From a virus: 34,350 nucleotides of DNA. The notes under the pieces were generated by a model. That model was not told the origin of the DNA. It searched no databases and was given only the letters and a program-made list of their open reading frames with translations. The stretch is taken from the IMG/VR virus record IMGVR_UViG_3300009194_000030, positions 1 to 34,350 of that record; one strand, 5' to 3'. Within the stretch, counting starts at the first letter, position 1. Each line of letters begins with the position of its first letter. The position numbers and the translations under genes are program-made. This document shows, one piece after another, positions 1 to 34,350 of the stretch.

Positions 1-1673
1 ACCAACTTCACGCTCTCGCTGTTGACCAGCGGGTCGTTGAACGACAGCTTGATCGGCTTGCCCGCCTCGTACACGAAGCTGCTCGGCGCGTTGCGCAAGT
101 TGAACTCCTCGGCGTCGCCTTCTGGCGTGCCCAGCACCACCCGGTTACCCAGGTGCACCGCCCACTTGCCGCGATCCCACCAGGCGCCGCGGCCGCGGAT
201 AAGTTCAGGGTCCCAGATGCCATTGCGCTGCGCCTGTTGGATCAGCGCGTCGGCGGCCATGTCCCAGTTCACCCCGTCGCCCGATCGCTTCTCGGCCGGG
301 AAGTTGTCTTTCCAGTACAGCAGGGTGGCCAGCTGCAGCAGGTTCAACTTCGTGTGCTGGCTCGGCGCCAGGGCTGTCACCTGGGGGATTCCGTCCGGCA
401 GGTAGTAGGCGCGGCCGCGGTCCCATCCCAGGATGCGAAACGGGCGCTGTTCCGGCGGACGTGTCGGGCGCTCGTCGTACTCCATGGGCGGCTCGTTGTC
501 GTTGGCCGGCGCGTGATCGTACTGCTCGTATGCATCCAGTGGCACGTCCTCGACCATTGGCTCGGCGAGCTCGTCCGCGCGCGCCATTTCGTGGATCTGT
601 TCCGGCGTGGCGATGTTGGCCTTGAGGTATTCCATCACCTGGGCGCCGGTCCATCCCTCGGCCTCGAGGTCGGCCAGGTCGTGCCCGTTTGGCCAGTCAC
701 CACCGGGGCGCGGTACGGCAACGATGCGCATGGCAGCGCCGTGCTTGGCCGTCAGTTCGGCAATGCGCAGCATGGCGCCCATGCCAGGCTGTTCGTCGTA
801 GGCCTTGAGCTGCCCGGCCATGTCGTGGTTCTCGGCGTATGCCTGGCTGTCGCAGTCCGGCCAGCCGACGATCTTGCGCCCGGTCAGCGCCATCCACAGT
901 GCCTTGTCGACGGCCTTGCACCCTCCCGGCCAGGTCATGACGATTACCGGATAGTCGGCCAGCAGCCGGCGGCCTGCGTCGCATGCCTTCTCGCCCTCGA
1001 CGAGGATGATGTTGGCAGCCCGGGCAGCATCGGAAACGTCGATCAGCTCCATCCCGTACAGCGGCCTAGGTTCTATCAGCGCGCCCTGCTTGAACTTCTC
1101 CTCACCGGTGACGGTGTTCCTCTTCCAGCACACCGGGATCACGTCCTTGCCGATGCTGCCATCTGCCTTTGTGTGCTCGACGCGGCAGGTGTAGGCCAGC
1201 ACGTTGCCTTCGAGGTCCTTGTATGGCCAGGACGCCACAACGCGCTGCTCGACCCACTCGCCGTCTCGGTTCACGTACAGGGTGGTCGGTGCCTTGGCGT
1301 TCGCCGGTGCTACAGCATGCTTCCACTCGTCACGAACGAGCTGCTTGGCCTTGCCGTGCCGCTGCTTGGCGTTGTCGTTGGCCACCGCGGTACCGCCGCC
1401 CGCCAGTTCGGCGAAGCGGTCCAGGGCCTCGACGAAGTCCAGTTGCCAGTAGTCTTGGATGAACTGGATGTGATCGCCACCGGCGCCACACCCAGCGCAG
1501 TAGTAGCCCTCTCGCCCGTCGCGGAAGAAGACGCCGAACGACGGGGTCTTTTCCTTGTGGAACGGGCACAGGCCCTTGAACTCTTGGCCGTTCTTTTTCA
1601 GGTCCACCACATCGCCGATCAGGTCGGCGAGCGGTAGGCGTTCTTTGAGTTGTGCGATGTCGTGGCGTGCCAT
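1..1673 (-). CDS. DNA primase with CHC2 zinc finger and Toprim domain (3' end beyond window)
   Basis: Read directly on the minus strand, the frame from ATG 1673 stays open to the window edge (557 codons, no stop), so the C-terminus is missing. It has a CHC2-type zinc finger (C36, H39, C59, C62, with CPFHKEKTPSF and YYCAGCGAGGDH). A Toprim-like domain follows near residues 215-300, with LVEGEKACDAG and the acidic WPDCDS. The family makes RNA primers for phage DNA replication. The C-terminal 250 residues (FRILGWDRGRAYYLPDG and onward) resemble the linker of phage primase proteins that often continue into a helicase-like part, but no Walker motif is seen before the edge. The start is supported by AGGA seven bases upstream, overlapping the stop region of the DUF4406 gene. 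It is the last visible gene of the leftward replication operon. Confidence 0.9.
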   Translation of the reverse strand, partial: MARHDIAQLKERLPLADLIGDVVDLKKNGQEFKGLCPFHKEKTPSFGVFFRDGREGYYCAGCGAGGDHIQFIQDYWQLDFVEALDRFAELAGGGTAVANDNAKQRHGKAKQLVRDEWKHAVAPANAKAPTTLYVNRDGEWVEQRVVASWPYKDLEGNVLAYTCRVEHTKADGSIGKDVIPVCWKRNTVTGEEKFKQGALIEPRPLYGMELIDVSDAARAANIILVEGEKACDAGRRLLADYPVIVMTWPGGCKAVDKALWMALTGRKIVGWPDCDSQAYAENHDMAGQLKAYDEQPGMGAMLRIAELTAKHGAAMRIVAVPRPGGDWPNGHDLADLEAEGWTGAQVMEYLKANIATPEQIHEMARADELAEPMVEDVPLDAYEQYDHAPANDNEPPMEYDERPTRPPEQRPFRILGWDRGRAYYLPDGIPQVTALAPSQHTKLNLLQLATLLYWKDNFPAEKRSGDGVNWDMAADALIQQAQRNGIWDPELIRGRGAWWDRGKWAVHLGNRVVLGTPEGDAEEFNLRNAPSSFVYEAGKPIKLSFNDPLVNSESVKL

Positions 1674-1681
1674 GGTGGTTC

Positions 1682-2002
1682 CTAGACTGCGTGCAGTTCG
1701 ATGGCTTCATTGCTGCCGGCACGGATGACCGTCATGCCGAGGTCGACGGCGAGCTCTACCTCGATGCGGGCGCCGCGCGATTGGTCCCAGCCATCCAGCA
1801 CCACGACGAAGTCGCAGGTCAGCATCTGGGCGATCGACATCCGCATGTAGCCCGCCCAGGTCTTGCCCACGGGCTCTGGGTTCTCGGCGGGGTTCTCGAC
1901 ATGAAAGCCCTCGGTGCGCAGCTCAGCGGCAAGGGCGTTAAAGGCTGGGTAGTTGAATTCGGGCACGCCAGTCATTGGTCCAGCGATGTATACGCGCTTC
2001 AT
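1682..2002 (-). CDS. DUF4406 protein, nucleoside 2-deoxyribosyltransferase-like fold
   Basis: This is a 106-residue protein with the N-terminal YIAGPMTG motif (residues 5-12) and a later segment VVVLDGWDQSRGARIEVELA. Both are typical of DUF4406, a phage family related to nucleoside 2-deoxyribosyltransferases. Its substrate is unknown; a role in nucleotide metabolism or base modification is inferred. The stop lies eight bases before the primase ATG, so the two are probably co-transcribed. The 63-base gap upstream is the largest within this operon and holds a TTGCGCAA operator-like element, so this gene may also have its own promoter. The ribosome site is weak (GAGA about ten bases upstream). 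Confidence 0.8.
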   Translation of the reverse strand: MKRVYIAGPMTGVPEFNYPAFNALAAELRTEGFHVENPAENPEPVGKTWAGYMRMSIAQMLTCDFVVVLDGWDQSRGARIEVELAVDLGMTVIRAGSNEAIELHAV

Positions 2003-2038
2003 ATGGGGAATTCTCAGGCGGTTCAGATAGTGACATTA

Positions 2039-2058
2039 TTGCGCGAAGTATTGCGCAA
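2039..2058. promoter_or_regulatory. Operator-like element, exact 20-bp copy shared with 10112-10131
   Basis: On the minus strand this reads TTGCGCAATACTTCGCGCAA. The same 20 bases occur on the plus strand at 10112-10131. It contains two GCGC cores spaced 12 bases apart within imperfect palindromes. It sits in the 63-base gap upstream of the DUF4406 gene, 36 bases before its ATG, in the direction of that gene. A binding site for a phage repressor or activator is inferred. Confidence 0.65.
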
Positions 2059-2065
2059 TAGCAAA

Positions 2066-2494
2066 TCAGGTTTCGGGCAAACTCAAATCTATCTGATCCG
2101 GGTCGTTTACTATGAGGGCGATGCCGCCGGCCTCCCTGACCTGCTTGAACCACGCGAGTTGCTCGTCGGTTGCTTTGCCCTTGGCCTTGGTTTCCAGGGA
2201 CAGGAACACGGCGATTGGCTTGCCGCGGTTCTTGGCGATCCACTCGTCGTCGACCATTTGCGAGTCCCACCCGATTCCGTCGCCCGAACCCTTGATCAAC
2301 CCGAATTCGATAAAGCTGGGGCGCGTGATGACGCGCTCGCCACCCTCGGCCTTGTAGATCTGCCCGGGTTTGAGCGTGAACCCTGGGCCCTGCCACCCGC
2401 TGCCGACGTTGTTTCGGTATACCCGCGCAAACGGGTTCAGCCGGCTGATGGTAACCAGGCATTTCTTGTACACAGCGTTTTCGCGAATACCCAT
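2066..2494 (-). CDS. VRR-NUC domain nuclease
   Basis: This is a 142-residue protein matching the phage VRR-NUC family, part of the PD-(D/E)XK nuclease superfamily that includes Holliday-junction-type nucleases. The visible signature is LSLETKAKGKATDEQLAWF, which holds the E-x-K catalytic pair and the following conserved Gln, then GGIALIVND. The N-terminal part (NPFARVYRNNVGSGW) is also typical. The likely role is structure-specific DNA cleavage during replication or recombination. The ATG at 2494 has GGGAG about eight bases upstream, overlapping the helicase stop codon. The gene follows the helicase by 12 bases, so the two are almost certainly co-transcribed. Confidence 0.85.
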   Translation of the reverse strand: MGIRENAVYKKCLVTISRLNPFARVYRNNVGSGWQGPGFTLKPGQIYKAEGGERVITRPSFIEFGLIKGSGDGIGWDSQMVDDEWIAKNRGKPIAVFLSLETKAKGKATDEQLAWFKQVREAGGIALIVNDPDQIDLSLPET

Positions 2495-2506
2495 GATTGT
2501 CGCTCC

Positions 2507-4249
2507 CTATGCCAGCTTGAGGCTGGACTGTTTTTCGTTGTCGTTGGCGTTGTCCATGAACAGGGCCTCGCCCACCTTCTCGATGTTGTCTTTCAGCGCC
2601 TTGGGCTTCATGTCCCGCACGTCGGCCATGGTGAAGCCCCAGGCGTCGCGGATGCCGCGGCCGGTGCTGGCGCTCCACTTCTTGAGCAGCTCGCGCAGTT
2701 CGTTCTGCAGCGCTTCCTTCTCGGCCCGGGCCTGCAGGATGTGCTGCGCTCGTCCGGTGCTGACGCCCATGGCCTTGAGCTGCGCCATGTCCTTCGCGGC
2801 GCCGGTCTTGATGCGTGGTGGTGGCAGCGTGTCGTCGGTGCGCTCCTGCAGGGTGCCTTCGCGCACCTCGAGCGTGCGGCTCTGCACCTCGAAGACGTGG
2901 TCGCAGAACGTGCCGTCGCGTCTCGGGCCGCCGCACACCGCCCTGGGTTCCTCGGTGTAATGGCACTTCGGGCACTGCAGCACCCGCTCGGCCTTCTCCT
3001 TGATCAGCGCACCGCGCTTGCCGCGCTTCTTGCCGTCGAGCGTCCACTCGCGGTCAGCTGCCGGCATGCCGTGGTAGTCGACGTTGCCGACGTGGTCGAT
3101 GATCAGGCCGTAGGTCTTGCCGCTGGCCTCGATGGCGTCGTGCCGGCCCTCCTCGGTGCCCAGGTCGAAGCCAGGCGCGTACACGGTACGCAGCACGCGG
3201 CCAACCTGCTGCAGGTAAAGCGACTCGGACTCGGTCGGGCGTAGCAGGATCGCCACCTCGGCGGCCGGTATGTCGGTGCCCTCGCTGACGACGTCGACGG
3301 TTACGATGCCTTGGATGCGACCGTCGCCCAGGCCGGCGATACGGTAGTCGCGGTCCTCGTCTTCCATGTCGCCGTGCACGACCTCGAAGCGATAGCCGGC
3401 GTCACGGAACTTTTGAGCTGTGTCCTCCGCGTCCTTGACGCTGCAGCAGAACACGATGGCGGCCTTGCCATCGGCCAACTCGCGATAGTGCTGCACGGCG
3501 TCGCCGATGATGGCCTTGCGGTCTGGGCTGGATGCCACCGCTTGGAGGTCGATGTCGTCGCCCTTGTGCGCGGCGTTTTCCCGGTCGTAGCCCGGCGGCG
3601 AGAACACGCGGGGTCGTACCAGATAGCCCATCTGGATCAGCTCGCGCATGGATGGGCCGAGCACCATGGCGTCGAAGCATCCGCCGCATCCCTTGCCCAG
3701 GCCTTGTCCGTCTGTGCGCACCGGGGTCGCGGTCACGCCGACGAGTTTCGCTTTCGGGCAGGCCTCGATGATGCGGGCCCAGGTGCCAGCCACCGCGTGG
3801 TGTGCCTCGTCGATGACGATGATGTTCGGGTCGAATGCCTTTAGCCAGTCGAACCGGCGCGCGAGCGTCTGCACGCTGGCCACGGCCACATGCGAGTGTT
3901 TGTCGATCATCGGCCAGCCGAGTTTCTCGACGTGCGCCGCGCGGATCTTCGCGACCTTGTCCGCCGGCGCGATCACTTGATGGTTTACACCTAAACCGCC
4001 GACAGCGAGTGAAGCCTGCCGGATCAGTTCTTTGCGGTGTTCGAGAATCAAAATCCTGTTGCCGCGCAAGGCTGCTCCCTGACTCATGGCGGCATACGTC
4101 ACGGTCTTTCCGCCGCCTGTTGGGAGCACGAACAGCACTGCGCTATGCCCCACACGCATCTCTGCCCTGATGTCGTTGAGACCCTTATCTTGATAATCGC
4201 GCAATGCCAGTTTGATGCCTGTCGCGAGCGGCGACATGGCGGAAGTCAT
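2507..4249 (-). CDS. SF2 DEAD/DEAH-box helicase
   Basis: This 580-residue protein has the full superfamily 2 motif set: Walker A PTGGGKT (43-49), DEAH box VIDEAHH (about 147), motif III VTATP (about 170), SEGTDIP and motif VI QQVGRVLR (about 345). A zinc-ribbon-like segment follows near residues 425-445 (CPKC, then two further Cys and CDH), and the C-terminal 120 residues are charged and helical. The family unwinds or remodels DNA; in phages the nearest neighbours are usually primase and VRR-NUC genes, as here. The ATG overlaps the stop of the upstream regulator by four bases (ATGA), indicating translational coupling. M5 is an alternative start. Confidence 0.92.
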   Translation of the reverse strand: MTSAMSPLATGIKLALRDYQDKGLNDIRAEMRVGHSAVLFVLPTGGGKTVTYAAMSQGAALRGNRILILEHRKELIRQASLAVGGLGVNHQVIAPADKVAKIRAAHVEKLGWPMIDKHSHVAVASVQTLARRFDWLKAFDPNIIVIDEAHHAVAGTWARIIEACPKAKLVGVTATPVRTDGQGLGKGCGGCFDAMVLGPSMRELIQMGYLVRPRVFSPPGYDRENAAHKGDDIDLQAVASSPDRKAIIGDAVQHYRELADGKAAIVFCCSVKDAEDTAQKFRDAGYRFEVVHGDMEDEDRDYRIAGLGDGRIQGIVTVDVVSEGTDIPAAEVAILLRPTESESLYLQQVGRVLRTVYAPGFDLGTEEGRHDAIEASGKTYGLIIDHVGNVDYHGMPAADREWTLDGKKRGKRGALIKEKAERVLQCPKCHYTEEPRAVCGGPRRDGTFCDHVFEVQSRTLEVREGTLQERTDDTLPPPRIKTGAAKDMAQLKAMGVSTGRAQHILQARAEKEALQNELRELLKKWSASTGRGIRDAWGFTMADVRDMKPKALKDNIEKVGEALFMDNANDNEKQSSLKLA

Positions 4250-4593
4250 AGCTCGGCACCAAGCTGCTCTGTGACTACTTTCTCAAGGCGATCAAGGCGC
4301 GCAGATACGTCAAGCTTTTGTGAAGAATCCTTGGATTTTAGCGTTGACAGGATGCGGTCAAGCTCGGCTACAAGTGCCGCCGGCAGACTTTTGCCGGATG
4401 TTTTATAGAGACTGACGATGGCCTCTCGCATCTTGCCCACCGTTGTCGCACTTGGCTCGCTGCCGGACTGCCAGCGATAGAAAGTGCTCGCTGTAACGCC
4501 AGACTTCTTGCACGCCTGAAAGATATTCGAGTCGCACTGCACAAGCAGCTTGCGGACGATCTCTGCGGTGGCCTGGCCTGTGTTTTGTTCCAT
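4246..4593 (-). CDS. Small helix-turn-helix regulator (Cro/CII-like position)
   Basis: From ATG 4593 this encodes 115 residues. The N-terminal 65 contain a probable helix-turn-helix: ACKKSGVTASTFYRWQSGSE, followed by helices. The C-terminal half (LDRLEKVVTEQLGAEL) looks like an amphipathic multimerisation helix. A TTG 42 bases further upstream (4635) is also in frame, but it would lie inside the operator repeat; ATG 4593 has GGGG nine bases upstream and is preferred. It is the first gene of the leftward operon and overlaps the helicase by four bases, a position like Cro/CII ahead of replication genes in lambdoid phages. Regulation of the flanking TTGCGCAA operators is inferred. Family assignment beyond HTH is not possible by eye. 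Confidence 0.75.
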   Translation of the reverse strand: MEQNTGQATAEIVRKLLVQCDSNIFQACKKSGVTASTFYRWQSGSEPSATTVGKMREAIVSLYKTSGKSLPAALVAELDRILSTLKSKDSSQKLDVSARLDRLEKVVTEQLGAEL

Positions 4594-4624
4594 GAGTTGA
4601 ATCCCCGGTTGGTGGTTTTGTGCA

Positions 4625-4656
4625 TTGTTGCGCAAGTATTCTGCTTGCGCAATACC
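4625..4656. promoter_or_regulatory. Operator-like pair of TTGCGCAA sites upstream of the regulator gene
   Basis: Two TTGCG cores lie 17 bases apart (4628 and 4645), each in a near-perfect TTGCGCAA palindrome separated by GTATTCTGC. The element lies between the suggested leftward promoter and the regulator ATG, where bound protein would block transcription. Autoregulation by the regulator is inferred. Confidence 0.6.
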
Positions 4657-4669
4657 TTGCCGCTCGCCG

Positions 4670-4699
4670 TGAATACTTGTGATTTCCAGTGAAAAGCAA
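4670..4699 (-). promoter_or_regulatory. Candidate sigma70 promoter for the leftward replication operon
   Basis: On the minus strand TTGCTT (4699-4694) and TATTCA (4675-4670) are separated by 18 bases, a fair sigma70-type match. Transcription would start near 4663, just before the operator pair at 4625-4656 and about 70 bases before the regulator start codon. This is a by-eye prediction only. Confidence 0.35.
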
Positions 4700-4707
4700 T
4701 GCAGGGT

Positions 4708-4740
4708 GTTGCGTTGCTGTCTGTGTTGCGCAACAATTAA
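4708..4740. promoter_or_regulatory. Operator-like repeat controlling the rightward operon
   Basis: TTGCG cores at 4709 and 4726 are again 17 bases apart, the second within GTTGCGCAAC. The following ACAATTAA resembles ACAGTTAA next to the 10.1-kb element, so cores and flank are shared. The site lies 52 bases before the first rightward start codon, where the early promoter is expected. No clean -10/-35 pair was identified. Confidence 0.55.
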
Positions 4741-4792
4741 CCCATGTTAATGACACGAACCGGTCGAAAGACCTGCAAACGAGGGCAGTCCA

Positions 4793-5062
4793 GTGAAAAA
4801 TAATGATGGTGGTCCGGCTTTTCCGGTGCCAGGTCTGCAGCATGACGAGGCGTTTAACGGCATCAGCGTGCGCGACTACTTGGCAGCGCATGCGCCGATA
4901 TCGCTTATTGATGCGAACGAGGCGATGCACCAGCAGCCGCAGACGTTCGCGAAGCCAGTCGGCGAGGTCTTCCCGCTTCCGCTGCTGATGAAGGAACTGG
5001 TGCGCATGCGCTACGAGTACGCCGACGCGATGCTGTCTGCTCGCGAAGGCGGTGCCGTGTGA
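4793..5062 (+). CDS. Small early phage protein of unknown function
   Basis: This is an 89-residue protein beginning at GTG 4793, with GAGGG about eight bases upstream. The segment GGPAFPVPG followed by GISVRDYLAAHAP is a recurrent motif in small phage early proteins of unknown function. The last third is helical. It is the first gene of the rightward operon, and its stop overlaps the GTG of the exonuclease (GTGA), so it is translationally coupled to the recombination module. No enzymatic motif is visible. Confidence 0.75.
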   Translation: MKNNDGGPAFPVPGLQHDEAFNGISVRDYLAAHAPISLIDANEAMHQQPQTFAKPVGEVFPLPLLMKELVRMRYEYADAMLSAREGGAV

Positions 5063-5901
5063 CGCCCGGCTTCTACACTGCTGATCAGCTGTCGAACGAG
5101 GCCTATCACGCGGGCCCCGGTGTCAGTAACTCGGGCTTGAAGCTGATCGGCGACAAGACGCCGTTCCACTTCTGGGGCCGCTACCTTGCACCTAATCGCA
5201 ATCGCCATGCCAGCACGCCCGGGCAGTTCACCGGTACCGCTTTCCACGCGGCGTCGCTTGAGCCAGAAAAGTTCGAGGCCGAGTACGTGGTCGCGAACTT
5301 CAAGGACAAGCGAGCTGCTGGCTACAAGGCCTGGGCCGAGCAGCAGTCGAAGCACATCCTGATGGCTCATGAGATGTCGAACGTGCTCGGCATGCGCCGC
5401 AGCCTGTACGCGCACCCTGTGGCCGGTGGCCTTCTGCGTGGCGGTGGCCAGTACGAGTTCTCGGCATACGCCGAAGACCCCGAGACCGGCGTGCTGGTGC
5501 GCGCCCGTGCTGACTTCATGTCCGACAGCGGCTGGATCGTCGACCTCAAGAAGTGCCAGGACGCCAGCGAGGCCGGGTGCCGGAAGGCGATCGAGAACTA
5601 CGGCTACTGGCAGCAGGACCCGTTCTATCTCGATGTGTTCACGCTGGCCGGTGGCGAGCCTCCTCGCGGTTTCGTGTTCGTGTTCGTCGAGGAGGAATTC
5701 CCGCACGCAGTAAACGTCGTCTACCTCAGCGAGGACGACCGGCACCGCGGGCGCCGCACTTACCGCAACAACTTGAACCTCTACGCGCACTGCTTAGAGC
5801 GCAACGAATGGCCGGGTTACGGCACGCAGGCGAGCGAACTGGAGCTGTCGATCTGGGCGCGTCGCCGCATTGATGAAAAACTTTCCAACGAGGACTTTTG
5901 A
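5059..5901 (+). CDS. RecE/exonuclease VIII-like PD-(D/E)XK exonuclease
   Basis: This 280-residue protein matches the phage YqaJ/RecE-type exonuclease group. Diagnostic segments are the N-terminal YHAGPGVSNSGLKLI, the TGTAFHAASLEPEKF region (about 55-70), and the catalytic RADFMSDSGWIVDLKKC (about 148-168), which supplies the Asp and the D-x-K motif. ENYGYWQQDPFYLDVF follows and matches the Gln/Tyr motif of the family. The enzyme is expected to resect double-stranded DNA ends and hand single strands to the RecT-like protein encoded directly downstream. The GTG start overlaps the previous stop (GTGA), with AAGGCGG six bases upstream. The next gene starts two bases after this stop. Confidence 0.88.
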   Translation: MTPGFYTADQLSNEAYHAGPGVSNSGLKLIGDKTPFHFWGRYLAPNRNRHASTPGQFTGTAFHAASLEPEKFEAEYVVANFKDKRAAGYKAWAEQQSKHILMAHEMSNVLGMRRSLYAHPVAGGLLRGGGQYEFSAYAEDPETGVLVRARADFMSDSGWIVDLKKCQDASEAGCRKAIENYGYWQQDPFYLDVFTLAGGEPPRGFVFVFVEEEFPHAVNVVYLSEDDRHRGRRTYRNNLNLYAHCLERNEWPGYGTQASELELSIWARRRIDEKLSNEDF

Positions 5902-5903
5902 GC

Positions 5904-6944
5904 ATGACCAATCAACTGACCACCATTGACCAGCGCGACAACAGCCTGCCAGCAGTCGGCGGCGTGTACGGCAGTATCCAGTCGTTCGAGGATGCGCAGC
6001 GCATGGCGAAGGCCCTGGCGGCATCGTCGCTGGTGCCCGACACCTACCAGGGCAACACCGCGAACACCTTGATCGCCCTCGAGGTATCGCAGCGCGTTGG
6101 CGCATCGCCGATGGCGGTGATGCAGAACCTGCACATCATCCATGGTCGCCCGAGCTGGTCGTCGCAGTTCGTGATCGCCGCGCTCAACAGCTGCGGCCGC
6201 TTCTCGCCACTGCGCTTCAAGGTCGAGGACCTGGGCGAGACCGATGCCAAGATCGAGGAGTGGAGTGGGCCAAAGGGCCAGCGGACCAAGTCGAGCCGCG
6301 TCATCAAGGTGCACAACAAGCAGTGCGTCGCCTGGGCCTACGACAAGGCCACCGGCGATGTGCTGGAGGGCCCGCCAGTGACCATCGCCATGGCTGTGTC
6401 CGAAGGCTGGTACACGAAGGATGGCAGCAAGTGGGTAACCATGCCCGACCTGATGCTGCGCTACCGGTCTGCGAAGTTCTTCGGCAACCTGTACGCGCCG
6501 GACGTTCTCATGGGCATGCACAGCGCCGACGAGGTCGAGGACTTCGGCGAGGCAATTGTTCAGGCAAACCCGGATCGGTTCGCCACTCGCCATGCGAATG
6601 ACAACACGCCGAAGGGGAGCCCGCTCGACGACCTGAACTCGTTCGGCGGCGGAACCCACTCGCACCAGTCCGCCAGCGCCACCCAGGTGCTTGACGGTGA
6701 GGTGCTGCCGCCCGAGGGCAAGAAGGACGAACCGGCACCTACGCAGCAGCGTCGCCAGCGCCGTTCGGCTGCGAAGACCACGCCAGATCCCGAACAGCAG
6801 CAGGAACAACAGCAGCAGGCGTCGGACCCAGAGCCCGAGCAACATGTCGAGGATGCGCAGTTCGAGGAGGTCGAGCAGCAGGCCGACCCAGAGCCACAGC
6901 ATCAGACCCAGGCAAACGCCGGCGGCAACCCTGACCTTTTCTAA
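5904..6944 (+). CDS. recT: RecT-like single-strand annealing protein
   Basis: From ATG 5904 this encodes 346 residues; an in-frame TTG at 5898 is less likely because ATG has AGGA at 5891. The core (about 30-220) has the phage RecT-family pattern: GNTANTLIALEVSQRVGAS, AVMQNLHIIHGRPSWSSQF and RYRSAKFFGNLYAPDVLMG. The family anneals complementary single strands and acts with the exonuclease encoded just upstream. The C-terminal 120 residues are low-complexity and acidic, with CAG-rich poly-Gln runs near 6795-6825 (EQQQEQQQQ), probably a disordered tail. Some phages use such tails to bind SSB, but that is only a suggestion here. Confidence 0.88.
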   Translation: MTNQLTTIDQRDNSLPAVGGVYGSIQSFEDAQRMAKALAASSLVPDTYQGNTANTLIALEVSQRVGASPMAVMQNLHIIHGRPSWSSQFVIAALNSCGRFSPLRFKVEDLGETDAKIEEWSGPKGQRTKSSRVIKVHNKQCVAWAYDKATGDVLEGPPVTIAMAVSEGWYTKDGSKWVTMPDLMLRYRSAKFFGNLYAPDVLMGMHSADEVEDFGEAIVQANPDRFATRHANDNTPKGSPLDDLNSFGGGTHSHQSASATQVLDGEVLPPEGKKDEPAPTQQRRQRRSAAKTTPDPEQQQEQQQQASDPEPEQHVEDAQFEEVEQQADPEPQHQTQANAGGNPDLF

Positions 6945-6956
6945 TACCGACCACTG

Positions 6957-6975
6957 GGGCGGCCCGACCGCCCCT
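6957..6975 (+). other. Intergenic GC hairpin between RecT and the SMC-like ATPase
   Basis: GGGGCGG and CCGCCCC form a perfect 7-bp stem with loop CCCGA. There is no T-run after it, so it is unlikely to be a full terminator. The GGAG of the next gene follows closely. It may stabilise mRNA ends or attenuate transcription. Confidence 0.45.
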
Positions 6976-6986
6976 TCGGAGCCATC

Positions 6987-8654
6987 ATGCAAATCGAGAT
7001 CAAGAACTACCGCGGTGTGTCCCAGGCCGACCTCGCGCTGTCGCCTATCGCTCTGGTCGCCGGCATCAACGGTGCGGGCAAGTCTTCCATTGCCCAGGCG
7101 GTGGCCGCTGCTGTCACCCAGAACGCAGCGCCGATCGACGGCATTGCCAAGAACGCCGCCGGGCAGCTGCTGCGCGATGGCCAGAAGCGCGGGCGCTGCG
7201 TGGTCGGTGACGACACCGGCAACGCCACAGCCAACTGGCCGGGCGCCAGTGTCAGCACCGAGGGCACGCCGCCCTGGGCCAGCGACATCGCTGCCGGCAT
7301 CACCAGCCTGGTGGCCATGAAGCCGAAGGATGCGTCGGCGCTGCTGATCCGCGCGATGGAGGCCATGCCGACGTTCGAGCAGCTGCAGGCCGCCCTGCCG
7401 AAGGTATCGCCAGAGATGCTGCAGGCGATCTGGGGCGTCATCCAGGCAGATGGCTGGGACGCTGCGCACAAGCGCTCGCAGGAACGCGGTGCCAAGGCCA
7501 AGGGCGCATGGGAGCACGTCACCGGCGAGCGCTACGGGACCACCAAGGGCGCAGAGTGGCAGCCGGCATTCTTCGCCACCCTGGCAGATGACGTCGAGCT
7601 GGAGGACCTCGAGGCCGAGGCCGCCAGCGCCAAGGCCGAACTCGAGAAGGCCATCAGTGGCCAGGGTGCCGCTCAGGCCGAGATCGACCGGCTCAGCGAG
7701 AAGGCCGCCGCCGGCCTGCGTGCCGCCGAGGCCCTGGCGGGTGCCGAGCAGCAGCTGGCCGATCTGCAGGCCACCCAGGACAAGATCGCCCAGGAATTGA
7801 ACGCGCTCCCTCGCCCCGAGAACGGCGAGTCCTACGTCGAGTGCCCGCACTGCAAGGGCCATCTGGTGATCGTGTCGCGCACCGAGGTCCGACCGCCCGC
7901 CACTGGCATCAGCGACGAGGAGAACGCCGCTCGCGTCAAGGCCATCACCGACAAGACCAACGAGTACGAGACCGCCCGCCAGGCCACATCGCAGCTGTCG
8001 CAAGAGATCGGCGTGTTGCGCCGTCAGCAGCAGGAAGGCAGCGCAGCGGCCCAGCAACTCGACGCCATGCCGCGCGGCAGCGTCACCGCCGACGACGTTG
8101 CCGAGGCCAGGGCCTATGCCGAGCGCGCCGACGAGCAGGTCGTGCGTTGCAAGGCCGCGATCAAGGCCGAGGACGATGCCCTCAAGCTGCACGAACAGAT
8201 CATCACCAACATGGGGATTCTCGCCGAGCTGGCGCCCGATGGCCTGCGCCAGCGCGTGCTGGCCGACAAGATGGCCGAGTTCAACGGCATGCTTGAGCGC
8301 CTTTCCGGTGCTGCTGGGTGGCCTGCGGTGAAGCTGGACGGCGAACTGGCGGCCAGCCTTGGTGATCGTCCGTACATCCTGCTGTCGGAGTCAGAGAAGT
8401 TCCGAGTGCGCACTGTGCTGCAGGTGGCGATCGCCGACCTCGACGGCAGCGACTTAGTGATCGTCGACGCCGCGGACATCCTCGACCGCGGCGGGCGTAA
8501 CGGCCTGTTCAAGCTGCTGAACAGCACCGGCATGCGCTCTCTGGTCTGCATGACGATGAACAAGGCCGAGGACGTGCCGAACCTGGCGGGCGCTGGTCTG
8601 GGCGCGTCGTACTGGCTGAATGAATCCGTCCTGGCGCCCATCGGCGCCCAATAA
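6987..8654 (+). CDS. SMC/Rad50-like AAA ATPase
   Basis: This is a 555-residue ATPase with a split nucleotide-binding domain. Walker A GINGAGKS lies at 26-33. A long Ala/Glu-rich coiled coil fills about 195-280 and 305-400, centred on CPHC (286-289), which looks like a Rad50-type zinc hook. The C-terminal part has the signature LSESEKFRV (about 465) and Walker B DLVIVDAADIL (about 488). The residue after the Walker B Asp is Ala rather than the usual catalytic Glu; phage members of this family commonly keep a D-x-x-D arrangement. Placement after exonuclease and RecT genes indicates a role in phage recombination or end processing, comparable to SbcC/Rad50. No SbcD-type nuclease is adjacent. Confidence 0.85.
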   Translation: MQIEIKNYRGVSQADLALSPIALVAGINGAGKSSIAQAVAAAVTQNAAPIDGIAKNAAGQLLRDGQKRGRCVVGDDTGNATANWPGASVSTEGTPPWASDIAAGITSLVAMKPKDASALLIRAMEAMPTFEQLQAALPKVSPEMLQAIWGVIQADGWDAAHKRSQERGAKAKGAWEHVTGERYGTTKGAEWQPAFFATLADDVELEDLEAEAASAKAELEKAISGQGAAQAEIDRLSEKAAAGLRAAEALAGAEQQLADLQATQDKIAQELNALPRPENGESYVECPHCKGHLVIVSRTEVRPPATGISDEENAARVKAITDKTNEYETARQATSQLSQEIGVLRRQQQEGSAAAQQLDAMPRGSVTADDVAEARAYAERADEQVVRCKAAIKAEDDALKLHEQIITNMGILAELAPDGLRQRVLADKMAEFNGMLERLSGAAGWPAVKLDGELAASLGDRPYILLSESEKFRVRTVLQVAIADLDGSDLVIVDAADILDRGGRNGLFKLLNSTGMRSLVCMTMNKAEDVPNLAGAGLGASYWLNESVLAPIGAQ

Positions 8655-8670
8655 CGAGAGGTAACACCCG

Positions 8671-8976
8671 ATGCAAAACTCCATCATGAAATACTTCGAG
8701 TTCGCCCACCTGCCGCCGCACCTGCAGGAAGTCAGCCGCCCGATCGGCGAGTTGGCTCAGCAGATGAACGAAAGCCTGCCGGATAGCCCCGAGAAAAGCG
8801 CAGGCCTGCGCAAGCTGCTCGAGGCCAAGGATTGCTTGGTTCGCGCCGCTTTGGATAAGCCAGCGCAGATCGAGCAAGTTAAGGAGGAGCGTGATTGCCC
8901 GCACGCAGCACCGTTCCGCTACTGCCCGAATTGCGTGGCTGACCCGTGCCCTGTCGGGCTCGACAAGAAGAACTAA
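8671..8976 (+). CDS. Small helical protein with C-terminal Cys motif; possible Acb2-like protein
   Basis: This 101-residue protein has two parts. Residues 6-60 ([17 protein letters not shown], then [20 protein letters not shown]) predict a helical hairpin that recurs in many phage small proteins. Residues 75-95 hold four Cys (DCPH, YCPNC, DPCP) and may bind zinc. The hairpin is loosely similar in layout to Acb2/Vs.4, the cyclic-dinucleotide sponge that blocks CBASS, but I cannot confirm homology by eye. The gene lies between recombination genes and an HTH gene, a normal place for accessory counter-defence genes. GAGG lies eight bases upstream of the ATG. The leader resembles that of the gene at 11782. 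Confidence 0.75.
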
Positions 8977-8983
8977 CCACCCA

Positions 8984-9003
8984 GGCCGGCAAGGACGCCG
9001 GCC
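8984..9003 (+). other. Intergenic GC hairpin after the 8671 gene
   Basis: GGCCGGC and GCCGGCC form a perfect 7-bp stem with loop AAGGAC. There is no T-run. It lies between the stop at 8976 and the GTG at 9022, and belongs to the series of short hairpins found in several gaps of this operon. Confidence 0.4.
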
Positions 9004-9021
9004 GCAACCCCGCGAGCTATC

Positions 9022-9246
9022 GTGACACCGTCGAACGACAACAATCCGTACCTGACCCCCGAGGAACTGTCGGCCCGCTACCACGGCCGCATCGCCATCC
9101 GCACGCTCGCCAACTGGCGCTGCACCGGCAACGGCCCGAAGTTCACCAAGATCGGAGGCCGGATACTTTACTTGATGAGCGAGGTGCTGGCCTGGGAGAA
9201 AGCCAGGACAGTGGAAAGCACCAGCAACTACGGCAGACGCTGCTGA
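9022..9246 (+). CDS. AlpA/excisionase-like helix-turn-helix protein
   Basis: This 74-residue protein contains YLTPEELSARYHGRIAIRTLANWR followed by PKFTKIGGRILYLMSEVLAWE. This is the standard pattern of small MerR-like helix-turn-helix proteins (AlpA, excisionase, HTH_17), with a first helix, a turn, a recognition helix ending in W-R, and a beta-wing (KIGGRILY). Such proteins act as excisionases or DNA-binding adaptors; with no integrase visible, a regulatory role is equally possible. The start is GTG with only a weak ribosome site. It is followed after nine bases by the HNH endonuclease gene. Confidence 0.75.
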   Translation: MTPSNDNNPYLTPEELSARYHGRIAIRTLANWRCTGNGPKFTKIGGRILYLMSEVLAWEKARTVESTSNYGRRC

Positions 9247-9255
9247 CGGTAACTT

Positions 9256-9846
9256 ATGACCGAACTGAAAACCTGCTCTGCGTGCGGCCTGTCAAAGCCG
9301 CTCGCGGACTACCACAAGGACAAGACCAAGAGGCTCGGTGTCAGCTCGTCCTGCAAGCCATGTGCGAAGGCCCGTTCGTCTGCATGGTACAAGGACAACA
9401 CCGAGCGCGCCCTGGCATCAAGTAAGGAACGGTACCCGGCTGTTCGTGATCGGCGTCTCGAAAGCATGCGGGAATGGCGGGAGCGTAACCCTAAACGAAA
9501 GCAGCAAATCGACAGGCTGTGGCGTGCAAGCAACCCGGACAGGAAGCGCAAGAACTGGCGCGAATGGAAGGCGAACAACCCACAGAAGTCCGCGCAGGAA
9601 TCATCGCTCAGGCGTGCGAGCAAACGCATGGCTACGCCTGGATGGGCTGACCACAATGCCATCAAGGCTCTGTTCGCCGAAGCCGCGCGCCTCACGAAGG
9701 TGACCGGCATCAAGCATCAGGTCGACCACATCGTGCCACTCAAGTCCGAATTGGTCTGCGGGCTGCACTGCGAGTCCAACATGCAGATCCTGACCCAGGT
9801 CGAGAACCTGAAAAAATCCAACCGCTACTGGCCGGACATGCCATGA
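9256..9846 (+). CDS. HNH endonuclease, homing-type
   Basis: This 196-residue protein has an N-terminal zinc-binding module (CSACGLSKPLADYHKD, then CKPCAKA), a central basic region of repeated W-R-x-x-N-P-like units, and a C-terminal HNH core VDHIVPLKSELVCGLHCESN (Asp157-His158) followed by MQILTQVENLKKSNRYW. This layout is typical of free-standing phage HNH endonucleases that cut double-stranded DNA and often spread as homing elements. The base composition in 9256-9620 is visibly more AA/AG-rich than neighbouring genes, consistent with recent arrival. The stop overlaps the next ATG by four bases, so if it inserted, it has been fitted to the operon. It may also serve in packaging or recombination. 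Confidence 0.85.
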   Translation: MTELKTCSACGLSKPLADYHKDKTKRLGVSSSCKPCAKARSSAWYKDNTERALASSKERYPAVRDRRLESMREWRERNPKRKQQIDRLWRASNPDRKRKNWREWKANNPQKSAQESSLRRASKRMATPGWADHNAIKALFAEAARLTKVTGIKHQVDHIVPLKSELVCGLHCESNMQILTQVENLKKSNRYWPDMP

Positions 9847-10094
9847 AGAATTCCGACAAGCGCCCTCGCCACTATGCCGTGGACCTCGTCGACGCCTGGG
9901 TGCGCGGCGAGGACCCGGCGCCGATCCTGGCCAGGATGCCCGCGAACTTCCGCGACCTGGCCAGGGCACACGCTCGCATCTTCTGCGAGCAGATCCAGTT
10001 CCACCGCCGTGCGGGTACTGACCTCGACACCATCAAGGGCGAGCAGCTGGCCGCCTGGGTGCGGGCGTACCGCAATCGAATGGCGTTGAAATAG
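9843..10094 (+). CDS. Unknown small phage protein
   Basis: This 83-residue basic protein has YAVDLVDAWVRGEDPAPIL near the N-terminus and a predominantly helical remainder ending in AWVRAYRNRMALK. No motif is recognised. Its ATG overlaps the HNH stop (ATGA), so it is translated with that gene. The gene ends exactly where the operator-like repeat array at 10095 begins, marking the end of a transcription segment. Confidence 0.7.
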   Translation: MKNSDKRPRHYAVDLVDAWVRGEDPAPILARMPANFRDLARAHARIFCEQIQFHRRAGTDLDTIKGEQLAAWVRAYRNRMALK

Positions 10095-10132
10095 TTGCGT
10101 TGCGCGAATACTTGCGCAATACTTCGCGCAAC
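10095..10132. promoter_or_regulatory. Operator-like array with three GCGC cores at 12-base spacing
   Basis: TTGCG at 10095, 10100 and 10112, plus TCGCG at 10124, give GCGC cores at 10102, 10114 and 10126, spaced exactly 12 bases. The 10112-10131 part is identical to the minus strand of 2039-2058. A candidate promoter TTGCGC (10112) with GTTAAT (10134), spacer 16, overlaps it. It lies 23 bases before the next ATG and probably drives or silences the downstream genes. Confidence 0.65.
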
Positions 10133-10154
10133 AGTTAATGACGCAGGGACGACT

Positions 10155-10301
10155 ATGCGACCTCTCGACTTACTGCTGATCGCGTTGTGTTCGCTCAGCA
10201 TCGGCATGCAGGCAGCCGACAAATTCCAGGCCCGCACCTGCAGGCCCGCACCAAGGCCACCAATCGTGCGCCCGAGCGGCCCGAACCGGTGGGTGTTCTG
10301 A
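10155..10301 (+). CDS. 48-residue peptide with signal or membrane helix
   Basis: This short gene starts at ATG 10155 with AGGGA six bases upstream. Residues 1-20 (MRPLDLLLIALCSLSIGMQA) form a hydrophobic helix with a small-residue end like a signal peptide. The remaining 28 residues are basic and Pro-rich. It could be secreted to the periplasm or anchored in the inner membrane. It is the first gene downstream of the 10.1-kb operator array, so it is probably subject to that control. Function is unknown; small phage membrane peptides can act in superinfection exclusion or host takeover, but nothing here proves that. Confidence 0.6.
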   Translation: MRPLDLLLIALCSLSIGMQAADKFQARTCRPAPRPPIVRPSGPNRWVF

Positions 10302-10341
10302 TCAACGAGACGACCCGGCGCGACCGGGCAAGGAAAGGAAG

Positions 10342-10764
10342 GTGGACGTTAAACGCTTAAAAGTGCTGTGGCCAGTTGGTCCACACGGATATGGCAATGA
10401 AGACGTTGTCTTGGCCAAGGAATTCGACCGCGTCACCGCCGAGCGCGATCAACTGCACGTTCGCCTCACCGATATCGAGCAGAAGGCCGACGACCTGCTA
10501 ACCCAGCTCAACCTGTCGACCGAGCGCGTGCGAGACCTCACAGAGTCGAATGGCGCCCTGCGTGTGCGCATCGCCAATCTGGAGCAGGCTCTGGCCGGCA
10601 TGCTCCATGAGTTCGACGACGGCGTTAACGGTGGTCGTGCCGAGCGCGTGCCGGCGCTGGAATTCGGGCGCACGCTGGTGAAGGCCGCCGATTATGCGCC
10701 TCGCCCCGTCATCTTCGAGGAGCCTGACAACTACCCAGAGCCAGCGGTCGAGGTGCAGCCATGA
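10342..10764 (+). CDS. Coiled-coil phage protein of unknown function
   Basis: This is a 140-residue protein starting at GTG 10342 with AAGGA six bases upstream. Residues 25-95 form a continuous coiled coil (EFDRVTAERDQLHVRL and heptads beyond), followed by an acidic Pro-rich tail. No enzymatic motif is present. A hairpin (CCCGG/CCGGG, 10314-10328) lies in the gap before it. The stop overlaps the next gene's ATG by four bases, so the two products, both with coiled coils, are made together and might interact. Confidence 0.72.
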   Translation: MDVKRLKVLWPVGPHGYGNEDVVLAKEFDRVTAERDQLHVRLTDIEQKADDLLTQLNLSTERVRDLTESNGALRVRIANLEQALAGMLHEFDDGVNGGRAERVPALEFGRTLVKAADYAPRPVIFEEPDNYPEPAVEVQP

Positions 10765-11594
10765 GCCGGTTCACCTTCTGCAACTGCCCGGCAGGATTCA
10801 GCGCAGAACCTGAGCGTCACGCGCCTGATTGCCCTGGCCGCTTTGGCGCCGGCAAAGCACGCACCCCAGTTCCGGTTACGATCAAGCCAGCCGAGCAGCA
10901 CCAGGGCGATCCGGTGGCGCCAGTGATCAATGCCGAACAGGTATTGGGGGCTTATCAATTCGCATCATTTGGGCCTGCCAATCATCTGCGCGGAACAACC
11001 AACTGGTGCGCAGCCTTTGCGCAAGAGCTGAATCACCGAATCGGGGCGGACACGGCCGAGGTCGAACGGATCGGCAAAGAGCTTCGCGAGGTGCGTGAGG
11101 AGCGTGACGACCTGCGCCGCAGGGTGGATGATTTCCAGTCTCGCAGCCACGGAATCAAGAACCTGTCAGTGATCGAGCAGCTGAACGACAAGCTGGCCGA
11201 GCGGGATGCGCTGCTGGCCCGCACATTGCCATACCTCAGCAACACGCCAGACCTTGTGCAGCACGGTGCCGAAGATCTGGCAGAGGAAATTCGCAACGTT
11301 TCGGCTGGCCGGCCGTGTTACGGCCCCAACGAATGGGGAACCGAGTGCGGCAAGTGCAGCAAGTGCAAGCCAGCCAGCGCAGAGCCTAGCGCGCCGGTTG
11401 AGATCGATGAGCGGGCGGCGTTTGAGGCGTGGTATGCAGACTGGTTTAACGACCTGTACAAGCCAACCAAGCCTCTTACCGCTGAATCCATGAAGCAATC
11501 CCGCAAGGGCAATGACTACGGCGCTGGCTCTCTTGGAAAGAATGGCAAGTGGGCAGGCTGGCAAGCCCGCTCCTCCCTGGAGCGCAAGCCATGA
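10761..11594 (+). CDS. Unknown protein with Cys motifs and central coiled coil
   Basis: This 277-residue protein starts with a Cys cluster (FCNCPAGF, then APDCPGRFG). Residues 95-150 are a coiled coil (VERIGKELREVREERDDLRRRV). A second Cys cluster follows near 200-215 (CGKCSKCK). The C-terminus has ERAAFEAWYADWFN followed by GKNGKWAGWQARSSL, a terminal motif seen in many phage proteins of unknown function. Both Cys clusters could bind zinc. The modular look suggests a patchwork protein assembled from common phage segments. It overlaps both neighbours by four bases. Confidence 0.72.
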   Translation: MSRFTFCNCPAGFSAEPERHAPDCPGRFGAGKARTPVPVTIKPAEQHQGDPVAPVINAEQVLGAYQFASFGPANHLRGTTNWCAAFAQELNHRIGADTAEVERIGKELREVREERDDLRRRVDDFQSRSHGIKNLSVIEQLNDKLAERDALLARTLPYLSNTPDLVQHGAEDLAEEIRNVSAGRPCYGPNEWGTECGKCSKCKPASAEPSAPVEIDERAAFEAWYADWFNDLYKPTKPLTAESMKQSRKGNDYGAGSLGKNGKWAGWQARSSLERKP

Positions 11595-11740
11595 CGGCCG
11601 AGAAGCCGGCGTGCCACCCGCGCAAGCGGTTCAATAACCTGTTCGGCGCCCATGCTGCCGCCGATGCGATATGGCGCCGGCAGAAAGTCCAGCGCATCCC
11701 CAAGCGCTGCACCGAGTGCGGCGGGTATCACCTGAATTAA
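11591..11740 (+). CDS. 49-residue basic protein with C-x-x-C motif
   Basis: The ATG at 11591 overlaps the previous stop (ATGA), which favours this start over an in-frame ATG at 11549. The product is strongly basic (CHPRKRFNNLFGAH, IWRRQKVQR) and ends in RCTECGGYHLN, a half zinc-finger typical of tiny phage proteins. It may bind nucleic acid. No function is known. Confidence 0.65.
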   Translation: MTAEKPACHPRKRFNNLFGAHAAADAIWRRQKVQRIPKRCTECGGYHLN

Positions 11741-11781
11741 CTACCGGGCCAAGCCCCAATAACGAAGAAGGAAAACACCCG

Positions 11782-12405
11782 ATGACCAGAATCAGTAAAG
11801 CCCTGATCGAGGGCATGCAGAACAAAGCCGTAGAGAAGGCTGGCATCAACAAGGCAAAGGCCGATCTGGCTGCGCGTGACGAAGCTCTCACCGAGGCCAT
11901 GCGCATCGCGGCCATGGGCGGGGAGGATAACTACGCTCGCCTCATGCTGCTCGACGCGAAGCACAAGAAGTTGTTCGCCGAGGCCGGCAGCTATGCCGAG
12001 TCGGATCGCAAGCACCTGATCGTTCGCAAAACCTCACTTCGAGTGAACCTGGCAGGCATCACCCTGCGCCGTTACTTCCACGATTCCAACGGTGACCATG
12101 AGGCCCGATTCTCTCCTGATGGACAGTTCGTGTTCGAGCAGGGCCACCCAGTTGTCGCGGAGTTCTACGCAATCGAGGACGAGAAGAAGGCCTTGGACGA
12201 CAGGAGGAAGTTGATACGCGCCCAAGTGGCTGCAGCTGTATCGAAGGTCAACACCGTTAAGCGCCTGCTGGAAGTTTGGCCGGAGGCCGCCGAGCTGATC
12301 CCTGAGACCTCCGAGGCCGCGGTGGTGAACTTCCCGGCGATCCGCACCGAGGACCTCAATAAACTGATCGGCCTGCCTTCCGAAGCGCCAGCGCCGACTC
12401 ACTAA
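11782..12405 (+). CDS. Putative Nmad5-family (nucleotide modification associated) protein
   Basis: ATG 11782 is chosen for its AAGGA ribosome site; an ATG at 11671 would add an unlikely Pro-rich extension. The 207-residue product opens with MTRISKALIEGMQNKAVEKA and closes with a helical segment containing NTVKRLLEVWPEAAELIPE. Both ends match my recollection of the Nmad5 family, proposed from genome context to act with phage DNA base modification. The middle holds a short beta-rich region (LRVNLAGITLRRYFHD). No catalytic residues are obvious, and the biochemical activity of the family is unknown. Assignment is from pattern memory. Confidence 0.65.
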   Translation: MTRISKALIEGMQNKAVEKAGINKAKADLAARDEALTEAMRIAAMGGEDNYARLMLLDAKHKKLFAEAGSYAESDRKHLIVRKTSLRVNLAGITLRRYFHDSNGDHEARFSPDGQFVFEQGHPVVAEFYAIEDEKKALDDRRKLIRAQVAAAVSKVNTVKRLLEVWPEAAELIPETSEAAVVNFPAIRTEDLNKLIGLPSEAPAPTH

Positions 12406-12433
12406 TCCCAAAACGACAACCATGGAGACAACC

Positions 12434-13066
12434 ATGTTCAATGACCTAGAAACCCTGGGCGACTTCCCGCGCATCCACGCCGCCGAGACCGTAGGCGTCG
12501 ACCTGCTGGGCGCCCTGCTCGACGAGATCAAGGCCCTGCCGAAGGTCTGGCCGATGATGTCAAAGGACGAGCAGAACGAAGTAATCGACCGCCTGCGCGA
12601 ACGCGTGAAGACCAACGTGCAGCAGGCCGTGGCCCTGATCGCCGCAGAGGACCGCGTGACCGTCGTGGCCACCCTGGAGCAGGTCACGTTTAAGGGCGCC
12701 ATCAAGGCCACGCTCGGCCTGTCGAAATCCAACATCCACCGCCTCGACCTGGCCGACAACGTCGGTGAGCAGGTGCTGGTGTGCATCATGCCGTCCGAGC
12801 AGTTCGCCGCCGGCATGGATGACGTCGAGGGCGAGGAGGACCAGCGCGCGCTGTCCGACGACGAGGACTTCGACCCCGAGGATGATCCGCTGTACGCCCA
12901 TGGCGTGCGCTACCTGCGCGCCGGCGCCTGCAGCCCGACCATCAGCGGCATCCAGCGTCAGCTCAAGATCGGATACAACCGGGCTGCCCGCATGGTCGAG
13001 CGCATGGAGGCCGAGGGCGTGCTCACCGCGGCCAACAGCAACGGCCACCGCGAGGTGATTCAGTAA
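12434..13066 (+). CDS. Phage protein with C-terminal FtsK gamma (winged-helix) domain
   Basis: ATG 12434 is preferred over ATG 12422 because GGAGA lies six bases before it. The 210-residue protein ends in a clear FtsK gamma domain (about 150-205): DPLYAHGVRYLRAGACSPTI then IGYNRAARMVERMEAEGVL and NGHREVI. In FtsK this winged helix reads KOPS sequences and activates XerD. The motor domain is absent. The N-terminal 120 residues are an unrelated helical/beta part (NEVIDRLRERVKTNVQQAV; LADNVGEQVLVCIM), followed by an acidic linker. A role in binding host KOPS or phage sites, or in interfering with chromosome dimer resolution, is inferred. Confidence 0.85.
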   Translation: MFNDLETLGDFPRIHAAETVGVDLLGALLDEIKALPKVWPMMSKDEQNEVIDRLRERVKTNVQQAVALIAAEDRVTVVATLEQVTFKGAIKATLGLSKSNIHRLDLADNVGEQVLVCIMPSEQFAAGMDDVEGEEDQRALSDDEDFDPEDDPLYAHGVRYLRAGACSPTISGIQRQLKIGYNRAARMVERMEAEGVLTAANSNGHREVIQ

Positions 13067-13245
13067 TGAACAGGCCTGTCGCCGGGCGCACCACGGTGCG
13101 TCACCGCCCGACAGGCCGCACGTTCGTGGTCGACACCGTGTCGGCCACGACTGCGTCCTTGTCCGGCATCATGGGAGGCCGCCGCCTGGTGCGCCTCGAG
13201 GACCTGCAAAACGCCGACGTATGGGAGGTTGTGACTCATGGCTGA
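13066..13245 (+). CDS. 59-residue unknown protein coupled to FtsK-gamma gene
   Basis: This short ORF runs ATG 13066 to TGA 13245. It shares one base with the upstream stop (TAATG) and overlaps the next gene by eight bases, leaving no unexplained gap. The product is small and beta-rich (RTTVRHRPTGRTFVVDTV; GGRRLVRLEDLQNADVWEVV), like a small SH3-like or Tudor-like barrel. It has no recognised family. Its packing between coupled genes is the main reason to accept it. Confidence 0.68.
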   Translation: MNRPVAGRTTVRHRPTGRTFVVDTVSATTASLSGIMGGRRLVRLEDLQNADVWEVVTHG

Positions 13246-14158
13246 GACGAAACGCTGGGGCCACGACGAGCTGGCTCACGACCTGGCGGAACACATGCGC
13301 CGCAACACCGAGATCATCGCCTGGGAGGATATGCAGCTCGGGCCCGCGGGCAGCGCCCGGCCAGACGTCTACACCATCCGCAAGAGCTATTCCCGGTTCG
13401 TGCCGGTGGTCTACGAGGTCAAGGTCTCGGTCTCGGACTTCCGCAGCGATATCACCAGCGGCAAGTGGCAGCGGTACCTCAAGTACTGCAGCGCGGTGGT
13501 GTTCGCCGTGCCCGCCGGGCTGATCAAGAAAGAGGACGTCCCGGCCGGGTGCGGGCTGATCGTCCGCCATGACGAAATCTGGCGGACGGTCAAGAACCCG
13601 ACCCTCCAGCGCCTGGAGACCCTGCCCCATGAGGCCTGGGTCAAGCTGGTGATCGACGGCATCGGGCGGGAGGTGGCTCGCCAGCGTACGGCCGAGCCGC
13701 GCTCTCGCGCCGTCAATCACTGGCAGGCGGCCCAAGCGGTGCGGAAACGCCACGGCGACCGCATTGGGCAGCTGCTCTCAAACCTGGGGAGTGCCGAGGC
13801 ATCTATCGAGGTCGCAATCGAGCGGGCGCATGAGCAGGCTCGCGAGATCGAGGCCGGCACCCAGCGCCAGCTCAGGAACGCCATCGAGTTCGCCAGGCAA
13901 GGCCAGGACCGGCTCGACCGCGAGTTCCTGTCGCTGGCCCAGGCCCTGGGCCTGGGTGAGGACGCCACGGCCTCGCAGCTGGCCGATGCGGTCCACGACG
14001 CTCGCTGGCGCCTGCTCAACGACGACGAGGTCAAGCGCCTGCGCTCGAACCTCGAGAGTATCCGCCGGGCATTCAACGACGGCCTGCAGCCGCTTCCTGG
14101 CGAAGTCAGTAACGACAACACACCGCCGCCAGTCGGCCCAGTGGAGTATGCACTATGA
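13238..14158 (+). CDS. MmcB-like PD-(D/E)XK protein with C-terminal coiled coil
   Basis: This is a 306-residue protein. Residues 1-115 match the MmcB-like nuclease fold: RPDVYTI (Asp43), YEVKVSVSDFRSDI (Glu60, Lys62), KWQRYLKYC, then VVFAVPAGLI and AGCGLIV. MmcB acts in DNA repair in alphaproteobacteria, and phage relatives are presumed nucleases; all three catalytic positions are present. Residues 160-270 are helical and likely coiled coil, and the C-terminus is a disordered Pro-rich tail. It overlaps the small gene upstream by eight bases and the next by four, so it belongs to a tightly coupled string. Confidence 0.82.
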   Translation: MAETKRWGHDELAHDLAEHMRRNTEIIAWEDMQLGPAGSARPDVYTIRKSYSRFVPVVYEVKVSVSDFRSDITSGKWQRYLKYCSAVVFAVPAGLIKKEDVPAGCGLIVRHDEIWRTVKNPTLQRLETLPHEAWVKLVIDGIGREVARQRTAEPRSRAVNHWQAAQAVRKRHGDRIGQLLSNLGSAEASIEVAIERAHEQAREIEAGTQRQLRNAIEFARQGQDRLDREFLSLAQALGLGEDATASQLADAVHDARWRLLNDDEVKRLRSNLESIRRAFNDGLQPLPGEVSNDNTPPPVGPVEYAL

Positions 14159-14373
14159 AGAACATCCCGATCCTCGCCCCGAGCCGTCTCCACCTGCAGG
14201 CCTTCCTGGCAGCCTGCCCGTGGATCAACCATGAGCACGTCGTGGCGGTCGAGTCCGAGCGCGGCTACTACCCGGTCAAGCACGTCCATACCTTCGACCT
14301 CGCCGCACTTCCTACAGACAACGAGTTTTTGGCGATCCTCGAACCGAAGGATGACGAGGACGAAGACGAGTAA
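14155..14373 (+). CDS. Small acidic-tailed unknown protein
   Basis: This 72-residue product opens with MKNIPILAPSRLHLQAFLAA and ends in an acidic tail (EPKDDEDEDE). The ATG overlaps the previous stop by four bases. Acidic tails of this sort occur in DNA-mimic or protein-binding small phage proteins, but there is no specific motif. A 68-base gap with a small GGCGC/GCGCC hairpin (14376-14388) follows. Confidence 0.68.
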   Translation: MKNIPILAPSRLHLQAFLAACPWINHEHVVAVESERGYYPVKHVHTFDLAALPTDNEFLAILEPKDDEDEDE

Positions 14374-14441
14374 TAGGCGCCTCGCGCCGATCCCGAAGCC
14401 GGCCCGGTTTGGTCGGCACCCCAACCAAGAAGGAAAACAAT

Positions 14442-15020
14442 GTGACATCACTCATCATCATCGCCCTGGTACTGCTGAACCTGGTCATCAGCTGGTGGAA
14501 CTGCCGCGTCGTCGGCGGCATCTGGAACGAGACCAAGGCAGTGGGCGGGTTCATGCGCGTGCTCGCGTGGTGCGGTGCCGTCCAGGCCGCAGTCGGGTTC
14601 AGCTCGGTGATCATGCTGGTTCTGGTGTTCGCCGGCTACGCCACGGGTCACCTGCCGCTGGAATACGCGAACGCAGCGTCGAGCCTCTGGTACCTGCTGG
14701 TGATCTTCCCTGCCATTGGCACCGGGCTGATCATCACCGTGCACTCGCTGATTCAGGCATGGCGCGAGCGCAGCATCGCCAGCATGGGCGCCGCAGCGTG
14801 GAATACCATGGCCTCGGGCTACAACCTGTACAGCGCAGCCAGCAACGTGCCCGACGCCTTCGATCAGGTAGGCGAACTGTTCAGCGGCGATAAGGATGAA
14901 CGCAAGGTCGCCATGGTGATCCTGCTGGTTGCCGTTGCCATCGCCGGCGGCATCCTGATCGCCGCACTGCTGATCCGGCACTACGCCCGCAACACCCAGC
15001 CGCACTACGCAGCGGCCTGA
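14442..15020 (+). CDS. Four-helix inner-membrane protein, unknown function
   Basis: The start is GTG 14442 with AAGGA nine bases upstream; the neighbouring ATG at 14440 is followed at once by a stop. The 192-residue product has four predicted membrane helices: about 2-18, 42-64, 80-105 and 165-186. Between helices three and four is a soluble region with WNTMASGYNLYSA and a charged SGDKDERK loop. It resembles no holin I recognise, and a separate holin sits beside the endolysin. A role in the host envelope, such as exclusion or signalling, is possible but unproven. Confidence 0.78.
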   Translation: MTSLIIIALVLLNLVISWWNCRVVGGIWNETKAVGGFMRVLAWCGAVQAAVGFSSVIMLVLVFAGYATGHLPLEYANAASSLWYLLVIFPAIGTGLIITVHSLIQAWRERSIASMGAAAWNTMASGYNLYSAASNVPDAFDQVGELFSGDKDERKVAMVILLVAVAIAGGILIAALLIRHYARNTQPHYAAA

Positions 15021-15029
15021 CGCTTCACC

Positions 15030-15045
15030 GGGCGCTTCGGCGCCC
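15030..15045 (+). other. UUCG-tetraloop hairpin between 15020 and 15072
   Basis: GGGCGC and GCGCCC flank the loop TTCG, giving the very stable C(UUCG)G class of hairpin in RNA. No T-run follows. It lies 26 bases before the next start codon and is more likely an mRNA-stability or processing element than a terminator. Confidence 0.5.
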
Positions 15046-15071
15046 AACCACCCACACCAGAGGAAAGGATC

Positions 15072-15383
15072 ATGTCTCGACACACAGAACCGATGACCGA
15101 CGCCTACATCGCCGCCGAGCGCCTGCGCAACGCCGCACGCGTCCAGTGCTCGATCGAGCAACTCGGCACCCGCTGGGTGCTCCACCCCGACAACGCCGTC
15201 ACCCGTGAAAGCCACATCGAGGCCCGCCGAGAGCGCGTCGAGGTCATCGATACCCGTCGTCTGCGCGAGGCCGGGTTCATGCCTTTGCGCGAAGCATTCC
15301 AGCGCGCCGAAGAAGGCTCTTTTGCTGCCATCCTGGCCGCCCGTAAACCGGTTCTGCTCCAGCACGACGGGGGTGCGCAATGA
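15072..15383 (+). CDS. Unknown phage protein (103 residues)
   Basis: This is a soluble, charged protein with helical N-terminus (DAYIAAERLRNAARVQCSI) and a central beta segment (RWVLHPDNAV). The ATG has AGAGGAAAGG six to twelve bases upstream, a strong site. No family is recognised. Its stop overlaps the next ATG (ATGA), beginning a run of five translationally linked small genes. Confidence 0.72.
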   Translation: MSRHTEPMTDAYIAAERLRNAARVQCSIEQLGTRWVLHPDNAVTRESHIEARRERVEVIDTRRLREAGFMPLREAFQRAEEGSFAAILAARKPVLLQHDGGAQ

Positions 15384-15883
15384 GTTACGGTGACTTCCTC
15401 CTCATGGCGATGGATAGCATCGCCAACACCGGAGAGTTGACGACCGTCGACGGCATCCGGCAGTACGCTCGGACCAGCCTGGACAACGCGCATGACCTAA
15501 AGCTCAAGGAAATGCTGCTTGCGCCGAAGCAGCCGGAATGGGACGGCGAGGGTCTGCCGCCTGCCGGAACTGTGTGTGAACTGCGCATGACAGCCGCCGG
15601 CAGCGATTGGCACATAGCTGAGATCAAGTTCGCTTCCCGAAATGTGATTGTCTGGGACTGGGAAGGTGAAAGCCAGATCAACGGACTGTGCACCGCCTAC
15701 ATCCATGCCGTGCAGTTCCGCGCCGCCCGCACGCCAGAGCAGATTGCGGCGGAAAATTACGAAGCCGATGCTGCTGACTTGGCCGAGGTTATGACCGGGC
15801 ACCGCGACCGTAGCAAAGATTGCTACATGACCCTGGCGAAAGTGATCCTTGACGCCGGCTATCGCAAGCAGGAGGCGCCATGA
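15380..15883 (+). CDS. Unknown phage protein with WDGEGLPPAGTVCE motif
   Basis: This is a 167-residue protein. The segment WDGEGLPPAGTVCELRM (about 53-70), with a beta-rich region after it (HIAEIKFASRNVIVWDWEG), recurs in phage proteins of unknown function and looks like a small beta-barrel module. The C-terminal third is helical and charged (EQIAAENYEADAADLAEVM). No catalytic residues are recognised. It overlaps both neighbours by four bases. Confidence 0.75.
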   Translation: MSYGDFLLMAMDSIANTGELTTVDGIRQYARTSLDNAHDLKLKEMLLAPKQPEWDGEGLPPAGTVCELRMTAAGSDWHIAEIKFASRNVIVWDWEGESQINGLCTAYIHAVQFRAARTPEQIAAENYEADAADLAEVMTGHRDRSKDCYMTLAKVILDAGYRKQEAP

Positions 15884-16200
15884 ACGACCTCATGCTAGCG
15901 GCAAAGGCCGCAAAGGTCGCCGGACTTGACGTCGAGTTCGACGCCGAGTCGGGCAAGGCCTTTGACCACCTGTCGAATGAATGGGACCCGCGCCTGCACG
16001 ATGGCGAAGCCCTGCGTCTGGCCGGCGCCCTGCTGATCGGCCTGGACCTGGCTGGCCAGAAACCGGCGGCCGTGTTCTTCCACCCGGGCAAGGCTCGGTT
16101 TGTGCGGTTCAGTGAGGGCCCCGACGTTCAGGGCCTGATGCCGGCGATCCGCATGGCCATCTTCCGATCTGCCGTTGAGATCGCGAGGTTCCTGCCATGA
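15880..16200 (+). CDS. Unknown phage protein (106 residues)
   Basis: This is a predicted soluble alpha/beta protein, with LAAKAAKVAGLDVEF at the N-terminus and DGEALRLAGALLIGL in the middle. A common small phage early protein pattern, but no function is known. Start and stop both overlap neighbouring genes by four bases (ATGA). Confidence 0.7.
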   Translation: MNDLMLAAKAAKVAGLDVEFDAESGKAFDHLSNEWDPRLHDGEALRLAGALLIGLDLAGQKPAAVFFHPGKARFVRFSEGPDVQGLMPAIRMAIFRSAVEIARFLP

Positions 16201-16568
16201 CCCCACTTGAGCAAGCATTCGAGCGGTTCTACCTGCGCGACCGCGACCCGAATTCGCCTATCACCCGCGACGCCCTGGTGCGTGGCGCCGATGGGCAGTA
16301 CTTCCACCAGCACACGCGCACCTACCTGGCATACTTCGAGGCCGGGTTCGATCACGGCATGGCAACGTCCGCCGAGGCCATCATCGAGTCCGCTGAGCCA
16401 GAGCAGGCGCCAGAACAGCCATCACCTGTGGCCGAGCCCGATGAGATCTTCCCTTTCTACCCGTCGCCACCGAACGACGGCCACAAATGTGACGGTGAAG
16501 GACCAAGAACTGCCTGGGGAACCACCACCTGCAGCAAGTGCGGTTTCGACTGGGAGTTGCCGTTTTGA
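16197..16568 (+). CDS. Unknown phage protein with C-terminal zinc-ribbon-like Cys pair
   Basis: This is a 123-residue protein. The N-terminal 65 residues are helical (LEQAFERFYLRDRDP; YLAYFEAGFDHGM). A Pro-rich linker leads to GHKCDGEG and TTCSKCGFDWELPF, a possible single zinc site. The ATG overlaps the preceding stop by four bases and the stop overlaps the next TTG. Confidence 0.7.
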   Translation: MTPLEQAFERFYLRDRDPNSPITRDALVRGADGQYFHQHTRTYLAYFEAGFDHGMATSAEAIIESAEPEQAPEQPSPVAEPDEIFPFYPSPPNDGHKCDGEGPRTAWGTTTCSKCGFDWELPF

Positions 16569-16828
16569 GCCGCGTGCACTGGCGGAACGGCATGCGCGTG
16601 CCTGTCGTCGATAATTCGCGCAGCGTACCGAAGAAGCCCGTCATCTGGCACGGCGAGATCTGGCTCGTCCTGCCTGGTGGCGTGAAGGACACCCGCATCT
16701 GGCGGGCAAACAATCGCATGACGCGCCAGCAGGCGCAGACCGTGCTCCACCAGCTGCTTGCCGAGTTGATCGACGAGCACGGCGAGAACGCGGCAGTCGA
16801 CTCTGGCTTCTGGATGCAATCGAGGTGA
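16565..16828 (+). CDS. Unknown small phage protein, TTG start
   Basis: The frame is open from 16538, but TTG 16565 overlaps the previous stop as TTGA and gives a well-formed N-terminus (SRVHWRNGMRVPVVDN). The 87-residue product is beta-rich at first (KPVIWHGEIWLVLPGGV) and helical later (RQQAQTVLHQLLAELI). No family is known. The TTG start suggests low or coupled translation. Confidence 0.62.
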   Translation: MSRVHWRNGMRVPVVDNSRSVPKKPVIWHGEIWLVLPGGVKDTRIWRANNRMTRQQAQTVLHQLLAELIDEHGENAAVDSGFWMQSR

Positions 16829-16832
16829 TGTG

Positions 16833-17162
16833 ATGGCAGCAATGACGGATGTGACCTGCACCTGCGGGAAGGTGTTCAAGGCCAGGGCCTCGGACGTTAA
16901 AAGAGGCTGGGGGCGGTTCTGCTCGAAGGCGTGCAAGGCATCGGCTCCATCTGCGCAGCCGGCCCCAGACTTCAAGCTGTTGACCATGCCAGACAAGGAC
17001 AAGTCGATGGCCGCGGTCGAGGAGATGCGCCGCAACATGCCGGCCGCGATCGAGCATGTACGGCTGCTGGCGCAGATCCGCCGTGCTCAGTACCTGGCCC
17101 TCGTCGAGCAGGGGTTCACCGAGCAACAGGCGATCGAGATCTGCAAGGGGCAATTGGTCTAA
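16833..17162 (+). CDS. Zinc-finger-like small phage protein
   Basis: ATG 16833 follows GAGGTGA by five bases. The 109-residue product begins with a four-Cys motif (CTCGKVFKARASDVKRGWG, then FCSKACK) typical of small phage or plasmid zinc-binding proteins. After a linker, the second half is helical (VEEMRRNMPAAIEHVRLLAQ; GFTEQQAIEICKGQ) and ends in a segment resembling a UBA-like helix-turn. It may bind nucleic acid. Function is unknown. Confidence 0.75.
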   Translation: MAAMTDVTCTCGKVFKARASDVKRGWGRFCSKACKASAPSAQPAPDFKLLTMPDKDKSMAAVEEMRRNMPAAIEHVRLLAQIRRAQYLALVEQGFTEQQAIEICKGQLV

Positions 17163-17201
17163 CAACAACTGACGCCGGCGTAGACCGGATAGGGAACAAC
17201 C

Positions 17202-17576
17202 GTGCATGGGCGCGAGGTCATCATCAAGGACCTCGGCCCGCTCACGCAGCGAGAGGGGGAGGCGCTGCTGTGGGTGGCCGAGGGTAAAACAGCTTGGGAA
17301 GCAGGCACCATCCTCGGCATCACCGAAGCCACCACAAACGCACACATCGCCAGCGCGGCCGCAAAGCTGAGCGCCTCGAACCGCGCGCACCTCATCACCC
17401 GCGCATTCGTCACCGGCATCCTGGCGCCGTCCCTGCGCATGATCCTGCTACTGTCCGTGCTGGCCCAGGCATGCGCCGGCGAGATTGGCGAAGCACGGGT
17501 ACCACGAACCGGGCGCCGTCGTGATGAACTGGTGATCACCGACGACGGCACGCGCATAAAAAAGCCCCGCGTGTGA
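17202..17576 (+). CDS. LuxR/GerE-type helix-turn-helix protein with hydrophobic C-terminal segment
   Basis: The GTG start has AGGGA seven bases upstream. Residues 12-70 form a GerE-type HTH: LTQREGEALLWVAEGKTAWE, then LGITEATTNAHIASAAAKL and SNRAHLITRAF. No ligand-binding or receiver domain precedes it. Residues 73-93 (GILAPSLRMILLLSVLAQAC) are hydrophobic and could insert in the membrane. The tail is basic. Similar phage proteins are known, but their targets are not. It is the last gene of the rightward operon, and its stop lies within the terminator of the converging late operon. It could control late transcription; this is inference. Confidence 0.8.
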   Translation: MHGREVIIKDLGPLTQREGEALLWVAEGKTAWEAGTILGITEATTNAHIASAAAKLSASNRAHLITRAFVTGILAPSLRMILLLSVLAQACAGEIGEARVPRTGRRRDELVITDDGTRIKKPRV

Positions 17577-17584
17577 GGCGGGGC
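17558..17584 (-). terminator. Rho-independent terminator of the leftward late operon
   Basis: On the minus strand GCCCCGC and GCGGGGC form a perfect 7-bp stem with a 7-base loop, followed by six T. It lies 29 bases after the stop at 17613. The DNA also encodes the last codons and stop of the converging LuxR gene, so the terminator is within coding DNA of the opposite strand. The rightward transcript has no T-run after the stem. Confidence 0.85.
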
Positions 17585-17612
17585 AAGAGTGCCGTCCTTG
17601 GCTCCGGGTGGA

Positions 17613-18482
17613 TCAATTTACCGGCAGGTCCGTTCCTCCCTCGTACCAATCGAGGAAGTATTGCACGCGGGCGTCACCGGTACCGGTGTTTGTGATGACG
17701 ACCGCAAACTCGGTATTGGCCGGCAGCACCCGCTCACGACCCTGGGGGATGGATGACGTCTGGCGCTGCGGGGCATTGCTGGAGCCGAAGAAGTATTCCG
17801 GGTCACCGTTGTCGAACTGCACCCCATTGTTGGCGATGGTGACGTTCTTCTTCGCCTGGACCGTGGTGGCCACCGGGCTCACGCCGTTGTAGTTGTGGAT
17901 CGACAGGTCGGTACCGCCAGTCACACCGGTCGGCGCCCTGAACAGCTCGATCTTCAACTCCTCGGCCAGGTACTGCAGCTCGCGCAGCTTGACCAGCACC
18001 GTCTTGGCGTTGGTCTTAACCCATATCTTGCGCGAGGCCAGGCTGGGGATTACGTCGCCGATCGGCCACACGGCCCGCAGGTTGAACTGCACGCCGTTCT
18101 TCACGTTCGCCTCGGTGTACGGCTGCACCGTGATCGCCCTGGTGCCCTCGAACAGTCCGGCCGGCATGCCAGGCCCAGGCCACTCGGCCAGATCGGTGAC
18201 GTGCACCGTGAGGTCAGCACCGTCCACCAGCCCGCTTATCACGAAGCGGTAGGCGTCGACCGGGCCAACGGCCACCGCTGTCTTGGTGCTGGTCATGTCG
18301 AGGGTGGCCGCCTCATTCACGGGGGCCCAGCCGAGCCCCAGGTATCGGGCGAACACGGCAATCTTGCCGGCCGTTGGCAGCGTGCCATAGACGAACGTGA
18401 GCACATGGTACCCGTCGATCTGCCCGAACACGTCGACGACGTGCTCACCGTTTTGCAGCGGAACCACATGCGCACTGGACAT
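17613..18482 (-). CDS. Unknown late protein, probable virion component
   Basis: This 289-residue protein is rich in beta strands and in Asn, Thr and Gly (FAVVITNTGTGDARVQYFLD; VQAKKNVTIANNG), with no signal peptide or membrane helix. It is the last gene of the late operon, after the spanins, and ends just before the terminator. The composition suits a capsid decoration or fibre-like structural protein. I do not recognise a named family, so the role rests on composition and position. Confidence 0.7.
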   Translation of the reverse strand: MSSAHVVPLQNGEHVVDVFGQIDGYHVLTFVYGTLPTAGKIAVFARYLGLGWAPVNEAATLDMTSTKTAVAVGPVDAYRFVISGLVDGADLTVHVTDLAEWPGPGMPAGLFEGTRAITVQPYTEANVKNGVQFNLRAVWPIGDVIPSLASRKIWVKTNAKTVLVKLRELQYLAEELKIELFRAPTGVTGGTDLSIHNYNGVSPVATTVQAKKNVTIANNGVQFDNGDPEYFFGSSNAPQRQTSSIPQGRERVLPANTEFAVVITNTGTGDARVQYFLDWYEGGTDLPVN

Positions 18483-18499
18483 AGTCTGCAGGCTTCCGT

Positions 18500-18784
18500 T
18501 TATTGACCCTTTCCACGCTTGATCCTGGCGTCGACCTGATCGGCGCAGGTATCCAGCAGTTTGATTGCGCGTTCCTTGAGCTGCCAGAGGTCGTCGTTCG
18601 TCTGCAGGCCGGCGTTCTCTTGATCACTGACCCGCTTGCACGGCACCATCTCAGGCCCCTCGAGGCGAATTGCGGTTGTCTTTGTTACTACCTGCGGGCT
18701 TTGCGGCTTTCCCGCGCAGGCCGTCAGGCAAAGGCTGAGCAGCCCAATCACGAACAGGCTTGCTGTTCCTCTTGAGGTTTTCAT
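18500..18784 (-). CDS. Rz1: Rz1-like outer-membrane spanin lipoprotein
   Basis: This 94-residue protein has a lipoprotein signal peptide (basic start, LFVIGLLSLCLTAC) with lipobox LTAC and acylated Cys23. The start lies inside the Rz gene in another frame and the gene runs 151 bases past the Rz stop. This overlapping arrangement is characteristic of Rz/Rz1 pairs. The mature protein is anchored in the outer membrane and contacts Rz across the periplasm to fuse the membranes at lysis. It is longer and less Pro-rich than lambda Rz1, and has two further Cys residues. Confidence 0.82.
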   Translation of the reverse strand: MKTSRGTASLFVIGLLSLCLTACAGKPQSPQVVTKTTAIRLEGPEMVPCKRVSDQENAGLQTNDDLWQLKERAIKLLDTCADQVDARIKRGKGQ

Positions 18785-19076
18785 AGTCCTTCCTCGCCTT
18801 CTCGGCTTTGCCCTCGCTTACCTTTATGCGGTCCGCCAGGTCGGCGGCGTACTGCCGGTTGCGTTCGAGTTCCTGCTGCAGCGTCGAGATCGTCGCCTGG
18901 CTGACGAGGTTGGCGTCGACGGCATCCTGCTTGGCCTTCCTCTGCACCTCTACCTCGGCGGCGTATGCGGCGGCCTCGGCCCGCACGGTCTGGATGCGGT
19001 ACTGCTGGATGCCCACCAGCAGCAGGCCGACCAGCGTGACCACCGCAGCCAGGGCCAACGATCTCAGCAGGTTCAT
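18651..19076 (-). CDS. Rz: Rz-like inner-membrane spanin
   Basis: ATG 19076 overlaps the endolysin stop (ATGA). The 141-residue protein has one N-terminal membrane helix (residues 5-22, LALAAVVTLVGLLLV) and a long periplasmic coiled coil (about 30-110, SQATISTLQQELERNRQYAA), the usual i-spanin plan. A much longer in-frame ORF extends upstream but duplicates the endolysin region in the wrong frame and is rejected. The partner Rz1 starts within this gene. Confidence 0.85.
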   Translation of the reverse strand: MNLLRSLALAAVVTLVGLLLVGIQQYRIQTVRAEAAAYAAEVEVQRKAKQDAVDANLVSQATISTLQQELERNRQYAADLADRIKVSEGKAEKARKDYENLKRNSKPVRDWAAQPLPDGLRGKAAKPAGSNKDNRNSPRGA

Positions 19077-19579
19077 GCTGCCTTCACTCCCTTCGCGATA
19101 GACTCGGCACCGCCCATGCCGCGGAACAGGCACTCCTCGGCGGCGCGCCGGCGCGTCAGCCCGCGCATGACCTTGCCGTCGTTCTTGTTCCACTTGCGGA
19201 ACTCCAGCGCGGCGCCCTCGTAGTCGCCGGCATTGAGCTTGCGCAGCAGCGTACTGTCGCCCAGGCCCTCGGCGATCTTGTCGTCGTCGATGTCGAGCCC
19301 GACGTTGAACGCGAACAGCACCAGGGCATCGAACTGGCCCTGGGTGAGCGGCACCGTGACCAGGCGCTCGACGCCGCGCTCGAACTTGGCGACGTCGACG
19401 AGGAACTGCGCGTCGGCCTGCTGCTGCGTCCAGACCAGACCCTTGTGCACCTCGGGTCCAGTGTGGCCCCAGCCGATCGTCCATGGCTCGCCGTTGCGGC
19501 TGCCAGGGTCAGGGTAGGCGACGAGCTTGCAGCTCTCGAAGTAGTGGCCGACAGCGATGCCGTTTCGGGAAAGTCTCAT
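19073..19579 (-). CDS. Endolysin, GH24 lysozyme
   Basis: This 168-residue muramidase has the GH24 catalytic triad pattern: Glu15 in YFESCKLVAYPD, Asp24 nine residues on, and Thr34 in WTIGWGHTG. Later RKWNKNDGKVMRGLTRRRAAE is the conserved C-terminal helix. It cleaves the glycan strands of peptidoglycan. There is no signal-anchor helix, so export depends on the holin encoded just upstream. The ATG overlaps the holin stop and the stop overlaps the Rz start, making holin, endolysin and Rz one coupled lysis cassette. Confidence 0.93.
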   Translation of the reverse strand: MRLSRNGIAVGHYFESCKLVAYPDPGSRNGEPWTIGWGHTGPEVHKGLVWTQQQADAQFLVDVAKFERGVERLVTVPLTQGQFDALVLFAFNVGLDIDDDKIAEGLGDSTLLRKLNAGDYEGAALEFRKWNKNDGKVMRGLTRRRAAEECLFRGMGGAESIAKGVKAA

Positions 19580-19893
19580 GCTGCGTCCACCTTCTTGCCG
19601 AGGAACTTGAGGATCAGCTCGCGGATGGCTGTCACACCGATGAAGCCGATGGCGCCGCCGGCAGCGACTGATAGGCTCGACGGCCAGTTCATCCACTCGA
19701 TCACACTGCTTGCCGACAGACTGAGTCCGCCGCAGATGAGGGACTCGAGGAGGATGCGAATCTTGCTGGTCTCCTTCGCGTCGTACAGCACGCGCAGGGC
19801 GGAAATTATGATCGCCATGATCGCTCCTTGCCAGGATGGGCTGCCGAGAGCGTCCCAGATCGCAGCCCAAAGGTGGGGGTCTTTTTCAGGCAT
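19576..19893 (-). CDS. Holin, LydA-like family
   Basis: Start ATG 19893 is preferred (AGGA eight bases upstream), giving 105 residues beginning MPEKDPHLWAAIWDAL, a usual opening for this holin family. Upstream in-frame ATGs at 19899 and 19932 have poorer sites. Three membrane helices are predicted: about WQGAIMAIIISALRVLY, LLESLICGGLSLSASSVI and SVAAGGAIGFIGVTAI. The protein forms holes in the inner membrane to release the endolysin. A two-codon offset between the close ATG 19899 and 19893 could give dual products, as with lambda S, but both have few positive charges to distinguish them. Confidence 0.85.
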   Translation of the reverse strand: MPEKDPHLWAAIWDALGSPSWQGAIMAIIISALRVLYDAKETSKIRILLESLICGGLSLSASSVIEWMNWPSSLSVAAGGAIGFIGVTAIRELILKFLGKKVDAA

Positions 19894-19982
19894 TCTCATC
19901 GTCCTATGGCCCGGTTTACTTGCTGATTGCATATTGCCAGTTGCTCAGTCTGGACGAAGGATAACATTGCCTCAAGTTGGGT

Positions 19983-20010
19983 TCACGCGCGCTCGGATGA
20001 ACGCGCGTGA
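19983..20010 (-). other. 9-bp stem hairpin between fibre gene and holin
   Basis: TCACGCGCG and CGCGCGTGA form a perfect stem with a 10-base loop, in the 139-base gap between the fibre stop (20033) and holin ATG (19893). There is no T-run, so it is not a standard terminator; it may slow transcription or be an mRNA processing site. No convincing promoter is seen in the rest of the gap. Confidence 0.45.
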
Positions 20011-20032
20011 GTTGCTGGTGCAGAACAGTAGA

Positions 20033-20932
20033 TCAGAGTTTGATCATTACGTTCAGGTAGCTCGTCGGCTGCATGATGTTGTGTGCAGCGCCGCCGCCTG
20101 CGCTCTGGATGCTGATGCCCGTGGCAGCGGCGTAGATGCCGATCCCGGTGCCGGCGCCGTACAGGCTGATACCGGTTGCGCTGGCTCCGGTGGTCGTCGC
20201 AGCGTGGTTGTTCGCGGTACCGATGTCGGAGCCCTGGCCGTTCGACGTGAACACTCGGTTGTAGCTGTGGGAGTGACCAGGGTCATACACGCCGTGAGTG
20301 TGCGTCGGGTCGTAGACGCTGTGCGCGTGGGTCGGGTCGTTGATGCCGTGTGCGTGCACTGGCATCTGCGCGGGCGTCAGCGTGTGCGTCTCGGCGCCCA
20401 GTGCCTCGCCGAGCAGGCGGGCGGTCAGGCTGGATCCGCTGCCGGCGACGGCCAGGGATCGGCCGAGCATCTTGGTCAGCGCGATCGGTTTACCAGCAGC
20501 CCAGTCAGCAGCGGCACTCGCACCGCGGCCACCAGTCACCGGCGCGTGCGTGTTGTTCACCCCGTTCCAGATCAGCGTGTACAGCGCCTCGCAGTCGTCG
20601 TTGGCGCGCGCGGTGGCCGCGCTCCCGGTCTTTCCGATGGTGCCGTCGTTGGCCAGGATCCAGCCGGCGTCGGCGGTTCCCTTGAGCGTCAGCTTCACAT
20701 CGCCGGTGTTCCACCCGGTGTGGCGGGCGGCGATGATGTTGATCGCCTGGGCGAGCTGGTCGTTGGTCGGTTTGTCCAGCACCAGGCCGGATTCCTCGAC
20801 CGCGTTCGCGATTTCTTCCTGCACGGCGTTGAGCCATGCGCCGGTGACCGTGGTGGCCGGCACGCCATTGATCGGATCGCCTTCAGTGAACAGGTTTTCG
20901 GTGGTGGCCCCTGGGCCGTCGATACGGTGCAT
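20033..20932 (-). CDS. Tail fibre/collar protein with HxH repeat
   Basis: This is a 299-residue protein. The N-terminal 65 residues (MHRIDGPGATTENLFTEGDP, GVPATTVTGAWLNAVQEEI) are paralogous to the fibre gene at 21031 and probably attach to the baseplate or a partner fibre. The middle resembles the phage tail collar domain. From about residue 192 come four 9-residue units with HxH (HAHGINDPT, HAHSVYDPT, HTHGVYDPG, HSHSY), then Gly/Ala/Thr-rich strands. In T4 gp37 similar HxH motifs bind iron along a needle-like tip, so a metal-stabilised receptor-binding needle is inferred. Its ATG follows a terminator, so expression may be separate from the upstream fibre genes. Confidence 0.85.
   Translation of the reverse strand: MHRIDGPGATTENLFTEGDPINGVPATTVTGAWLNAVQEEIANAVEESGLVLDKPTNDQLAQAINIIAARHTGWNTGDVKLTLKGTADAGWILANDGTIGKTGSAATARANDDCEALYTLIWNGVNNTHAPVTGGRGASAAADWAAGKPIALTKMLGRSLAVAGSGSSLTARLLGEALGAETHTLTPAQMPVHAHGINDPTHAHSVYDPTHTHGVYDPGHSHSYNRVFTSNGQGSDIGTANNHAATTTGASATGISLYGAGTGIGIYAAATGISIQSAGGGAAHNIMQPTSYLNVMIKL
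20261..20356 (-). repeat. 27-bp tandem repeat coding for HxH units
   Basis: Three full 27-bp units plus a partial fourth encode nine-residue blocks of the form H-[AT]-H-[GS]-x-[YN]-D-P-x. Units differ by synonymous and a few coding changes, so they are diverged rather than freshly copied. Being in frame, unit number could vary without breaking the gene. Confidence 0.8.
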
Positions 20933-20974
20933 TGTGCTGCCCTCTTGGTTGTTTGCTTACCTGGGGCAGATAGT

Positions 20975-20997
20975 AAAAACCCCGCACTTGGCGGGGT
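20975..20997 (-). terminator. Rho-independent terminator between the two paralogous fibre genes
   Basis: On the minus strand ACCCCGC, loop CAAGT, then GCGGGGT and a run of five T. It lies 34 bases after the stop of the fibre at 21031 and 42 bases before the next fibre ATG. It should stop much late transcription before the collar fibre and lysis genes unless readthrough or antitermination occurs. Confidence 0.82.
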
Positions 20998-21030
20998 ATT
21001 CAGGGATCTTAGGGTTGACTTTTTGTATTG

Positions 21031-21534
21031 TCAGCGACCTACAGCTTCCCAGTAGACTCCGAACGTACCACTCGCAGCGCTAGCCCATACTTGGAATTGC
21101 GTAGTTGAAATCCACTGGCCCATGAATGTCACGTTTGTTGGATTTTGCCCGCTCTGCCTCCAAAGAAATTGCATGCTGCGCCCAGCAACCTGGAATGGAA
21201 TTGGCATTGTTATGATCACGCCGCCAGCGCCCCCTGGGATATTGGTCTGTCCAAACTGGCGAATTGCCCCAGAAGGGGATTTCTCATAGCCGTTTTCACC
21301 ATCGGACCAGGCGAACTCTGGAAGAGTGCCCAGAGCTTTGCCCAGAGCCGTAAGCACCTGATCGCGATCACCCTTCACAGGCGTGACGCCAGCGGCCGTG
21401 AGGATGCTCATCAGCTCCTCTTGGATCTCGTTCAGCCAGTCCGCGGGCACGGTCGTGGCCGGCACACCGCCTGCTGGGCTGCCATCGGTGAACATATGGT
21501 CCGGGGTCGCGGACGGAACATCAATTCGGTACAT
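21031..21534 (-). CDS. Short tail fibre protein, gp53-like C-terminal domain
   Basis: Start ATG 21534 has AAGGGG six bases upstream. The 167-residue protein shares its N-terminus with the 20033 fibre (MYRIDVPSATPDHMFTDGSP, GVPATTVPADWLNEIQEEL). Its C-terminal 90 residues (IRQFGQTNIPGGAGGVIITM, PIPFQVAGRSMQFLW) match the beta-sandwich found at the end of many fibres (gp53-like C-terminal). It probably forms a short trimeric fibre or cap. It is followed by a terminator. Confidence 0.82.
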   Translation of the reverse strand: MYRIDVPSATPDHMFTDGSPAGGVPATTVPADWLNEIQEELMSILTAAGVTPVKGDRDQVLTALGKALGTLPEFAWSDGENGYEKSPSGAIRQFGQTNIPGGAGGVIITMPIPFQVAGRSMQFLWRQSGQNPTNVTFMGQWISTTQFQVWASAASGTFGVYWEAVGR

Positions 21535-21544
21535 AAGTGGCCCC

Positions 21545-23746
21545 TTAAGAGTTGGTGTCTTTCGTCTCGAGTGCGGCGATTCTCGCCTCGAGGTCGTCCA
21601 GGCGCGACCAGCATTGCTGCAATGACTTGACGATTGGCGGAATGAACTCATCGTACCCCAGGGAAAAGACATCGTCACCGCCATTATGGGCGTGATGCTG
21701 CAGGCCGCCGAAGTCAACGCCCAGCCGTTCGCACAGCTCGGCCACTTCTTGCGCGATGAACCACTGGTGGAGCCGGGTGCGTTTTCTGCTCCCGTCCCGC
21801 TCCAACTCAGTGAACGTGCCATCCTCGTTCCGGTCGCGGTAGTCCTCTCGTATATCCCATCTGCCCTGAACGGCCCGCAGCCCTTGGATAAACTCGATAC
21901 CTAATTCAGTGTCTTCTATATCGGCCTTATCTCTGGCGTCTGAGCGGTTCTGCACAGTGCCATAGACATAGGTGGTGGTGGCCGAATCGCCGAGCTGAAC
22001 CTGGTTGCTCCCCGTGGTGACGGAGAAACTGCCGACACAGCTAACATTCGAATAGTTGTTAGCCATCGCCCCGGCGCTTGGCCCAGTAAAGGTATTGCGA
22101 GTACCCGTGTTACCGACTCCTGCCTGGGCGCCACTAGATACGGTGTAGTCTCCGTTAGCCTCAGCCAGCGCACCGTCAGCGACACTCTGTTGCCCAATAG
22201 CCTTTGATTCCTCACCGTTCGCGGTACTGCGCACGCCTTGGGCCAGCGCCATGTAGCCGTTCGCCGTCCCAAGGTCGGAAAGAACCCGTGCCTGATATCC
22301 GTTGGCCGTGCCGTTCAAAACTGGTGAGCCTGCAGTTCCAATGCGAGCCTGCACCCCGGTAGCGGTTCCGCCGTCCCCATACACCCAGGATTCAGCACCG
22401 GTACAGGTGATATTGTTGTAGTTGGCGACAGCAACACCCGTGCCGTATCCAGCAAATGCGCCAGTGTACGTGCAGCTTGTGCCGCCTGAGTTCATGGCTC
22501 CAGAGTTGGCGCCCCAGTAGCTGTTGGCCGAACCATAAATGTCATTCTGACCCGCGCACCATCCGCCTGCCGAGCAATAGTCACCGGCGATATGCAACCA
22601 AAGGGAATGGAATCCTGAAGCGGTTAATCGGCTGCCAACGGTGTTAGAAGTTAAGGATTTGTAGCCGTTAGCTGTATTCTCTCGGCCCTTGGTGTTCATC
22701 TTCAGTGCGGAATATCCGCTTGCGTCGTTGTTGCTGGTGTTGTTGTACATTAACGCATAAGGGCCGGAGCCCCTATTCTGGTCGCCAAATAAGCAGCTGG
22801 CCAGAACGTTGGCGCCTTCTGCCAGGTTGTGCGCACCAGGTAGCGGATTGCCATCGTCCATCTTTACGCCGAGAGTCCTCGGATCGCCCAGGGCGAGGTC
22901 ATTACTCAGATAGGCGCCCGTCTTTAAGCCAGCCGGAGCATGCGGGCCGTTTGCGCCTGTGGCCATGCCGGCAACCGAGAACTTGGTTGGCCGGACAACC
23001 GGGAAAACCTTCACGTAATACAGCTGGCCAGCCCAGGAAGTATCGGTGGATACTACGATTTCGCTGAAATTTGTTCCGGAGGTGAAATAAACGAATTGAT
23101 AGGTTTCGTCGTCAATTGGGCGATTGTTCTCAATGCCGTTCGTAGTGACCCCGCCCACCACGAAGGGGTAGCCATCTGGGTGGTCTGGCCACAGGGAAAT
23201 CCCACCGAGCTTTATGTTTACGCTCCCCCTGGCGGTTGTCCTTATGCGCATTTCGACTAGGTAATGCCCAAACAGATCAGGCCCTGGAACCGGTCCGGTC
23301 ATGGTGGCTACGGTGCCTGCCCCGTGGACTCCAGCAGAATCAAAATTAACACGGGTAATAGTTCCCATGTCAGGGCCGAGGCTTGCACCGAGAAGCGCAT
23401 AGTCCTCTTCGTTCTGCTTTACGTTGCTCCAGGCAAATTCGTTCTCCACCCCTGCACGGTCAAGCGTCTGGGAAATTGGCAATCCGTCATTTTGAATGGC
23501 ATCAGCACTATTGGGCCCGGTCAAAGGCGCGACACTCTCTTCAAGAGCGTCAACGCGCGCAGGCACAGTATCGATGCCGCCACCAATCTGCTCGAACCAT
23601 TCGGCGATAGAAGGGAGGCCGCCCGACTCGGTAGGTATGGTGGTGCCCGCCGGGTCATTCGCCACCCTGCGCATGATCTCGCTTGCTCCTTCGGCCTTTA
23701 TCGCCGCGGCTTCGAGCCTGTCATTGATGTCTGCGGGGTCGCTCAT
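21545..23746 (-). CDS. Long tail fibre with YadA-like repeats and C-terminal S74 chaperone domain
   Basis: ATG 23746 overlaps the stop of the gp48-like gene (ATGA), fixing the start; 733 residues. The N-terminal 60 residues are helical (DPADINDRLEAAAIKAEGAS) for baseplate attachment. Residues 345-590 hold YadA-head-like repeats (ENTANGYKSLTSNT; TANGYMALAQGVRSTANGEESKAIG), which fold as trimeric beta-helices. From about 600 the intramolecular chaperone (peptidase S74) begins at RSDARDKADIED, whose Ser and Lys fit the self-cleavage site, and continues through QWFIAQEVAE to a terminal coiled coil. The central part is visibly more AT-rich than the baseplate genes, as usual for exchanged fibre DNA. 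Confidence 0.9.
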   Translation of the reverse strand: MSDPADINDRLEAAAIKAEGASEIMRRVANDPAGTTIPTESGGLPSIAEWFEQIGGGIDTVPARVDALEESVAPLTGPNSADAIQNDGLPISQTLDRAGVENEFAWSNVKQNEEDYALLGASLGPDMGTITRVNFDSAGVHGAGTVATMTGPVPGPDLFGHYLVEMRIRTTARGSVNIKLGGISLWPDHPDGYPFVVGGVTTNGIENNRPIDDETYQFVYFTSGTNFSEIVVSTDTSWAGQLYYVKVFPVVRPTKFSVAGMATGANGPHAPAGLKTGAYLSNDLALGDPRTLGVKMDDGNPLPGAHNLAEGANVLASCLFGDQNRGSGPYALMYNNTSNNDASGYSALKMNTKGRENTANGYKSLTSNTVGSRLTASGFHSLWLHIAGDYCSAGGWCAGQNDIYGSANSYWGANSGAMNSGGTSCTYTGAFAGYGTGVAVANYNNITCTGAESWVYGDGGTATGVQARIGTAGSPVLNGTANGYQARVLSDLGTANGYMALAQGVRSTANGEESKAIGQQSVADGALAEANGDYTVSSGAQAGVGNTGTRNTFTGPSAGAMANNYSNVSCVGSFSVTTGSNQVQLGDSATTTYVYGTVQNRSDARDKADIEDTELGIEFIQGLRAVQGRWDIREDYRDRNEDGTFTELERDGSRKRTRLHQWFIAQEVAELCERLGVDFGGLQHHAHNGGDDVFSLGYDEFIPPIVKSLQQCWSRLDDLEARIAALETKDTNS

Positions 23747-24420
23747 AAAGTCTCCAAGTCTCCAGGGATCACGTAGTTGGCGGCGAAGAACAGCCGGTCG
23801 GCCGCCATGAATTGGTCTTCTGCCTCCAGCGCGCCGTAGCCGAACAGCGTGATCGTGTGGGCAGGCTTGAGCTGATTGATCTTGCACTCCAGGGTGTCGT
23901 TGCCCCAGGTTCGCAGCGGCTCGCCGGCAGAGGATCGCCCAGCCCGAAAATCGATGATCGTCGTCTCGGGCGCATTGACACGCCAAGTGTACACCCAGTC
24001 ACCGTTCGTGAGCGGGTCGCCTGCCTGCGATAGCCCGGCGCGGAACGGACGAAACTCGCTGATCGTGATCTCGTAGCCCAGGGCCTTGGCAACGGCGATA
24101 AAGTACGCCTTCGACTGGCCGCCGGTGCTGGTCAGTTTCGATACGGCTGCGTTGCGACGGCCCTGCATGGTTGTCTCAAGCGTACCGGCGCATTTGTCCG
24201 GCAGCCCCAGCACGCGCTCCCAATCCGAAAGCAGCTCGCTCGATGTGGCCGGCAGGCCGTCGACGATCAGCTGGTCGCCACGGGCATCGATGCGGGCCCA
24301 CTCCTCGGCCAGTGCCGCTAGCAGGTCGTCGAGGTTCGTCCCGACGTCGCGCGGGAATGCCTCGCCGGGCGGCAGCAGCGACTTTAGCAGCTGCTTGTAA
24401 TCATCGGCTGTCCTGGCCAT
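23743..24420 (-). CDS. Baseplate protein, YmfQ/DUF2313 (Mu gp48-like)
   Basis: This 225-residue protein matches the YmfQ family: the N-terminal DDYKQLLKSLLPPGEAFPRD, the central LLSDWERVLGLPDK and QGRRNAAVSKLTSTGGQ. Family members are found next to the J-like baseplate wedge in Mu-like phages (gp48) and are thought to connect the wedge to the fibre. The position here is the same, between the gp47-like gene and the first fibre. Confidence 0.9.
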   Translation of the reverse strand: MARTADDYKQLLKSLLPPGEAFPRDVGTNLDDLLAALAEEWARIDARGDQLIVDGLPATSSELLSDWERVLGLPDKCAGTLETTMQGRRNAAVSKLTSTGGQSKAYFIAVAKALGYEITISEFRPFRAGLSQAGDPLTNGDWVYTWRVNAPETTIIDFRAGRSSAGEPLRTWGNDTLECKINQLKPAHTITLFGYGALEAEDQFMAADRLFFAANYVIPGDLETL

Positions 24421-24423
24421 GCG

Positions 24424-25494
24424 TCAGGTCCCCAGGCCGGAGAAGGTGACGGTGCCGAGGGTCGCGATGTGTCCGGTGGCGTTGGTGACGTCGGCGGTCG
24501 GCGAGATGAACGCGTTGTTCTCCTCGCCGGCGGCGATACTGACCGCCTCGCGCATGCGGCTGATCAGGATGGTTCCGCCTGGAACGGCGTCTCGCGTCAG
24601 CAGGTCCTCAAGTTCTGCGATCACCGCGGCCTGCACTTCGGCGGTGTTCGGCCTGATGGCGATGCTCGGGTTAATCGGGGCGGCAATCGGGGCGCCGACG
24701 AACACCTCTGCGGTCACCGGGCGCAGCTCGTCGATATGGGCCTGCACTTCCGCGACCTTGGCCGCGTCTGGGATCATTCCGCCTGGGTCGTCGTCGGTGG
24801 CGAACAGCACGGTCACCGTGCCAGCCCCCATCTGCATGGGGTAGACCCACACTCGGGTAACGCCAGGCACTTCCAGCGCCCACAGGACATAGTCTGCTGT
24901 GGCGCCGCCCTGGGGTGGGTTCTGGATGCGCTGCAGCAGGCGTTCGCGCAGTCGGTCGTCGCTCTCCACGTCCACGCCGTCAGCGATGCCACCTGCCGCG
25001 ACGGTGCCATTCGTTTGGACGCCTGCGATCGGCGACAGCAGGGTTACGCGGCTTCCGGCCGCCAGGTTGCTATCGACGCCGGCGAGCAGGGCCTGCACGC
25101 TGACGGTGGCGGTTCCCGATGCTATGGTCGCGCCTGTCAGCACCTCGTACTGGAGGCCGTCTTGGCGCTGCACAACGGTCCCGGCGGGGATGACGCTGCC
25201 GTTGGTGCCCGGGAACGTCACAGACCCGGCGGCGAAGTCGGCCGGCTTGCGGGTGATTGCCCAGATGGCCGCCCAGCGCTCGAGGTACTCGCTTTCCGCG
25301 GTATCGGGGATTACCTGGCGGGCTACCCAGTCGATGTAACCGTACAGCAGGTGGGCGACACCGCCCTCTGCCCGGCCCAGGATGCCCAGCAGCGAACGAC
25401 GCATGACGGAACTGTCGACGCCGCTGATCCGGTTGCTGATGTCCGCGATAACGCGGTCGATGATTTCCGTCAGGCTGGGACGCGCGAACGGCAT
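24424..25494 (-). CDS. Baseplate J-like wedge protein (Mu gp47-like)
   Basis: This 356-residue protein has the baseplate J pattern: the N-terminal RPSLTEIIDRVIADI, then AESEYLERWAAIWAITRKPA (about 70-90), VTFPGTNGSVIPAGTVVQR, and LLQRIQNPPQGGATADYVLW (about 188-208). It forms the wedge of the baseplate surrounding the hub, and its C-terminal part contacts the fibre connector. The ATG shares one base with the stop of the gp46-like gene. Confidence 0.93.
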   Translation of the reverse strand: MPFARPSLTEIIDRVIADISNRISGVDSSVMRRSLLGILGRAEGGVAHLLYGYIDWVARQVIPDTAESEYLERWAAIWAITRKPADFAAGSVTFPGTNGSVIPAGTVVQRQDGLQYEVLTGATIASGTATVSVQALLAGVDSNLAAGSRVTLLSPIAGVQTNGTVAAGGIADGVDVESDDRLRERLLQRIQNPPQGGATADYVLWALEVPGVTRVWVYPMQMGAGTVTVLFATDDDPGGMIPDAAKVAEVQAHIDELRPVTAEVFVGAPIAAPINPSIAIRPNTAEVQAAVIAELEDLLTRDAVPGGTILISRMREAVSIAAGEENNAFISPTADVTNATGHIATLGTVTFSGLGT

Positions 25495-25958
25495 TAGGCC
25501 ACCCTCTTAGCGGCCTGAGCCGCCCATTCGTAGTTGTACCGGTAGCGAACTAGTTCGCCGTTGGGACGGTAGATATCGATCGCGATCAGCATCCATCCGG
25601 TGGCGATGTAGCTGGTCGCGACCTCAATGCGCGGCGATACCTTGTCGTCGATCATCCACTTCAACGCGTCGCGACAATACTGGCGTGCCCTGGAGAGTGT
25701 GGTGGCGACCTGTTTTTCGCGCTTGAGCAGCCACAGCAGCGATCCTGTCTGATCGCCCGGCTCGTTGCCAAGGTCGCCCCAGTAGCCGCGCAGGTCATCC
25801 TTCGGCAGCTCGGCGGGGATCAGGTCGGGGGTCGCTCGTCGGTCAGTAAACAGGCTGATGACGACCGACGTCTCGAGGCCGTCGTCGCGAGCAAGGTCGA
25901 GGCCGTCGATGACGATGTCGCCGCCGTATTCCCCCATCACCAGCGCGATGTCTGCCAT
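25494..25958 (-). CDS. Mu gp46-like baseplate protein
   Basis: This 154-residue protein matches the phage gp46 family: ARDDGLETSVVISLFTDRRA and LRGYWGDLGNEPGDQTGSLLW are diagnostic, with the C-terminal beta region (LVRYRYNYEWAA). The family is the W-like (gp25-like) component that binds the sheath to the baseplate wedge. The position between gp45- and gp47-like genes is as in Mu. Confidence 0.9.
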   Translation of the reverse strand: MADIALVMGEYGGDIVIDGLDLARDDGLETSVVISLFTDRRATPDLIPAELPKDDLRGYWGDLGNEPGDQTGSLLWLLKREKQVATTLSRARQYCRDALKWMIDDKVSPRIEVATSYIATGWMLIAIDIYRPNGELVRYRYNYEWAAQAAKRVA

Positions 25959-25967
25959 TTTCAGTCC

Positions 25968-26513
25968 TCAGTCTGGTACCGGTCCGCCGCCGTGGCGGTG
26001 AGTGCTGCCGATGTTCTTGCCGTTGTTCGTGATGGTGCCAGTGGTCTCGATGTCGCCAGTTAACGTGCTCGGCCCATCCACCGTTAGGCTGCCCTCAATA
26101 GTAACAGCGGACACGATTTTCATGGTAGGCGCGATCGCCTCTAAATGCTGGACGGCCTCAATTTTCACCATCTCGCGCAGCAGGCTCACGCGATTACCCA
26201 AATCATCATAGAGGCACACTTCCCCCTGCTGTAGGCCGACCACGCGGTACTGCCTGTTCTCGAATGCCAGCACGATGCCCTGCTCGCGGTTGCCGTTGAC
26301 GAACACGACGGCCGCGTCGCCTCCCGGGTGCGGGTGCGAGGTGAGGCCGTAGTTCTGCATGCGCTCCACGCCGTCTCGCAGCTCGTCCTTGAGCAGCTCG
26401 ACCTGCACCGTCTGGCGCTTGCCACCGTCGCTGATCGCCTTCACGACGCCGCGGGCAATCGCCATCATCACGCGCTGCTGCACCTGCTTGAGGGTGCGGG
26501 CTACTTGGTTCAT
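25968..26513 (-). CDS. Baseplate assembly protein V, central spike (Mu gp45-like)
   Basis: Start ATG 26513 overlaps the upstream stop (ATGA); 181 residues. An OB-like region (LTSHPHPGGDAAVVFVNGNR; YRVVGLQQGEVCLYDD) is followed by a repetitive beta-helix (VTIEGSLTVDGPSTLTGDIE) and the end HRHGGGPVPD. The HxH close to the tip is the pattern of metal-binding membrane-piercing spikes such as Mu gp45 and P2 gpV. It punctures the outer membrane on sheath contraction. The longer in-frame ORF upstream is a shadow. Confidence 0.92.
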   Translation of the reverse strand: MNQVARTLKQVQQRVMMAIARGVVKAISDGGKRQTVQVELLKDELRDGVERMQNYGLTSHPHPGGDAAVVFVNGNREQGIVLAFENRQYRVVGLQQGEVCLYDDLGNRVSLLREMVKIEAVQHLEAIAPTMKIVSAVTIEGSLTVDGPSTLTGDIETTGTITNNGKNIGSTHRHGGGPVPD

Positions 26514-27652
26514 TCCGGTGGATCCTCCTCGCCGATCGCCTCGGCCCAAATGTTGCGGCCGCCGTTCTTTCCCTTCTTGCCCTTCTTGGCGCCATTCTTC
26601 TTGCTGTCCGGCGGTTCCGGTGCGTAGGCCTGCGGGCTGCAGATATCGAGCTGGCAGGTGGTGCCCTCGCTGCCATCCGCGCCGTCGCGGTTGAACGTCA
26701 CCTGACGGATCAGCATCTCGCCGTCCATGCGCAGCCATGGCGACCGCACGTAGACCAGCATGTTCGGCAGCCACAGTTCGCCGCCCGGCACCTGGCGCCA
26801 GCCCTGCACGGTTATCTGCGCGGTCGCCGACTTGCCGAGGCGGGTGTTCGCCTCCCAGGTTGCTCGTTCGAGCGCGCTGTTGGTGCTGCCGTCTGCCTCG
26901 GCCACGATGAGCATCGGCCGGTACCGCTTGATTCCGCTGTCGGTGACCCGGCCCTCGACGTGCGATTCAGTCTCGCCATCGGTGTCCTCGCTGTACGCCG
27001 TCTGGCCTTTGACGAGGTACTGATCGAACCGCTGCGAGTGGTCGATGGACCCGTTCGCGGTCTTGATGTTCACGCCCTGCTCGAGCGAGGTCGACGCGCG
27101 CCTGGTGCCCGTTCTGGTCAGCAGCAGTCCGCCAGCACCGTCCGGCATGGCCAGCAGTTTGCGCTGCTGGGCGTGGCGCTCGATCGCCTCGAACGCCGTT
27201 TCGCCCTGCTGCAGCTTAACCACGGGGAACGGCGCGCCGACGTCGACGTCTGCTTTTGCCTTGATGCCGAACGGCTCGCACAGGATCTGCGCCAGCTTGA
27301 GGACCGTTATGTTCTTCCACTCGTCTGGTTTGTGGATGGCCGAGCAGTCGATCAAGTCCGCCGTCTTGTCCCGGCCCTGGATGTTGATCGTGTGATCAGT
27401 GGCGCTGAACGACGGTTTGAAGATGTCGACGTAGCCGTTGATCATCACCTTGCCGCCCAGGCGCACCTCGCAGGAATCGCCAGGAAGGATTGGCCATGGC
27501 TCGATCTGCGCGGCGGCGCCTTCCTGGCCTTCCCAGCGCTCAGTCAGGCTGACAGTGAATGCGCCAGCGGCTGCGTCCATTGCCCGGGTAACCCCCAGGG
27601 ACGTCCACCCGGCGTAGATCTGGCCGTTGACCAGCAGCTGTAGGTCATCCAT
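26510..27652 (-). CDS. Baseplate hub protein, gpD/Mu gp44-like
   Basis: This 380-residue protein matches phage hub proteins (Mu gp44, P2 gpD): MDDLQLLVNGQIYAGWTSLG at the start, INIQGRDKTADLIDCSA (about 88-105), FEAIERHAQQRKLLAMPDG (about 153-172) and GQTAYSED. The C-terminus carries a Lys-rich tail (KKNGAKKGKKGKNG), not usual in the family, which may be disordered. It forms the trimeric hub under the tube and joins the spike. It overlaps its upstream neighbour by eight bases and the spike gene by four. Confidence 0.92.
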   Translation of the reverse strand: MDDLQLLVNGQIYAGWTSLGVTRAMDAAAGAFTVSLTERWEGQEGAAAQIEPWPILPGDSCEVRLGGKVMINGYVDIFKPSFSATDHTINIQGRDKTADLIDCSAIHKPDEWKNITVLKLAQILCEPFGIKAKADVDVGAPFPVVKLQQGETAFEAIERHAQQRKLLAMPDGAGGLLLTRTGTRRASTSLEQGVNIKTANGSIDHSQRFDQYLVKGQTAYSEDTDGETESHVEGRVTDSGIKRYRPMLIVAEADGSTNSALERATWEANTRLGKSATAQITVQGWRQVPGGELWLPNMLVYVRSPWLRMDGEMLIRQVTFNRDGADGSEGTTCQLDICSPQAYAPEPPDSKKNGAKKGKKGKNGGRNIWAEAIGEEDPPE

Positions 27653-28943
27653 CAGCCAGCACCTCTAGCGCATCACCGCCAGGCAGGAAGCCAGGGTGGC
27701 GTGGCTTGTTGCGCTGGGCTATCTCGTCGGCCCTGCTGGCGTCGCCATAGACCTGATAGGCCAGCAGCAGCGACGGCACGGTTGCCCTCGGCGTGTAGCT
27801 GACGAGTTGCGGCAGGCTCTGCCCTGCTGGCGGGATACCGCGCACCACCTCGGTCTGCAGCTTGCCCAGGTCCATGTACGCGTTGTCGTTGAGGGTGCGC
27901 TCGGACTCGACGTCGATCAGGTCGACGATCTCGTTCCGGGTCTTCGTCGCGTCCTGAATGCTCTCGAAGTCGGTCACAACGGCTTCCTTCGACAACTCGC
28001 CGATCGCCACCTGGCGCACCAGCTCGTTCAAGGCGTTGTAGTTAGTTGACTGCTGCTGACGGCTTGGAGTCTGCGTGAGCCAGGTGTACGGGTCCTGCAC
28101 CTGGCCGATCAGCTTGGTCAGCACCTTGTACGAGTTGGCGCCGGTGGGCCCTCCGCTGCTGGAGCTGCTGGAGCTGCTGGAGCTGCTGCTGGATCCGAAA
28201 CCAAAGCCCGACAACGAACTAAGGCTAGGGAGGAAGCTGGCGAACGATCCGAACGCCGAGCGGATGCTGGTCACCACCCCGATAACGCGCTGCGCCAGCT
28301 TCACCGGCTCCATCACTAAATCGTAGGCGTCGGCCGCTAGCTCCCGCACCGAGTAGTAGAAGTCGCTGGCGGCTTCAAGCTCGCCCGCCAGGTTGAAGCC
28401 TGGGTCTGCCAGAAAATCGGCAATTTCCTTGAGCTGAGCAGCGGCAGCGTCACGCACGAACGCAGGGAATCCATCGGTCACGTACTTCTCGATGAACCCC
28501 TGCTCGGCGTCCACGGTCAACGTGTTCGCCGCCTTGCTGATGGCGTTCACGCTGTCGACGGACGCACTCGGGAACGAGGCCTCGCCAGCCTCGAGGAACG
28601 TCATCGACACGATGCACATGCCGCCGTCCTTGGCGCTCTCGCGCACCGCCAGGCCACGGCAGACGACGTTGATCTCGCCGCGGTACGGGTGCACCAGAAT
28701 GCCCGGGCCGGCAGTCTCGCAGGCGGCGATGAGGGCGTCGCGGGGTCCGAAGTAGTCGGCGCCTATGATCAGGCCCTCGACCGTGAACTCGCGCGCCTTG
28801 CGCCCCAGGTCCTCGGTGTAGGGCACGTCGCGCTGCGCGTGCTCATGCACCGCCTGGCGACGGCCGTGCGAGCTGTCTGCGCTGTCTACCTTGAAAGCAG
28901 CGCCACGGAACGATGCGGGGCGCAGCTCGTCTCTCCACGTCAT
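27645..28943 (-). CDS. DNA circularisation N-terminal family protein (Mu gp43-like)
   Basis: This 432-residue protein begins MTWRDELRPASFRGAAFKVD and has VPYTEDLGRKAREFTVEGLI (about 40-60) and GPGILVHPYRGEINVVCRG. This is the domain named DNA circulation in P22/Mu-like phages. In Mu (gp43) the gene lies between tape measure and hub and its product is a baseplate/tail component despite the name. Near residues 251-263 is a run of 13 serines coded by a small in-frame repeat. It overlaps the hub gene by eight bases. Confidence 0.9.
   Translation of the reverse strand: MTWRDELRPASFRGAAFKVDSADSSHGRRQAVHEHAQRDVPYTEDLGRKAREFTVEGLIIGADYFGPRDALIAACETAGPGILVHPYRGEINVVCRGLAVRESAKDGGMCIVSMTFLEAGEASFPSASVDSVNAISKAANTLTVDAEQGFIEKYVTDGFPAFVRDAAAAQLKEIADFLADPGFNLAGELEAASDFYYSVRELAADAYDLVMEPVKLAQRVIGVVTSIRSAFGSFASFLPSLSSLSGFGFGSSSSSSSSSSSSSGGPTGANSYKVLTKLIGQVQDPYTWLTQTPSRQQQSTNYNALNELVRQVAIGELSKEAVVTDFESIQDATKTRNEIVDLIDVESERTLNDNAYMDLGKLQTEVVRGIPPAGQSLPQLVSYTPRATVPSLLLAYQVYGDASRADEIAQRNKPRHPGFLPGGDALEVLADG
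28155..28193 (-). repeat. In-frame 9-bp microsatellite coding for a 13-serine run
   Basis: The 9-bp unit TCCAGCAGC occurs four times with one extra AGC, giving 13 serine codons in the gp43-like gene. Since the unit is a multiple of three, copy changes would alter only linker length. It follows the FLPSLSSLSGFGFG segment and probably forms a flexible linker. Confidence 0.85.
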
Positions 28944-28955
28944 GCGGATTTCCTC

Positions 28956-30758
28956 TTAGTTCGGGGCGCCCATCGCGTAGCCGATGTTCGTGTCGAACTT
29001 GGCGCCCGGGGTGCCGCTGGTGGTGGTGCGGGTGCCTTGCGGGGCGTTCTTGATGTCGACCTCGACCCGCACAGCCTGCTGCTGCGCCAGGGCCGTCTGG
29101 GCCGCCTGCTGGCCGATGGCGGCCGCACGCTGGCCAACCGGAGTGGCGCCGCCGGCGGTGGCGGCCTGCTGGCCCAGGCTGGCCACGGGCTGACCTGGCG
29201 CGGGCTGCGTCGCGGCCACTGTTACCGCCGCACCGTCGATGCCCAGCAAGCTCTTGGCCCAGTCCGGCAGTGACGAGCTGATGGCCGAGACTGCGGCCGT
29301 GATCTTCTCGCGCAGGATGGCTCCCAGGTCCCACCCGGTCAGGTATTTGATAAGGCCGTTGAAGGCCTCCATCATCAAGGTGGCCGGGTTGTACTCCTGC
29401 CACACCTTGACCATGCCGTTGATGATGCCGTCCGAGAACGCTGCCTTCACCGACGCCCATTTCTCGGTGAAGAAGTCGCCGATCTGCTCCCAGTTGTCGT
29501 AGATGATGTAGGCCGCGGCGCCCACGGCTGCGATGGCCGCCAGGAACCAACCGAGCGGCGTGGTCAGGATCGCCTTGCCCAGGGTAAGGAACCCGGTACC
29601 GGCGGCCTTGAGGGCGAACATCAGCGGGCCGCTCATGGCCGTGGCGACGGACACGATCGAGGTGCCGAGACTGATCAGCGAGACCAGCAGCGGCCCTCCG
29701 ATGTACAGGCCCAGGGCAATGAGCACCACGTTGGCGCCGCCGATGCTATCCGACAGCCAGTCGACCGCGGTAACCACCGGCTGGATGCCGTTGTACAAGT
29801 CGCTGAGGAAGTTGGTCACGCGCTCGATGTTGCCCGGCAGGTTCTCGGCGAAGGCCGTCGCGAACGCCTCGATCTGCGGGCGGTACTTGACGATCGTCTC
29901 GATCAGCGTGTTGCCGAGCTTGTTCAGCTGCGGGACCAGAATGCCGGCGACGGTGTTGCCCACTCCTGCCATGGCCATCTTGACCATGTCCAGCACGTCG
30001 CCGAACTCCTCGCCTTCGCGCACGGCGTCGTCGCTGATGACCACGCCCAGCTTGCGCGCCTGGTCGGCCATCTCGCCGAGGCCTGCGGTACCGCCACGGA
30101 TCAGCGGCAGCAGCTCGGTGGCGCTCTTGCCGAACACCTTCACCGCGGCCTGGGCCTGCAGCGAAGGGTCTTTGATTTTCGAGATACGGTCGACGAACGT
30201 GTTGAACAGTTCGTCGGTTGTCTTGAGGGTGCCGTTCGAGTTCTTGAGACGGATGCCCAGGCCCGCGAACATCTCTTTCAGGTCCTTAGAGCCCTCGGCC
30301 GCTTTGCCGACCGCCAGGTTCATCTTCTGCAGGGCACCGCCCAGGGTCTCGGCAGACGACCCGCTCAGTTGGGCAGCGAAGCTCAGTTCTTGGAAACGCT
30401 CGCGGCTGATGCCGGTGCGCTCGGCGGTGTCACCGATGGCACCGGTGGCGTCGGCATAGGCCTGGGCCATCACCACCAGACCACCCGAGGCGATACCTGT
30501 CGCTGCCGCCAGCCCCGCTATCCGCGTCGCCGCGGTAGTGACGCCATCCCCCACACCCTTCAATGCGCCGCCCAGGCCTACAACCTTCTCGGTCAGGTTG
30601 GTCAGCCCGCTGCGCTCACTGAGGTCGGAGAACTTCCCCCGCACCGCCGACACGGTATTGCCGAACGCCTGGATGCGGCCGGCAATGCCTTTCAGCGGAC
30701 CGCTGACCCTGTCAATTGCTTTCAGGACAACGTTTAGGGGGAAGCCTTTTTCTGCCAT
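28956..30758 (-). CDS. Tail tape measure protein (Mu gp42-like)
   Basis: ATG 30758 has GGAG eight bases upstream and is preferred to the GTG at 30767; 600 residues. The N-terminal part is a series of helices (LKAIDRVSGPLKGIAGRIQA; ERTGISRERFQELSFAAQLS), the middle has several hydrophobic stretches (VVLIALGLYIGGPLLVSLIS; GWFLAAIAAVGAAAYIIYD), and the C-terminal 110 residues are Ala/Gln-rich. This is the normal plan of tape measures, which fix tail length and pass into the host membrane. At 600 residues a fairly short contractile tail is expected. The start overlaps the GpE-like ORF. Confidence 0.92.
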   Translation of the reverse strand: MAEKGFPLNVVLKAIDRVSGPLKGIAGRIQAFGNTVSAVRGKFSDLSERSGLTNLTEKVVGLGGALKGVGDGVTTAATRIAGLAAATGIASGGLVVMAQAYADATGAIGDTAERTGISRERFQELSFAAQLSGSSAETLGGALQKMNLAVGKAAEGSKDLKEMFAGLGIRLKNSNGTLKTTDELFNTFVDRISKIKDPSLQAQAAVKVFGKSATELLPLIRGGTAGLGEMADQARKLGVVISDDAVREGEEFGDVLDMVKMAMAGVGNTVAGILVPQLNKLGNTLIETIVKYRPQIEAFATAFAENLPGNIERVTNFLSDLYNGIQPVVTAVDWLSDSIGGANVVLIALGLYIGGPLLVSLISLGTSIVSVATAMSGPLMFALKAAGTGFLTLGKAILTTPLGWFLAAIAAVGAAAYIIYDNWEQIGDFFTEKWASVKAAFSDGIINGMVKVWQEYNPATLMMEAFNGLIKYLTGWDLGAILREKITAAVSAISSSLPDWAKSLLGIDGAAVTVAATQPAPGQPVASLGQQAATAGGATPVGQRAAAIGQQAAQTALAQQQAVRVEVDIKNAPQGTRTTTSGTPGAKFDTNIGYAMGAPN

Positions 30759-30841
30759 TCCAGCCACTCCTCGACACGCTCGAGCCAGAACTCGAGGTCT
30801 TCCAAATCAAACTCCCAGACCTCGGAAGGCTGAACGTGCAT
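30734..30841 (-). CDS. GpE-like tail assembly chaperone extension (E' frame)
   Basis: This 35-residue ORF (ATG 30841 to TAA 30734) matches the GpE family: HVQPSEVWEFDLEDLEFWLE followed by RVEEWLEWQKKASP. It lies in the -1 frame relative to the upstream chaperone gene, and that frame is open from the slippery site at 30898 to this stop. In P2 the equivalent E' is made only as a frameshift extension of E. The fusion here would be 143 residues. The last 25 bases overlap the tape measure start. Free translation from ATG 30841 is possible, but no good ribosome site is seen. Confidence 0.88.
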   Translation of the reverse strand: MHVQPSEVWEFDLEDLEFWLERVEEWLEWQKKASP

Positions 30842-30858
30842 CACCTTGACGATGACGG

Positions 30859-31164
30859 TTACTGCGCTTTGCCAGTCCCGAGGTGCTTGAACAAAAAATC
30901 GTTCGCTTCCTGCAGGATTGCCGACTGGTCGTCTTCGTCGAACTCCTCGAGGGTGGAGACCGGGTGGCCGATCATCTTGGAGCCCAGGTTGATCAGGGTG
31001 TCGAAGTCGAAGTTGATGGACACACCACCGTCGCCATCAGAGCCAGCCTTCACGCTGCAGCCGCGCAGGTACTTGAGCTTGCGCTTGATGGTTACCTCGG
31101 TGATTTCTTCCGAGCCGATGTGCACGGCTTCTTTGAGTTGAAGCACCCGTTCCTTTGCAGCCAT
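30859..31164 (-). CDS. Tail assembly chaperone (Mu gp41/P2 gpE-like)
   Basis: This 101-residue protein matches the E/41/14 family of phage tail chaperones, with VLQLKEAVHIGSEEITEVTI, YLRGCSVKAG and helical C-terminus SAILQEANDFLFKHLG. It starts immediately after the tube stop codon and precedes the tape measure, the conserved position. Codons GAT TTT TTG (30900-30892) carry a T TTT TTG slippery heptamer near the 3' end; a -1 shift joins the first 91 residues to the GpE-like frame. The chaperones bind the tape measure during tube assembly and are not in the virion. Confidence 0.9.
   Translation of the reverse strand: MAAKERVLQLKEAVHIGSEEITEVTIKRKLKYLRGCSVKAGSDGDGGVSINFDFDTLINLGSKMIGHPVSTLEEFDEDDQSAILQEANDFLFKHLGTGKAQ
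30892..30898 (-). other. Programmed -1 ribosomal frameshift site, T TTT TTG
   Basis: On the minus strand the heptamer T TTT TTG is in the X XXY YYZ register of the chaperone gene, after codon 88. A shift of -1 gives next codon GTT and a frame without stops for 52 codons, ending at 30734. This is the same heptamer class and place as the known E/E' shift of phage P2. Confidence 0.85.
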
Positions 31165-31530
31165 TTATCGAATCTCCTCTGCACTCATGCCTTCGAAGCG
31201 GACGGCGATATTGCCCTCCTCGGTGTTGCCGGTACCCTCGCCTGCGAACCACGACTGGCGCAGGGCGATGACCTTCTCGTTACCCAGTTCGAGGGTTACG
31301 GTGGCGTCGGTGATGTTTACCAGCGCCTCTAGGCTCAGCTCGCTGGTGTCTGTGATCTCGCCCTCGATGAACGGGATCTGCACCGCTTCCTTGTAGCCGT
31401 GCACGGCGTCGGCGCCGACCACCGCGTCGCGCTTCGGCTTGCCCAGGTTGTAGGTGAAGTTGCCTTTCGCCTTGTAGATATCGCCGTCGATCTTGAGGGC
31501 GATGAGACCAGCAACTCGATTTCGTGCCAT
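31165..31530 (-). CDS. Tail tube protein (Mu gpM-like)
   Basis: This 121-residue protein matches the Mu-like tail tube family: NRVAGLIALKIDGDIYKAKG, NFTYNLGKPKRDAVVGADAV, HGYKEAVQIPFIEGEITDTS. It makes the inner tube of stacked hexamers. Its stop directly abuts the chaperone ATG. It follows the sheath gene by a 33-base gap. Confidence 0.93.
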   Translation of the reverse strand: MARNRVAGLIALKIDGDIYKAKGNFTYNLGKPKRDAVVGADAVHGYKEAVQIPFIEGEITDTSELSLEALVNITDATVTLELGNEKVIALRQSWFAGEGTGNTEEGNIAVRFEGMSAEEIR

Positions 31531-31563
31531 GTCGATGTTCTCCGTATGGGTGCAGCTCCGCCC

Positions 31564-33036
31564 TTACAGGCGGAACTGGATTTTGTTGGCCACGATGCGC
31601 AGCTGGTTGACGAGGTCAGGCGGCAGCAGCATGTCCAGTCGGTTCGGGTCGCTGGCGTTGCGCTCGCTGATCAGGTTCTCTTTGAACGCGTCGATGTTCT
31701 CGACCAGCGCCAGTTCTTCCCACTCGCGCGCTTTGACCACGGCCTCGGCCTTCATCACCTTCGGGGTGACCACGGCCTGGCCCTCGCCGTAGCGGGTGCC
31801 ATCACTTGCCAGCTTGTGGCGAGGATACTTGCGTTTCACGTAGTCGCGCCAGTCGTGACGGATGAACATCAGGGTGAATAGGGTCTCGACGTCTAGATAG
31901 CTCGCATCGCTGGCACCGTTCGCGCTGGTCTTGTAGGTGGTGACCAGGCGCTCGGTACGCATGACGCCGCCGGCATCCACGTAGGTGGTCGAGATACCGT
32001 CGAACAGCAGCAGGTTGCGCTCCTGATTGGTCAGGCGATCGCCTTCTACGGCCGGCAGACACCACTTGTACTCCAGCGTCTGGACCGGGCGTGCCGGGTC
32101 GATCGACAGGTAGTAGGCACCGATTGCCATGGTCTCGGCTGCCTTCTCGTAGGCCGGCATCGGCTCATTGGTCGCCATGACGATGTTCAGGTGCGGACTG
32201 TTGCGGCTGTCGCCCAGCGTGCCGAGCTGGCCCTGGGTGCCGTCGAACGCGGTGAACGCGTGGCCCTCGATCTCGCGATCCCAGGCAAATCGGCTGGCCA
32301 GTTCATCCTCGACGATGCTCAGGTTCGCGGCATCGGTGTACGGGATGGCCCAGGTGTGCAGCCAGCTATCACCCAGGGCGGCCATGGCATCGGCGAGGTC
32401 TGGGTTCGCGGTGCCACCGGCCATCGCGGTGATGGTGGCGGTGATGCCTGCGGCCGTTTCCTCGCCGACGTAGTAGTTCAGGCGCACGTCGATGCCGTTG
32501 CCAGCCTCACCCTTGTTGCGGGCGGTGATGGTCACGGTGTTGGTGGTGGCCGAGGCGGTTACCGGCAGGTCGAGGTTCGCGTTGATGGCCGCGGCCACGT
32601 TGGTGGCAACGGTCGCCGGGGTGGCTCCAGAGGCGACACCGACACGCACGCGACGGCCCGCGATCAGCAGGTTGATGGTGCCGGCTGCGGTAGCAGCACC
32701 GCCGAACACGATGGTACCGGTTGCAGCGGCGGCGGCAGCATCGTCCTCGACCGACATGACCTGCAGCTCGGTGTACGAGTCCTGGGTCAGCGCCGCGCGG
32801 ACCATGCCCGCCAGCATCGAGCCACGGCCGTACAGAGCGTCAGCCTGTTCAGGGCTGGTGACGCGGTCCAGCACCAGCGGGGTGGCGGTGCCGGCGGCGA
32901 GCTTCTGCCCGATGATCAGGCGGCGGTACTGGATGGTCTGCGGGCCGCTGATCGCCTGGCTGTTGTCGATCTCGCTGTAGACGCCCGGCAGCCGGAGCGT
33001 GCCCGGGCCCGGAATGGTATCAAACGAAATGGCCAT
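31564..33036 (-). CDS. Contractile tail sheath protein (Mu gpL-like)
   Basis: This 490-residue protein, close to Mu gpL in length, has RLPGVYSEIDNSQAISGPQT near the start, the beta-rich inserted domain (about 100-200, Ala/Thr/Gly-rich), and the conserved C-terminal sheath region with YLDVETLFTLMFIRHDWRDY and RHKLASDGTRYGEGQAVVTP. It forms the outer contractile layer and proves a myovirus-like tail. Its ATG shares one base with the stop of the DUF2635 gene. Confidence 0.95.
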   Translation of the reverse strand: MAISFDTIPGPGTLRLPGVYSEIDNSQAISGPQTIQYRRLIIGQKLAAGTATPLVLDRVTSPEQADALYGRGSMLAGMVRAALTQDSYTELQVMSVEDDAAAAAATGTIVFGGAATAAGTINLLIAGRRVRVGVASGATPATVATNVAAAINANLDLPVTASATTNTVTITARNKGEAGNGIDVRLNYYVGEETAAGITATITAMAGGTANPDLADAMAALGDSWLHTWAIPYTDAANLSIVEDELASRFAWDREIEGHAFTAFDGTQGQLGTLGDSRNSPHLNIVMATNEPMPAYEKAAETMAIGAYYLSIDPARPVQTLEYKWCLPAVEGDRLTNQERNLLLFDGISTTYVDAGGVMRTERLVTTYKTSANGASDASYLDVETLFTLMFIRHDWRDYVKRKYPRHKLASDGTRYGEGQAVVTPKVMKAEAVVKAREWEELALVENIDAFKENLISERNASDPNRLDMLLPPDLVNQLRIVANKIQFRL

Positions 33037-33230
33037 TACTTGGCGCCTCCTTTAGCTGCTGGTGCCGGTTGCTCGGCAGGTACTTCGACGACGTCGCCGG
33101 CGTTCAGCTTGCGGCGCCAGTAGGTGGTGAACTCGACCACTTCGCCTTGCGGATCGAGCGGGCGCTTGTCCTCGCCAGGGTGGCGCACCAGGCGTCCCTC
33201 GACTGGCTTCAGTTTCCGTTGGTTACTCAT
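33036..33230 (-). CDS. DUF2635 protein (Mu gp38-like)
   Basis: This 64-residue basic protein has the DUF2635 pattern (KPVEGRLVRHPG, LDPQGEVVEFTTYWRRKL, AGDVVEV). In Mu-like phages it lies directly before the sheath gene, as here. Function is not known. It overlaps both neighbours (four bases upstream, one downstream). Confidence 0.88.
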   Translation of the reverse strand: MSNQRKLKPVEGRLVRHPGEDKRPLDPQGEVVEFTTYWRRKLNAGDVVEVPAEQPAPAAKGGAK

Positions 33231-33817
33231 TGGTCCAGACCCTCTATGTGAGTTTGTGCTCGATCGCGCGGATCGTCCTGCTGGTTGTCGAGACTGTAGT
33301 CGACGTAAACGCTGGTCATTTCCGGCAGGGTAGCATTGTACCCGCCATCTGGTGCACCTTCGGCCGGGCCGTCAGGCGCGTTCCGGTAGTAGGTGGCCTG
33401 AAACGTCACAGCGATGGCGCCGATCGGGCGCTCGACACCGTCCGCGATGATGGTCATCTGCGAGGCGCTGTAGACGCAGTCGTCGGCAGTCTCAGCGATT
33501 GTATCATCGCGGCCCATGATGCGCTCGATCAGCACAGCCATGTCGTCGAGCACGATGTCGACGTCGTCGGTCGAGTCGGCGATTACCTCGAACACCAAGT
33601 CGACCACGCATTTGTACTCGCGTGGCGCGACGTTGAAAATCTCGGCCTTCTCGTCGCGGGTGTAGATCACCAGGGCCGGCAGCTGAGAACGGTCCGACCG
33701 TTGCGCCGGACGCTGCGACAGCGCGCGCATGCGGTTCGTGTAAACGCGGTCTAGCCACGGCCCTTGGTTCAGCAGCATGGCCTTTGCTGCCTCGCGGATC
33801 TGCTGGCGTGGGTGCAT
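33227..33817 (-). CDS. Tail terminator-like protein (gpU/Mu gp37 position)
   Basis: This 196-residue protein opens with HPRQQIREAAKAMLLNQGPW and has RVYTNRMRALSQRPAQRSD then LPALVIYTRDEKAEIF, a beta-rich middle and an acidic helix (DDVDIVLDDMAVLIERIM). The arrangement is that of lambda gpU-like tail terminator or minor tail proteins, whose N-terminal helix and edge strands cap the tail tube. Location between the head-tail joining gene and the gp38-like gene agrees. The exact family is less sure. Confidence 0.72.
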   Translation of the reverse strand: MHPRQQIREAAKAMLLNQGPWLDRVYTNRMRALSQRPAQRSDRSQLPALVIYTRDEKAEIFNVAPREYKCVVDLVFEVIADSTDDVDIVLDDMAVLIERIMGRDDTIAETADDCVYSASQMTIIADGVERPIGAIAVTFQATYYRNAPDGPAEGAPDGGYNATLPEMTSVYVDYSLDNQQDDPRDRAQTHIEGLDQ

Positions 33818-34158
33818 TACGAATTCCTGGTCAGCGGCACGGTCACTGTGCCGTGGCCGTCGAAGATCGGCGTGTCAGCTCGATACGAAACGCCGCGGAT
33901 GAGGAACTCGTCGTCGACGTCCGGCATCTGCTGCAGCTGCGACACGCGAAAACTGACCTGTGGTTGGTTGCTCATGATCTTGAGCTGGGTGGACGGGTCC
34001 ACGACCGTGGACTGCGCCTCGAATATTCCGTCGACGGCATAAGGTGCGCCGCCGTAGTGGGTGACGATGATCGATGCGGGGCCGTCGCCGAACACGCTGA
34101 TGCAGGTCTGCATGGCGCGGTCGACCATCTCTTCCCATGGTGTCTGCGTTACCGGCAT
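33817..34158 (-). CDS. Head-tail joining protein (lambda gpFII-like)
   Basis: This 113-residue protein resembles the gpFII family: a helical N-terminus (EEMVDRAMQTCISVFGDGPA), then a small beta-barrel (VSFRVSQLQQMPDVDDEFLI, RGVSYRADTPIFDGHGTVTV). gpFII forms the surface on the filled head where the tail binds. It shares one base with the next gene. The ATG at 34158 has AGGGGG close upstream. This makes the head end lambda-like while the tail is Mu-like. Confidence 0.75.
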   Translation of the reverse strand: MPVTQTPWEEMVDRAMQTCISVFGDGPASIIVTHYGGAPYAVDGIFEAQSTVVDPSTQLKIMSNQPQVSFRVSQLQQMPDVDDEFLIRGVSYRADTPIFDGHGTVTVPLTRNS

Positions 34159-34180
34159 GGTGCGCCCCCTGGTGGAAAGA

Positions 34181-34198
34181 GGCGGCCCGTAGGCCGCC
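34181..34198 (-). other. UACG-tetraloop hairpin between head genes
   Basis: On the minus strand GGCGGCC, loop TACG, GGCCGCC forms a perfect 7-bp stem with a UNCG-type loop, followed by TCTTTCC. The weak pyrimidine tract could give partial termination, or the hairpin may protect mRNA ends between head and tail segments. It lies in the 61-base gap before the gpFII-like gene. Confidence 0.45.
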
Positions 34199-34219
34199 GT
34201 CTTCTGTTGCTGGTGCTGC

Positions 34220-34350
34220 TTACTTCTTGGTCAGCTTGTCGATCTCGGCCTGGGCCTCGGACAGCTTCTGCTCGGCTTCCTGCTGAGCAGTCTTCGCGGC
34301 GTCACGCTCACCCTCGGCGGCGCCCAGGGCGGTGGTCAGCTTGTCGATCT
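34220..34350 (-). CDS. C-terminal fragment of a coiled-coil protein (start beyond window)
   Basis: The minus-strand frame is open from the window edge to TAA 34222-34220, giving at least 42 residues of strong coiled coil: KLTTALGAAEGERDAAKTAQ and KLSEAQAEIDKLTKK. The DNA IDKLT block occurs twice, so the helix has an internal repeat. In lambda-like gene order this would be a small head gene between capsid and gpFII, but the visible part is not enough to name it. Confidence 0.7.
   Translation of the reverse strand, partial: IDKLTTALGAAEGERDAAKTAQQEAEQKLSEAQAEIDKLTKK

Follow-up and report, generated by a model that had tools for sequence, protein, structure and literature searches.

The window, i.e. 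the whole stretch of 34,350 nucleotides analyzed here (metagenomic IMG/VR record IMGVR_UViG_3300009194_000030), is organized around a divergent control region. On the minus strand, a 115-aa helix-turn-helix (HTH) protein (4246-4593; recognition helix ...STFYRW...), the candidate repressor of this study, is encoded in one operon with an SF2 helicase (2507-4249) and a putative endonuclease (2066-2494; phrog_93). A Pfam DUF4406 gene (1682-2002) follows on the same strand and, behind it, an open frame that runs off the window and contains a zinc-finger-like CAGCG motif (3-1673), putatively named primase-like by our own reading of the frame. On the plus strand, the recombination operon (4793-8654) encodes an 89-aa protein, an exonuclease VIII-like protein, a RecT-like protein and an SbcC-like ATPase. 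The rightward genes at 10342-17576, which probably form a single operon, end in a LuxR/GerE-type HTH gene (17202-17576), a candidate late-gene activator. They include an FtsK gamma domain protein (12422-13066), which is unexpected for a phage early region. Between the two plus-strand blocks lie an HTH_17 protein (9022-9246) and an HNH-like frame (9256-9846; our own reading, without a Pfam match).

The 115-aa protein had a Pfam HTH_28 match below the cut-off, no PHROG at E 0.001 (marginal ones at 0.01), no NCBIfam match and no significant PDB relative by sequence, and tblastn against 50,697 phage records returned no match in a described phage. An AlphaFold model built from eight sequences (mean pLDDT 74; 84-86 over residues 11-60) was nearest to XRE/Cro chains, with a probability near 1 and no E-value below 0.001. 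Within the families searchable, the regulator family thus appears to be undescribed, while the overall system type, a dispersed-operator phage repressor network, is already known.

IMG/VR scans with the regulator and the helicase yielded two colinear relatives, G001 (48,967 bases; regulator 72% identical to that of the window) and G002 (50,889 bases; 59%). The window aligns to 11.6-46.9 kb of G001 and 12.5-49.3 kb of G002 with 76-77% DNA identity over the aligned parts. Since it matches only part of each, the window is probably a fragment. The HTH_17 protein is conserved in both relatives, and the HNH-like frame is missing at that place in both.

Paired cores in intergenic gaps

The exact 20-mer TTGCGCAATACTTCGCGCAA was found at 2039-2058 (minus) and 10112-10131 (plus), confirming the oppositely oriented copies about 8 kb apart on which the sequence-only reading of this DNA had been built. 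A copy with three mismatches lies at 10100-10119 (minus), and 0.01 matches with up to three mismatches are expected by chance. The opposite strands of the exact copies reflect the opposite directions of their operons; relative to transcription, their orientation is identical. The two variants said to flank the divergent control region were recovered as pairs of TTGCGCAA-type cores at 4628/4645 and 4709/4726, both 17 bases apart, with the core at 4709 reading TTGCGTTG. Cores 12 bases apart occur at 2039/2051 and, with spacings of 12 and 12, at 10100/10112/10124, so that the proposed spacings of 12 or 17 held, the latter being reinterpreted below as promoter geometry. An additional TTGCGT, absent from the earlier reading, lies at 10095, 17 bases before 10112. 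All four operator places are intergenic gaps, and each is upstream of a gene in its own direction, as had been claimed. The site at 10095-10131 begins at the first base past the stop codon of 9843-10094.

Taken singly, TTGCGCAA cores (at most one mismatch) occurred at chance level in the window (21 found, 19.4 expected), and the signal therefore resides in the paired cores. TTGCG-N10-CGCAA is present in the window only at 2039, 10100 and 10112, and TTGCG-N15-CGCAA only at 4628, 4709 and 10095; summed over the window, G001 and G002, the N10 and N15 spacers were each found 7 times compared to approximately 0.4 times in shuffles. The window elements are inverted repeats and not asymmetric. The exact pair is not scattered through coding DNA in the window or in the two longer relatives. 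A 14-bp unit, GCGC-AAYAAT-GCGC, was considered as the binding unit; it fits several autoregulatory sites and fails at others. No use of TTGCGCAA as a phage operator was found in the literature searched, and a collection scan with TTGCGCNANNNNTNGCGCAA gave mostly noise among the matches listed.

Promoter geometry of the sites

A sigma-70-type promoter pointing at the next gene can be discerned at each site, a reading first made by eye. The typical layout is a TTGNNN -35 element, 17 or 18 bases, and an AAYANT hexamer directly after TTGCGC. The predicted promoter of the regulator-helicase-nuclease operon, PL (4624-4652, minus), reads TTGCGC-17-AACAAT with its operator at 4628-4652, and that of the recombination operon, PR (4709-4737, plus), reads TTGCGT-17-AACAAT with its operator at 4709-4733. 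The predicted rightward operon promoter, PT (10095-10131, plus; TTGCGT-17-AATACT), carries three overlapping cores, and the predicted DUF4406-primase promoter, PD (2035-2064, minus; TTGCTA-18-AATAAT), holds its operator (2039-2058) inside the spacer. Both the -10 and the -35 hexamers are weak. Across 36 sites from six phages, some of them homologous and hence not independent, TTG preceded the hexamer by 17 bases in 13 and by 18 bases in five, with 0.5 expected per offset. A strict consensus promoter scan of the first 18 kb returned a single hit, PD, against 2.5 expected by chance, and lends PD weak support.

The two core spacings are explained by the fusion of the operator to the promoter geometry: at a spacing of 17, one core falls on the predicted -35 element and the other abuts the -10 element, while at a spacing of 12 both cores fall within the spacer or over the predicted -10 element. 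The operators of PL and PR overlap divergent early promoters, and every site in the window is promoter-linked, unlike stoperators, many of which lie outside promoters, in one orientation. The short peptide at 10155, which had been named as a regulated target, has no counterpart at that position in G001 or G002, in which the site is followed immediately by the next reading frame. Given this lack of conservation, that part of the proposal is abandoned, and the preferred reading of PT is as a promoter for the operon behind it.

Two further repeats were observed near these promoters. Between PL and PR, a GTGA-N6-GTGA-N6-GTGA array (4669-4692, plus) places three GTGA words at exact 10-base steps. 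The window, G001 (17977) and G002 (20206) each have a single copy, located centrally in the control region, and the array is possibly the site of a second protein or regulator. An inverted repeat, CCCGGCGCGACCGGGC, lies at 10305-10345, just ahead of the start at 10342; G001 has the repeat behind PT as well, and the G002 version there differs by one change.

Conservation and co-occurrence with the regulator

The paired motif was kept at the same gaps in G001 and G002, with one G001 site altered. Both relatives have a 17-type pair before the regulator, a 17-type pair (up to three mismatches) before the divergent recombination genes, and a near-identical PT, whose triple core site lies directly 3' of the stop codon of the homolog of the 83-aa gene; the 12-type site before DUF4406 is kept in G002 and present in an altered form in G001. 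Measured from start to start, the PL and PR elements are exactly 81 bp apart in the window, G001 and G002 alike. Within the control region, 21/25 bases of the PL operator are invariant (outer flanks: 6/24 and 1/23), as are 36/56 of the bases between the two operators; the PR operator is less conserved (13/25, mainly its two cores). A search with the triple-site pattern produced one true relative, the other two contigs containing coding repeats.

G001 and G002 also carry a fifth operator site, TTGTGT-17-TATAGT, directly behind a tyrosine integrase gene. At the corresponding region (window 14158-15072; L137:333-1538; L138:154-1425), an unrelated frame is present in the window and the fifth operator is missing, and no integrase was found anywhere in the 34 kb of the window. 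An operator-like site just past the 3' end of the integrase was observed in all four integrase-bearing phages (G001 28043, G002 30430, G004 2185-2200 and G005 22748-22759). For CI proteins, the search covered those with an S24 domain; neither such a repressor nor an opposing CI (S24) and Cro pair was found in the window (a fragment), G001, G002 or G005. Among phages with the full signature, only G004 encodes an S24 repressor, and its gene is divergent from the regulator gene, which places the regulator in the Cro position there.

A helicase profile detected six more contigs. In five of these (L149, L151, L152, L153 and L154) the helicase gene is immediately preceded by one for a small HTH protein that shares the S-T-x-x-R-W recognition helix, and in L150 such a gene lies approximately 700 bases upstream with other frames between. 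These distant regulators are 21-31% identical to the window protein. Exact TTGCGCAAYAAT sites were found in G004 (L149; 4), G005 (L150; 2) and G008 (L153; 5), in each case with one before the regulator gene, while G006, G007 and G009 encode a family regulator preceded by TTGCGC-type elements without the exact 12-mer. Gene calls for the relatives were crude; by these calls, a few of the G005 sites with one mismatch fall within coding frames, and the G008 sites at 11554 and 17585 overlap predicted genes. In total, the six regulator-bearing phages contain 15 exact TTGCGCAAYAAT sites in 259 kb versus none in 1.03 Mb of other viral DNA, a comparison that is descriptive because the 12-mer was partly defined on the same six phages and in which the background consists of stretches fetched for the related 20-mer, not of a random sample. 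The joint presence of regulator and operator in six phages supports the suggestion that one regulator may control several promoters at once.

Pseudomonas phage ZRG1 resembles the window in having an HTH gene that immediately precedes a related SF2 helicase and is divergent from recombination genes, but its HTH protein is a different one, judged unrelated by eye, and ZRG1 was set aside as a relative. Neither ZRG1 nor PPpW-3, which has a related exonuclease and likewise another regulator, contains TTGCGCAAYAAT, even at one mismatch. A hint of the host comes from a stretch of 60 bases that matches Pseudomonas phage PPpW-3 at 95%. The search for TTGCAN{12,13}TTGCGCAAYAAT returned 24 stretches; outside the known family contigs, those examined showed at best weak HTH matches and were rejected. 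No regulator homolog was found in GTDB genome contigs, in which the helicase profile gave a 30% match only, and a profile scan for new family members recovered known contigs only.

A candidate Cro-like governor of early transcription

An inverted repeat that spans the -35 to -10 region of early promoters, including that of the regulator itself, has the layout classically associated with steric repression. It is likely that a single phage-encoded repressor, the 115-aa HTH protein (4246-4593), uses the TTGCGCAA elements as its operators and acts mainly as a Cro-like governor of early genes. In this model, the operators are fused to sigma-70-type promoters with a TTGNNN -35 element, a spacer of 16-18 that usually ends in TTGCGC, and an AAYANT-like -10 element; bound repressor would cover the region from -35 to -10 and exclude RNA polymerase. 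The 4246 product, which we infer from sequence to bind these sites, would silence the operon to which its gene belongs (regulator, helicase and nuclease) together with the recombination genes, the DUF4406-primase genes and the operon at 10.3-17.6 kb that ends in the LuxR-type regulator. It would most likely be self-limiting, and may double as a prophage repressor in relatives with an integrase and without a recognizable CI.

Chance repeats in a GC-rich phage would account for the frequency of single cores, but the paired spacing, the fixed position relative to promoters and the conservation in relatives make this origin exceedingly improbable. That the sites are instead read by a host protein or another phage protein, e.g. 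the HTH_17 protein (9022-9246), which is also conserved in G001 and G002, is improbable: the sites track the small regulator in six phages, flanking its gene each time, and the two named phages without it (ZRG1 and PPpW-3) have no sites. The weak -10 and -35 hexamers would suit an activator, and MerR-type activators work at promoters with long spacers of 19-20. Here, the sites overlap the -35 to -10 region and are not upstream of -35, and spacers are 16-18 overall (17 or 18 in the window), so that activation by the same regulator has little to recommend it.

An alternative that retains both the regulator and its sites assigns to them prophage maintenance and immunity (CI-like) as the main task instead of Cro-like tuning. 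All early promoters carry sites, and the regulator may be the sole repressor in G001, G002 and G005, which have integrases and no S24 repressor; an immunity role is thus conceivable there. Against this, the regulator is predicted to be co-transcribed with a helicase, which is a lytic function; in G004 a separate S24 repressor is present; and distant phages share the operator, whereas immunity specificities diverge between subclusters (PMC6550527). A primarily CI-like function is consequently rather unlikely, and the Cro-like role is preferred.

Lambda has paired early operators. The window shares with lambda/434-type CI-Cro systems a small HTH regulator beside divergent early promoters, operators that are inverted repeats lying over -35 and -10, and autoregulation, here predicted. 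It differs in having one regulator instead of a CI/Cro pair (no S24 protein was found in the window, G001 or G002), in the position of the regulator gene directly before and co-directional with a helicase, and in the presence of sites at remote promoters. P1 C1 is likewise a single repressor with many operators at promoters across the genome, but its operators are 22 asymmetric 17-bp sequences (PMC8546580) compared to four or five symmetric sites here. The mycobacteriophage L5 repressor also has sites genome-wide; L5-type stoperators are asymmetric 13-mers located mostly outside promoters (PMC9283540, PMC6550527), in contrast to the symmetric, promoter-located sites described here.

These results provide a regulator, an operator code and a predicted regulon for a group of phages that are uncultured and probably temperate. 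In contrast to typical immunity systems, this group retains the operator as its regulators diverge. They raise the question of whether a phage-wide repressor with a shared operator is an early-gene timer or an immunity repressor. Tentatively, a new family whose regulators share only approximately 25% identity may have kept one operator-promoter code; it would then be an early-gene timer that is conserved and distinct from immunity, which diverges quickly. If so, these regulators could act on the early promoters of other phages.
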